Shown here: positions 1 through 42,519 of the stretch, piece after piece | Position numbering within the stretch: the stretch's first letter is position 1 | Layout: each line of letters opens with the position of its first letter | Source: a virus | IMG/VR virus record: IMGVR_UViG_3300029957_000016 | Coordinates: 1-42,519 of that record | Length of the DNA: 42,519 bases | Direction: 5' to 3' (one strand) | Position numbers and translations under genes: made by a program | The notes under the pieces: generated by a model | Seen by the model: the letters and a program-made list of their open reading frames with translations, nothing else | The model's database searches: none | Told to the model about the DNA's origin: nothing

Positions 1-201
1 GCGGGAGCATTGACCGTTTCCACCCCCGGCGTTCTTACGGTCACAGGTATCAGCAATCTGGACGCCTGGGACATCGGCTCGGTCTCCGACGTCCCCATGA
101 TCGTCCTCATCGGTGAGTCCACAATGGCGGGCCCGGGCGGTGGTGGAGGCCCTGGGATTGACGGATACCTGACTCCTACACCTTACAACGGTCGTGCGGT
201 G
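1..201 (+). repeat. Terminal direct repeat (copy 1; copy 2 at 42319-42519)
   Basis: Bases 1-201 match 42319-42519 except C128 versus T42446. The reading frame of the SGNH gene passes through without a break. The simplest reading is a circularly closed or terminally redundant assembly. The mismatch changes Ala to Val three residues after the catalytic Ser codon. A true packaged direct terminal repeat in mid-gene is possible but less likely. Confidence 0.9.
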
Positions 202-1152
202 TCGGTTGTCAACGCAGCCATCCCGGGTTACGCATGGGCCAACCTCGATGCCGCCAATCCATTCGCAAAACTATTCCATCGAAACGCAGGGTTAAACATC
301 GCTGTGGTCTGGATGTACATCAACGACGTGACGACCCAATCGCCACAGGTTGTGCTTGGCCGAACCAGGGCTGAATGTGAGAAGTTTCACAAGTGGGGTT
401 TTCATGTACTGGTGGCCACCAACCATTCGGTCGGCGTGAACATAAGTGATGCCGATCGCATTACGTACAACGCCCTACTTAGGCAGCAATATCCGTATTT
501 CGCGGAAGGATTGGTTGATCTGGGGGCGGACCCAAATCTAGGCCCCCTTAATGCCAACCCGGGGACCGGTAACACTTATTTTCACGGTTCGGTCGGACAG
601 CCCGATGGATACCACCTGACGATTGCCGGGGAAGCCGTTGCCGGTGGAATATTTAACACCGCGATCAACAATTTCATCGCCAACTACATGCAATACGGCA
701 TCACATACGGGACTACGCCACCGACGCCATCTTTGCTCCCTTTATTCCCGAACGCTCTCGGCCAGCCATACCTCAATACCACAGACAACGGTTATTGGGT
801 GGGGAATGGGGTTGCGACTCCCAGTTGGAAACTCTTAAATCCAACCCCCGTGGTGACAGCTACACCGGTCCTTACGGCTACGCCCGTCTTGACGGCCACC
901 CCAGTTTTGACCGCTACGCCGGTCGCCACCCAGACGCCTTTCCCTGTGGGGACCGTGATTCTTCCTAACACGACCCCCGTTTTCGTTTCTGTCACCGGAG
1001 CGACCACGGGAAGCATCGTTGGATTTTCCCAAAGGATCACGACGGGCGCACCTGTCACGGGATCAATAGGCGTGACCTGTGTGTCGGGCGGTATGACGGT
1101 TACCAGCAGCGCGGCCGCCCCGACGACTCAAAATTGGTGGCTGATTAAGTAA
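1..1152 (+). CDS. Secreted SGNH/GDSL-type hydrolase, 3' part (gene begins at 41818)
   Basis: In-frame continuation of the reading frame that starts at 41818; the joined product is about 550 residues. SGNH blocks are visible: block I GES with the candidate nucleophile Ser codon at 118-120, block III YIND at about 319-330, and block V DGYH with Asp at 604-606 and His at 613-615. A Thr/Pro-rich linker (844-930) leads to a C-terminal beta-rich domain. Members of this fold act as esterases or polysaccharide deacetylases, and phage versions trim host surface glycans. The substrate here is inferred only as some acylated surface polymer. The N-terminus in the other piece is a Sec signal peptide, so the protein should leave the cytoplasm, which is odd for a virion fibre. 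The next gene starts 19 bases downstream with its own SD. Confidence 0.8.
   Translation, partial: AGALTVSTPGVLTVTGISNLDAWDIGSVSDVPMIVLIGESTMAGPGGGGGPGIDGYLTPTPYNGRAVSVVNAAIPGYAWANLDAANPFAKLFHRNAGLNIAVVWMYINDVTTQSPQVVLGRTRAECEKFHKWGFHVLVATNHSVGVNISDADRITYNALLRQQYPYFAEGLVDLGADPNLGPLNANPGTGNTYFHGSVGQPDGYHLTIAGEAVAGGIFNTAINNFIANYMQYGITYGTTPPTPSLLPLFPNALGQPYLNTTDNGYWVGNGVATPSWKLLNPTPVVTATPVLTATPVLTATPVLTATPVATQTPFPVGTVILPNTTPVFVSVTGATTGSIVGFSQRITTGAPVTGSIGVTCVSGGMTVTSSAAAPTTQNWWLIK
844..930 (+). repeat. Tandem 18-base repeat coding TPVLTA units
   Basis: Four to five imperfect copies of an 18-base unit encode TPVVTA, TPVLTA, TPVLTA, TPVLTA and a truncated TPVAT. The DNA copies differ mostly at third positions, so the peptide rather than the DNA is being kept. 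It is a flexible linker between the SGNH domain and the C-terminal beta domain. Similar Thr/Pro linkers occur in other exported proteins of this window (1172 and 5698 genes and the 41818 N-terminal part). Confidence 0.8.
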
Positions 1153-1171
1153 AACGCCTTCGGAGGCCGTC

Positions 1172-1756
1172 ATGCTGAAGCACTTTAAATTCTGGATGCT
1201 GTTCTTGGTTGGTCTGCTGACTCTAGGCTCGGCCCTGGACCTGCGCGCCGAACAAGCCTTGGCCGTCCGAGGCCCCCAGGACAAAAGCGGTAATGCAGTG
1301 CCAGGTGTGGCCGGTATGCCGGCCTATCTGGTGACTCCACCGCCCACCTGGACCCCCACCCCAAACCCTTCTTGGACACCTACGGCGACATGGACTGGGA
1401 CTATTCAGATGCCGTCGCCAAGCTGGACCGCAACGGCCACCTATACTCCAACCCCGTACCTAATGCAGGCGAATGTTCAGGCATCCCCTACACCGGCCCC
1501 GTTCATTTCTTCCGTTTCTGGGAAACGAATTAAAATTGATGGCCTGATTTTAACGAATTCAACGGCCTCGACCTCAACCGTTTCTTTGTTCTCTTCCGGC
1601 GGAATTTTCTGGGGACCTGTCGATATTCCGGCCTCGGGCGGGGCGGTTGTGGGTTATGGGATCATGTGCCCATCAATTGGCGCGCCCGTTTCTTTGGGAT
1701 GCACCGTTTCGACCGTTGTGAAGGGGGGTGCGTCCTATGAGGCTGTTACACCCTAA
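1172..1756 (+). CDS. Secreted Thr/Pro-rich protein with C-terminal beta-sandwich
   Basis: 194 residues; ATG at 1172 behind SD CGGAGG (1161-1166). Residues 1-26 form a Sec signal peptide (KHFKF, then a Leu/Val-rich core, then a likely cleavage near LRAEQA). Residues about 48-95 are a W/T/P-rich linker with WTPTP-type repeats. The last ~80 residues alternate hydrophobic and small polar residues and resemble the small beta-sandwich that ends many phage tail-associated proteins (IKIDGLILTNS at the start, a late GASYEAV-like strand). The function is probably surface binding or decoration; no catalytic motif is visible. It lies between the SGNH and LamG genes and its 3' end overlaps the start of the latter. 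Confidence 0.7.
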   Translation: MLKHFKFWMLFLVGLLTLGSALDLRAEQALAVRGPQDKSGNAVPGVAGMPAYLVTPPPTWTPTPNPSWTPTATWTGTIQMPSPSWTATATYTPTPYLMQANVQASPTPAPFISSVSGKRIKIDGLILTNSTASTSTVSLFSSGGIFWGPVDIPASGGAVVGYGIMCPSIGAPVSLGCTVSTVVKGGASYEAVTP

Positions 1757-2561
1757 AACAGTCCTGTCGATCATTTTTTCGTTCTTCCTTGCGGTGCTCA
1801 CTTCTCTCTTTCCGGGCATTTCATTTTCAAGTGTAAATGTCGGAACAACGACGGCCAACACCCAGTATTGGTCCGCCACATCCATTGGGACTGCCTACGA
1901 CGTAACCGGTGGGGTAAAGCGACTGTGTGTCCGTGGCTGGTTTCATGGCAATGCCTCTACATCCGACAATACCTGCCTGATGGGCCGCGAAAACCTTGCC
2001 GGAAACCAAGGCGACTGGATTGTTGGATTTTTGGGGTCAGGTAAAAACCCGGGATTTAGGATCAACAACGGTGCCGAGGCACTTTCTTGGACTGGCCTCA
2101 CCTTTGACTTCAACTGGCATTACTACGAGTTTTGTTATGACGGTCAAGCGGCATCCAGAAACGTGCAGGTGTTTTACGACGGTGTGATGGAAATAAGTGG
2201 TGCCTACACCAGTGATGTTACCAATAACTTTTCGGAACTCGTCATTTCGAATTACTGGGATGGCACGTTCGGATCCCAAGGAAACTACTACGCCTGGGAA
2301 GTACGACCGAATGACCGTGGCAATTGGGCTGATGTCGCCAACGGAACCACGGTTTACACGCCAAACCAGTGCCCGACGCCCGATGGTGGATCCGCAGGGT
2401 TCTGGGCTTTCTCGGAAGGGACCGGAACGACCGTGGCCGACACCGGCACGGGTGGTAAGGCCCTCACCGCCTTCGGTGCCACCTCTTGGTCAACGTGGGC
2501 GAATACTTGTGCATCCCCAGCAACCTCCCATCTTTTGGGACTCATGGGGGTTGGGAATTGA
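1737..2561 (+). CDS. Secreted LamG/concanavalin-A-like lectin domain protein
   Basis: 274 residues from ATG 1737; a GTG at 1728 is possible, but AAGGGGGG at 1721-1728 fits the ATG. It overlaps the previous gene by 20 bases. Residues 1-32 are a Sec signal peptide. The rest resembles a LamG/ConA-like jelly roll: an N-terminal strand region, VRGWFHGN, then WHYYEFCYDG, a VQVFYDGVME strand pair and a late NYYAWEVRP strand, the usual order in carbohydrate-binding LamG domains. Such domains bind glycans or surface proteins. No catalytic residues can be asserted. It is the third exported protein in a row, which suggests a surface-acting set rather than tail fibres alone. Confidence 0.72.
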   Translation: MRLLHPKTVLSIIFSFFLAVLTSLFPGISFSSVNVGTTTANTQYWSATSIGTAYDVTGGVKRLCVRGWFHGNASTSDNTCLMGRENLAGNQGDWIVGFLGSGKNPGFRINNGAEALSWTGLTFDFNWHYYEFCYDGQAASRNVQVFYDGVMEISGAYTSDVTNNFSELVISNYWDGTFGSQGNYYAWEVRPNDRGNWADVANGTTVYTPNQCPTPDGGSAGFWAFSEGTGTTVADTGTGGKALTAFGATSWSTWANTCASPATSHLLGLMGVGN

Positions 2562-2641
2562 CCCGCATCACTTACATTCTTGGGGCGTCGATGGTCTTAA
2601 TTGCGGCCCTGGCCAACATCGCTGTTCACTACATCCGGTAG
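2558..2641 (+). CDS. 27-residue single-pass membrane peptide
   Basis: TTG start at 2558 overlaps the preceding TGA in the TTGA pattern used elsewhere in this genome. The product is TRITYI, then a hydrophobic stretch LGASMVLIAALANIAV, then HYIR: one transmembrane helix with short charged ends. It lies directly before a membrane-anchored coiled-coil protein and the endolysin, so a role in lysis is a reasonable guess. It is too short for family assignment. Confidence 0.5.
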   Translation: MTRITYILGASMVLIAALANIAVHYIR

Positions 2642-2650
2642 GACAACGCC

Positions 2651-3043
2651 ATGACACCCCAGGCACAATGGATTCTTTCGCTAACCCTAGGGGGTCTTAC
2701 CGTCCTGACGGCAGTAGTTTTAACCTTGCGCTGGTTCTTCGGAAAGCTGAACGCATGGACTGACAGACTCAACTCGTTCGCCACCATCAAGTACGTGAAC
2801 GACCAGGTTGAGAATATCGAAAAGGCCATGCTGGGTAACGCCGCCCTGGCGGAGGACCACCACCACGAAGTCACGTCAAGGATCGAGCTAGGTTTTCGAA
2901 GGATGGACGACGCCAAGACGGGCCAGGACATAAGGTTCTACGATAAGCTCGACGTGATAAGCAAAGACATCACCACGGTTAAGGTTGATGTGGCCGGGAT
3001 TAAAGGCGCGTGCCGGGCCTGCGACATCCAGAAAGCAGGTTGA
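2651..3043 (+). CDS. Membrane-anchored coiled-coil protein (holin or i-spanin-like)
   Basis: 130 residues. Residues about 7-30 are one hydrophobic segment (LSLTLGGLTVLTAVVL) followed by RWFFGK. Residues about 40-115 are helical with heptad-like spacing (VNDQVENIEKAM; later DKLDVISKDITTV), ending in a CRAC pair of cysteines. N-terminal anchor plus periplasmic coil is the layout of an inner-membrane spanin or of XhlA-like partners. Its stop overlaps the endolysin reading frame, which supports a lysis role. No outer-membrane spanin is seen next to it. Confidence 0.55.
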   Translation: MTPQAQWILSLTLGGLTVLTAVVLTLRWFFGKLNAWTDRLNSFATIKYVNDQVENIEKAMLGNAALAEDHHHEVTSRIELGFRRMDDAKTGQDIRFYDKLDVISKDITTVKVDVAGIKGACRACDIQKAG

Positions 3044-3045
3044 CA

Positions 3046-3657
3046 GTGATACATCTCCAAAAAGCCCTCTTGGCCATGGGTGTCGGCCAATCGCGAATTG
3101 ACCTGTACCTGGTTGGCTTGAATGACACGGTTCAGATGTTCACCATCAACACCCCCCTCCGGGTGGCGGCCTTCTTAGCTCAGGTCGTTCATGAGTCGGG
3201 CCTGGATCCTAACCCCATTGAAAACCTCAACTATTCAGGTGACCGGCTGATGGTGGTTTTCCCAAGACTTTTCCCAACCGAGGAATTCGCCGGCAACTTC
3301 GCCTACCAACCCGAGAAAATCGCCAACCGGATCTATGGCGGCCGGGATGGGAATGGACCACCCGCTTCGGGGGATGGGTGGATGTTTCGGGGTCGGGGCC
3401 TGATCCAGGTGACCGGTCGGGAAAACTACCGGGCTTGTGGGAAGGTCATCAACTTGGACCTCGAGAACAACCCAGACCTGTTGGCCGAACCGATCCCAGC
3501 CGCTTTGAGTGCCGGATGGTTTTGGAACGCCGCCGGCCTGAACACCGCCGCGGACCTGGAACACATCGAATTCATCACCCGGAAGATCAACGGTGGCCTG
3601 GACGGACTGGCCCACCGGATGGACCTGTACGAGAAGGCCAGGGCGGCTTTGGCCTAA
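3046..3657 (+). CDS. GH19 chitinase-family endolysin
   Basis: 203 residues. GTG 3046 is preferred because AGCAGG (3034-3039) is correctly spaced; TTG 3040 overlapping the upstream TGA is the alternative. The GH19 core is clear: VVHESG with the catalytic acid at residue 50 (codon 3193-3195), then FRGRGLIQVTGRENY, the conserved substrate-cleft segment, and AAGWFW-type residues near the end (SAGWFWN). Phage GH19 enzymes cleave the glycan backbone of peptidoglycan during lysis. There is no signal peptide, so it needs a holin. It sits between membrane proteins in a lysis cassette. Confidence 0.9.
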   Translation: MIHLQKALLAMGVGQSRIDLYLVGLNDTVQMFTINTPLRVAAFLAQVVHESGLDPNPIENLNYSGDRLMVVFPRLFPTEEFAGNFAYQPEKIANRIYGGRDGNGPPASGDGWMFRGRGLIQVTGRENYRACGKVINLDLENNPDLLAEPIPAALSAGWFWNAAGLNTAADLEHIEFITRKINGGLDGLAHRMDLYEKARAALA

Positions 3658-3659
3658 GA

Positions 3660-3732
3660 CGCAGGGTGGACCAATGGTTAAGTCGCCGGCCTCATACACC
3701 GGAACTTGTGGGTTCGATTCCCACCCCTGCAA
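3660..3732 (+). tRNA. tRNA-Met-type (anticodon CAT), initiator-like features
   Basis: 73 bases fold as a cloverleaf. Acceptor 3660-3666 pairs with 3725-3731 except C1 x A72; U8 is present. The D stem is GAC/GTC with A11-U24 and a GG in the loop. Anticodon stem 3686-3690/3698-3702 has loop CTCATAC (anticodon 3693-3695). The T arm is GTGGG-TTCGATT-CCCAC. The discriminator is A and CCA is not encoded. C1xA72 and A11-U24 are bacterial initiator hallmarks, but the last anticodon-stem pair is C x A rather than G-C, so elongator Met or lysidine-Ile is not excluded. Confidence 0.85.
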
Positions 3733-3775
3733 CCCTCGAAAGTTGGTAGGTCGTAAAAAACCAGGAGGTTGTGAA

Positions 3776-4570
3776 GTGGATAAGATCAAGGCGTTTTTTC
3801 TGCTGATCGGTGCCAACCCTGTCTTCCAGTGGGCTTACAAGGTGAGCTGCGTGAGCGTCCTCGCCTACTTCGGCGCCGTGGCGTTCGAACCCACCCAAAA
3901 ATGGTTTTACGGCTTGGTGGCCGCCATCGGTTCGGGGCTCTACCACGGGTTCGACGTTTGGCTGAAACAGCAGAATGCCAACGCCGGGGTCCCCCAGAAT
4001 CCCAATGGGCTTTCCCACGTGGCCATGCTGAAACGGACCCTCAAGACTGGCCTGATGTTATTCGTGGCCTTTACCTTCTTGGCAGCCCCGGCCCACGCCG
4101 ATTGGCTCGTCAAGGCCAAGTCCCTTTCGACCGTGACCAAAACGGGGGCCATCCGATACGGCGCCGTCTTGCCGTCGGGCCTGGATGAGAATGACTTGAT
4201 CCTCTTGCCGACGGCGGCCCTGGGCCTCGGGGTGGGGGACATCAAGAATAGTTACGGGTTCAGCGCGGCCTACGGTCTCTTGTGGTGCCATGTGAAGGGC
4301 GTCGACGCCACGCACAGTACCTTGACCCCCTATCTGGGCGTCGGTGCTGCGGTGTTCGTGGATGCTGGCCCGTGGTTGACGTCGGACCTCAAGAACCCTA
4401 TCCAGGCCCGTTTTGGCATCAACGTGATCGGCCCCGAGTTGGTCGGGATCGTGCCCTCGGTCATGCAGACCTGGGACTGGCGGACGGGTGAACGACGGAT
4501 CGTGGTGAACGCCAACGTGCCGTTCGGCTTGTTTTCGGACGCCACCCTGCTTAGGTTGTTTCACCTATGA
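3776..4570 (+). CDS. Two-TM (holin-like) domain fused to outer-membrane-like domain
   Basis: 264 residues from GTG 3776 behind a perfect AGGAGG (3763-3768). Residues 1-80 hold two membrane segments (AFFLLIGANPVF region; VLAYFGAVAF through FYGLVAAIGSGLY), like a small holin. At residue 84 a second apparent start, MLKRTLK, is followed by a hydrophobic core and APAHAD, an internal Sec signal peptide with an Ala-x-Ala-like site. The remaining ~150 residues are Gly-rich alternating strands (LGLGVGDI, LTPYLGVGAAVF), like a small outer-membrane barrel. An internal start at ATG 4025 could give the exported part alone. It overlaps the protease gene by ATGA. Confidence 0.6.
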   Translation: MDKIKAFFLLIGANPVFQWAYKVSCVSVLAYFGAVAFEPTQKWFYGLVAAIGSGLYHGFDVWLKQQNANAGVPQNPNGLSHVAMLKRTLKTGLMLFVAFTFLAAPAHADWLVKAKSLSTVTKTGAIRYGAVLPSGLDENDLILLPTAALGLGVGDIKNSYGFSAAYGLLWCHVKGVDATHSTLTPYLGVGAAVFVDAGPWLTSDLKNPIQARFGINVIGPELVGIVPSVMQTWDWRTGERRIVVNANVPFGLFSDATLLRLFHL

Positions 4571-5325
4571 ACCGGCACCGCTACGGGTGGAAGCCCCAAA
4601 GACCTGACCATCGGGATATGATTTGGAATCCCTTTGCTCGTCAAGTCGCGCTCCCGCCCGTGGTGGACCTGCGGTTATCCCCCTTCATGCCCCCGGTTTT
4701 TGACCAGGGGCAGTTGGGGAGCTGTACGGCCAACGCCATCGCCTCGGCCTATGAATTTCAACACCGTAAACAAGGGTTTATTGATTTCATGCCATCGCGC
4801 CTGTTCATTTACTACAACGAACGGGACATGGAGGGAACGGTTGCCGAGGACGGCGGGGCGATCATCCGCGATGGGTTCAAGAGCATTTCTAAGCAAGGTG
4901 TTTGTCCTGAAATGGATTGGCCCTATGACGTCAGTCAATTCGCGGTGAAACCCGCGCCGACCTGTTACCGGGATGCCATGCAGGATCAGGCCACGGCCTA
5001 CCTGGCGGTCGGGGAAAACTCGCGGGCGATGATGGGGTGTTTGGCCCAGGGATACCCTCTCGTCGGCGGCCTCACGCTCTATGAGAGTTTCGAGAGTGAT
5101 GAGGTGGCTAAGACCGGGTTTGTCCCTTTACCGGGCCCGGATGAAAGCGTCATCGGTGGCCACGCCATTAAATACGTCGGCTACAACCTGGCGGGCCAGT
5201 ATTTCATCGTGAAGAACTCTTGGGGAACTGGTTGGGGCGATGGCGGCTTTTTCAAATTGCCCTTCGATTACATCGACAAACTTCACCTAGGTTCGGACCA
5301 CTGGACCTTGCGAACCGTGGAGTAA
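4567..5325 (+). CDS. Papain-type (C1A) cysteine protease
   Basis: 252 residues; ATGA overlap with the upstream gene. Papain family landmarks are all present: oxyanion Gln49 and catalytic Cys53 in DQGQLGSCTA, His199 in IGGHAI, Asn217 in VKNSWGTGWGDGGF. The segment before Cys53 (residues 1-45) resembles the short lead of bacterial C1A peptidases (DHRDMIW, LPPVVDLR). No signal peptide is seen. The protein would cleave peptide bonds, but the target is unknown: host surface protein, virion maturation, or a secreted neighbour are possibilities. A papain-like enzyme beside lysis genes is uncommon in phages. Confidence 0.9.
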   Translation: MNRHRYGWKPQRPDHRDMIWNPFARQVALPPVVDLRLSPFMPPVFDQGQLGSCTANAIASAYEFQHRKQGFIDFMPSRLFIYYNERDMEGTVAEDGGAIIRDGFKSISKQGVCPEMDWPYDVSQFAVKPAPTCYRDAMQDQATAYLAVGENSRAMMGCLAQGYPLVGGLTLYESFESDEVAKTGFVPLPGPDESVIGGHAIKYVGYNLAGQYFIVKNSWGTGWGDGGFFKLPFDYIDKLHLGSDHWTLRTVE

Positions 5326-5329
5326 AGCC

Positions 5330-5686
5330 ATGGCCGAACCGTGGATCCCGGGATACCAGACGCGACTGGCCATCGCCAAAGCCTTGAAAAATGTGACCAC
5401 CGGCCCCCAAGGGCCTCCCGGTGCAACGGGTGCCGCTGGGCCGACTGGCCCAACCGGGCCCGCGGGCGGAACGCTGGTAAAAGGGTTGGCCACCTTGGTC
5501 GCCGGCGCGGTGACGGTGACCGCCCCAACCGTCACGGCCGTGAGTTACATAAAAATTTACCCGCAGAACGACGGGTGCGCCGGGGTCTGCTACCCGGCCA
5601 ACATCGTGGTCGGTGTGGGATTCGACATCAAGTCGACCAACCCTTGGGACATCGGCACCGTGTTGTGGGAAATTCAAGAACCCTGA
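5330..5686 (+). CDS. Collagen-like tail-associated protein
   Basis: 118 residues. Residues about 25-46 are seven Gly-X-Y triplets (GPQGPPGATG and onward), a collagen triple-helix seed. The C-terminal ~60 residues resemble the trimeric beta tip of phage fibres (VTVTAPTVTA; DIKSTN; VLWEIQEP). Such proteins form thin trimeric stalks that carry a receptor-binding tip. There is no signal peptide, unlike the neighbours, so it may be a virion fibre. Start ATG 5330 follows the protease stop by four bases. Confidence 0.75.
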   Translation: MAEPWIPGYQTRLAIAKALKNVTTGPQGPPGATGAAGPTGPTGPAGGTLVKGLATLVAGAVTVTAPTVTAVSYIKIYPQNDGCAGVCYPANIVVGVGFDIKSTNPWDIGTVLWEIQEP

Positions 5687-5697
5687 AGGGGGACGTC

Positions 5698-6795
5698 GTG
5701 AGAAAAATCATTGCTGTCACGCTGGGCGCCCTGCTGGTTTGGTTCGTGTGGGTTTGCGCCCGGGCCGTCACGCCCCCGCTTCAAATGGTGCCCTATGCCG
5801 TTATCGGCACGAACACGATTGTCCCGTGGAATACGCCAGTTCCCCAAAGCACTTTTCCGCCCCAGATCACCCCACCACCGTATTTTACGGCGGTACCTCA
5901 AAACACGTTTCCTACTGGACTAATTGCCTATCCGAACCTTTCCCAAACACCGACCGCCGTCCCAACATCAATCACACCCGTGAGTGTTGTACCCGTGAGT
6001 ACGTGGTACTTGGGCGTGTTCACGGCGACTAATACACCTACCGGCACGTTGACGCCTGCGTTGGTGGCCAACGTGGTACCTCAATATACATTTGTGCCTC
6101 AGTTCACTCAGATTCCGGTCTCCGCTGCGTTTACGCAGATACCCGTGAACGCGTGGCCTACGCAGGCTCCGCAGTTCACGTTTCCACCACAGTTTGTGGC
6201 GTTACCGTGTTTGTCGGTTACGCCCACCCCAATCGTTGCCCCTGCCCAGTTTACACAGGTATTTCCGTACCCGACAGACCAGATCGTACACTTCACGGCG
6301 GCGCAACCCATGTCTCTGACAAACCCGGTCGCCCAATTCACCCAAGCAGTTCCTGCGGCCCAGTTCACGCAGATCGTTCCAGCTGTGCAATTTACTCAAG
6401 TCTTCCCCTACCCCACAGCCCAAATATCAACGCTTGGTGCCGGAACGGCACTTGCTGGGTACTTCGGCCCCTACGCCATATCGGGGAACAAAGCCACATC
6501 CGCCACAGGAATGAGTGTGACGCTTATCAATACGGCCCAATACCCCATGAAGTCCTGGAGTGTCGGGATTACCACGATTGGTGGAACCGGGGCCGTGACA
6601 GCCGCCGTGTACCTTGCCGTAAACAAGACGTATTCAGCCTTCATCTCGGTGGGGGCCGTGAGTATGACGGGTGGGGCCAGCGCTGTTACAAGCGTTACCG
6701 GAGTATCGACATGGCCATTCATGGATGCCGGAGTGTCGATTTTGGGCACCGCCGCCTCCACGACAATAACGACGTATTTGCTGGGGATGCAGTAA
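5698..6795 (+). CDS. Secreted QFTQ-repeat protein
   Basis: 365 residues from GTG 5698 with AAGGGGGA just upstream. Residues 1-22 are a Sec signal peptide. Residues ~40-240 are Pro/Thr/Gln-rich with degenerate units such as VPQFTQIP, AQFTQVFPYPT, AQFTQAVPA, AQFTQIVPA and VQFTQVFPYPT. Residues ~255-365 are Gly/Ala/Thr/Val-rich beta sequence without cysteines, probably a folded tip. No enzyme motif is visible. It ends the exported block just before a terminator. It could be a surface stalk or an adhesin-like fibre. Confidence 0.65.
   Translation: MRKIIAVTLGALLVWFVWVCARAVTPPLQMVPYAVIGTNTIVPWNTPVPQSTFPPQITPPPYFTAVPQNTFPTGLIAYPNLSQTPTAVPTSITPVSVVPVSTWYLGVFTATNTPTGTLTPALVANVVPQYTFVPQFTQIPVSAAFTQIPVNAWPTQAPQFTFPPQFVALPCLSVTPTPIVAPAQFTQVFPYPTDQIVHFTAAQPMSLTNPVAQFTQAVPAAQFTQIVPAVQFTQVFPYPTAQISTLGAGTALAGYFGPYAISGNKATSATGMSVTLINTAQYPMKSWSVGITTIGGTGAVTAAVYLAVNKTYSAFISVGAVSMTGGASAVTSVTGVSTWPFMDAGVSILGTAASTTITTYLLGMQ
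6117..6416 (+). repeat. Degenerate QFTQ peptide repeat region
   Basis: Coding repeats of 27-36 bases with the core Gln-Phe-Thr-Gln followed by hydrophobic-x-Pro. Two copies (6244-6283 and 6388-6420) both extend to FPYPT. Codons vary between copies (CAGTTCACG, CAATTTACT, CAGTTTACA), so selection appears to act on the peptide. Confidence 0.65.
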
Positions 6796-6912
6796 TCCTA
6801 ACACCCAAGGTCCCACACACCCGGGTAAGCCTGAATCCAACCGAGAGGTGTCTATAACCCCAACCGTTCGGCCCCGGCGGCCGCCACCCCTCAACTGTGC
6901 TGAAGCAGAACT

Positions 6913-6945
6913 GGCCTCGGTCCCCCGGACTGGGGCCTTTTTATT
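6913..6945 (+). terminator. Intrinsic terminator closing the exported block
   Basis: An 11-bp stem (6913-6923 with 6927-6937, two wobbles) and CCC loop is followed by TTTTTATT. It lies about 120 bases after the last gene of the block. The stretch 6796-6912 has no credible gene. Confidence 0.85.
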
Positions 6946-7047
6946 GCGCACACCGTGCCAGTAGGGCGATTACCGCCTTGGACCTGTGCTGATACGCCCA
7001 AACCCATCGTCGTTAAAAAGACCATTTAAATGTAAATTCAGGCCTAC

Positions 7048-7100
7048 CTAAAAAAGATGAAGAATCATCTTGATGATTGTATGATTGTATGATTAACTAT
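7048..7100 (+). promoter_or_regulatory. AT-rich control region with inverted repeat and TGATTGTA repeats
   Basis: The intergenic stretch 6946-7130 holds no gene. Within it AAGATG-aagaat-CATCTT is a 6-bp inverted repeat (7055-7072). It is followed by TGATTGTA twice and then TGATTAAC (7074-7096). TTGATG at 7070-7075 with TTAACT 17 bases later is a possible sigma70 promoter for the early genes; TATGAT at 7088 is another -10 candidate. The repeats could be operator sites. This is the only long AT-rich noncoding stretch in the window and it precedes the early genes. Confidence 0.5.
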
Positions 7101-7130
7101 CTTTGTTGAAAAACCGCAAGGGGGTGGGCC

Positions 7131-7277
7131 ATGGTCTTGATCCGTGAGAATGGGGTAGTGCTGGTGGAAAGCAACAACGGCGTGGTTGCCCTGGACCTGG
7201 ACGCTGCGCGCCCGATGCCCGCCACCCAGCGCCAGGTCGACGAGCATTTCGAGTTTATTCAAACCTGTAGCCGATAA
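7131..7277 (+). CDS. Small protein of unknown function (48 aa)
   Basis: ATG 7131 follows AAGGGGG (7118-7124). The product begins MVLIRENGVVLVES and has balanced charge. It matches no family I know. It is the first gene downstream of the AT-rich control region, so it is likely early expressed. Confidence 0.55.
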   Translation: MVLIRENGVVLVESNNGVVALDLDAARPMPATQRQVDEHFEFIQTCSR

Positions 7278-7302
7278 CCAGCTAACCCCGGAGGTGTGCC
7301 GT

Positions 7303-7671
7303 ATGGGACCTGCGAAAAAGTACCTCGCGACGAAAGAAGGCAAGTGCATCATTTGCCACGGAACCATCCGTCTGAACGACGAAATCCGCTTTATCAAGAA
7401 CGAATCCGGCACCCGCCGGGCCCATGTGGTCGGCAAATGCCCACCTCACGTGACCACCCGAGAGGACGCCAAGCCGGCTATCCCCACCCACTCAAACGGT
7501 CCCATCCACAAGATGGACCCCAAACCCGGACCTGTCATGACCCCGCGGGTGGACATCCACACCCTCGGCCAGACGATTTCCCGCTTGACCCTCGAGCTGA
7601 TGGAAGTCCGCACCCAGATCCAAACCCTTGAGATCCAGCAGGCCCTCGACGAAGCCCAAGGGAGGGGCTAA
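7303..7671 (+). CDS. Small protein with CxxC zinc-knuckle-like N-terminus
   Basis: 122 residues from ATG 7303 behind GGAGGTG (7290-7296). Residues 14-17 are CIIC and a further Cys-Pro-Pro-His lies near residue 45, so a single Cys2-CysHis zinc site is possible. Residues ~85-120 are an amphipathic helix (LGQTISRLTLELMEVRTQIQTLEIQQ), likely a coiled coil for dimerisation. Function unknown; nucleic-acid binding is a guess. Confidence 0.65.
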   Translation: MGPAKKYLATKEGKCIICHGTIRLNDEIRFIKNESGTRRAHVVGKCPPHVTTREDAKPAIPTHSNGPIHKMDPKPGPVMTPRVDIHTLGQTISRLTLELMEVRTQIQTLEIQQALDEAQGRG

Positions 7672-7674
7672 CCC

Positions 7675-7899
7675 ATGCCCAAGCCCTATAAATTCGTTGT
7701 GACATACCGTTTGCCCGATGGCCGTCAGGACTGCCTCGTTGTCTACGCCAAAACCCAGGAATCATCGTGGCACCTGGGCCAAGCCATCGCGGCCGACCTC
7801 GAACGGGTGGACCTGTCGGATGTGGCCATCGTGGCCTGCGCCCTCGTTTCGGTCTTTCCTCGACTGGAACGCGACGGCTTGGTGGAGGCTTCACATTGA
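7675..7899 (+). CDS. Small protein of unknown function (74 aa)
   Basis: ATG 7675 with GGGAGGGG (7659-7666). The sequence has an alpha/beta feel: FVVTYRLPDG, CLVVYAKTQ, then a helix LGQAIAADLERV and a VAIVACALV strand. No family is recognised. Its stop overlaps the next start (TTGA). Confidence 0.6.
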   Translation: MPKPYKFVVTYRLPDGRQDCLVVYAKTQESSWHLGQAIAADLERVDLSDVAIVACALVSVFPRLERDGLVEASH

Positions 7900-8162
7900 A
7901 GAAAGACCCCAATCGTAGTACCCTGGCCCCGCTTACCACCCCACCCGGCGAGGCCGCTGTGCCGCCATCTAAAGGCAAGACCCGACGCATCGGGCCTTTC
8001 AACATCGCCGAACACCTGGTTAATTGGGCCATTGATTACGTCGGTACCAACAAGCGGCGGTACAAGACCGAAATTGAAGCCCAAGAGGCAGGACACACCA
8101 GAACCATGGCCACCGTCATAGAGCGGGCCCTCGCTTTGTACAAGGAAAAGCACAACAAATAA
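7896..8162 (+). CDS. Small basic protein of unknown function (88 aa)
   Basis: TTG 7896 overlaps the upstream TGA and follows GGTGGAGG at good distance. The N-terminal 35 residues are Pro-rich and look disordered. The C-terminal half is a basic helix pair (KRRYKTEIEAQEAGHT and TMATVIERALALYKEKH), suggestive of a small DNA-binding or adaptor fold. It immediately precedes the recombinase gene, so an excisionase or directionality role is possible but unproven. Confidence 0.6.
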   Translation: MKKDPNRSTLAPLTTPPGEAAVPPSKGKTRRIGPFNIAEHLVNWAIDYVGTNKRRYKTEIEAQEAGHTRTMATVIERALALYKEKHNK

Positions 8163-8176
8163 CGGCATTTAGTCCT

Positions 8177-8206
8177 AAAATCACTGCGTCTTTATGCAGT
8201 CATTTT
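8177..8206 (+). promoter_or_regulatory. Inverted repeat before the recombinase gene
   Basis: AAAATcACTGC (8177-8187) pairs with GCAGTcATTTT (8196-8206): ten of eleven pairs around an 8-base loop. Near-perfect symmetry and flanking A/T runs allow either a bidirectional terminator or an operator for the recombinase gene at 8219. Recombinase binding is also possible. Confidence 0.6.
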
Positions 8207-8218
8207 GAGGGCTAAACA

Positions 8219-9262
8219 ATGCCACATTCACTTCTTGTCGCCAACACCATTCTCAGAATGGGAGGTCCCATGGCCCCCGGGGTGAAGGCCGCCTTTGAAC
8301 GGGCGGACCTGTTCAACCTCGAACCATACGCCGGTTACTTGGCTTCCCGAAGGAATCCAACCACGGCGAAGGGCTACCAAGACAAACTTAGGTGGCTTCA
8401 CCTCTACCTGACGACGAGAGGGTTAGCGTTTTCCGAAATTCGCGGGAAACACCTGGTGGACTTCATGACCTGGATGAAGACCAAATATTCAGCCAGATCC
8501 CTGATGGTCCTGATGTACGCGGTAAGCGGGCTTTTTAAATTTATGGTGATGACCGAGCAACTGGACCGGGACCCCTCGAGGGTGTTGACAACCCTGGGTT
8601 ACCGCCAACCCAAGCCGAACCCGCGGCCCCTGGATCGGGCGATCGAGGAAAAGCTGTTGATGAGCCTGCGGTGGAGCACCTTTGAGGACTCGCGCCAAAG
8701 CCTGGTGGTACTCTTGGGGTTGCACGAAGGGCTACGCCGCGCCGAAATCTGTGGGATTAAATGGGCGGACTTGGACTTTGACGGCGGCCTGCTGGTGGAT
8801 GGGAAGTGGGTGGCCACTGGGATGGTGCGGGTGACGGGGAAGGGCGATAAAACCCGGCGCCTGCCGATGACCCTGTCGGTACGGACGGCCTTGAACGAGT
8901 TTCTGATCCGGTACAAGATGCACTTTCACGGGTTGTTCGTGGACGACTGCCGCAACGAATACCTTTTCAGATCGTCTAGGGTTTACGTGCGGGGGGACCT
9001 GGTGCCGGGTCACTCGGGGATCGAGCGGTTGTTTTGGCTGGCCAAGGCCCGGGCGAGGTTGAACCAAGAACCGTTCACCCTTCATAGCCTTCGCCACACC
9101 TACTTGACCCGCCTGGTCGAAGCTGGCGCTAACGCCTACGAGGTGCGGGACCTGGCCGGGCATGAGTCAATCGAAACTTCGGAAAGCTACGTGAGAGTGA
9201 CGGAACGGGCCGGGCACCTGGCCCACATGAGGACCTTCGAAAAGAAAGTGGTGGGGGTGTAG
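8219..9262 (+). CDS. int: Tyrosine recombinase / integrase
   Basis: 347 residues from ATG 8219; ATG 8270 is an alternative start. Residues ~30-120 are a SAM-like core-binding domain (TAKGYQDKLRWLHLYL). The catalytic domain carries every expected residue: Arg173 in GLRRAE, Lys211 in GKGDKTR, His289-x-x-Arg292 in HSLRHTYL, His315 in LAGHES and the nucleophile Tyr324 in SESYVRV. It would integrate and excise phage DNA or resolve dimers. Length and lack of an arm-binding N-domain make it XerC/D-like rather than lambda-like, so simple recombination sites are plausible. No attP core can be identified from one genome alone. Confidence 0.92.
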   Translation: MPHSLLVANTILRMGGPMAPGVKAAFERADLFNLEPYAGYLASRRNPTTAKGYQDKLRWLHLYLTTRGLAFSEIRGKHLVDFMTWMKTKYSARSLMVLMYAVSGLFKFMVMTEQLDRDPSRVLTTLGYRQPKPNPRPLDRAIEEKLLMSLRWSTFEDSRQSLVVLLGLHEGLRRAEICGIKWADLDFDGGLLVDGKWVATGMVRVTGKGDKTRRLPMTLSVRTALNEFLIRYKMHFHGLFVDDCRNEYLFRSSRVYVRGDLVPGHSGIERLFWLAKARARLNQEPFTLHSLRHTYLTRLVEAGANAYEVRDLAGHESIETSESYVRVTERAGHLAHMRTFEKKVVGV

Positions 9263-9264
9263 GG

Positions 9265-9450
9265 ATGATTCAAAGCGCAAGTTGGGACCCAAGTGGGAAG
9301 TATCTGGTAACCGTCGATCTGGCGGTCGATGGTGAGGACAAGACCATAAGGCTGACGTGGTTCATGAACCAAATGGGTCGGTTGGTGTGCGTGAACCATC
9401 CTATCGCGTTCATGATTGCCAGTGGTTGGCCGGTCGAGGCATTCATCTGA
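9265..9450 (+). CDS. Small protein of unknown function (61 aa)
   Basis: ATG 9265 directly after the recombinase stop, with GTGGGGGTG upstream. The sequence begins MIQSASWDPSGKYLVTVDL and ends IASGWPVEAFI, largely beta-like. No family is recognised. Confidence 0.55.
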   Translation: MIQSASWDPSGKYLVTVDLAVDGEDKTIRLTWFMNQMGRLVCVNHPIAFMIASGWPVEAFI

Positions 9451-9461
9451 GGGAGGGTAAG

Positions 9462-9791
9462 ATGAAATCAAAAGACTGGCGTGAATTGGCCCGAGATCGA
9501 AACATTGAATTTTCAAGACTCATCAACACTCAATCCATACCTGCCGCCACAAGAATCCGGCAAATTTGGAGCGATGTGTTGGCCAAACACTTTGAAGAAA
9601 CCCACGGCCACTGGATGGGGTGGGAAGAACCGGTTGCTCTTAAAGACCACATGGACGGTGTCGCGCCCGCCTGGAACATCGAACGGTATCAACGGTCACA
9701 GGCCATCAAGTTGATGGCTGAAGGGCTTATCGGGATGACCAACGCCGCAAGTGACTTCATGGATTTAAAACCTTTTACACTGAATAAATAA
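9462..9791 (+). CDS. Protein of unknown function (109 aa)
   Basis: ATG 9462 follows GGGAGGG (9451-9457). The product is mostly helical (DWRELARDRNIEFSRLI; RQIWSDVLAKHFEE; QAIKLMAEGLIGMTNAASDFM). No known family. It is the last gene before the promoter and RNA cassette. Confidence 0.6.
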   Translation: MKSKDWRELARDRNIEFSRLINTQSIPAATRIRQIWSDVLAKHFEETHGHWMGWEEPVALKDHMDGVAPAWNIERYQRSQAIKLMAEGLIGMTNAASDFMDLKPFTLNK

Positions 9792-9824
9792 CGTTTTCTA
9801 CCACAACCCAAAGTAGGCTAGAAT
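9791..9824 (+). promoter_or_regulatory. Promoter of the RNA cassette
   Basis: TTCTAC (9796-9801), 17-base spacer, TAGAAT (9819-9824), preceded by ACGTTTT. Spacing from the ACGTTTT element to the -10 equals that of the promoters near 23070 and 41760, so it belongs to the same set, though its -35 is weaker. The expected start is about 9831. Confidence 0.6.
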
Positions 9825-9830
9825 CATGTC

Positions 9831-9947
9831 AACTACAAAAACGGCGAAGAAATGGCCCCCTGAAACAGGATTCGGCTTACGGCCCGCTTCCACCAATTTT
9901 CGGGTTTATAAAGGGTCCTCGAGAAATCGGGGGCCTTTTCTTTTTTT
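9831..9947 (+). ncRNA. Putative small RNA 1
   Basis: About 115 bases from the predicted start to an intrinsic terminator. Inside, GAAG/CTTC and GGCC/GGCC can enclose a CCTG-aaa-CAGG hairpin (about 9847-9890). An open frame exists from ATG 9826, but that ATG sits two bases after the -10 and the frame runs through both terminators, so translation is unlikely. Candidate roles are an antisense or antitermination RNA. Confidence 0.5.
9914..9947 (+). terminator. Intrinsic terminator 1 of the RNA cassette
   Basis: A 9-bp stem 9914-9922/9927-9935 with a GAAA tetraloop, then TTTTCTTTTTTT. It is a strong Rho-independent terminator only about 100 bases after a promoter. Confidence 0.85.
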
Positions 9948-9950
9948 AGA

Positions 9951-10070
9951 GCCCCCACAACAGGCCACTCGCGGGGGCCAGCACTTGAAGCCTTTGGTAA
10001 GCCAAAGCAACGGGAAAACCGACCCACTCCGCGAGAGTGGGGCTTTGGCTTATCAGAGGCTTTTTTATTT
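9951..10070 (+). ncRNA. Putative structured RNA 2: three-way junction with terminator
   Basis: A first hairpin pairs GCCCCC (9951-9956) with GGGGGC (9973-9978). Then a 21-bp stem pairs 9988-10008 with 10042-10062, with only two G-U wobbles. It encloses a small CGG-gaaaa-CCG hairpin (10011-10021) and a 7-bp hairpin CCCACTC-cgcga-GAGTGGG (10023-10041) that abuts the long stem. TTTTTT follows at 10061-10066, so the long stem doubles as a terminator. No reading frame explains this symmetry. The stretch 10071-10169 after it shows nothing beyond the SD of the next gene. Confidence 0.6.
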
Positions 10071-10169
10071 CAGGGCGCAGTGGGCCACGCCGATGTCCCT
10101 TGGGGCGGCCTTGTATGGGGGCGGGGGAGTAGAACAGGCCCAGCACGCTCATAAATTCCGGAGGACCAC

Positions 10170-10475
10170 ATGAACCGTCAGATGGTGTCGTTGTTGGCTT
10201 TCGCCAAGGAATTTTTCAACCGGGTTTCGGATCCCGAAACCAAGCACCGATTCGCCACCGGCACCCGCAAGACCCGCCGGCGGATGGCCGAGAATGCCAA
10301 AGGCTGGATGGACCGCCAGAACCGGTTCACGGAACCCACCTTCGACGGGAGATTCACCCAATTCAAGGACGGAACGGTGGACCTGTACCGCCAGCCGGAT
10401 GGGAAGCGGACCCGGGACCTGCGCCCCCGCGGCCGTGGGAAGTATGGGTGGGATCGCGAGAGGGTCACGGCATGA
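10170..10475 (+). CDS. Small basic protein of unknown function (101 aa)
   Basis: ATG 10170 with CCGGAGG (10158-10164). Very Arg/Lys-rich (TGTRKTRRRMAENAKG; GKRTRDLRPRGRGKYGW), suggesting nucleic-acid binding. No family is recognised. It is the first gene after the RNA cassette and overlaps the next by ATGA. Confidence 0.6.
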   Translation: MNRQMVSLLAFAKEFFNRVSDPETKHRFATGTRKTRRRMAENAKGWMDRQNRFTEPTFDGRFTQFKDGTVDLYRQPDGKRTRDLRPRGRGKYGWDRERVTA

Positions 10476-10618
10476 AAATGAAAACAGCTTATGGACTTAT
10501 GAGTGCTGTTTTTATGGGCATGGCCTTTGTGTCTGCGTGGCGCCGGCAACCGATAGATGAAATTAGGATTTTGCTTTGGGCAATCATTTGCCAACTAAAT
10601 GCAATGGAAAAATCATGA
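10472..10618 (+). CDS. Small membrane protein (48 aa)
   Basis: ATG 10472 (ATGA overlap) to TGA 10618. MKMKTAYG leads into a hydrophobic Met/Ala/Val segment of about 17 residues, then RRQPIDEIRILLWAIICQ. It has one clear membrane segment and possibly a second. It is AT-richer than its neighbours. Function unknown. Confidence 0.55.
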   Translation: MKMKTAYGLMSAVFMGMAFVSAWRRQPIDEIRILLWAIICQLNAMEKS

Positions 10619-11232
10619 AGTGGTTTCAACACCGGGGTGATTCCCACGAAGAATTGGGCCTTCAAATCCTGATTGAAAAGTGTGGGATGGAGGGCTACGG
10701 GTTCTATTTTTTCATCAAAGAACGCATCTGCCGCCGCCTCGAAGGCCACCGGGCCACCTTTACCACCGAGGAAGGAATCGCCCGCCTGGCCCAGCGGGGA
10801 AACATCGAGTTGGTGAAGGCCTACCAAATACTTGAGGTTTGCCTGAAACGCCCATCAGAAACCGTCGAACCCCTGTTGGACCTGGAACCCGGGACTGGCC
10901 ACATACGATGCCGCGAAATGCTTTGGGAGTTGGACACCTTCACCGCCACGAACGCCGAAATTGCCAAAATCAGAAAGAACGGCCTTGTTTTGGTGGGGGA
11001 AAGACCAACTTCGAAGTTGCTTCAAAGTGACTTTGAAGCACCTACCAACAGTACCTACCTACAAGACCTACCTAGCTTACCGGGCCTTAGCACGGGCGCC
11101 GCTGGTGGGGATCAGGGCAAGCATTTTCATGATCTCTTTACCGACCACATCAAAAGGGCCCATAAAGGCGAATACGACCCCAACTGCGATGCCTGCAAAC
11201 ACCTGCGCGGGCTGAAGGTGGTGGGCGAATGA
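10615..11232 (+). CDS. Replisome organiser (Lin1244/Lin1753 N-terminal domain family)
   Basis: 205 residues from ATG 10615 (ATGA overlap). Residues 1-90 match the family pattern: MKWFQHRGDSHEELGLQ, then LIEKCGMEGYGFYFFIKE, a winged-helix-like domain found in phage replication initiators. A low-complexity linker (residues ~130-165) follows, then a Cys/His tail (DPNCDACKHLRG) that may bind metal. It should bind the phage origin and recruit host helicase. The linker DNA holds two palindromes and three 13-base iterons, a likely origin inside the initiator gene. No phage polymerase or helicase is present, so host replication proteins are needed. Confidence 0.75.
   Translation: MKWFQHRGDSHEELGLQILIEKCGMEGYGFYFFIKERICRRLEGHRATFTTEEGIARLAQRGNIELVKAYQILEVCLKRPSETVEPLLDLEPGTGHIRCREMLWELDTFTATNAEIAKIRKNGLVLVGERPTSKLLQSDFEAPTNSTYLQDLPSLPGLSTGAAGGDQGKHFHDLFTDHIKRAHKGEYDPNCDACKHLRGLKVVGE
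11006..11078 (+). other. Candidate replication origin: two palindromes plus three iterons
   Basis: CAACTTCGAAGTTG (11006-11019) is a perfect 14-base palindrome. Next, 11018-11040 is an inverted repeat with 11-bp arms (TGCTTCAAAGT/ACTTTGAAGCA) around one base. Then ACCTACC recurs at 11040, 11053 and 11066, exactly 13 bases apart; the second and third share ACCTACCTA. All lie in the linker-coding part of the replisome organiser gene, the position of the origin in lambda gene O and several initiator genes. Confidence 0.6.
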
Positions 11233-11369
11233 GGAAACCCAGCATCCTCTGGACTTTCAGAATAACCATGAAGGGTTTGATTTACCTGATGGTGGTGTAC
11301 GGTCGAAAGATAAAAGCCAGGTCGGCCCGTTGTGGCCGCCGAACCGGCGATTGGACGGTGGCTCCATGA
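11229..11369 (+). CDS. Small basic membrane-like peptide (46 aa)
   Basis: ATG 11229 and TGA 11369, each in an ATGA overlap with a neighbour, which is good evidence that it is translated. MRKPSILWTFR, then a hydrophobic MKGLIYLMVVYG, then an Arg/Lys-rich tail. No family is recognised. Confidence 0.5.
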   Translation: MRKPSILWTFRITMKGLIYLMVVYGRKIKARSARCGRRTGDWTVAP

Positions 11370-11575
11370 ACGCCCGAGCCAAAGCGCCGGACCTGTCCCA
11401 CCCTCTCCAAGATTTAAAGCATTTCTCCGTGGTCTATGTCTGCGTCAGTAACCCAGAACACATCCTAACCCTGGCCAAAGGCGCAGAGAAACCCGAAACC
11501 CGTAAATGCCCGGACTGTGGTGGGGCCTACGACATGCGACCGACCGAGGCCAAAGATGCCCCGCACGGCGCCTGA
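11366..11575 (+). CDS. Small zinc-ribbon-like protein (69 aa)
   Basis: ATG 11366 in an ATGA overlap. Cys near residue 25 (VYVCVSN) and CPDCGGAYDM near residues 49-58 give half of a zinc ribbon. Small zinc ribbons in phages often bind nucleic acid or host polymerase, which is inference here. Confidence 0.55.
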   Translation: MNARAKAPDLSHPLQDLKHFSVVYVCVSNPEHILTLAKGAEKPETRKCPDCGGAYDMRPTEAKDAPHGA

Positions 11576-11813
11576 ACTCAGGAGGTGTACCAAATGTCGG
11601 AACCTAACTTTGGTCGTCCGCCGTGGAGTTTGCCGGCCGTGTGCCGCATCCTACCAACAAACCTATTACCACAAGAACCTGGAACGGTGCCGGGCCAACA
11701 AAGTCAAGTGGCAACGGGAATACCGGAAGCGGCACCCGGAATACGACCAGAGGCACACCGAATTGCAACGGGCCAAGCGTTCCTTGGCGAAGTCGAAATT
11801 GGCGGTTGCGTGA
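11556..11813 (+). CDS. Small Cys4 zinc-finger protein (85 aa)
   Basis: ATG 11556, overlapping the previous gene by 20 bases. RRCTKC and GVCRPC form a Cys4 site near the N-terminus, followed by a long basic helix with Tyr/Arg/Lys (QQTYYHKNLERCRANKVKW). This is the layout of small phage zinc-finger proteins and of the front part of some HNH proteins, but no HNH core follows. Likely nucleic-acid binding. Confidence 0.6.
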   Translation: MPRTAPELRRCTKCRNLTLVVRRGVCRPCAASYQQTYYHKNLERCRANKVKWQREYRKRHPEYDQRHTELQRAKRSLAKSKLAVA

Positions 11814-11831
11814 TGGAGGTCTTCGGCTGAC

Positions 11832-12278
11832 ATGAACACGACCGACCCGAAACCGGAGGTACCCACCCAGAACCAACTGGTCCTGGCGTACCTGCTGTTA
11901 CACGGGTCGGTCACGCCAGCCGAGGCCAAAAAGGAATGTGGGGATGTAGACCGGTTGGCGGCCCGCATTTGGATTATCAAACAGAAATGGGGATGGCCTG
12001 TCATAAACCCGGGTGAGGAACACGGCGGCGACCATCCGGGCAACCACGCCCGGTACGTCATGGACTGGGGTAAGCCGGCAAGGGACCTGGGTCTGGACCT
12101 ACCCGAGGTTCGGCGCTGGGGGTTTGAGTGGGCCAAGCGGCCTATGGACTTGGGCCCCTACCCCCTGTTTGTGGCGTACCTGAAGGCCCACGCCGCAGTG
12201 CCAAAGCCGAAGACCGACGAACGGACCTGGCGGGAACGATTGGGGCAAACCGAATTGAATTTCATGGGGGTGGCCTGA
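11832..12278 (+). CDS. Helix-turn-helix domain protein
   Basis: 148 residues. Residues ~12-58 fit the small helix-turn-helix family seen in phages: QNQLVLAYLLLHGSVTPAEA, a turn, then VDRLAARIWIIKQKWGWPV. The remaining ~90 residues are unassigned and Pro/Trp-rich. It could be a transcription regulator. It is the only HTH protein here that might act as a lysogeny regulator, apart from TerS. TGATG junction with the next gene. Confidence 0.65.
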   Translation: MNTTDPKPEVPTQNQLVLAYLLLHGSVTPAEAKKECGDVDRLAARIWIIKQKWGWPVINPGEEHGGDHPGNHARYVMDWGKPARDLGLDLPEVRRWGFEWAKRPMDLGPYPLFVAYLKAHAAVPKPKTDERTWRERLGQTELNFMGVA

Positions 12279-12679
12279 TGCCCAGACGGCACGAAACCAT
12301 TTACCTCCACGCCCTGCACCACGGTGAGATTGAGACATCGAAACACTTCAACATCACGGTCGCTGAGGTTCAAAAACAGATAAAGATCAGGCAATTGACC
12401 AACACCAAAAAGAACCAGGTTTTACGTGGGTACCAGGGTGCCCGATGGCGTGACGGGCGGTTCAAATCAGAAACCACCGAAAACTTTGAACTGATGAAAA
12501 TTGCCAGAAAAATAAAGGACGCCCAAGACGAACTGTCGAGGTCTGAAGTGAATCGGGCCCTGACGGCATTTCCTGACCTTCTTCAAGAGGTGATGAGGTA
12601 CACGCAGGAAAGACAAGTAAAGCTGATGCGCCGCCCTGAAGGGTGGACCCCATCGCTGGAAGGATTGGTTGAACCGTGA
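12278..12679 (+). CDS. Helical protein of unknown function (133 aa)
   Basis: ATG 12278 overlaps the upstream TGA by one base. Residues ~10-45 (YLHALHHGEIETSKHFNITVAEVQ) look like an HTH-type helical hairpin. The rest is helical and charged (LMKIARKIKDAQDELSRSEVNRAL). No family is named. Confidence 0.55.
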   Translation: MPRRHETIYLHALHHGEIETSKHFNITVAEVQKQIKIRQLTNTKKNQVLRGYQGARWRDGRFKSETTENFELMKIARKIKDAQDELSRSEVNRALTAFPDLLQEVMRYTQERQVKLMRRPEGWTPSLEGLVEP

Positions 12680-12945
12680 TTCGAACCTACGAAATACCCC
12701 ATACCTTCTTCGGACCACCGGTGTGCCTGATCTGCCGGTACAACGGTGATATGTGTATCTGCACGGCCGAGGAAATATCGGCCTTTATGGTTGAGGTTGA
12801 CAGAACCAACGGGTTGAAAAACCCCAAGCCCGGACCTGTTGACGCCCTGTTGGACGGCCTGGCCGTGGTCGCGGGCGAGGACCTGTGTCACTGCGGTGCG
12901 CCCAAAGGCGAGTGCCAAGACGAAGGCGGGAGGCCAGCGGTATGA
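12676..12945 (+). CDS. Small Cys-rich protein (89 aa)
   Basis: GTG 12676 in a GTGA overlap. Two cysteine clusters, CLIC...CIC near residues 17-29 and CHCGAPKGEC near 70-79, could bind one or two metals. No family is recognised. It precedes the Gp37/Gp68-like gene with an ATGA overlap. Confidence 0.6.
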   Translation: MIRTYEIPHTFFGPPVCLICRYNGDMCICTAEEISAFMVEVDRTNGLKNPKPGPVDALLDGLAVVAGEDLCHCGAPKGECQDEGGRPAV

Positions 12946-13718
12946 GCGACACGAACATCGAATGGGCCGACAAGGTGTGGAACCCCGTAACTGGGTGCGA
13001 CAAGGTGAGCGCGGGGTGTGCCAATTGCTACGCCGAAACGTTTGCCAACCGAGGGATGGGTGAGTGGGGAGACCGTCTTTTCAGGGACGTGAAAATGCAC
13101 GTCAAACGGCTGGATATGCCGCGCCACTGGAAAAAGCCCCGCAAAATATTTGTGAACAGCATGGGCGATATGTTTCATGAAAAGGTGCTTTACCAATTCT
13201 GGTACGACGTGGTCGATGTAATGACCGACTGCCCCCAGCACACCTTTTTGATCCTCACCAAACGGCCTGAACGGATGGTGGAGTTTGTAAACCAACAATC
13301 TGCGCCCTCCAACTGCTGGTTGGGCACGTCGGTCGAGGGTCCCGACTATCTGTACCGCCTGGACCTGTTGCGAAAGGTAAAGCACCCCAACCGTTTCGTG
13401 TCTTTCGAACCTTTGCTCGATGACTTGGGCACCGTGGACCTGCACGGCATCGGGTGGGCGATCTGCGGGGGTGAGTCAGGCTATGGGGCCCGGAAGTATC
13501 ACCTTCGTTGGGGCCAGGGCCTGTATTACCAGTGCCGGGCCGCCAAGGTGCCATTTTTCATGAAGCAGGTGGGGGCCAACGCCTATGACTCACCGATGGA
13601 TCCGGAAAGCGGGGTCATGGTACCCGACCGCTACGAGACCCTCGACCCCAAGGGCGGCGACCCTATGGAATGGCCCGAGGACCTGCGGGTCCGCGAATTC
13701 CCCGAGGTGAAGGCATGA
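12942..13718 (+). CDS. Phage Gp37/Gp68 family protein (DUF5131)
   Basis: 258 residues. The family signature is at the N-terminus: IEWADKVWNPVTGCDKVSAG followed by CANCYAE, giving a CxxxxxxxCxxC cysteine set like an iron-sulfur or radical-SAM-type site. Later family segments are present too (FVNSMGDMFHE; TFLILTKRPERM; CWLGTSVEG; FVSFEPLLDDLG; WAICGGESG; PFFMKQVG). The biochemical role is not settled. It is common in phage early regions beside ASCH-like and HNH proteins, as here. Confidence 0.88.
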   Translation: MSDTNIEWADKVWNPVTGCDKVSAGCANCYAETFANRGMGEWGDRLFRDVKMHVKRLDMPRHWKKPRKIFVNSMGDMFHEKVLYQFWYDVVDVMTDCPQHTFLILTKRPERMVEFVNQQSAPSNCWLGTSVEGPDYLYRLDLLRKVKHPNRFVSFEPLLDDLGTVDLHGIGWAICGGESGYGARKYHLRWGQGLYYQCRAAKVPFFMKQVGANAYDSPMDPESGVMVPDRYETLDPKGGDPMEWPEDLRVREFPEVKA

Positions 13719-14392
13719 AAGAGCGCCCCATTTTATTCAGCGCCCCCATGGTGCGGGCCAACCTTGACGGCACCAAGACCGTGACCCTCTACACCCCCCA
13801 CACCGTGAAGGGCCGAGGCGGGATCGGCGGCCCGCGCAACCCCGACGTGCCCCGCAAGCGCCTGAGGGCCCGCAACAGCCTACGGACCAAGCGGCCCACC
13901 CTCTCAAAGGATGAGGCTTTGAAGGTTGGCCGTAAGGTGGCCGGCCTCAAACCCGTTTCCCGCAACCGGGCCCGCCTGGTGGTGGCCTACAACCTCATCA
14001 AAGGCTTTGCCAAAGACCGCCTTTTACACCACTACGGCATCGATGGTTTTGTGCCCTGCGCCTGCTGCGGCAGCCTCATGTTGCCCCAAGACCTGGACCC
14101 CGACCACATCCACGGCCGCCATGGCGAGAACCCTGGCGAACTGCGCCGCCTGATTGACCCCGGAAATCTGCAATACGTCTGTCGAAGCTGTCACCACATC
14201 ATAACTAACGGACCTTTCAAGATTGATGTCGTCGCCAAGAACCTGCCCCTCTGGAAAGCCGACATGCTGGTTTTAAGGTCTCGGGTGATGACCCACCGGC
14301 CCATGGGTTTGGGGATCAGGCAGAAGTGGGCCGACGCCGCCCAGGTGACGGCGATAAAAGCTGAATTGAAATTGCTCGAGGTGAAGGAATGA
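13715..14392 (+). CDS. HNH endonuclease with ASCH-like N-terminal remnant
   Basis: 225 residues; ATGA overlap. The HNH zinc-finger core lies at residues ~111-170: CACCG, DPDHIHGRHGENPGE, NLQYVCRSCHHIIT, with CxxC pairs around a DH..H core. It should nick or cut DNA. The first ~25 residues (MKERPILFSAPMVRANLDGTKT) read like the start of the small phage ASCH-type proteins that often follow Gp37/Gp68 genes, but that domain does not continue. This looks like a fusion or replacement. Confidence 0.8.
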   Translation: MKERPILFSAPMVRANLDGTKTVTLYTPHTVKGRGGIGGPRNPDVPRKRLRARNSLRTKRPTLSKDEALKVGRKVAGLKPVSRNRARLVVAYNLIKGFAKDRLLHHYGIDGFVPCACCGSLMLPQDLDPDHIHGRHGENPGELRRLIDPGNLQYVCRSCHHIITNGPFKIDVVAKNLPLWKADMLVLRSRVMTHRPMGLGIRQKWADAAQVTAIKAELKLLEVKE

Positions 14393-14490
14393 GGCGTCGA
14401 CACCCCTGGTACGCCTTCTGGACCTGGCCCGCCTGGCAACAGTGGGTTTTGTTGGTGGCGCTGGTTTTAATTTCGATCAGGTGGTGGTAG
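14389..14490 (+). CDS. 33-residue single-pass membrane peptide
   Basis: ATG 14389 (ATGA overlap), stop TAG 14490 overlapping the methyltransferase start by one base. MRRRHPWYAFW is followed by a Trp-rich then aliphatic helix (QWVLLVALVLISI) and RWW. Tight coupling on both sides supports translation. Function unknown. Confidence 0.45.
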   Translation: MRRRHPWYAFWTWPAWQQWVLLVALVLISIRWW

Positions 14491-15743
14491 TGCGTGAGCT
14501 ATCTCTTTTTACGGGTGCAGGGGGGGGCTTGCTCGGAACCCATCTGCTCGGTTGGCGAACTGTCTGCGCCGTCGAATGGGAACCCTACTGCCAAGCCGTC
14601 CTTTTGGCCCGCCAAGCTGACGGCATCCTGGAACGCTTCCCGATTTGGGACGACGTGCGGACCTTCAAAGGTGCCGATTGGCGTGGAAAGGTCGATGTCA
14701 TTACCGCCGGCTTTCCTTGCCAACCATTTTCAACAGCCGGTAAACGAAAAGGCGAGGCCGACGAACGCAACATGTGGCCCGACACCATCCGGGTCATTCG
14801 CGAGGTGGGACCCGAGTGGTGCCTGTTGGAGAACGTCCCAGGTCTGGTTACTAGCGGATACTTCGGAACCATCCTTCGAGACCTGGCCGAGGCAGGGTTC
14901 GATGCGGAATGGGGAGTGTTTTCAGCGGCAGAAGTCGGAGCCCCACACCAAAGGGATCGGCTCTGGATTGTGGCCCACTCCAACAAAAACGCCAGATGCG
15001 AAGAATACAGGAGCAAACCGAATCATTGGGCCGAACAGCTTGACGGAGGCGGCTCGGTTGGGACAACCGACTTGGCCCACACCCCACGGTTTCTCGAAGG
15101 ACGGCAAGAGCAACAGCCCGAGTGGGAACGAACTGGGGTTTGCGGTGAACCGGTCATTATGGCCAACACCCCAGGCCCACGACATGCACCCTGGCGATCC
15201 GGCAAGGGTGGGCAGGTATGGGACGAAACACGGGGGCAGGAATCTGAACGACGAGGTGGCCCTATTTCCGACTCCGAGGGCCACAGACGGGAGCCATGGG
15301 GGACCGAACCAGAGGGACAGCGCGGGCAACCCGGGGTTATCGGCGGTGGCCCAACGCTGGCCGACCCCAAACAAGGGAGACGGCGACAAGCACACGGCCA
15401 AGACCAACCACAAGGGGGGCAACCCAACTTTGACGAATGCGGTGTTGAAGTTACCGACCCCGACCAGACGGGACAGTCGGACGTTTGCGGGCTCCGAACC
15501 GATGCCGGGGCATCAAGGGGGAACCAACCTAATCCAGACGGTGGGCGGCCAACTCTCTCCCGATTGGGTGGAGTTGCTTATGGCCTGGCCGCTTTCATGG
15601 ACGGCACTTGGGAAGATGGAATTGAGCGAGTTTCGCGCGGGGTGGCTCACAGGGTGGGCCGACTCAAAGGAATTGGAAACGGGCAATGCCCAATAACCCT
15701 GGTGAAGGCCTGGAAAACTCTGAGTGCGAGGTTTTACGAATGA
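14490..15743 (+). CDS. dcm: DNA cytosine-C5 methyltransferase
   Basis: 417 residues from GTG 14490. C5-MTase motifs in order: I SLFTGAGG (residues 5-12), IV GFPCQPFSTAGK with the catalytic Cys in PCQ (~77), VI LLENVPG (~113), VIII QRDRLWIVAH (~154), then a long variable region, and motifs IX/X near the end (RVGRLKGIGNGQCP, ~390). No partner restriction enzyme is seen, so it is an orphan, probably masking phage DNA from host restriction or regulating genes. The variable region repeats VAHS/LAHT/MANT/ISDS/LADP-type tetrads that are exact frame shadows of WPTP-type motifs in the +1 frame. Confidence 0.92.
   Translation: MRELSLFTGAGGGLLGTHLLGWRTVCAVEWEPYCQAVLLARQADGILERFPIWDDVRTFKGADWRGKVDVITAGFPCQPFSTAGKRKGEADERNMWPDTIRVIREVGPEWCLLENVPGLVTSGYFGTILRDLAEAGFDAEWGVFSAAEVGAPHQRDRLWIVAHSNKNARCEEYRSKPNHWAEQLDGGGSVGTTDLAHTPRFLEGRQEQQPEWERTGVCGEPVIMANTPGPRHAPWRSGKGGQVWDETRGQESERRGGPISDSEGHRREPWGTEPEGQRGQPGVIGGGPTLADPKQGRRRQAHGQDQPQGGQPNFDECGVEVTDPDQTGQSDVCGLRTDAGASRGNQPNPDGGRPTLSRLGGVAYGLAAFMDGTWEDGIERVSRGVAHRVGRLKGIGNGQCPITLVKAWKTLSARFYE
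14494..15696 (+). other. Second open frame across the methyltransferase gene (dual coding)
   Basis: The +1 frame stays open for 400 codons. From 14971 it carries six Pro-Thr-Pro motifs: WPTP at 14971, 15073, 15160 and 15358, FPTP at 15265 and LPTP at 15451. Each is followed by a charged D/K/H segment such as KTPDAKNTG. Near 15556-15615 comes SPDWVELLMAWPLSWTALG. From memory, WPTP repeats ending in an NPxWVEWLMGFP-like segment are a recurrent C-terminal half of phage C5-methyltransferases. So both frames look constrained, and a +1 frameshift near 14950 would give an alternate target-recognition half. Confidence 0.45.
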
Positions 15744-15913
15744 ATCAGGCGCCCGATGGGGGTGTGCCCCAGATCACCCGCCTGCCGTTGGGCGGGAAGC
15801 TGGGGCCAGGGGGAAGACTTTCCCCCACCAAAGCCTTGTTATCCGTTAATTCTGTGGAGTCGGTTGATTCTGATGAGGCGGACATTCAGATGCCCCGGGG
15901 GGTTTTACTGTGA
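15740..15913 (+). CDS. Small protein of unknown function (57 aa)
   Basis: ATG 15740 in an ATGA overlap with the methyltransferase stop. Gly/Pro-rich start (QAPDGGVPQITRLPLGG) and acidic middle (SVESVDSDEADI). No family is recognised; the overlap is the main support. Confidence 0.4.
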   Translation: MNQAPDGGVPQITRLPLGGKLGPGGRLSPTKALLSVNSVESVDSDEADIQMPRGVLL

Positions 15914-15929
15914 ATCCTGGACCTGTCCA

Positions 15930-16337
15930 ATGATCCGAACCCACGCCCGTAGACCCAAAGGACGTTGCAAACTCTTGAAAGTTCGGCTTTCGGATCGCGT
16001 AAAGGGACCTGGCCAGCGGGCCGGGATGGTCTGGGAGGGCGGGAAGCCCAAGGGGTACCGAGGCGTGGGCCTGCGGGAGGTTTTTGCCCTGTACCTGCAC
16101 CAACTGAAACTGGAAGGCAAACAACTGGACCTGGCCGACCACCTGAAGTACGAGGTAGCGATACAGGACCTGGAAGATGGGCACCTGGCGCGGCTGGTGG
16201 GGACGCTGAGTGGGGACCTGCCGCCAGCGAGGTTGGGGATTTCGGACCTGCTGGACCTGCGCGACTGGGGGTTGGTGGACCTGGTGGTGAGGGTGGCCGG
16301 ACCTGGACAACCTGCTGGAATTGAAAGGATTGGCTGA
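15930..16337 (+). CDS. Protein of unknown function (135 aa)
   Basis: ATG 15930 is the most downstream sensible start in this frame; its SD is weak. N-terminal third is very basic (HARRPKGRCKLLKVRLSDRVKG). The remainder is Leu/Asp-rich (LDLADHLKYEVAIQDLEDGHLARLVG; LLDLRDWGLVDLVV). The Asp-Leu richness reflects a very high density of the heptamer GGACCTG in its DNA. No family is recognised. Confidence 0.5.
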   Translation: MIRTHARRPKGRCKLLKVRLSDRVKGPGQRAGMVWEGGKPKGYRGVGLREVFALYLHQLKLEGKQLDLADHLKYEVAIQDLEDGHLARLVGTLSGDLPPARLGISDLLDLRDWGLVDLVVRVAGPGQPAGIERIG

Positions 16338-16338
16338 A

Positions 16339-16680
16339 ATGGAACTCCCGATCGAATATGTCAAGTTGTGGGACCTGTGTGACTGTGGAGCCAGGAAACA
16401 TGACCGTCATTCTGATACCTGCACAGCGATAAAGGCCAAGAAGGACTACCGGATGGCCCACCTATGTGAACACGGGGCATTCAACGGGTTTATGGAGCGG
16501 GACGACGACCTGATTTTCATGTGTTCGTGTTATAAGGCCGCGCCCACTCCCAAGCTCAATGAGCCGAGCAAGTGCCCGAACGAGGGCGCACCTGGGCACG
16601 AAAGCTGTTGGTTGTGTAACCCGGACCAGCAAGTTGAATACGATGACCCCGAGTTTGGTTCTCCAATGGCGAAATCATGA
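16339..16680 (+). CDS. Cys-rich small protein (113 aa)
   Basis: ATG 16339 chosen over TTG 16321, with AAGGA about ten bases upstream. It has CDCGARKHDRHSDTC, then CEHG, CSC, a Cys-Pro and CWLC, enough Cys/His for two zinc sites. No family is recognised. ATGA overlap with the next gene. Confidence 0.55.
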   Translation: MELPIEYVKLWDLCDCGARKHDRHSDTCTAIKAKKDYRMAHLCEHGAFNGFMERDDDLIFMCSCYKAAPTPKLNEPSKCPNEGAPGHESCWLCNPDQQVEYDDPEFGSPMAKS

Positions 16681-16850
16681 AAAAGAAACCCGTGAGCTTG
16701 CGCCAAAGGTTAGATTCCATGGTTGGAAATGGAGAACTTCGGCAAGCTCTGGAACGTGCCGGGGTAAAAGATGACCTGATTGAATACACCGTGGATGTGA
16801 TCGGACGTTACTGTGCGCCCAGAATCACTAGAAAGAAGTACAAACTATGA
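16677..16850 (+). CDS. Small basic protein (57 aa)
   Basis: ATG 16677 and TGA 16850 both sit in ATGA overlaps. MKKKPVSLRQRLDSMVGNGE then helices with a basic C-terminus (RITRKKYKL). No family is recognised. Confidence 0.5.
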   Translation: MKKKPVSLRQRLDSMVGNGELRQALERAGVKDDLIEYTVDVIGRYCAPRITRKKYKL

Positions 16851-17143
16851 ACCCCTACCACACTCCGTCCCTGCCCTCGCCCAAGGGGGAACGCATGCCG
16901 CTAGGGAAATCCGTTGATGGCATTGAAGCGGTGTGGCGGAAGACGCCCACGCCTGTTGCGGCGGAAGGGCCATTTAAGCACAAAGCCGCATTTGAAAAAG
17001 GGCCGTGGTATGTTACGGGCCCGGATGACCATCAGTATATTTTCCAAACCGAACCGGAAGCCGTTGCGGCCACCAAAAACCTTAACCGCCTATACAAATT
17101 TGCATTCGCCGCTGGCCAAGAGGCTGGCAGAAAGGGGAAGTGA
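16847..17143 (+). CDS. Protein of unknown function (98 aa)
   Basis: ATG 16847 in an ATGA overlap; ATG 16892 is an alternative with a Met after KGER. Mid-region WYVTGPDDHQYIFQTEPEAV and a helical end KFAFAAGQEAGRKGK. No family is recognised. Confidence 0.5.
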   Translation: MNPYHTPSLPSPKGERMPLGKSVDGIEAVWRKTPTPVAAEGPFKHKAAFEKGPWYVTGPDDHQYIFQTEPEAVAATKNLNRLYKFAFAAGQEAGRKGK

Positions 17144-17144
17144 A

Positions 17145-17459
17145 ATGACGAATGAGGATTTCAGATACTGTACGTACAAATTTACGTTCGGAACGCTTGA
17201 GTGTCAGGTTTCCGGGGTTTCTCCGACCGATGCCGCAGAACTTTTTTTGAACCTGTCCCAAGACGCTTTTCGAGATATTGATAAATTCAACCGAGAAATG
17301 TTTGATAAAAATATGGATCAGCTTAACAAAACGCACAAACATTGCATGGAAATGCTAGAAGAAAACTACACTCGTATGGACCGACTCAGGGAAGAAATCC
17401 AGGCCGAGTGCGAAGCGGAACGGATGCTAGAAAAACAAAAGTTAGAGGTCCACCCATGA
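17145..17459 (+). CDS. Small coiled-coil protein (104 aa)
   Basis: ATG 17145 with AAAGGGGAAG upstream. The N-terminal 40 residues are beta-like (CTYKFTFGTLECQVSG). Residues ~45-100 are a continuous charged helix (KFNREMFDKNMDQLNKTHKH; RMDRLREEIQAECEAERML), probably a coiled coil. Function unknown. Confidence 0.55.
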   Translation: MTNEDFRYCTYKFTFGTLECQVSGVSPTDAAELFLNLSQDAFRDIDKFNREMFDKNMDQLNKTHKHCMEMLEENYTRMDRLREEIQAECEAERMLEKQKLEVHP

Positions 17460-17491
17460 CGCCCCCAACCTCACCCCTGACTGAGGGGCCG
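17453..17491 (+). repeat. 39-base exact direct repeat (second copy 18540-18578)
   Basis: The 39 bases from CCCATGACGC to GAGGGGCCG are identical at 17453-17491 and 18540-18578. Inside is a small inverted repeat CCCCT-gactg-AGGGG. A second near-identical block lies at 17623-17663 versus 18731-18770. Repeats of this type can mediate module exchange. Confidence 0.85.
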
Positions 17492-17827
17492 AAGGAATTT
17501 TCAGTTGAGGAAGTTGAGCCCGGAAGGGCATGGAGATGTATCGGCCCTGGGTACGTCGGCCAACCGAAGATGCGGCACGAAGCGTTTGAGGAAGTTGGGC
17601 TGATTGATTTCGGGTTTTCAGCAGGAGTAGCCCACGACACCGCCACCCAGTCGGCAAGGGTGGAAGAAATAAGCACCAAGCTGAAAGCCATGTTGGCGTT
17701 AGATAAACTGGGGCTATCCTTGGCTTCGGATCAAAAACAAAAACAGTACCTACGAGGACGGGTTGCGGCAATTACAGATGCCATTGCCGCCCTCCCTACG
17801 CCCACCGAACCTGGAAAGGATAAATGA
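17456..17827 (+). CDS. Mosaic small protein A (123 aa), paralogue of 18528 gene
   Basis: ATGA overlap. Begins MTPPTSPLTEGP, has a central GVAHDTATQSARVEE block and ends with PTEPG. These three blocks recur in the gene at 18528, while the segments between them are unrelated (here RAWRCIGPGYVG and a helical LALDKLGLSLASDQKQ). This block-swapping layout resembles Ea22-type mosaic phage proteins. No biochemical role can be given. Confidence 0.55.
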   Translation: MTPPTSPLTEGPKEFSVEEVEPGRAWRCIGPGYVGQPKMRHEAFEEVGLIDFGFSAGVAHDTATQSARVEEISTKLKAMLALDKLGLSLASDQKQKQYLRGRVAAITDAIAALPTPTEPGKDK

Positions 17828-17828
17828 G

Positions 17829-18074
17829 ATGGGAATGCTAGACCCGGCAATTCCCGGAAAGTGCCCCAAGTGGATTCATACAGGGCGTTTCGAGATGCAC
17901 CGTTGCAACAGGCCGCTGGCGAACGACGAGCTGTGCCAACTCCACATCAACGCCGATATTAAGCGTAAGAAGCTGTACTCCGAAAAAGAGGCCAAATATA
18001 AAGCGGCCATCGAAAAGGCCAAGCGCGAGTGCCCTCGTTGCGGGGCGTTTAAGGAACATTGGAGGAAGCCATGA
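17829..18074 (+). CDS. Small Cys/His protein (81 aa)
   Basis: ATG 17829 right after the previous stop. Cys13 in KCPKWIHTG, then HRC, LCQLH and a final CPRCG give two possible zinc sites around a basic helix (DIKRKKLYSEKEAKYKAAIEK). Likely a zinc-binding accessory protein; no family is named. Confidence 0.55.
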   Translation: MGMLDPAIPGKCPKWIHTGRFEMHRCNRPLANDELCQLHINADIKRKKLYSEKEAKYKAAIEKAKRECPRCGAFKEHWRKP

Positions 18075-18523
18075 TCGACGAGAACACCGAGCTAACCGAA
18101 AAGACGCCCGTGGATGGTGGGACGAGCCGCCCTGCCGCCTGGACGGTGAAAGACCTCAAGCCCGAACTTCGTTCCCACCTCCTTGAGTACGATGTGCTGA
18201 AAGAAACCTACCATGCCACGGCGAAAGAGCGGGATGGGCTTCAGGCGAGTTATTCCGGCTTGGCCGACAAGTACGATGTTCTGAAGGCGAGGGCCGAGGG
18301 CAAGGAAGTGGCGGCGGGTGCCTGGAATCGAGACATGAGCAAAGCGCCTAGGGATGGGAGTTTGGTTCTGCTTTACTTTTCCGGGAAGTGGGCCAAACCA
18401 GTGCTAATGAAGTGGGGCGGAGAGAGTAACGGGTGGCTGTGGGATTCAAACGACGAAGAGGTTTATGAGGATCATGAGTTCATCGCCTGGTCCGAGATTC
18501 ACCCACCCAATGGAACGGAGTAG
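18071..18523 (+). CDS. DUF551-like protein with coiled-coil lead
   Basis: 150 residues; ATG 18071 with GGAGGAAG (18061-18068) and an ATGA overlap. The C-terminal ~65 residues fit the small phage family that begins W..M..APRDG, followed by a hydrophobic strand (LVLLYF), a mid Trp and a final HxFIAWSEIHPP-like end. The function of this family is unknown to me. Residues ~35-85 are helical (HLLEYDVLKETYHATAKERDG). Confidence 0.6.
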   Translation: MIDENTELTEKTPVDGGTSRPAAWTVKDLKPELRSHLLEYDVLKETYHATAKERDGLQASYSGLADKYDVLKARAEGKEVAAGAWNRDMSKAPRDGSLVLLYFSGKWAKPVLMKWGGESNGWLWDSNDEEVYEDHEFIAWSEIHPPNGTE

Positions 18524-18527
18524 GAAC

Positions 18528-18953
18528 ATGACGAACGAGCCCATGACGCCCCCAACCTCACCCCTGACTGAGGGGCCGTACACCATTCAAATAAGGGCGG
18601 CTTCAGATAGCTACGCCCAAATAATACCGCCAGTAATCACCGGGAACAGAGCCGTCATCCAATGGCCGGTAGACGACGCACAGAACTTCGTGAATAGGTG
18701 TAATTCTTTGGTTGCCCAAGGATTCGCCGAAGGAGTAGCCCACGCCACCGACACCCAGTCGGCAAGGGTGAAGGAATTGGAAGCCGGGTTGAAAGAGATT
18801 GCTCGGTTCATCGTTGCGGGGAATTCGGCCATCACGGACACCATTTGGCATGGGGACGCCGAAACGCTGGTTGACTACATTGGGAACGTGCTTGGGTATG
18901 ACGTTTCCGACCCCACCGAACCTGGACCGACAGATTTGACCAAACCCACTTAA
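18528..18953 (+). CDS. Mosaic small protein B (141 aa), paralogue of 17456 gene
   Basis: ATG 18528; ATG 18543 would start exactly at the shared block MTPPTSPLTEGP. Shares three blocks with the 17456 product (N-terminal block, GVAHATDTQSARVKE, and the PTEPG end) with different sequence between. It is the last early gene before TerS. Confidence 0.55.
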   Translation: MTNEPMTPPTSPLTEGPYTIQIRAASDSYAQIIPPVITGNRAVIQWPVDDAQNFVNRCNSLVAQGFAEGVAHATDTQSARVKELEAGLKEIARFIVAGNSAITDTIWHGDAETLVDYIGNVLGYDVSDPTEPGPTDLTKPT

Positions 18954-18971
18954 AGGCGATACCCTGAAGTC

Positions 18972-19508
18972 ATGGCCAACAAAGTCACCCAAGCGACATC
19001 AACGGACCCAGTCAAACGCACCAAACGCACATCCAAGGCGGAAACGGTGTTTTTGCAACTGGTGACCGACGGGGCAACGATTACCGAGGCCGCCGAGCAG
19101 TCGGGAATTGGTCGAAGAACCGTGTACGAATGGCGCGACCAGTTTGAGGACTTTGCCGAGAAACTGCTGGTGGCCGAGAAGGGTCAGTTTGAAAAATTTA
19201 AGGAAAAAGCCAAAGGATTTGCGGTTAATGGGGTGACCACCACCAAGATCGTGAAGACGTTCGTACCGGTTTATCCGAAGGATGCCGACGGGAAAATAGT
19301 TGAGGGTTCAAAAGCCCAGATGGTTCTCGCGGGACAGGAAGAAAGTGAAATCAAATCCATCCCCATCGCCCTGTTGAACAAAGTCCTGGCCGCTGGTGAC
19401 CCGACTTACCGCAACAACCCGCCGCCAGCCGAGAACCAAGGGAAGTCGGTGGATGATCTCATTGAAGAAGCCAGTAAAATACCCGTGAATTTAAAGGCCA
19501 AGAAGTGA
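18972..19508 (+). CDS. terS: Terminase small subunit
   Basis: 178 residues. Residues ~30-60 are an HTH (FLQLVTDGATITEAAEQSGI then GRRTVYEWRDQF), the usual N-terminal DNA-binding domain of TerS. A helical oligomerisation region follows (AEKLLVAEKGQFEKFKEKAKG), then a C-terminal tail likely to touch TerL. It recognises the packaging site. The GTG of TerL overlaps its stop, typical for a TerS-TerL pair. Confidence 0.8.
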   Translation: MANKVTQATSTDPVKRTKRTSKAETVFLQLVTDGATITEAAEQSGIGRRTVYEWRDQFEDFAEKLLVAEKGQFEKFKEKAKGFAVNGVTTTKIVKTFVPVYPKDADGKIVEGSKAQMVLAGQEESEIKSIPIALLNKVLAAGDPTYRNNPPPAENQGKSVDDLIEEASKIPVNLKAKK

Positions 19509-20989
19509 ACGACAGCGAAGCCTCTCTGCGAAAATGGGCCCAAAATCCGCACATTGCCGTGCGCCAGTTGTTTCGTGCCGAGCCTGATCCGTGGCAGGAT
19601 GAGGTTTTAAAAGACTTTTCAATCACCAACCCCGACCCCAAGTGCCACAGCCAGGTGATGCAGGCCTGTAAAAACCCCGGAAAGACCGCGGTGCTGGCCT
19701 GGTTGTCCTGGATCTTTTTGCTTACCCGCAAGGATTCCGTCATTGGGGCCCTGTCGATTACCGAGCAAAACCTGAAAGACAACTACTGGGCCGAGCTGGC
19801 CCGTTGGAAAGCCCGCAGCCCTTTAATTGAAAATATGTTTACCTGGAAAGCCGAACGGGTGACACGAAACACAAGGCCGGCCACGTGGTTCGCCACTGCC
19901 CGGGCCTTCTCGAAGACGGCCGACCCTGAATCCCTTAAATCCGCCCTGGCAGGTCTTCACGCCGAACGGATCATGTTCGTCATCGACGAGGGGGGTGACA
20001 TCCCGCCCCCAGTCCTGGTGACCTGCGAGGCCGCCCAAGGCTCGGGCATCGAAGCCCGTATCCTGATGGCCGGTAACTGCACCAAGAAATCCGGGGCCCT
20101 TTACCACGCCACGGTGAAGAATAAACAGAATTACAAGGTTTACCGGGTGACCGGCGACCCCGACGACCCCAAGCGGGCCCCCCGGGTGAAGTTGGAATGG
20201 GCCAAGCAGATGATTGCCACCTACGGCCGGAACAACCCCTGGGTCAAGGTGGACGTCCTTTCCGAGTGGCCTGACTCCGACATCAACACCCTGGTTTCCC
20301 CCGAGCAGATGGAAACCGCCATGAACCGCGATTTAAAGGCCAGCTCATACGATTGGTGTGAAAGGAAACTGTTCTTGGATGTGGCTTTCGACGGTGGGGA
20401 CCTGAACGTCTTCGCCCCGCGCCAGGGCCTGCAATGGTTCGAACCAATCCCGATGGCCGTGGACATCAACACCCCTGACTTCTCAAACCAGATCACCGGC
20501 CGGTACCTGCTGATCAGCGCCGACTGGCCACACGACTGGGACGGGATCGACTGCACGGGTGGATACGGCGACGGCATCGCCTCAAACCTATACGCCCAGG
20601 ACTATAAGCCCTATAAATACCAAGGCGCCAGCGCGGCCATAAACGACCGGGTATTCGCCAACAAAGTCACTGAAAACTTCTGGAACGCCGTGCAGGCCAT
20701 CAAACAAGGTGCGGCCCTCCCGCGGTGCAACGAGTTGGTGGCTGAATTCTGCGAACGGACATACACCAGCGTCAACGGCCGGATGATTATCGAACCCAAG
20801 GCGAGGTTTAAGGCCAAGATCGGCCGGTCCCCCAACCACGCCGACGCATTTTGCGGTACCTTCTCGGTGCCCGATAGGCCGGCCAAGAGTGAGTGGGAGA
20901 AATATAATCGGTCCCAAAAGTACACCGAAGAAGAAAATATGGCCGTGGATCCCTATGACCCTTTCTCCCGGCTCAAGCGGAAGAAATAA
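19505..20989 (+). CDS. terL: Terminase large subunit
   Basis: 494 residues; GTG 19505 (GTGA overlap). The ATPase has a Walker A variant ACKNPGKT (~residues 55-62) and a Walker B IMFVIDEGGD (~155-164). The nuclease half has an Asp cluster beginning FLDVAFDGGD (~290) and later GYGDG and HADAFCG segments. It pumps DNA into the prohead and cuts it. Typical length. A promoter follows within a few bases of its stop. Confidence 0.9.
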   Translation: MNDSEASLRKWAQNPHIAVRQLFRAEPDPWQDEVLKDFSITNPDPKCHSQVMQACKNPGKTAVLAWLSWIFLLTRKDSVIGALSITEQNLKDNYWAELARWKARSPLIENMFTWKAERVTRNTRPATWFATARAFSKTADPESLKSALAGLHAERIMFVIDEGGDIPPPVLVTCEAAQGSGIEARILMAGNCTKKSGALYHATVKNKQNYKVYRVTGDPDDPKRAPRVKLEWAKQMIATYGRNNPWVKVDVLSEWPDSDINTLVSPEQMETAMNRDLKASSYDWCERKLFLDVAFDGGDLNVFAPRQGLQWFEPIPMAVDINTPDFSNQITGRYLLISADWPHDWDGIDCTGGYGDGIASNLYAQDYKPYKYQGASAAINDRVFANKVTENFWNAVQAIKQGAALPRCNELVAEFCERTYTSVNGRMIIEPKARFKAKIGRSPNHADAFCGTFSVPDRPAKSEWEKYNRSQKYTEEENMAVDPYDPFSRLKRKK

Positions 20990-21030
20990 GGGGCGACGTT
21001 TTTGGAGTATTAAACCGTGGTTATTAGAAT
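20990..21030 (+). promoter_or_regulatory. Late promoter ahead of portal
   Basis: GGGGCGACGTTT (20990-21001) then TTGGAG (21002-21007), 17-base spacer, TAGAAT (21025-21030). The upstream 12 bases match those before the promoters at 23074 and 41761. Only seven bases separate the -10 from the portal ATG at 21037, so any transcript from here is leaderless for portal or serves genes further down. Confidence 0.65.
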
Positions 21031-21036
21031 TAAACC

Positions 21037-22707
21037 ATGGCCGACTCACGGATTGCACTATACCGCAGGTTGTACTCGAACCTGACCCCTTGGCGTAATG
21101 AACGCTTGCCGTTCATGATCGAGGTGGACACGTTCATCTACCCCAACCGGATGCTTAGGACTACTCTCCCCGACCGGGCCCGCCAGCAACTTCGTCAAGA
21201 CACTGAAATTATCACTTCCTTTGCCCGCCTGCGGGCCCGGGACCTGCGGAGCGCCCTGTTATCCGGCATCTGTCCCCAATCCTTTACCTGGCAGTACCTC
21301 TACATCCCGCCCAGCCAAAAGATGGCCGACGGGCAGCCTTATCAGGACAACCCCCAGAATTCCACGTGGCTTTTCACCGAGAACGAGCAACAGTTTTCGG
21401 GCCTTTCCACCTCGAATTTCTACCCCCAATTTGGTGAACACCTGAACGACGCCGCCAATTTTCGGGTGGGTGCCACCCTGATGGAACTCGATTACAAGAC
21501 CACGTCGCGGTACACGACCCTTCGCCCAGGCAGTTACATGCTGGGGTACGACGAATATGGGTATGCAAACCGGATCGCCCGGGATGAAATTTTCAAGCTG
21601 AATGAGCTGGTTTCAAAATTCGGCCTTGAGAACATCAGCCGGCCATTGCAGGAAAAATACAAGGACCCCGGCCATTCCGAGGATGACGTCGCCGTCATCC
21701 ACGTGATCGGGCCCAACGAAATCTTCGACCCCAATGAGCCCCAGTCGAAGTTTAAGAAGTGGTCAAGCTGCTGGTTTGAGGCCGCCACCGACGAGAACCT
21801 GGATAAATTCCTTTGCGAGGAAGGCTTTGACGCCTTCCCGGTCCTGGTCACTGAGTGGCCCGACTGCCCATCCTGGAACGCGATGAGCGACATCAAACAG
21901 CTTTACCGCATGGAACTGGACAAGCTGGAAGCCTCGGAAATGATGATCCGCCCCCCCACCATCGGTCCCCCGACCGTCGCCCGCCGGGCCATCGACAAGA
22001 TGCCCGGTGGTCACACCGAAATCCCCGAGGGCGCCAGCGCCGAGAACTACATCCGCGAACTGTTCCAGAGGAAACTCGACCCCACCCTGCTGGTAAAAAT
22101 TCAGGACGAAACCAAAAAGATCATCGCCGACGCCTATTTCAGCGACACAATCGTGGTCATTTCCAACCTGGCCGAGCAGGCCGGTCACCGAACCGCCTAC
22201 GAAATATCCCAGATCAAGGCCGAGCAGTTGATGAAATTCGGCCCGGTTACCCAGTCTTTCAGCCACACCCTCGACTGCCACGAAGACCTGCTTTTCATGT
22301 TCAGGATGAAATTGAACATCGTGCCCCAACTTCCGCCAAGCCTTGGGGGGGCCGTCTTCAAACCCGATTATGTTTCGGTCCTGAGCCAAGCCCAGAAAAT
22401 GAGCAGTCTTCAGGCGGCCAAGGATCTGATCACCGAGGCCGGGTCAATCTTTCAACAGGGTTATCAGGACATTTGGGACAAGATCAACCCCGAGAAAATT
22501 TTGCAGGACATGGTTGAAAAGTACCGCCTGGATCCGGCCTACCTTCGGTCGGATGAGGCCGTGGCGGCCTTGCGCCAGGCCCGCCAGGCTTCCCAACAAC
22601 AACTTCAAGCCGCCCAATCCGCCAGCCTCCAAGCCAAGTCGGCCCAGGCCTTGGGATCCACCCCGGCCAACGCCGATAGTCTGTTGGCCCAGATGGTCCA
22701 GAAGTGA
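21037..22707 (+). CDS. Portal / head-tail connector protein
   Basis: 556 residues, the size of podovirus T7/BPP-1-type connectors. N-terminal RIALYRRLYSNLTPWRNERL leads into a helical wing region. A conserved central block (DAANFRVGATLMELD; LRPGSYMLGYDEYG) is followed by a stem region with PPTIGPP, PGGHTEIPEGASAENYIREL and SQIKAEQLMKFGP. The C-terminal 40 residues are Gln/Ala-rich barrel-like helix. It forms the dodecameric DNA gate. ATG 21037 lacks a clear SD. Confidence 0.88.
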   Translation: MADSRIALYRRLYSNLTPWRNERLPFMIEVDTFIYPNRMLRTTLPDRARQQLRQDTEIITSFARLRARDLRSALLSGICPQSFTWQYLYIPPSQKMADGQPYQDNPQNSTWLFTENEQQFSGLSTSNFYPQFGEHLNDAANFRVGATLMELDYKTTSRYTTLRPGSYMLGYDEYGYANRIARDEIFKLNELVSKFGLENISRPLQEKYKDPGHSEDDVAVIHVIGPNEIFDPNEPQSKFKKWSSCWFEAATDENLDKFLCEEGFDAFPVLVTEWPDCPSWNAMSDIKQLYRMELDKLEASEMMIRPPTIGPPTVARRAIDKMPGGHTEIPEGASAENYIRELFQRKLDPTLLVKIQDETKKIIADAYFSDTIVVISNLAEQAGHRTAYEISQIKAEQLMKFGPVTQSFSHTLDCHEDLLFMFRMKLNIVPQLPPSLGGAVFKPDYVSVLSQAQKMSSLQAAKDLITEAGSIFQQGYQDIWDKINPEKILQDMVEKYRLDPAYLRSDEAVAALRQARQASQQQLQAAQSASLQAKSAQALGSTPANADSLLAQMVQK

Positions 22708-23060
22708 ACCGCCCTGCCCAATTAAAAACCAGTGTCGAGCGGTCCACCGACGCCGACCGCAGGAAAGACGAAGAACACAACGCCATAATCCTGAACCAGA
22801 TCAACACGGACCTGGACCTGCTCATCAGCACCCCCGCCTTTGTCCGGTACGTCACCCGATGGGCCACCCGTTTCAGGTTCATGCAGACCTCTTTCTCCCC
22901 TCAATCCAGCTCGATGTACCAGTTTGAAGCCCGAAGGAAATGCGGGGATGAAATGTTGGCCGACATCCTCGAGCGAAACCCAGACGTTTTCGCGGAGATC
23001 GTCAAGACCATCGCCATCAAACGGATCGACACGGGTGTACTTCTCAGGGACGACGATTAA
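22704..23060 (+). CDS. Bbp19-like virion-associated protein
   Basis: 118 residues; GTG 22704 (GTGA overlap). The core fits the Bbp19-like domain: LLISTPAFVRYVTRWATRF, then FMQTSFSPQSSSMYQFEARR, CGDEMLADILERNPDVF. In BPP-1-like phages this gene also lies between portal and scaffold. Role is probably in capsid assembly or a minor virion component. Confidence 0.7.
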   Translation: MNRPAQLKTSVERSTDADRRKDEEHNAIILNQINTDLDLLISTPAFVRYVTRWATRFRFMQTSFSPQSSSMYQFEARRKCGDEMLADILERNPDVFAEIVKTIAIKRIDTGVLLRDDD

Positions 23061-23101
23061 GGGGGCGACGTTTTTGACTATTCACCCTTGGTTTCTAAAA
23101 T
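23061..23101 (+). promoter_or_regulatory. Late promoter ahead of scaffold and capsid
   Basis: GGGGGCGACGTTT (23061-23073), TTGACT (23074-23079), 16-base spacer, TAAAAT (23096-23101). It is almost identical in layout to the promoter at 41750. It drives the most strongly needed structural genes. Confidence 0.8.
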
Positions 23102-23164
23102 GAATTTACTGGACCAAAAAACCGGCACGGGGCCCACCCAATCCCGGTAAAGGACACAACGAGC

Positions 23165-23788
23165 ATGGCTTTACTTCCGGAGCAGGTCGAAAAGGCTTAC
23201 AAGGCTTGGCAGACGAAACCTGGCGACGACACGGCGAAAGCCTTCACCGAAGCCATGACGCAGGCCGAGACCGAGGCCACCGCGGCCGCCGAGAAGAATA
23301 AGCCGCCCGAGAAGTACGACTTCGCCAAGTATGACGGCCCTTACGAGACCGCCGCCGACTTGAAGTCGATCGAGGACCTGGCCAAGAAGAACGGCTTGAC
23401 CCTCGAATCGGCCGAAGCGATCCGCACCCAGTACCAGTCGATTCGGGAAGGGCAGACCAAGAGCCTGCTGGCCCAGGCCCAGTTGAACGCCAAGACCGCC
23501 GGCGAGAAGAACAAGGCGGAATTCTTAAAGACCTACGGTGACAAGGCCAACGAAGTCGCCACCAAGGCCATGATCGCGGCCAAGAAGCTTTTGCCGGAAG
23601 CGGTGTTGAAAAGCCTGGAAGAAAACGGACTGACCAACAACCTCGACCTGGTGAAGCAGATGGCCGAAGCCCACGACAAGTACAAACTCGGGGAAGCGAC
23701 CGTACCGCAAGGAAACGGTATCCCCGACACGAAGGTTGAAATGAAAGAAGCGATGTTTCCGATGGCCCAGTTGGCGCCGCGGACTTAA
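23165..23788 (+). CDS. Capsid scaffold protein
   Basis: 207 residues, highly charged and Ala/Lys/Glu-rich with long helices (EQVEKAYKAWQTKPGDD; TEATAAAEKNKPPEKYD; AKTAGEKNKAEFLKTYGDKANE). Such composition immediately before the major capsid gene is typical of podovirus scaffolds that guide prohead assembly and leave before maturation. No protease motif is visible. Confidence 0.78.
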   Translation: MALLPEQVEKAYKAWQTKPGDDTAKAFTEAMTQAETEATAAAEKNKPPEKYDFAKYDGPYETAADLKSIEDLAKKNGLTLESAEAIRTQYQSIREGQTKSLLAQAQLNAKTAGEKNKAEFLKTYGDKANEVATKAMIAAKKLLPEAVLKSLEENGLTNNLDLVKQMAEAHDKYKLGEATVPQGNGIPDTKVEMKEAMFPMAQLAPRT

Positions 23789-23815
23789 CCCAAAAGACTT
23801 TCCAGGAGGCTTTCA

Positions 23816-24817
23816 ATGCCACAGACTCCGCTGTTGAACTACCCCACCATCGTCGACTATCGGGACCGGATGGACCCCACCGGCGCCCCCGCCCAGATCG
23901 TGCAGCTCCTGCACAAGATCAACCCGTTCGCGGCCATGTTACCCGCGTACCCCACCAACGACGTCGACAGCGAGAAGATCAACGTGCAGGTGTCCCTGCC
24001 GACTGTCGTGATGAAGGCCTACGGCCAGCCCGTTGCGATGTCCAAGGGCGAAGTGGACATCCAGTCCTTCCCCACGGGCATCGCCGAGACCATCCAGCAG
24101 GCCCCGGTGGACATCGTCGAACTCGGGGGCGACCCCCAGCAGTACCTCTTGAACGACGCCGAGGGGTACCTCGAGGCCATGCGCCAGAAACAAGCCTCCC
24201 AGCTCGTCAGCGGTGACCACGTGGCCAACGCCAACGAGATCATGGGCTTCTCGAAGTATTTCAACGCCCTGACCGGCAACCTGGCCGGGAACATGATTTC
24301 CGCCGGCGACTCGGGCGGCACCCTCACCTCGGTCTACTTTATCGGCCTCGGGAAAAATGGGTTCTACACCGTTTTCCCGAAGAACGTGCCGGCTGGCCTG
24401 GTGGCCGGTCCCATCACGCGCCGGTGGTCCGACGTGACCGAGGGCACCACGGTGAAGCAGCTCGAGGTGTTCACCCGCAAGTACCAGCAACGGTTCGGGC
24501 TCGTCGCCCGCAACTACACCAACGGGGTGCGGATCTGCAACATCGACCACTCCAAGTTGGCGGCCGGTACCAGCACCGTCGACCTCATCCAGACCCTGCG
24601 TAAGGCCCCGTACCGGATCAAGGACGAGACCCTGCAATACGTCTGGCTGATGAACGCCTCCACCATGGAATACCTGGACAACCAGAGCTACCTGGGGGCC
24701 AAGGCCGGCGGTGGCTTGCTGATGACCACGGTGGGCGACCGGACTTACAAGTCCTTCGCCGGTTTCCCGATCCTTCGGACGGATTCCATCACCAACTCCG
24801 AATCGACCATCAGCTAA
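23816..24817 (+). CDS. Major capsid protein
   Basis: 333 residues with a strong AGGAGG (23804-23809). N-terminal YPTIVDYRDRMDPTGAPAQIVQLL and NPFAAMLPAYPTND fit the HK97-fold capsid family of BPP-1-type phages (INE/NTNP-like lead). Later LPTVVMKAYGQPVAMSKGE and the beta-rich P domain. The length suits that family. Its codon use looks highly biased to C-ending codons, consistent with high expression. Confidence 0.85.
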   Translation: MPQTPLLNYPTIVDYRDRMDPTGAPAQIVQLLHKINPFAAMLPAYPTNDVDSEKINVQVSLPTVVMKAYGQPVAMSKGEVDIQSFPTGIAETIQQAPVDIVELGGDPQQYLLNDAEGYLEAMRQKQASQLVSGDHVANANEIMGFSKYFNALTGNLAGNMISAGDSGGTLTSVYFIGLGKNGFYTVFPKNVPAGLVAGPITRRWSDVTEGTTVKQLEVFTRKYQQRFGLVARNYTNGVRICNIDHSKLAAGTSTVDLIQTLRKAPYRIKDETLQYVWLMNASTMEYLDNQSYLGAKAGGGLLMTTVGDRTYKSFAGFPILRTDSITNSESTIS

Positions 24818-24819
24818 CC

Positions 24820-24877
24820 AACGGCCCTTCGGGGCGTTAACCCAATACGTCCCCGGGCTCCCATGTGAGGCCCGGGG
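24820..24877 (+). other. Tandem hairpins after the capsid gene
   Basis: ACGGCCC-ttc-GGGGCGT (24821-24838, one mismatch) and CCCCGGGC (24851-24858)/GCCCGGGG (24870-24877). Neither has a U-run, so they may stabilise the capsid mRNA 3' end or attenuate read-through rather than terminate. Confidence 0.55.
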
Positions 24878-24891
24878 GGAAGGTGGATGTC

Positions 24892-25350
24892 ATGCCACAG
24901 GATTACAACACGCAGTTTTCGCGCTTGCAGGACCTGTCGACCGGGACCGTGGCCGGTGTCATCAGCACCAACACGATTCCCATGACCCAGCCCAGGGATT
25001 ACGGGATGGGCAAGAAAATCTATGGTGAGGTAAGGGTCGTGACGCCCTCCGTGGACGGCGCCGGCTATTCCCTCGACATCGACGTCGTGGCCATGGACGC
25101 GACCAACACCACGGTCAACACGGTGCTGGCCCAGGCTGTCGCGACGATCCCGGGCAATTCCGCCGCGGGATACCGGGCGACTTTCCTGCTTCCGACCAAG
25201 CTGGCGGTCGCCGGTGACGGCAACCTGGCCCTGCGCTATGTGGCGCGTGGCACGGGGGCCTTGACGGCGATGACGGTCAATTCGGGCCTGACTTTGGAGC
25301 CCGGGTACAACCACGCCGATCCCCGCACCGACTCGGGCGTCATCGGGTAA
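24892..25350 (+). CDS. Bbp16-like capsid cement protein
   Basis: 152 residues from ATG 24892 behind GGGGGGAAGG. It is all-beta: a lead SRLQDLSTGTVAGVIST, then YGEVRVVTPSVDG, a central YSLDIDVVAMDATNTTV and an end DRTDSGV-type tail. Position right after the capsid gene and the composition match the Bbp16 cement proteins that coat the capsid. Confidence rests mainly on context. Confidence 0.65.
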   Translation: MPQDYNTQFSRLQDLSTGTVAGVISTNTIPMTQPRDYGMGKKIYGEVRVVTPSVDGAGYSLDIDVVAMDATNTTVNTVLAQAVATIPGNSAAGYRATFLLPTKLAVAGDGNLALRYVARGTGALTAMTVNSGLTLEPGYNHADPRTDSGVIG

Positions 25351-25368
25351 CCCTCAAGAAGTGGCCTG

Positions 25369-25398
25369 GTCCTGGCGGTCCTTTGGGGCCGTCAGGAC
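25369..25398 (+). terminator. Hairpin, possible weak terminator
   Basis: A 13-bp stem GTCCTGGCGGTCC (25369-25381) pairs with GGGGCCGTCAGGAC up to 25398, with two G-U pairs and a short loop. It is followed by ATCTATTTAA rather than a true U-run, so partial termination or mRNA protection is likelier. Confidence 0.5.
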
Positions 25399-25439
25399 AT
25401 CTATTTAACCCTCAACGCTCGATCTTTAAGGAGATCAAA

Positions 25440-25847
25440 ATGGGTTTCATCAAAGTCAAGGCTTTGCCGTCCCGTGATCGCAACCATTCGGCCGGCGAGT
25501 CCGGCGGAAAGACCATTCACCCCGGCCAGTCCTTCACCATCGACGACAAGCTCGTCGAGTCCCTGCCCAAGCGCCTCGGTAACGCCATCAACCCCAACCC
25601 CTGCACCGAAATCGAACACCGCAGGGTCGTGCTGGCCGGTATCCCCGACACCGAACTCAACCAGGCCAACCGCGATGCGTACCTGAAGTACGTGTTTTTC
25701 GCCCCCCAGTGGATGCGCCTGGACGTTTCCAGGCCGGCCGTCGCCGCGCCCGTCGAAGTGGTCGAGACCGAGACTGAGACCGAAGTCGAGGCCACCGAGG
25801 AAAACACCAAGCCGCCCGCGGGCAGCAAGTCGATCCTGAAGAAGTAA
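25440..25847 (+). CDS. Small virion or head-associated protein (135 aa)
   Basis: ATG 25440 with AAGGAG. Basic N-terminal half (FIKVKALPSRDRNHSAGESG) and an acidic Glu/Thr-rich C-terminal stretch (ETETETEVEATEEN) ending in KKs. No family is recognised. By position between cement and adaptor genes it may be a head or head-completion component. Confidence 0.6.
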   Translation: MGFIKVKALPSRDRNHSAGESGGKTIHPGQSFTIDDKLVESLPKRLGNAINPNPCTEIEHRRVVLAGIPDTELNQANRDAYLKYVFFAPQWMRLDVSRPAVAAPVEVVETETETEVEATEENTKPPAGSKSILKK

Positions 25848-25870
25848 CGGACCATCCTGCTGAGTCTCGA

Positions 25871-25908
25871 GGGGCCAGGCCACACAACGGCCCGGCCCCT
25901 TTGTTTTT
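25871..25908 (+). terminator. Intrinsic terminator between head and tail genes
   Basis: GGGGCCaGGCC (25871-25881) pairs with GGCCcGGCCCC (25889-25899), ten pairs around one mismatch, followed by TTTGTTTTT. It is the clearest transcription stop in the structural region. The adaptor gene just after it would need read-through. Confidence 0.85.
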
Positions 25909-25919
25909 GGAGGTGAGTT

Positions 25920-26849
25920 TTGAGCCTACCGACAACCCGCACCGCGATCGCCAACCTGGCCCTTCGAAAACTCGGGGACCAGACCGTCATTAAGAACGTG
26001 GATGACACCACGGCCGACGACAAGGCCACCATCGCCATGCTGGATGTCTACGACCAGACCCTCCATTCCCTCATCAGCAACTTCCCTTGGTCATTCGCCT
26101 GTAGCCTTGTGACTTTGGTGAAGGTCGCCGACAACCCCGACAATAGCTGGGGTGTTGCCTACCTCTACCCTACCCAGGCCGTCGCCATCTGGTCATTCGA
26201 CCCCAACTCGCGCCTACTGGACCAACAGACAACCCCATCCCGAAAAGTCATGACCAAGGACGCCGGGACCCCGGTAAGCGTTACCGCGGTCACCAAGGGA
26301 ACCATCTGCATGGTCACGGCTGCCGGGCACACCCTCGACAACGGGGATCTGGTGAAATTCGCCTCGATCGGTGGAATGGTTCAATTAAACGGGAACACCT
26401 ACATCGTGGCCGACTCAGACCAAACCGATGGAATCTTTAACCTCAAGGACCTATCCACCGGCCTATACACGAATTCCACCGCCTTCACCACCTACACCAC
26501 GGGCGGAACGGTGGCCGAAATTGCCTCCCGGATCATTCTGACCGACATCCAAGAAGCCCAATGTTGGATCACTCGGTTCGTGACCGACGTCACCCTTTAC
26601 ACCGACAACTTCATCGACGCCTTCTCTTGGGCCCTCGCCGTCGCGGTTGGGCCCGTGATGTGTGGCATCGACCGATTGAACATCGTGAACGCTTTGAAAC
26701 CCGAGCGGGACAAGGCCATCAAGCAGGCCATGGCCAATGACCTAATCGAGCAGAAACCGGATTTCATCGCCCGCGGGCGGTATGCCGCCGCCCGGCTGCC
26801 TGGCGGAACCTTTCCCAACCCCGAAAACCTCACAAGCTGGTTGCAATAA
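25920..26849 (+). CDS. Tail adaptor (tail tubular A-like) with inserted FCCH-like domain
   Basis: 309 residues; TTG 25920 six bases after GGAGG. Residues 1-95 and ~200-285 together match the helical adaptor fold of T7 gp11-like proteins (TAIANLALRKLGDQ; LHSLISNFPWSFA; FIDAFSWALAVAVG; IKQAMANDLIEQKP). Residues ~115-205 are an inserted all-beta module (GHTLDNGDLVKFASIGGM, LNGNTYIVADSD, FNLKDLSTGLYT) like the FCCH domain often inserted in phage tail proteins. It joins portal to nozzle. The next gene overlaps by TAATG. Confidence 0.78.
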   Translation: MSLPTTRTAIANLALRKLGDQTVIKNVDDTTADDKATIAMLDVYDQTLHSLISNFPWSFACSLVTLVKVADNPDNSWGVAYLYPTQAVAIWSFDPNSRLLDQQTTPSRKVMTKDAGTPVSVTAVTKGTICMVTAAGHTLDNGDLVKFASIGGMVQLNGNTYIVADSDQTDGIFNLKDLSTGLYTNSTAFTTYTTGGTVAEIASRIILTDIQEAQCWITRFVTDVTLYTDNFIDAFSWALAVAVGPVMCGIDRLNIVNALKPERDKAIKQAMANDLIEQKPDFIARGRYAAARLPGGTFPNPENLTSWLQ

Positions 26850-29800
26850 TGGGTGTCACCCCTAAACGATCGTTCACGACCGGGGAACTGGACCCACAGC
26901 TTTACGGCCATTGCGATACCACCCTTTATTCCGATGGCGTTAAGAAACTCCGAAACTTCATCATTCGTGGGATCAGCGGCATCTGGAACCGGATGGGGTC
27001 GTTGTATCACTCGGAGACCGCGCCAATGAATACCCCGGCCTTCATGGCTGGCCGTCTGGGTCGCCTGATCGAATTTAGGTACAACGCCGACCTGACCTAC
27101 CTGCTGGAATTCACCGACCAGACCCTCCGAATCTTCGACCCTCGAGCGCTTCAATACGTTTTTAAGATTACTGACACCATTGGGTCCATCACCTTTGACC
27201 TGGCGGATGGATGGATTTACCTGACCTCAACAGGCCACGGGATCATCGAAGGGGCTCTCATTTACGTCACCGGGATCGTCGGCCAGCACGACGAACTCAA
27301 CAACCGGTATTTCCTGGCCCATGTGACCGATGCCAATACCATCTACCTTCAGGACCCCGCGACAGGGGCCTATGTCATCCCCAGCATAAACGCCGGGACC
27401 GACACGGTATCTGGAACTGTTTCAAGTGTGGTTCAATTTACGACACCTTGGACATCGGCATCCCTCCATGACCTCAACCATGAACAGTATGGTGAAATCG
27501 TTCGGTTTACCCGCAAGGGCTTTGCCACGATGGACCTCACCTATTTTTCAAACACCTACTGGGACCTGTCGCCATACCAGCCAGGATCATCGACATCGAA
27601 GGTGTCGGGCCTCGCCGTTTCGTTGGCTGGAACCGACTGTGAATGGACCGTCACCGCCATCGACCTGGACACCAACGAGGAATCTGAGCCATGTGCCTAT
27701 GTAGCCGGTAAACTTGGCACGACCGTGGCACCCAATTCCGTCACTTGGAGTGAACGGCTCAACACATCGTATTATCGAATCTACCGAAGGGTGGCGGGGA
27801 CTGGCGGGGGTGGGCAGACCATGGGTTGGGTGGCTGATGCTGAAGCCGTCGGTGTCTCAACCCCTTCGTTTTCCGATACCGGGTTGGACCCCGATACATC
27901 CCAAAGCCCTCCCGTTTTCCACGACCCATTCGATTCGGACAAACTCGTTTTGCAACAGACTGGGACGATCAGCCCGGCGCCGGCGTCCGTCCGGTGTATC
28001 TGCTGGCACCCGAACGGACTTTTCTTCTTGGTTGGAACAGCCGTCACCCCGTACCTTCATGCCTTTTACCGGCCCACCCTTGTGTCGGCTTTTGTTGAAG
28101 TGCCCATCAACTGGACCATCGGAGTTTTCAGCGTCGTCTTGAGCGGGGCCGTCACCAATATCGTTTGGACCCATAAGAATATCCCGAGTTACGGAATCCC
28201 AGCCATTCCGTTGGGGGACATGTTCGCGATCAGTGGTGATTTTGGATCCCTCGGGCCCGAACTCGGAAGCCTGACTTTTGTGGGTGTGACCTTTGGGTAT
28301 GGTAACCCATCGGTGCGGTGGGGAAGTCTTTGGACACCCGATTCAACCACCAAGACCCTTGGCGGTGTCAGAGGTCTGGCCGCCTCACCTGGCGGAAATT
28401 TTGTTGCGGTTGGAAGTGCATATTCCAACACCCTGATGGTACTGAAGTGGAACATCGGAAAATACAACGAAATATCGCCACTGACTCAACCAGATTCAAC
28501 TGCCCTATCCTGCTCTTTCTCGGATGATGGGCTTCACTTGGCCTGCGGCCACCAGGGAACCGGAAACCTAAATCTTTATTCCATTGCGGGATCGGCCTTT
28601 ACCTACCTCTCGGGTCAACCCGCCACGCCACCGAGCGGGCATCTTTCAACGGTTCAATTCTCGCCAGGATCCGGCTACCTCGCTGCCGGTGGCCCGTCTG
28701 GGTTTGATTGGTGGAAAGTCGTCGGCGACACCTTCACGAAGCTGGCCGCACCCGCTACACCACCGGCCGGTCAAATCACACGGGTCGAGTGGGATGCCTC
28801 CGGATCATTCCTGTCGGTTACGACCGATACCTCGCCGTTTATTTACGTCTACAACCTGGTTGGCGATACCCTGGTGTTTACCTCGAACGTCAGCCCGGTC
28901 CCAACTTCCACGGTTTACGATGCCCTTTGGAGCCCCGACCGAAAGACCTTCCTTTACGGTCAGGATTTAGGGTCAACCATTCTCACCTATGCTTCCCAAC
29001 GGATGTTTCCGGCCGCCCTCGCCGGTTTCCAACAACGTCAGTTGTTCGCCAACAACGACTTCAAGCCCATGGGGGTTGAGAATTCAGGGATCGGTTGGAC
29101 GTACAATTTCAACAAACGCATCCCCTTAACCCAGCAGGATGCCTTTCGGTATGTCATATTCAGCCAGGGGTCGGAAATCAGGCACCTTGTTTCGATCGGT
29201 CCCAAGAGCCTTATGGCCATGACCCCGATCGGCGGGATACGGTTGACGGGTCAGAATGATGGGACCTATTGTTACAACCCGCCCCCCGATGTATCCCAAA
29301 CGTTTTCCATCGGCTGTTCGACCCTTCAACCCAAAGTCCTTTCGGATTGGTTGGTCTTTGTGCAGGACGGCGATCAGAAAATATGGGCTGTCTGGTACAA
29401 CCAGGCCTGGGGCCGTGTGGTACCGGTGGAACTCACCAAGAACTCAGGTCACCTTTTCTTGCACCGGCGGATTGTAGACTTTGCGGTTCAAACCATCCCC
29501 GACCCAGTCGTCTGGGTCGTGCTGGACGACGGCACCCTATTGTCCGGGACCTTCGACATGCCCACTGGTGAGACCGGATGGGCCCACCACGACACGCCAA
29601 ACGGCAAGTATCGAAATGTCAGCTCGGTACGTGTTGGGGCTTATGACCGCGTTTTCGTGAAGGTTGAGCGTGTTTTGAATGGCGTCACCCGTACCTTCCT
29701 TGAGTCCTTCGACAACCGTACCTACGCCGACTGGCGGTTTGATGCCCACTTCATGGACTGCGGGATCGTTTACGACGGACGCAACACCAGTACCACCACC

Positions 29801-30583
29801 ATGAATTTGAACACCCCAACCGGGACACCCCCGTGGGCCTACACCAGCGGGGCAACCCTTTCTTCCTCGACGCCCTACTTTTCAACCGCCGCCCACGCCG
29901 GAAAGTCCTTTAGGCTTGAACTCAATGGATTGGCCTATTGGGTCCACGTGGTGACGGTCACCGACTCCCAGAACTGCGCGGTAAACCTACTGGCTGATAT
30001 TCCGACCGGTCTTCAAGCCGTGCCGACCCTTCTTTGGTCACTGGGAAGCCAAACGGTTGGAAATCTTGGCCACCTGAACGGCCAGCAGGTTTCGGTCTAT
30101 GCCGATGGAATCGTGGTGGCCAGCCCCAACAACAACAAATACGCCTCATATCCCATCACGGTTACGAACGGGAAAATCACCCTTTCCCGTTTTTACGCCG
30201 TCATCCGTGTTGGGATTCCTTTCGTTTCAGACGTCCAACTCTTGGACATCGACGAGGCCAACTACCCCAAGGGTGTGGAACTCATCAAGAACGTGTCCCG
30301 TGTGAGCCTGCGGGTGCAGGAAACCCGTGGCATCCATGTGGCCACCACCTACCCGACCGACGACACCACCACCAACATGAACACTAGCAACGCCAAATAC
30401 TTTGACGACCCCACCCAATTTGTAGGCATAACATCCCCAGATGCCCCGGTTCAGATCGTGACCGACCTGATTGAAGCACCTTCGCCAACCGGGTGGAACC
30501 AACACGGTTCAGTCTTCATCCGCCAGGTTGACCCAGTACCTGTTGCAATTGGTGCCGCCTACCCAGGCGGACAAACGACTTAA
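26849..30583 (+). CDS. Tail nozzle protein with FCCH, FN3-like and WD40-like insertions
   Basis: 1244 residues. The N-terminus has the nozzle-family start (FTTGELDPQLYGHCDTTLY; NFIIRGISGIWNRMGS). Residues ~110-195 carry an FCCH-like insertion (STGHGIIEGALIYVTGI; LNNRYFLAHV). Residues ~250-325 look FN3-like (TDCEWTVTAIDLD; SYYRIYRR). Residues ~375-715 contain about seven WD40-like blades: WHPNGLFFLVG, ASPGGNFVAVG, FSDDGLHLACG, FSPGSGYLAAG, WDASGSFLSV and WSPDRKTFLYG are aligned blade cores. The nozzle fold resumes near 725. The insertions likely decorate the tail exterior. Confidence 0.78.
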   Translation: MGVTPKRSFTTGELDPQLYGHCDTTLYSDGVKKLRNFIIRGISGIWNRMGSLYHSETAPMNTPAFMAGRLGRLIEFRYNADLTYLLEFTDQTLRIFDPRALQYVFKITDTIGSITFDLADGWIYLTSTGHGIIEGALIYVTGIVGQHDELNNRYFLAHVTDANTIYLQDPATGAYVIPSINAGTDTVSGTVSSVVQFTTPWTSASLHDLNHEQYGEIVRFTRKGFATMDLTYFSNTYWDLSPYQPGSSTSKVSGLAVSLAGTDCEWTVTAIDLDTNEESEPCAYVAGKLGTTVAPNSVTWSERLNTSYYRIYRRVAGTGGGGQTMGWVADAEAVGVSTPSFSDTGLDPDTSQSPPVFHDPFDSDKLVLQQTGTISPAPASVRCICWHPNGLFFLVGTAVTPYLHAFYRPTLVSAFVEVPINWTIGVFSVVLSGAVTNIVWTHKNIPSYGIPAIPLGDMFAISGDFGSLGPELGSLTFVGVTFGYGNPSVRWGSLWTPDSTTKTLGGVRGLAASPGGNFVAVGSAYSNTLMVLKWNIGKYNEISPLTQPDSTALSCSFSDDGLHLACGHQGTGNLNLYSIAGSAFTYLSGQPATPPSGHLSTVQFSPGSGYLAAGGPSGFDWWKVVGDTFTKLAAPATPPAGQITRVEWDASGSFLSVTTDTSPFIYVYNLVGDTLVFTSNVSPVPTSTVYDALWSPDRKTFLYGQDLGSTILTYASQRMFPAALAGFQQRQLFANNDFKPMGVENSGIGWTYNFNKRIPLTQQDAFRYVIFSQGSEIRHLVSIGPKSLMAMTPIGGIRLTGQNDGTYCYNPPPDVSQTFSIGCSTLQPKVLSDWLVFVQDGDQKIWAVWYNQAWGRVVPVELTKNSGHLFLHRRIVDFAVQTIPDPVVWVVLDDGTLLSGTFDMPTGETGWAHHDTPNGKYRNVSSVRVGAYDRVFVKVERVLNGVTRTFLESFDNRTYADWRFDAHFMDCGIVYDGRNTSTTTMNLNTPTGTPPWAYTSGATLSSSTPYFSTAAHAGKSFRLELNGLAYWVHVVTVTDSQNCAVNLLADIPTGLQAVPTLLWSLGSQTVGNLGHLNGQQVSVYADGIVVASPNNNKYASYPITVTNGKITLSRFYAVIRVGIPFVSDVQLLDIDEANYPKGVELIKNVSRVSLRVQETRGIHVATTYPTDDTTTNMNTSNAKYFDDPTQFVGITSPDAPVQIVTDLIEAPSPTGWNQHGSVFIRQVDPVPVAIGAAYPGGQTT

Positions 30584-30594
30584 AGGAGAAACCC

Positions 30595-31134
30595 ATGGAC
30601 CTCGGCGATGTAGCTTTACCGGTTCTTGAAACCGCCATCGGAGCTGCCGGAAGCATCTTGGGCGGATCCCAAAGGCAGGCCGACGCCGAGCAGCAAGCCA
30701 GCACATTGGACTCCAACGCCGGCGAACTCGACCGCCAGTCCCTTGAAGCCATTGCCAAAGGCCAGTGGCAAAAGGGGCGCATAAGCACAAGAACAGGGCA
30801 AAACCTGGGCGGTGTGGCCGCCGGCACGGCCGCATCTGGTCTTTCAATTTCGGGTGGGACGGTCACGGACCTATACGACCAAACCCAGCACCTCGGGGTT
30901 CTCGACCAACTGATGGAACAACGCAATGCCGCCGCCATCGCCCGCGGGCTTTCGATGGAAGGCCAGAATTTACGCCGTAAGGCGAACTCCATTCGGTCGG
31001 CCGGCCAGGTTGACGCGAATATGGGCGACATGAATGCTGTAACTGGGATCGTGACCGGAGGAATGAAAGCCCTCGGGAACTACAACACCTGGAACAGTAC
31101 TCAGGCGCCCACACAAATCCCTGGATTGGGGTAA
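30595..31134 (+). CDS. Internal virion protein (T7 gp14-like position)
   Basis: 179 residues; AAAGGAG ahead of ATG 30595. Gly/Ala-rich hydrophobic N-terminus (VALPVLETAIGAAGSILGG), then long polar helices rich in Ala/Gln (RQADAEQQASTLDSNAG). This matches the small ejection protein that forms the outer-membrane pore in T7-like phages. Assignment is from position and composition. Confidence 0.65.
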   Translation: MDLGDVALPVLETAIGAAGSILGGSQRQADAEQQASTLDSNAGELDRQSLEAIAKGQWQKGRISTRTGQNLGGVAAGTAASGLSISGGTVTDLYDQTQHLGVLDQLMEQRNAAAIARGLSMEGQNLRRKANSIRSAGQVDANMGDMNAVTGIVTGGMKALGNYNTWNSTQAPTQIPGLG

Positions 31135-31137
31135 CCC

Positions 31138-32694
31138 ATGCCACAAATACCAGTCCAAATCGGCCCCTCTGTCGCTCCTGAGATTGGTCCGGCGGCCATG
31201 AAGGAAGTCATCCCAAACGCTGTAATGCCAGCCGAAGCCATGGCAACTTCACTTGAAAAGCCAATTGGAGCGGCCGAGCAGTATAACGACGAGTCCAACC
31301 GACGGGCCGCCCAGGCCACTTCCTTGGACATCGACAACCAACTCAGTCAGGTTCAACGGGACCTATTGTTGAAGGGTTCGGCCATCCGTGGGCCCGGGGT
31401 GTTGACCGCACCCGACGAGATCGCCAATGAATTTCAGAAGCAGGCCGGCCTCATAACCCAGAACCTTCAGGGCCAGATGTTGCAGGATACGGCCAAACGC
31501 ATGGTCACCGACCGCGCCGAGACCATCCGAAGCATCATGGAACGTCACTCGGCCACCGAATGGGATCAGTATAAAACTGACAATTTCAACGGGATCATCA
31601 ACGGGAACAAGGACATCACGGCCCTGGCCGCCCAGAACGGGGATAAATACCAGATCGGGAAGATGCTGGACAACACCACAGCGGTCACCCAGGACCACGC
31701 TTTCAGTAAAGGGTATGGGGTGGACGACCCAGCCCACAAAGAGCAGGTGAGAACCAACCGGTCGGCCATCTACACCGCCGGCATTTCGGGGGCCCTTGCG
31801 TCCAAAAACCCCATACTGGCCCAACAGTTATTCGACCAAGCCAAAGCCGATGGGGATCAGACAGCCGTGGACCTCGAGAAGAACACCTTGGCCTTCAAGG
31901 AATATAAAACCCAGAGCAGCACCGACCAATACACTGCGGCCCTCAACTTCATCGACAACAACCACGGGATTACCCCGGGGCCGAAGACCATCCCGAATTG
32001 GAGTCAGATGACAGCCACCCAGCGGGATGGGCTTGCCAAGTACGCCGAGGCCCCCCTGTCGACCGACGAATCGTCCTGGTCATCTTTCATGTCGTTGAAG
32101 CCCAAGGACCTGGCCGACATGCCATATGACACATTCCACGCCAAGTACCTGGTGAACTTCAAGGAATCGGACCAGCAGAAGGCCGAAAGCGCCTGGAAGG
32201 AAGCCAACGGGAGCAAGGGCCAGAAGACCAAAGAATTCGACGGGATTCAGACCGAAGGCCAGATTGTCGCTAACGGGATGCTCCGCGCCGGGATACCCCC
32301 CAAGATCAACCCGGGGTCCTCAATGGCGGATGTGGCCAATGAATTTCGCCGACAGGTTGACGTCGGATCGGCCAAATACGCCGATGACCACAACGGGAAA
32401 CGCCCAGATAACGGGGCTTTGCAGACTATCGTGGATGGAATTGTAATGGCCAAGAACGTGCAAGGCTCCAAATTTGTGGCCAACCACGGGGCCGCACCGG
32501 TCACCCAAGGGACCGACCATTTCACCTGGAAACCCGGCGATTCAACCGACACCTCAGCGCCCGTCACGGATGTAAGCCAGATCCCGCCGGGCGAGTTGTC
32601 CCAGATCAACGAGGCTTTCACCCAAAACAATATCACCCAAACCCCCGAGAACATCCTGAAGGCCTACCAATCCCACCACGGGGCAAAGCAATGA
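31138..32694 (+). CDS. Internal virion protein (T7 gp15-like position)
   Basis: 518 residues, almost entirely helical, polar and Gln/Ala/Asp-rich, without membrane segments or cysteine. Blocks such as IGAAEQYNDESNRRAAQATSL and ALASKNPILAQQLFDQAKAD are TPR-like helical hairpins seen in podovirus ejection proteins. It lies between the small and giant ejection proteins. Sequence identity to named families is not asserted. Confidence 0.65.
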   Translation: MPQIPVQIGPSVAPEIGPAAMKEVIPNAVMPAEAMATSLEKPIGAAEQYNDESNRRAAQATSLDIDNQLSQVQRDLLLKGSAIRGPGVLTAPDEIANEFQKQAGLITQNLQGQMLQDTAKRMVTDRAETIRSIMERHSATEWDQYKTDNFNGIINGNKDITALAAQNGDKYQIGKMLDNTTAVTQDHAFSKGYGVDDPAHKEQVRTNRSAIYTAGISGALASKNPILAQQLFDQAKADGDQTAVDLEKNTLAFKEYKTQSSTDQYTAALNFIDNNHGITPGPKTIPNWSQMTATQRDGLAKYAEAPLSTDESSWSSFMSLKPKDLADMPYDTFHAKYLVNFKESDQQKAESAWKEANGSKGQKTKEFDGIQTEGQIVANGMLRAGIPPKINPGSSMADVANEFRRQVDVGSAKYADDHNGKRPDNGALQTIVDGIVMAKNVQGSKFVANHGAAPVTQGTDHFTWKPGDSTDTSAPVTDVSQIPPGELSQINEAFTQNNITQTPENILKAYQSHHGAKQ

Positions 32695-32834
32695 ACGACC
32701 TATTGGACAAGATCGATAACCAGTTTTTCCAGCTTTACGGTTGCGCCACACTTCCACAATGCACCCTGGTGATTCAGTCTGAGGTTATCCCGAACGCCGT
32801 TTGTGCCTTGATCTGCGACATTTCATACAACTGA
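32691..32834 (+). CDS. Small Cys-containing protein (47 aa)
   Basis: ATG 32691 (ATGA overlap), TGA 32834, eight bases before the giant gene start. Four cysteines (YGCAT, PQCTL, NAVCALIC) in a short sequence with a hydrophobic end. No family is recognised; tight spacing is the support. Confidence 0.5.
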   Translation: MNDLLDKIDNQFFQLYGCATLPQCTLVIQSEVIPNAVCALICDISYN

Positions 32835-32841
32835 GGACCTG

Positions 32842-35800
32842 ATGCCCGAACCCAACCCATACCTCGATGTTGCCAAGCAGATGGCCACCACCCCGGCCGC
32901 GCCCGCGGCCCCGCCGACCCCGGCCGGCGCACCCGCCAACCCGTACCTGGATGTGGCGTCCCAGATGGCCCAGGACCAAAGCAGCCGTTTGGCTGGGGTT
33001 GGGATGGCGGCCGCCGGGATCACCCCCGACACCGCCGCCAAGACGCTGGACCTGTCCGATAAGACTGGGATGGACAAGGACCTGGTGGGCCGAAACCTGG
33101 ACCAGATCAATGCCCAGTTGAAACAGCAGACCGACCAAAACACCCTGTCACAAATTCAGACCACCCACCCCGCCACGGCCTCTTGGATGGGCGAACACCC
33201 GGCCAACGTCGCCGCTGCCATGCCGGACCTGGACAAAGCCAAGGCAATTGAGTCCACGGCCCAGGACCTGGGGTTTTGGAAGTACGTGGGGATGTCCGCC
33301 GCCCACGGCGCCGCGGGGCTGGTGAAGTCTTTCGCCAACGTCCCGGCCCTGGCAGACACTATTTTTAAGGGTGTCACGGGTGAAGACGTCATGCAAAAGG
33401 CCGATGGCACGACCATCAACCTGGCTGATAACCCAATTTCAAAGTGGGCCGAAGCCCATCAGGTGAAGATGCAGGTGCCCGAACTGGACGCCAACGCCCT
33501 CGCCGTCATCAAAACCGGTAATGTCAGTAATATCACCCGCACCCTGGCCATGAAGGCCTCCAATATGGTCCCTATGATTGGGGCGATGATGGCGACGGGA
33601 CCGGCGGCTCTTTTTGGCACCCAGATGGCTTCAGACGCCAGTGCCGAAGGCAACCTGCAGGGCCTCGACCCAACCAAAAACGCCCTCAACTCAGTAGGCC
33701 AAGGCCTCATTGGCGCCGCAGTCTCATACCTACGTTTCGGACCCTTTGAAGCCTGGGGCAAGGCCCTCGCCGAATCGCTCGGGAAAGACAGTGCCCAAAA
33801 GATCATCGGGGATGTGGCCAAGCACCTCGTCTATTCGTCGGCCACCGGGTACCCCCAGATGGCCCTCCAATCGGTCGCCAGCGATGTCACCAGCTACGCC
33901 ACCGGCGCCAATCCCAATGCCCTTCAAGGAATGGCCGGACGTGCCAATGCCGCCGGCGTTGAAGGGGCCCTTGTGAACCCCATAATCGCACCCCTCGGTA
34001 TGGCTGGCCACACCCTGGGCCGGTCGATGGAACTTTCGCGGATGAACTCGGACACCGTTGCAGCCGAGGCCCACCGCGATGCCTTCACCAAGATCGCCGA
34101 CAACTTCCAAGAAATGGACCTGGCTAAGAAAGCCCCGGCGGCCGCCGAGCAACTTCTGGCCAAGCAGGTTCAGGGCACCCCGGCCGAAACCACCTATGTC
34201 GACCCTAAGTTTTTCGAAAGCTATTGCCAGTCCAAGAACATCCTGCCGGACGAAATGGCCAAGGACCTAGGTGTCACCCTGGATGAATCACGCCAGACGG
34301 GCGGTTATATCGAGGTGCCCACCTCGAAGTTTGTGGCCACCATGGCCAAAGACGGTCACCTAAACGCCTTCAAAGACCACGTTTCATTCGACCCCCAGGT
34401 CGAAACCTACGCCCAAACCTCCCAACGGGTCACCGAGGCCCACCGGGTCGCGACCGCCCAGGCCGACCAACCGGCCCCCGCGCCCGGATCCCCCGAGGCC
34501 GCCAAGTCGGCCCAGCAGATCGAGGACCAACTGCGGATGGCCGGGCGTACCAAAGCCGAGGCTCAGGCTGGCAAATCTATCTGGGAAAAATGGCTTAACC
34601 GCCGTTCGGATATAACCAAAAAATCCGTGGGAGACCTGACGAACTCAATGGGTCTCAAAATCACCCATGAAGGTGGCACGACGACCCCGGAGGCATGGAC
34701 GCCCTTGACGGGCCTCGATCGTGGACCTGGGCCAGAGTACGCCGCCAAGATGTACAAGCAGGGAACGGACCAACCCGAGAAGCAGTACCGGGACCCCAAC
34801 ACCGGCACCCTGAACGCCCGGGCCTGGACCGAACTGGAAAAGAACCCGCCGGCCGACAAACCTTTCGTGGCCCATATTTCGGTTGAAGGTGGGAAGTATG
34901 TCAACGACACCGAGGGCGGTGGCCACAAGGCCGGCAACGACCTCTACAAGTACGCCGGTCAGGCCCTCATGGGCGCCTCGCCGGACGTCGCCAAGGTGGG
35001 CGGGGACTTCGCCGTCAGGGTTAAGGACCAGGCGGACCTGGACGCCATCCTCCAAAAGGCCAACGACGCCATGCCTGAAAAGGCGCAGTTGGGAGAAAAA
35101 ACTGTCAACGGCAAAGCCTTCAATCTAACCGGCGCAATCGGTGATAACCTCGAATCGGCCAAAGACGCCCATGTGGCCGTGAAGCAAGGTCTTGAAACAT
35201 CTGGTGAGCGGTCCATTCGTGGGGCCATGCCCAAGAAGTATGCCGAATACAACAACGTCGAAGCCACACCCCCCGGTGAGGCCAAACGGGCCATCCCTGA
35301 AGGGCTGCGCCAGGCGGCCGCCAAACTCGGGCCCGAGAAGGGTTTTCAGCAGGCCTATCTGGATCCCACCTTTAGCGATGAAACCCACCCGGTCTATTCC
35401 AAAGACGGCTACGACGCCCTGCCCAAACGGGCCGCCCGGTCGATGGGGGACATGAACGACCTGAAGAAGATCAACGACACCTTCAACACGGGTGTTGGCG
35501 ATTACGCCATCCGGCACCTCATGGAAACCATGAAAAAGGTGGCCGCTGAAATCAATGCAAGCAACGGCCACGAAATAGATTTGGCACACCTGTCAGGGGA
35601 CGAACTCGCGTCCCAAGCCGACGACGGGGTCCTCTTGCATCAATTTTATGACGAGGTGGCCGCACGACTTAAAGCCGAACCACTCGAATTCACAATTGAT
35701 GGCAAAGATGCCAAATTAGATGTATCATTTTCTTCAGGGATAGGAGGCAACGATGCCCTCGCCGAAGACCGACTCCGAACAGCAAAATCAAAATCCCGAC

Positions 35801-38800
35801 TCCCTGCCGAGCCCGGGGACGCCCGAGTTTCTAGCGTTGCCGCTGGAAACGAGGATAAAACAAATGCCACCGCGGATGGACTTCGGGAACCTGCCCCTGT
35901 ACTTCAAGAAGGGGGAGATCGGGCCGAGCAACTTCAAGTCCCACGGAGTGACCGAAGATCCGTCGTTGAGTCCGGCACAAACATCCGCAAAGAGACAAGC
36001 CTTTATGGCGAAAAGATGGGGGCCTACAAACCCGAAGTAAGCGGCGCCGAGCGCGACCGGATCGAACGCAAAGCCTGGAATGACTCACCCATCGGTATCA
36101 TGCGGACCCCCGGCAAGACCATCTACCTGTCGCTTCCTGAACCTTCCCGCCTAAAAGTTGGTGAACACCGCGCCTGGGATGACCAGGTGAAACGAGCCAA
36201 GTCTGACGGCGTACCGGTCGTCACCAAGCCTGACCCACGCGGTAAAACCCCCAGCCAACTCGCATCCCTTTTCATGGACCGCTGGCGCGAGGGAAGCCTG
36301 CACGACCACAAACTGCTCCGCGACATCGACCACGAAACCAAAGGTGGCACCGAGAACAGCCCTGACGCCCAGATCGACAACCTGCTCGATTACTTCAGCG
36401 ACTTTCGTGGGCACAACGCCAAAGAGTATATGGACATGGCCCGGGCCGAAGGACCTGCGGCCGTCAAGCGCAAGATGGGGGGCATGGCGGCTGGGTATGA
36501 GAACCTGAATCAGAGTTACAACCAGCCTGCTTACCACGGTTCACCCCATGTCTTTGACAAATTCAGCTTGCAGAAGATAGGGTCCGGCGAGGGTGCCCAG
36601 GCATATGGGTGGGGGCTTTACTTTGCGGGGAAAAAGGGTATTGCCGAATATTACAGAAATACGCTTTCCGCCAATGACATGACCATCGATGGCCACAATT
36701 TTGCACCCCGCAATTCTAATATCACCGAAATAGTTGGCAATGGTCGTGGTGATCTAAATAAAATTAAAAAGGATTTGGCCGACTATATTGATGAATACGG
36801 CGGTCAAAAACACAATCCGTATGCGATGGTTGAAGATGCCAGGGAAATAATTAATTCAATAAACAATAAGACATTTAAGGCACCCAAAAAAGGCAAGGTT
36901 TATGAAGCGGACATCCCTGAAGAAAACACGATGATTTACTGGGATAAGCCCCTTTCAAAACAACCCGAAAAAGTAAAGAAAGCACTTGAGGATGCTGGTT
37001 TTTCGGTTAATAAATATGAGAACAAACCAGGGCAAATAACAATAAGCAAGTTAGATGCTAAATATCAAAACGGAAACATTGGATATTATGTTTATTTAAA
37101 TCACGATTATTATCACACCTTAGAAATCCCGTCATCTGAAAAAGATCCTCAGACATACGCTGAAAAATGGTTTGAGAAACATCAGAATGATATAAATGAA
37201 AATAGTTTTACCGGAAAAGAAATTTACAATTTAATTTCAGATGCCCAAGGAGGACCCGAAGAAGCATCAAAATATTTAAGCAAGAATTATGGTATTACTG
37301 GTATTAAATACCTCGATAACCAATCGCGTTCCAAGGGCGAAGGCACCCACAACTATGTTGTCTTCGACGATAAACTGGTTCAGATAACCCATACCTATGA
37401 CCAATCATCCAAGAACGGCCCCGAACCCCTCGGCCGCACGGTTTTCGGCCCCGATGGCGCCCACATCCAACTCGGGCCCGGCGCCGATAAGTCCACCTTC
37501 TTCCACGAAACCGGCCACGTCTGGCTTCATGAATTCGCCCTCGATCACGGGTACATCCGCGGCCTGGATCCGAAGGACGTCACCCCCGACCAGAAGCAGT
37601 TTTTGGAAGACGGCGATACCCTGCTGAAATGGCTTGGTATCAAGACCTTTGACGATCTGCCTGGTAATACGGATGCGAATGAAAAGTTTGCCGTGGCCGC
37701 CGAGAAATATTTCACCACTGGGGAAGCCCCCACCACTGGCCTGCGCCACACGTTCGAACAGTTGAAGACCTGGTTATTGGGTAAGTATAAGACCCTGAAG
37801 AACATCACCGATCGAGGCACCCCGGTGGACCTGTCCCCTGAAATCAAAGGGGTTATGGACCGCCTGCTGGCCTCGGACGCCGAAATCAAACAGGCTGAAA
37901 CCCAGCGGACCAGCGGGATGGACAACGAGTTGTCGGCCCAGATGAGCCCCGAACATCTAGCCGAATACAAGAAGGTCAGGGCCGAGGCCGATTCAAAGGC
38001 CAACCAAGACCTGGCCGAACAGCGGGCAGCCGTGGAAGCCAAGCGGAACAGCCCCGAGTGGACCGCCCGCCGCGCCGCCCTGGAAAAGGAATCCCGGCAA
38101 GAACTTGAAAAGCGCCCCGAATACGCCATCCAAGCCAAGATGACCGCCAACGGGATGTACTTCAACCGGGATGAGATACCCGCGGACCTGGTGGACCGGA
38201 TCCCCCTGCACCTGATCGGGGTGGGGGATGAAGGCATTTCGCCGGATGTCGCTGCCGACACCCTGGGTATGGCCTCGGGCGCGGACCTGTTGAAGGCCAT
38301 CGCCGATGCCCGCCCGATCCAAGAAGTGGCCGCCAACCTCGCCGACGCCCGGTTGGGTAAGGAAGCCCCGGACCTGTTCGGTCAGCCCTACGAAGCCCAG
38401 GCGGCCGCCATGAAGGCCACCCACAACGACACCCGGGTAAAGCAGACCATCCTGCAAGCCGAGCAGATGCGCCGCCAGGCCGAGGCTGCCCCCCAAAGCG
38501 GCGAGAAGGGCCAAGACCTCAAACTACCCCACCCCCAAGCCCTCAAGGACATGGCCGAGAAAATCCTGGGGTCGGTCAAAGCCGCCGCCATCAACCCGGA
38601 CAAGTACCTCGCCGCCGAAATGCGAGCCGCCCGAAATGCAGGCCGCCAGCAGGCCATGGGCGACCACGTGGGGGCCTTCAACCATATTGTCATGCAACTG
38701 CGTAACCAAGAACTCTACCGCCAAGCCCTTGAGGCCAAAGACTTCAGGCAAAAGGCCCTAAAGGACTTCGACAAATTCCACGGGACAGATGACAAGATCA

Positions 38801-41256
38801 GCAAGACCCGGGACCTGGGGTTGGTCAGTGCCGGTCGGGCCGTCTTGTCGGCCTACGGCTACGGTACAAAGCAACTTTTGACCGCCCATGAATACCTTGA
38901 ACAGGTCAAGAACTTCGACCCCGACCCCGACACCTATGCCAACCTGGCCGAGATCGTGAACGGGGCCACCCAGGGCGCTAAACCCATCGGCAACCTGACT
39001 TTGAACGAATTGAAGGACCTGCACCGCGCCGTGGGGGCCCTCTGGAACCAGGCCCAGAGCCTTCGGGTAGTTGAAGTGGGCAATGAGAAACACCAGATTG
39101 AGGACGTGACCGCCATCCTGGGCGCCAACCTGAAGACCCAACCCCAGGTGATGAAAGAACGCAAATTCTTAACGATGGATGAGGGTGAAAAAAAGAACGT
39201 CTTCATCCGCGGACTCATTGCCTCAGTCCTTAGGTACAAGACCTGGGCCGACGGGATGGACGGCATGAAGACCCATGGGGATTGGAAGCACTTCACGGTC
39301 AACCAAATATCCGACGACGTTTCAGCCTACCTGAAACAAAAACCAGAAGTTGAAGGCAAACTGGCCGCCGTCCTGGAACCCCTCAAGGACATGTTTACAC
39401 CGAAGACCATCACCGCCCCGGAACTGACCGACCTGGACGGGAAACCGGCCATCTTCCGGTCCCTCGGTGAAGTGTTTGGCGCCTACCTTCACGCCCAGGG
39501 CAACCCTTCGAATCGGTCCAAGCTGATCCGGGGATATGGCTGGGGAGCCTACGACGCCGAGGGTCACCTGGATGATTCAAAATGGGTGACTTTATTGCAC
39601 AGGATCACCACAGACGGCACTTTCACGAAAGAACACGCCGACGCCGCCCAGCATATTTGGGATGCCTTTGAAGAACTAAAACCCCAGGCCCAGCAGGCCC
39701 ACAAGGCCGTGAAGGGGTATTACTTCAAGGAAATTAAGGCCGAGGGATTCCGCCTATTCGGCACCGACTATCGGGGTGGATATGTGCCTGCCATGGCCGA
39801 CCCGATGTTGGATGCCGATGCCGAACGGCGGGCCGAACAGCACGGGATGGAAGCCAGTGGCAACGCTTTCATGTTTCCGACCGCTGGGATGGGAGGGTTC
39901 ACCAAGGGTCGCAACGAAGACTACGCCGCCAAACTGGTGATCCACCCCAAACTTTTGACCACGATGGCCCTGGACAAGGAATTGAAATATATTCACTTGG
40001 CCCAGCACGTGCGCGAGGTTGGGCGGTTGTTCTGGAACAAGGGTTTCAGGGCCCAGATGGACGCCTACGACCCCGGGTTGGTGTCCGATATGGTCATGCC
40101 TTGGCTCAAGCGCACGGCCCACCAAACCACCGAGGTACCCCTGGAAGGAAAGGCCGGAAAACTGATTGACGCCACCCTGAACGGCATTCGGCGGAATACC
40201 GGGATAAACCTGATGTTCGCAAACGTCCGCCAGATGGCCCAGACAATCCCTGACTTTGCGGCGGCTTTCAAATATGTGGACCTGAAACACCTGGCCCCGG
40301 CGATCTACGAAACCATCTTCCACGCCCCCTCGATGACGCAGGATATTGCCTCAAAATCGCCCCAGATGGCCAGCCGGATTGACCATGGGATTTACGAATT
40401 GAACAGCAAATTAAACTACATCCTCGAGCCCAACAAACTGAAAGAGGCGCGCGGATATATCCAATCCCATGCCTATTTCATGCAGGACGTTTACTACCAC
40501 CTCATGGAACGGGCCACCTGGCGGGGTGTCGAACAACAGGCCCTGGCCCGAGGGGAAACCCCCGAGACCGCCCGCCGAGAGGCGGACCTGCGTATCACCG
40601 AAACCCAAGGATCCGTCCGGCCCGAGGATGTCAGTTCGGTCGAGGCCGGGCCGTCCTACCAGAAACTGGCCACGATGTTTTACAACTACTTCAACAGCCG
40701 GGCCAACCTGATGCATGCCGAACACCAGAAGTCCAAACAGTTGGGCGGGATGGCAGGCCTCAAGAATGACGCCCTGACCTATGCCCTGGTTTTTGCCCCC
40801 TGTGCCCTGGCCGGGGCCGCTCTTTACGACGCCTGCAACGGAAAGAAGTTTTGGGACGAAAACGATGACGGGGATTACCTGCCATCGCTCATGCACTGGT
40901 TTTTCGGTTCACAATTGGACTACACCGCAGGCATGGTTCCGGTGTTGGGTAAACTCGGGGTGGCCGGCGTGGAAGCCTTGACAGGATCCAAAGGGGCTTC
41001 ACGGGTGAGCATTTCGCCCGCCGCCAACTTCCTTGAGGCTGGGATCGGCGCGGCCAAGGCCGCCCACAACACCTGGACCAACGGGGAACTTGACAAGCGG
41101 GGTATTAAGGACGTCATGACCCTTTTGGGAACGCGCCTAGGCGTCCCCCTGACGCCCCTGGCCAAGCCGTTCAATTACCAGATGGGGGTGATGTCGGGTG
41201 ACAACCAACCCACCGGGCCGTTCGACTATGCCCGCGGGCTGGCGGTTGGGCGGTGA
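32842..41256 (+). CDS. Giant polyvalent ejection protein (2804 aa)
   Basis: N-terminus repeats NPYLDVAKQMA/NPYLDVASQMA. A hydrophobic stretch near 243-262 may insert in membrane. Residues ~455-530 are a helical module (PKFFESYCQSKNILPDEMAKDL). A degenerate GGDEF-like domain spans ~650-780 (VGGDFAVRV at 719). A second at ~865-990 has DMNDLKKINDTFN and HLSGDEL. An ADP-ribosyltransferase-like domain at ~1229-1516 starts AYHGSPHVFDKF and ends THNYVVFDD; its DNA is AT-rich. A zincin has HETGH at 1555-1559. The C-terminal ~1200 residues are helical with a hydrophobic patch near 2645. It probably enters the host with the DNA, forming a trans-envelope channel and delivering effectors. Confidence 0.85.
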   Translation: MPEPNPYLDVAKQMATTPAAPAAPPTPAGAPANPYLDVASQMAQDQSSRLAGVGMAAAGITPDTAAKTLDLSDKTGMDKDLVGRNLDQINAQLKQQTDQNTLSQIQTTHPATASWMGEHPANVAAAMPDLDKAKAIESTAQDLGFWKYVGMSAAHGAAGLVKSFANVPALADTIFKGVTGEDVMQKADGTTINLADNPISKWAEAHQVKMQVPELDANALAVIKTGNVSNITRTLAMKASNMVPMIGAMMATGPAALFGTQMASDASAEGNLQGLDPTKNALNSVGQGLIGAAVSYLRFGPFEAWGKALAESLGKDSAQKIIGDVAKHLVYSSATGYPQMALQSVASDVTSYATGANPNALQGMAGRANAAGVEGALVNPIIAPLGMAGHTLGRSMELSRMNSDTVAAEAHRDAFTKIADNFQEMDLAKKAPAAAEQLLAKQVQGTPAETTYVDPKFFESYCQSKNILPDEMAKDLGVTLDESRQTGGYIEVPTSKFVATMAKDGHLNAFKDHVSFDPQVETYAQTSQRVTEAHRVATAQADQPAPAPGSPEAAKSAQQIEDQLRMAGRTKAEAQAGKSIWEKWLNRRSDITKKSVGDLTNSMGLKITHEGGTTTPEAWTPLTGLDRGPGPEYAAKMYKQGTDQPEKQYRDPNTGTLNARAWTELEKNPPADKPFVAHISVEGGKYVNDTEGGGHKAGNDLYKYAGQALMGASPDVAKVGGDFAVRVKDQADLDAILQKANDAMPEKAQLGEKTVNGKAFNLTGAIGDNLESAKDAHVAVKQGLETSGERSIRGAMPKKYAEYNNVEATPPGEAKRAIPEGLRQAAAKLGPEKGFQQAYLDPTFSDETHPVYSKDGYDALPKRAARSMGDMNDLKKINDTFNTGVGDYAIRHLMETMKKVAAEINASNGHEIDLAHLSGDELASQADDGVLLHQFYDEVAARLKAEPLEFTIDGKDAKLDVSFSSGIGGNDALAEDRLRTAKSKSRLPAEPGDARVSSVAAGNEDKTNATADGLREPAPVLQEGGDRAEQLQVPRSDRRSVVESGTNIRKETSLYGEKMGAYKPEVSGAERDRIERKAWNDSPIGIMRTPGKTIYLSLPEPSRLKVGEHRAWDDQVKRAKSDGVPVVTKPDPRGKTPSQLASLFMDRWREGSLHDHKLLRDIDHETKGGTENSPDAQIDNLLDYFSDFRGHNAKEYMDMARAEGPAAVKRKMGGMAAGYENLNQSYNQPAYHGSPHVFDKFSLQKIGSGEGAQAYGWGLYFAGKKGIAEYYRNTLSANDMTIDGHNFAPRNSNITEIVGNGRGDLNKIKKDLADYIDEYGGQKHNPYAMVEDAREIINSINNKTFKAPKKGKVYEADIPEENTMIYWDKPLSKQPEKVKKALEDAGFSVNKYENKPGQITISKLDAKYQNGNIGYYVYLNHDYYHTLEIPSSEKDPQTYAEKWFEKHQNDINENSFTGKEIYNLISDAQGGPEEASKYLSKNYGITGIKYLDNQSRSKGEGTHNYVVFDDKLVQITHTYDQSSKNGPEPLGRTVFGPDGAHIQLGPGADKSTFFHETGHVWLHEFALDHGYIRGLDPKDVTPDQKQFLEDGDTLLKWLGIKTFDDLPGNTDANEKFAVAAEKYFTTGEAPTTGLRHTFEQLKTWLLGKYKTLKNITDRGTPVDLSPEIKGVMDRLLASDAEIKQAETQRTSGMDNELSAQMSPEHLAEYKKVRAEADSKANQDLAEQRAAVEAKRNSPEWTARRAALEKESRQELEKRPEYAIQAKMTANGMYFNRDEIPADLVDRIPLHLIGVGDEGISPDVAADTLGMASGADLLKAIADARPIQEVAANLADARLGKEAPDLFGQPYEAQAAAMKATHNDTRVKQTILQAEQMRRQAEAAPQSGEKGQDLKLPHPQALKDMAEKILGSVKAAAINPDKYLAAEMRAARNAGRQQAMGDHVGAFNHIVMQLRNQELYRQALEAKDFRQKALKDFDKFHGTDDKISKTRDLGLVSAGRAVLSAYGYGTKQLLTAHEYLEQVKNFDPDPDTYANLAEIVNGATQGAKPIGNLTLNELKDLHRAVGALWNQAQSLRVVEVGNEKHQIEDVTAILGANLKTQPQVMKERKFLTMDEGEKKNVFIRGLIASVLRYKTWADGMDGMKTHGDWKHFTVNQISDDVSAYLKQKPEVEGKLAAVLEPLKDMFTPKTITAPELTDLDGKPAIFRSLGEVFGAYLHAQGNPSNRSKLIRGYGWGAYDAEGHLDDSKWVTLLHRITTDGTFTKEHADAAQHIWDAFEELKPQAQQAHKAVKGYYFKEIKAEGFRLFGTDYRGGYVPAMADPMLDADAERRAEQHGMEASGNAFMFPTAGMGGFTKGRNEDYAAKLVIHPKLLTTMALDKELKYIHLAQHVREVGRLFWNKGFRAQMDAYDPGLVSDMVMPWLKRTAHQTTEVPLEGKAGKLIDATLNGIRRNTGINLMFANVRQMAQTIPDFAAAFKYVDLKHLAPAIYETIFHAPSMTQDIASKSPQMASRIDHGIYELNSKLNYILEPNKLKEARGYIQSHAYFMQDVYYHLMERATWRGVEQQALARGETPETARREADLRITETQGSVRPEDVSSVEAGPSYQKLATMFYNYFNSRANLMHAEHQKSKQLGGMAGLKNDALTYALVFAPCALAGAALYDACNGKKFWDENDDGDYLPSLMHWFFGSQLDYTAGMVPVLGKLGVAGVEALTGSKGASRVSISPAANFLEAGIGAAKAAHNTWTNGELDKRGIKDVMTLLGTRLGVPLTPLAKPFNYQMGVMSGDNQPTGPFDYARGLAVGR
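35753..36040 (+). CDS. Nested overlapping gene inside the giant gene (95 aa)
   Basis: ATG 35753 follows a perfect AGGAGG (35742-35747) at five bases, better than most starts in this genome, though it lies inside another gene. The frame is offset from the giant frame, where it crosses the end of the second GGDEF-like domain and a linker. The product (PGTPEFLALPLETRIKQ; FGNLPLYFKKGEIG; SHGVTEDPSLSP) has normal composition and ends KRWGPTNPK. No family is recognised. It could equally be chance. Confidence 0.45.
   Translation: MPSPKTDSEQQNQNPDSLPSPGTPEFLALPLETRIKQMPPRMDFGNLPLYFKKGEIGPSNFKSHGVTEDPSLSPAQTSAKRQAFMAKRWGPTNPK
36640..37320 (+). other. AT-rich island within the giant gene
   Basis: Bases ~36640-37320 are conspicuously A/T-rich (Asn, Lys, Ile and Tyr codons ending in A or T) between GC-rich flanks. 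It coincides with most of the ADP-ribosyltransferase-like domain. The domain start (36520s) and its last strand (THNYVVFDD) are already in the genome's usual composition. This suggests recent transfer of the domain core. Confidence 0.8.
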
Positions 41257-41688
41257 TTATTGTGGAAGCGGCGGCAAGGATGAATCGAGCGGAACCTCGA
41301 ATAACGGATCGAGGTACTTCTCAAGGTTTGAAATGATGGTTTTTTCGTCGTCCTTGCCATCCATTTCAATGACCTCTTTTCCGCTTCGCCGGTCGAACAT
41401 ATTGACCTGATACCAAAACCATCCCGCCTCATTAGTCGCCTGCACCTGCACCCGCATCCCGTAATGGATCTGGATTTGGCCAACCACTGTCCCTGGGTCA
41501 GTTGCAAAAACCCGCCAACCCATCACCCGCAATTTGTCCTTGATGGGTTCTTCAAGGGCCGTGCCCTGGGGTGGGACCACGATGGACCTGTCCGTCTTAT
41601 CGGCCACGATGAAGGTGCGGACGTTCGACCCGGGAGCCGCACACCCTCCAACCAAAAGACCCATCACCAGCAGAATCGAATATTTCAT
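41257..41688 (-). CDS. Lipoprotein, minus strand (moron-like)
   Basis: 143 residues, the only minus-strand gene. Start ATG at 41688 with AGGGG upstream. MKYSILLVMGLLVGGC is a lipoprotein signal with lipobox VGGC and cleavage before Cys. Residue +2 is Ala, which favours the outer membrane. The mature part is mixed alpha/beta (TFIVADKTDRSIVVPP; LRVMGWRVFATDPG; IQIHYGMRVQVQ; WFWYQVNMFDRRSG). It converges with the giant gene with no gap. Phage lipoproteins with their own promoter often block superinfection or alter host surface, as T5 Llp does; that role is inference. Confidence 0.82.
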   Translation of the reverse strand: MKYSILLVMGLLVGGCAAPGSNVRTFIVADKTDRSIVVPPQGTALEEPIKDKLRVMGWRVFATDPGTVVGQIQIHYGMRVQVQATNEAGWFWYQVNMFDRRSGKEVIEMDGKDDEKTIISNLEKYLDPLFEVPLDSSLPPLPQ

Positions 41689-41705
41689 GGTTCACCCCTG
41701 GGGGG

Positions 41706-41735
41706 ATTGTCTATCTATAGCACCCAATCCGTCAA
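41706..41735 (-). promoter_or_regulatory. Promoter of the lipoprotein gene
   Basis: Read on the minus strand: TTGACG (41735-41730), 18-base spacer, GACAAT (41711-41706). A TATAGA lies inside the spacer. It is divergent from the plus-strand promoter at 41750 and leads straight to the lipoprotein SD. Confidence 0.5.
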
Positions 41736-41747
41736 CTCTCAGCCTTC

Positions 41748-41788
41748 GGGGGCGACGTTTTTGACTAATTTTCCACCAATTCTAAAAT
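41748..41788 (+). promoter_or_regulatory. Late promoter of the exported block
   Basis: GGGGGCGACGTTT (41748-41760), TTGACT (41761-41766), 16-base spacer, TAAAAT (41783-41788). It matches the 23061 promoter over the upstream element and both hexamers. It should drive the SGNH gene at 41818 and, around the circle, the exported and lysis genes to the terminator at 6913. Confidence 0.82.
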
Positions 41789-41817
41789 GAAAACCATAGA
41801 ACCCTAGGAGGGTGACC

Positions 41818-42519
41818 TTGAAGAAATTCGCGTTTTTTGCGGCCTTGATCCTCTGCCTTTCGCCCTCGTTCGCGGCGACCACCCAGAACATCAACATCCA
41901 GTCTGGCACCGGCCTGTCCAACACCGGGACCGTGCTTTACATCCCCACCGCCCAGATGACCCTGGTGCCCAACCCAGTGGTCTACGGCCCGGTCAAAGGC
42001 CTGATCTGGCGCAGCGATGTTTACACCAACCCCTTCCAGCCCCAGGCCAACCCCGAGTTGGTGACTATTCTCTACAAGTCGACCGGCAATTCGGTGACCC
42101 TCTTGACCCGCACCGGCCAGTATTGGAACGCCGGCAAGGGAAACAGTATCCAGGTGACCGTGGGTGGACCAACAGTGACGCTTACACCAACGCCAAACCG
42201 AACGGTACAGTCTTATACCCCCACGCCCACCAGGACAAATACGCCTCAGTTTACCTTCACATTCACGCTCACGGGTTCGGCCACTCCGACAATTACCCCG
42301 ACGCCTGCAATAATCCAAGCGGGAGCATTGACCGTTTCCACCCCCGGCGTTCTTACGGTCACAGGTATCAGCAATCTGGACGCCTGGGACATCGGCTCGG
42401 TCTCCGACGTCCCCATGATCGTCCTCATCGGTGAGTCCACAATGGTGGGCCCGGGCGGTGGTGGAGGCCCTGGGATTGACGGATACCTGACTCCTACACC
42501 TTACAACGGTCGTGCGGTG
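41818..42519 (+). CDS. Secreted SGNH hydrolase, 5' part (continues at position 1)
   Basis: TTG 41818 with AGGAGGGTG (41805-41813). The first 19 residues are a Sec signal peptide (KKFAFFAALILCLSPSFA). A ~90-residue beta-rich domain follows (IQSGTGLSNTGTVLYIP; LIWRSDVYTNPF), then a Thr/Pro linker (TLTPTPNRT, SYTPTPTRTNTP). From 42319 the sequence repeats window bases 1-201 including the catalytic GES. The N-terminal beta domain resembles none I can name and may anchor the enzyme. The terminal copy differs at 42446 (Val instead of Ala after STM). Confidence 0.8.
   Translation, partial: MKKFAFFAALILCLSPSFAATTQNINIQSGTGLSNTGTVLYIPTAQMTLVPNPVVYGPVKGLIWRSDVYTNPFQPQANPELVTILYKSTGNSVTLLTRTGQYWNAGKGNSIQVTVGGPTVTLTPTPNRTVQSYTPTPTRTNTPQFTFTFTLTGSATPTITPTPAIIQAGALTVSTPGVLTVTGISNLDAWDIGSVSDVPMIVLIGESTMVGPGGGGGPGIDGYLTPTPYNGRAV
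42319..42519 (+). repeat. Terminal direct repeat (copy 2)
   Basis: Second copy of window bases 1-201 with one difference, T42446 for C128. It implies a unit length of 42318 bases. Confidence 0.9.

Follow-up and report, generated by a model that had tools for sequence, protein, structure and literature searches.

A predicted promoter, leader RNA and tandem terminators between the integrase and replication modules of a phage genome

Between the integrase module and the replication genes of this phage lies a cassette that carries two strong terminators, and the question is whether it controls the genes behind it or only closes the module before it. The window, that is, the whole stretch of DNA that was analysed, consists of one virus record, 42,519 bases long. 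Its ends carry a nearly exact repeat of 201 bases (1-201 and 42319-42519), in which one position or more differs (128 versus 42446), and a 556-codon open frame crosses the joined ends; from the repeat and this frame, the genome is probably complete. The repeat may be either a terminal redundancy or an assembly overlap of a mixed population. Judged by its portal, tail and capsid proteins, the phage belongs, at a distance, with the epsilon15-like podoviruses. The + strand holds all called genes except one, and the arrangement of the modules and of the cassette is listed in Table 1. The stop codon of the last gene of the integrase module ends on the first base of the predicted promoter, P9791. 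We found that the cassette is best described as one transcription unit, consisting of one promoter, a leader and the tandem terminators T1 and T2.

Table 1. Coordinates of the cassette and of the modules around it
Feature	Position	Strand	Details
Late genes	~19 kb to 41 kb, on through the join to ~6.8 kb		From gene call order
Terminator	6913-6937	+	Between late genes and integrase module
Integrase module	7131-9791	+	Followed by the cassette
Last gene of integrase module	9462-9791	+	Codon score +0.17; ribosome-binding site
Predicted promoter P9791	9791-9824	+	ACGTTTTCTAC (-35 region), 17-nt spacer, TAGAAT -10 at 9819-9824
Leader RNA, non-coding	9831-9909	+	Codon score negative
Intrinsic terminator T1	9910-9947	+	13-bp stem 9910-9922/9927-9939, 4-nt loop, U-tract to 9947
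Small hairpin between T1 and T2	9951-9978	+	GCCCCC/GGGGGC, about -14 kcal/mol
Branched intrinsic terminator T2	9987-10066	+	Stem 9987-10008/10042-10063, hairpins 10011-10021 and 10023-10041, U6 10061-10066
Replication and early module	From 10170	+	Downstream of the cassette
First downstream gene, start of replication operon	10170-10475	+	GGAGG ribosome-binding site; codon score +0.28
Second main downstream gene, DUF4373/Lin1244-like replication protein	10609-11232	+	Weak Pfam match; phage homologues annotated DUF4373

Predicted promoter, leader and tandem terminators

The original prediction placed at the head of the cassette a promoter of the phage's own set, and comparison with the other sites showed that P9791 is probably such a promoter. 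Three sites (20996, 23068 and 41755), which precede the portal and protease genes and a right-end gene, define a pattern with the core ACGTTTTTGAC-17-TARAAT, and P9791 fits it with the same spacing at 15 of its 17 positions. When 60 dinucleotide-shuffled genomes were searched on both strands, a single match of at least 15/17 was found. The predicted start of P9791 is at about 9831. The GGGGGCG box that stands upstream of the core at the other three sites is absent here (9783-9790 reads AATAAATA), and the -35 hexamer, TCTACC, is poor, so that P9791 is regarded as probable, not proven. It is the only promoter of the set with a strong terminator behind it. A search for the promoter set in relatives gave nothing convincing.

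The promoters at 20990, 23061 and 41748 share a common block, GGGGCGACGTTTTTG, upstream of TA(A/G)AAT, which may be an activator site; two of them precede structural genes and one precedes the gene of a signal-peptide-like protein. For this combined pattern, IMG/VR gave no exact match. At 20990-21037, no ribosome-binding site is evident for the portal gene, which begins 6 bases past the -10 box of its promoter (TAGAATTAAACCATG); from this arrangement, the portal mRNA is probably leaderless.

As had been predicted, the cassette looks non-coding. Its only long open reading frame, 9826-10173, runs through both terminators with a codon score of -0.10, compared with +0.17 to +0.28 for its neighbours, and a protein-coding reading was rejected on codon use. 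The -10 box of P9791 ends one base ahead of the ATG of this frame, which is too near for a leaderless start.

The strong terminator expected soon after the promoter was found as T1, a hairpin with a long U-tract and a folding energy of -19.1 kcal/mol. The strongest U-tailed terminators of the + strand are those at 6937, 9939 and 10062, two of which lie within the cassette, and together the three flank the integrase module. Both T1 and T2 place a GC-rich RNA hairpin directly before a U-run, as is characteristic of terminator sequences, and we consider both structures to be real and the shape of T2 to be unusual.

For T2, the predicted 21-bp stem around two hairpins with a U-run was confirmed as an outer stem of 22 pairs including G-U (21-nt DNA arms, 19 of 21 positions Watson-Crick), which encloses hairpins of 3 bp and 7 bp and is followed by U6. 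Its fold has an energy of -51.1 kcal/mol and a z of -9.05, equalled by none of 200 shuffles. In a search for inverted repeats with 21-nt arms and at least 19 Watson-Crick pairs, the remainder being G-U, T2 was the only repeat of its quality in 42.5 kb, and 100 shuffled genomes contained none. Folding of the growing RNA showed that the 5' arm first makes a small hairpin, that the two inner hairpins then form, and that in the last step the long stem zips as the 3' arm emerges. At both positions where the 5' arm departs from perfect complementarity, the + strand RNA can form G-U, and the - strand has a C.A mismatch. One proteobacterial plain terminator has the same 3' half as T2, UUAUCAGAGGCUUUUUU, and compared with it the 5' arm of T2 carries two changes, with G-U pairs kept in the + strand RNA. 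Changes of this kind are expected if the + strand RNA matters, and they may hint at selection on the RNA. The covariance model of T2 also picks plain terminators in the sampled genomes, which T2 resembles in its outer stem and U-run. With a 22-bp stem around two hairpins, T2 would offer a useful test of how much departure from a simple stem-loop is tolerated in intrinsic terminators.

No -10-like sequence was found between T1 and T2, where there is only a GC-rich stretch with a small hairpin. Having no promoter of its own, T2 would be transcribed only when polymerase reads through T1 or arrives from the integrase module. The claim of two back-to-back terminated RNAs was thus replaced by that of a single unit with a single promoter.

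We also found that the leader can pair with T1, its bases 9846-9852 and 9854-9860 being complementary to the 3' half and the U-tract of T1 (9929-9935 and 9937-9943). When the RNA was folded at equilibrium from its predicted start, T1 was paired by the segment GAAGAAA-U-GGCCCCC (9846-9860) with a probability of about 0.74-0.87, and the T1 stem itself reached 0.09-0.16; when the fold was begun five bases further upstream, the T1 form was the minimum instead, so the balance between leader and T1 is fine. Pairing as good was reached by 42 of 2000 shuffled leaders (~2%) and by 24 of about 2000 random genome windows, and at these rates the bistability is suggestive at most. While the RNA is being made, T1, as a local hairpin, should be the first to form. 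Competition between the leader and T1, if it takes place, would make this an attenuator. A three-codon frame, AUG-GCC-CCC-UGA (9852-9863), coincides with the T1-pairing segment of the leader; its translation would free T1 if the leader competes, which we note without claiming it.

Searches for homologues and known regulatory elements

Scanning of the whole window with Rfam at the gathering cut-off gave only the tRNA at 3660, and the cassette had no match. The alphaproteobacterial small RNA BjrC68 (RF02353) aligned to 9859-9946 with 23.9 bits, below its cut-off of 39, probably on account of the terminator. A single-sequence covariance search with T2 over 33 sources, 18 related genomes or records and 200 sampled genomes of the phylum returned T2 itself and plain short terminators. 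The exact pattern of the T2 arms was found in viral contigs in eight unrelated hairpins and in no homologue, and a DNA search of phages and plasmids gave no match. Seven proteins were used to seek relatives, namely TerL, portal, tail, integrase, the replication protein and the products of both genes next to the cassette; they gave distant or chance matches only, the best TerL relatives being about 40-45% identical and mostly located in proteobacterial genomes. In none of the collections searched by protein, DNA or structural model was a homologue of the cassette found. The description of the cassette as undescribed therefore applies to the lack of an Rfam match at the cut-offs and of a relative, and not in any wider sense. 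A match of about 52 nt to 10071-10122 recurred in four genomes; in the three loci opened of these four it was antisense to acyl-CoA dehydrogenase-like genes, and it was rejected as chance.

No gene for a Q-type antiterminator was recognised in PHROGs and Pfam scans of the proteins tested, and the Rfam, PHROGs and Pfam scans together revealed nothing recognisable as N, Q or put. Among the proteins scanned, of which not every small one was classified, no CI-like repressor was recognised. The sole minus-strand gene call (41257-41688) was considered as a repressor and rejected, as its sequence reads as a small lipoprotein with the lipobox LVGGC; it is perhaps a lysis or conversion gene.

A proposed gate before the replication operon and its alternatives

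We propose, with a probability of about 0.5, that the cassette is a transcription gate between the integrase and replication modules. Polymerase starting at P9791 would make a leader of about 117 nt and would mostly be stopped at T1, and polymerase that passed T1, or that came from the integrase genes upstream, would be stopped at T2. The replication operon would thereby be shielded and would be expressed by read-through only, for example with an antitermination factor or when T1 is kept from forming. The analysis shows P9791, T1 and T2 at the level of sequence, together with where they lie and how strong they are statistically. In a working gate, P9791 would be used, T1 and T2 would act in vivo and read-through would be regulated. 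We favour the gate because of the position of the cassette between the modules, its share of the strong U-tailed terminators and the lack of a convincing promoter before 10170: between T2 and this gene, a consensus scan gave no promoter and reading of the sequence by eye gave none that convinced. A separate, unrecognised promoter could also drive the replication operon. If the gate is regulated, it would show how replication genes are kept silent in an epsilon15-like phage that has no obvious CI repressor and carries almost all of its genes on the same strand; a terminator pair and nothing more would be an ordinary boundary between modules.

Several known systems resemble the cassette, which we regard as control of a known type whose branched terminator is unusual. 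One precedent is the lambda-type late promoter with a terminated leader, described for a temperate podovirus (PMC7326022) and in a second report (PMC6606751). As in lambda pR'/tR', which is controlled by Q antitermination, a promoter is followed by an intrinsic terminator within 100-200 bases and then by an operon, but here the operon serves replication, a second terminator is present and no Q protein was recognised. In HK022, the put RNA, with two stems and about 70 nt, lies ahead of the terminators and binds the beta' zinc domain of RNA polymerase (PMC9378689); the cassette likewise has a structured RNA near an early promoter with terminators downstream, whereas here a U-run closes the branched structure itself, and in the leader (9831-9909) folding gave no stable put-like two-stem element and Rfam no match at the cut-off. 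In Tn916, replication genes are shielded by an insulator terminator, also named T1, under termination/antitermination control with the cis-acting antiterminator canT (PMC11658703). That element is conjugative, however, and no counterpart of canT was identified here. The P4 CI RNA with seqA/seqC and the Gifsy-1 IsrK combine a promoter, a short terminated RNA and a read-through mRNA, the target in P4 being the replication operon (PMC4825925), but neither a processed RNA nor clear antisense pairing was shown for the cassette. Antitermination is one of the plausible uses of the cassette, though no antiterminator was recognised; a winged-helix protein encoded at 11832-12278 is one candidate among the phage proteins. 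Support for the suggested regulatory RNAs extends to a probable terminated leader from the phage's promoter and no further, and the suggested decoy RNA found nothing in its support.

Plain end-of-operon terminators are a serious rival. Tandem terminators are common at module borders, T1 and T2 come behind the integrase module's last gene, whose strand they share, and the match of P9791 is partial, so it could be fortuitous or weak and the RNA could be without a role of its own. T1, however, lies about 119 nt past the last stop codon, and this gap holds a correctly oriented promoter match of 15/17; we judge this explanation to be rather unlikely, while giving it real weight. We consider it improbable that the 117-nt RNA, with its A-rich 5' end and long U-tail, is a trans-acting phage small RNA for which T2 is a back-up stop. 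Its size, its promoter and the U-rich tail agree with a bacterial small RNA, small RNAs of prophages such as IsrK are known (PMC4825925), and BjrC68 gave a sub-threshold match, though one probably owed to the terminator; leader duplexes with the phage translation starts, on the other hand, were no better than those of shuffles (78/100 as good).

An RNA immunity of the P4 type, in which the leader or a piece of it would pair up- and downstream and force transcription of the replication operon to end early in the lysogen, would agree with the position of the cassette directly before this operon, with the complementary pieces GGCCCCC (9854), GGGGGCC (9929), GCCCCC (9951) and GGGGGC (9973), and with the lack of a recognised CI-like repressor among the scanned proteins. 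All four pieces are short and consist of G and C only, about 2% of shuffles equal the leader pairing, the terminators look constitutive and not every small protein was classified, which leaves this reading very doubtful. There is a similarly slight chance of an RNA-based lysogeny switch in a podovirus without recognisable CI, in which the bistable leader, by pairing with the 3' half and U-tract of T1 or with a terminated copy of itself, would decide whether the replication operon is transcribed, and T2 would serve as backing. An uninterrupted helix of 22 bp, as in T2, is long enough for RNase III, and T2 might chiefly be a processing site or a stabiliser of mRNA ends; U6, however, stands exactly at the position of an intrinsic terminator, and termination and processing are compatible, so we hold a chiefly processing role to be scarcely probable. 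Finally, it is extremely improbable that the inverted repeat is a DNA site, such as the attachment site of the adjacent tyrosine recombinase: the integrase gene lies about 700 bp upstream, but two arm pairs are G-U and so are present in the + strand RNA only, and 385 sampled genomes of the class gave chance matches only, a sample in which a true attachment site could be missed.

Other features of the genome

Outside the cassette, a phage-borne tRNA-Met (CAU) lies at 3660-3734 amid the late genes, and a single gene of 2,804 codons (32842-41256) was found in this 42.5-kb podovirus genome. Repetitive Pro-/Thr-rich proteins with FTQ and PTPT motifs are encoded at 5686-6795 and 41818-42519, the latter with a signal-peptide-like start; such proteins are unusual for phages and may hint at the host. 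In the early region, an exact direct repeat of 39 bp occurs at 17453-17491 and 18540-18578, spaced 1,087 bases apart, and it is adjoined by a 76-nt repeat of 76% identity (17612 and 18720), pointing to a partial duplication there.
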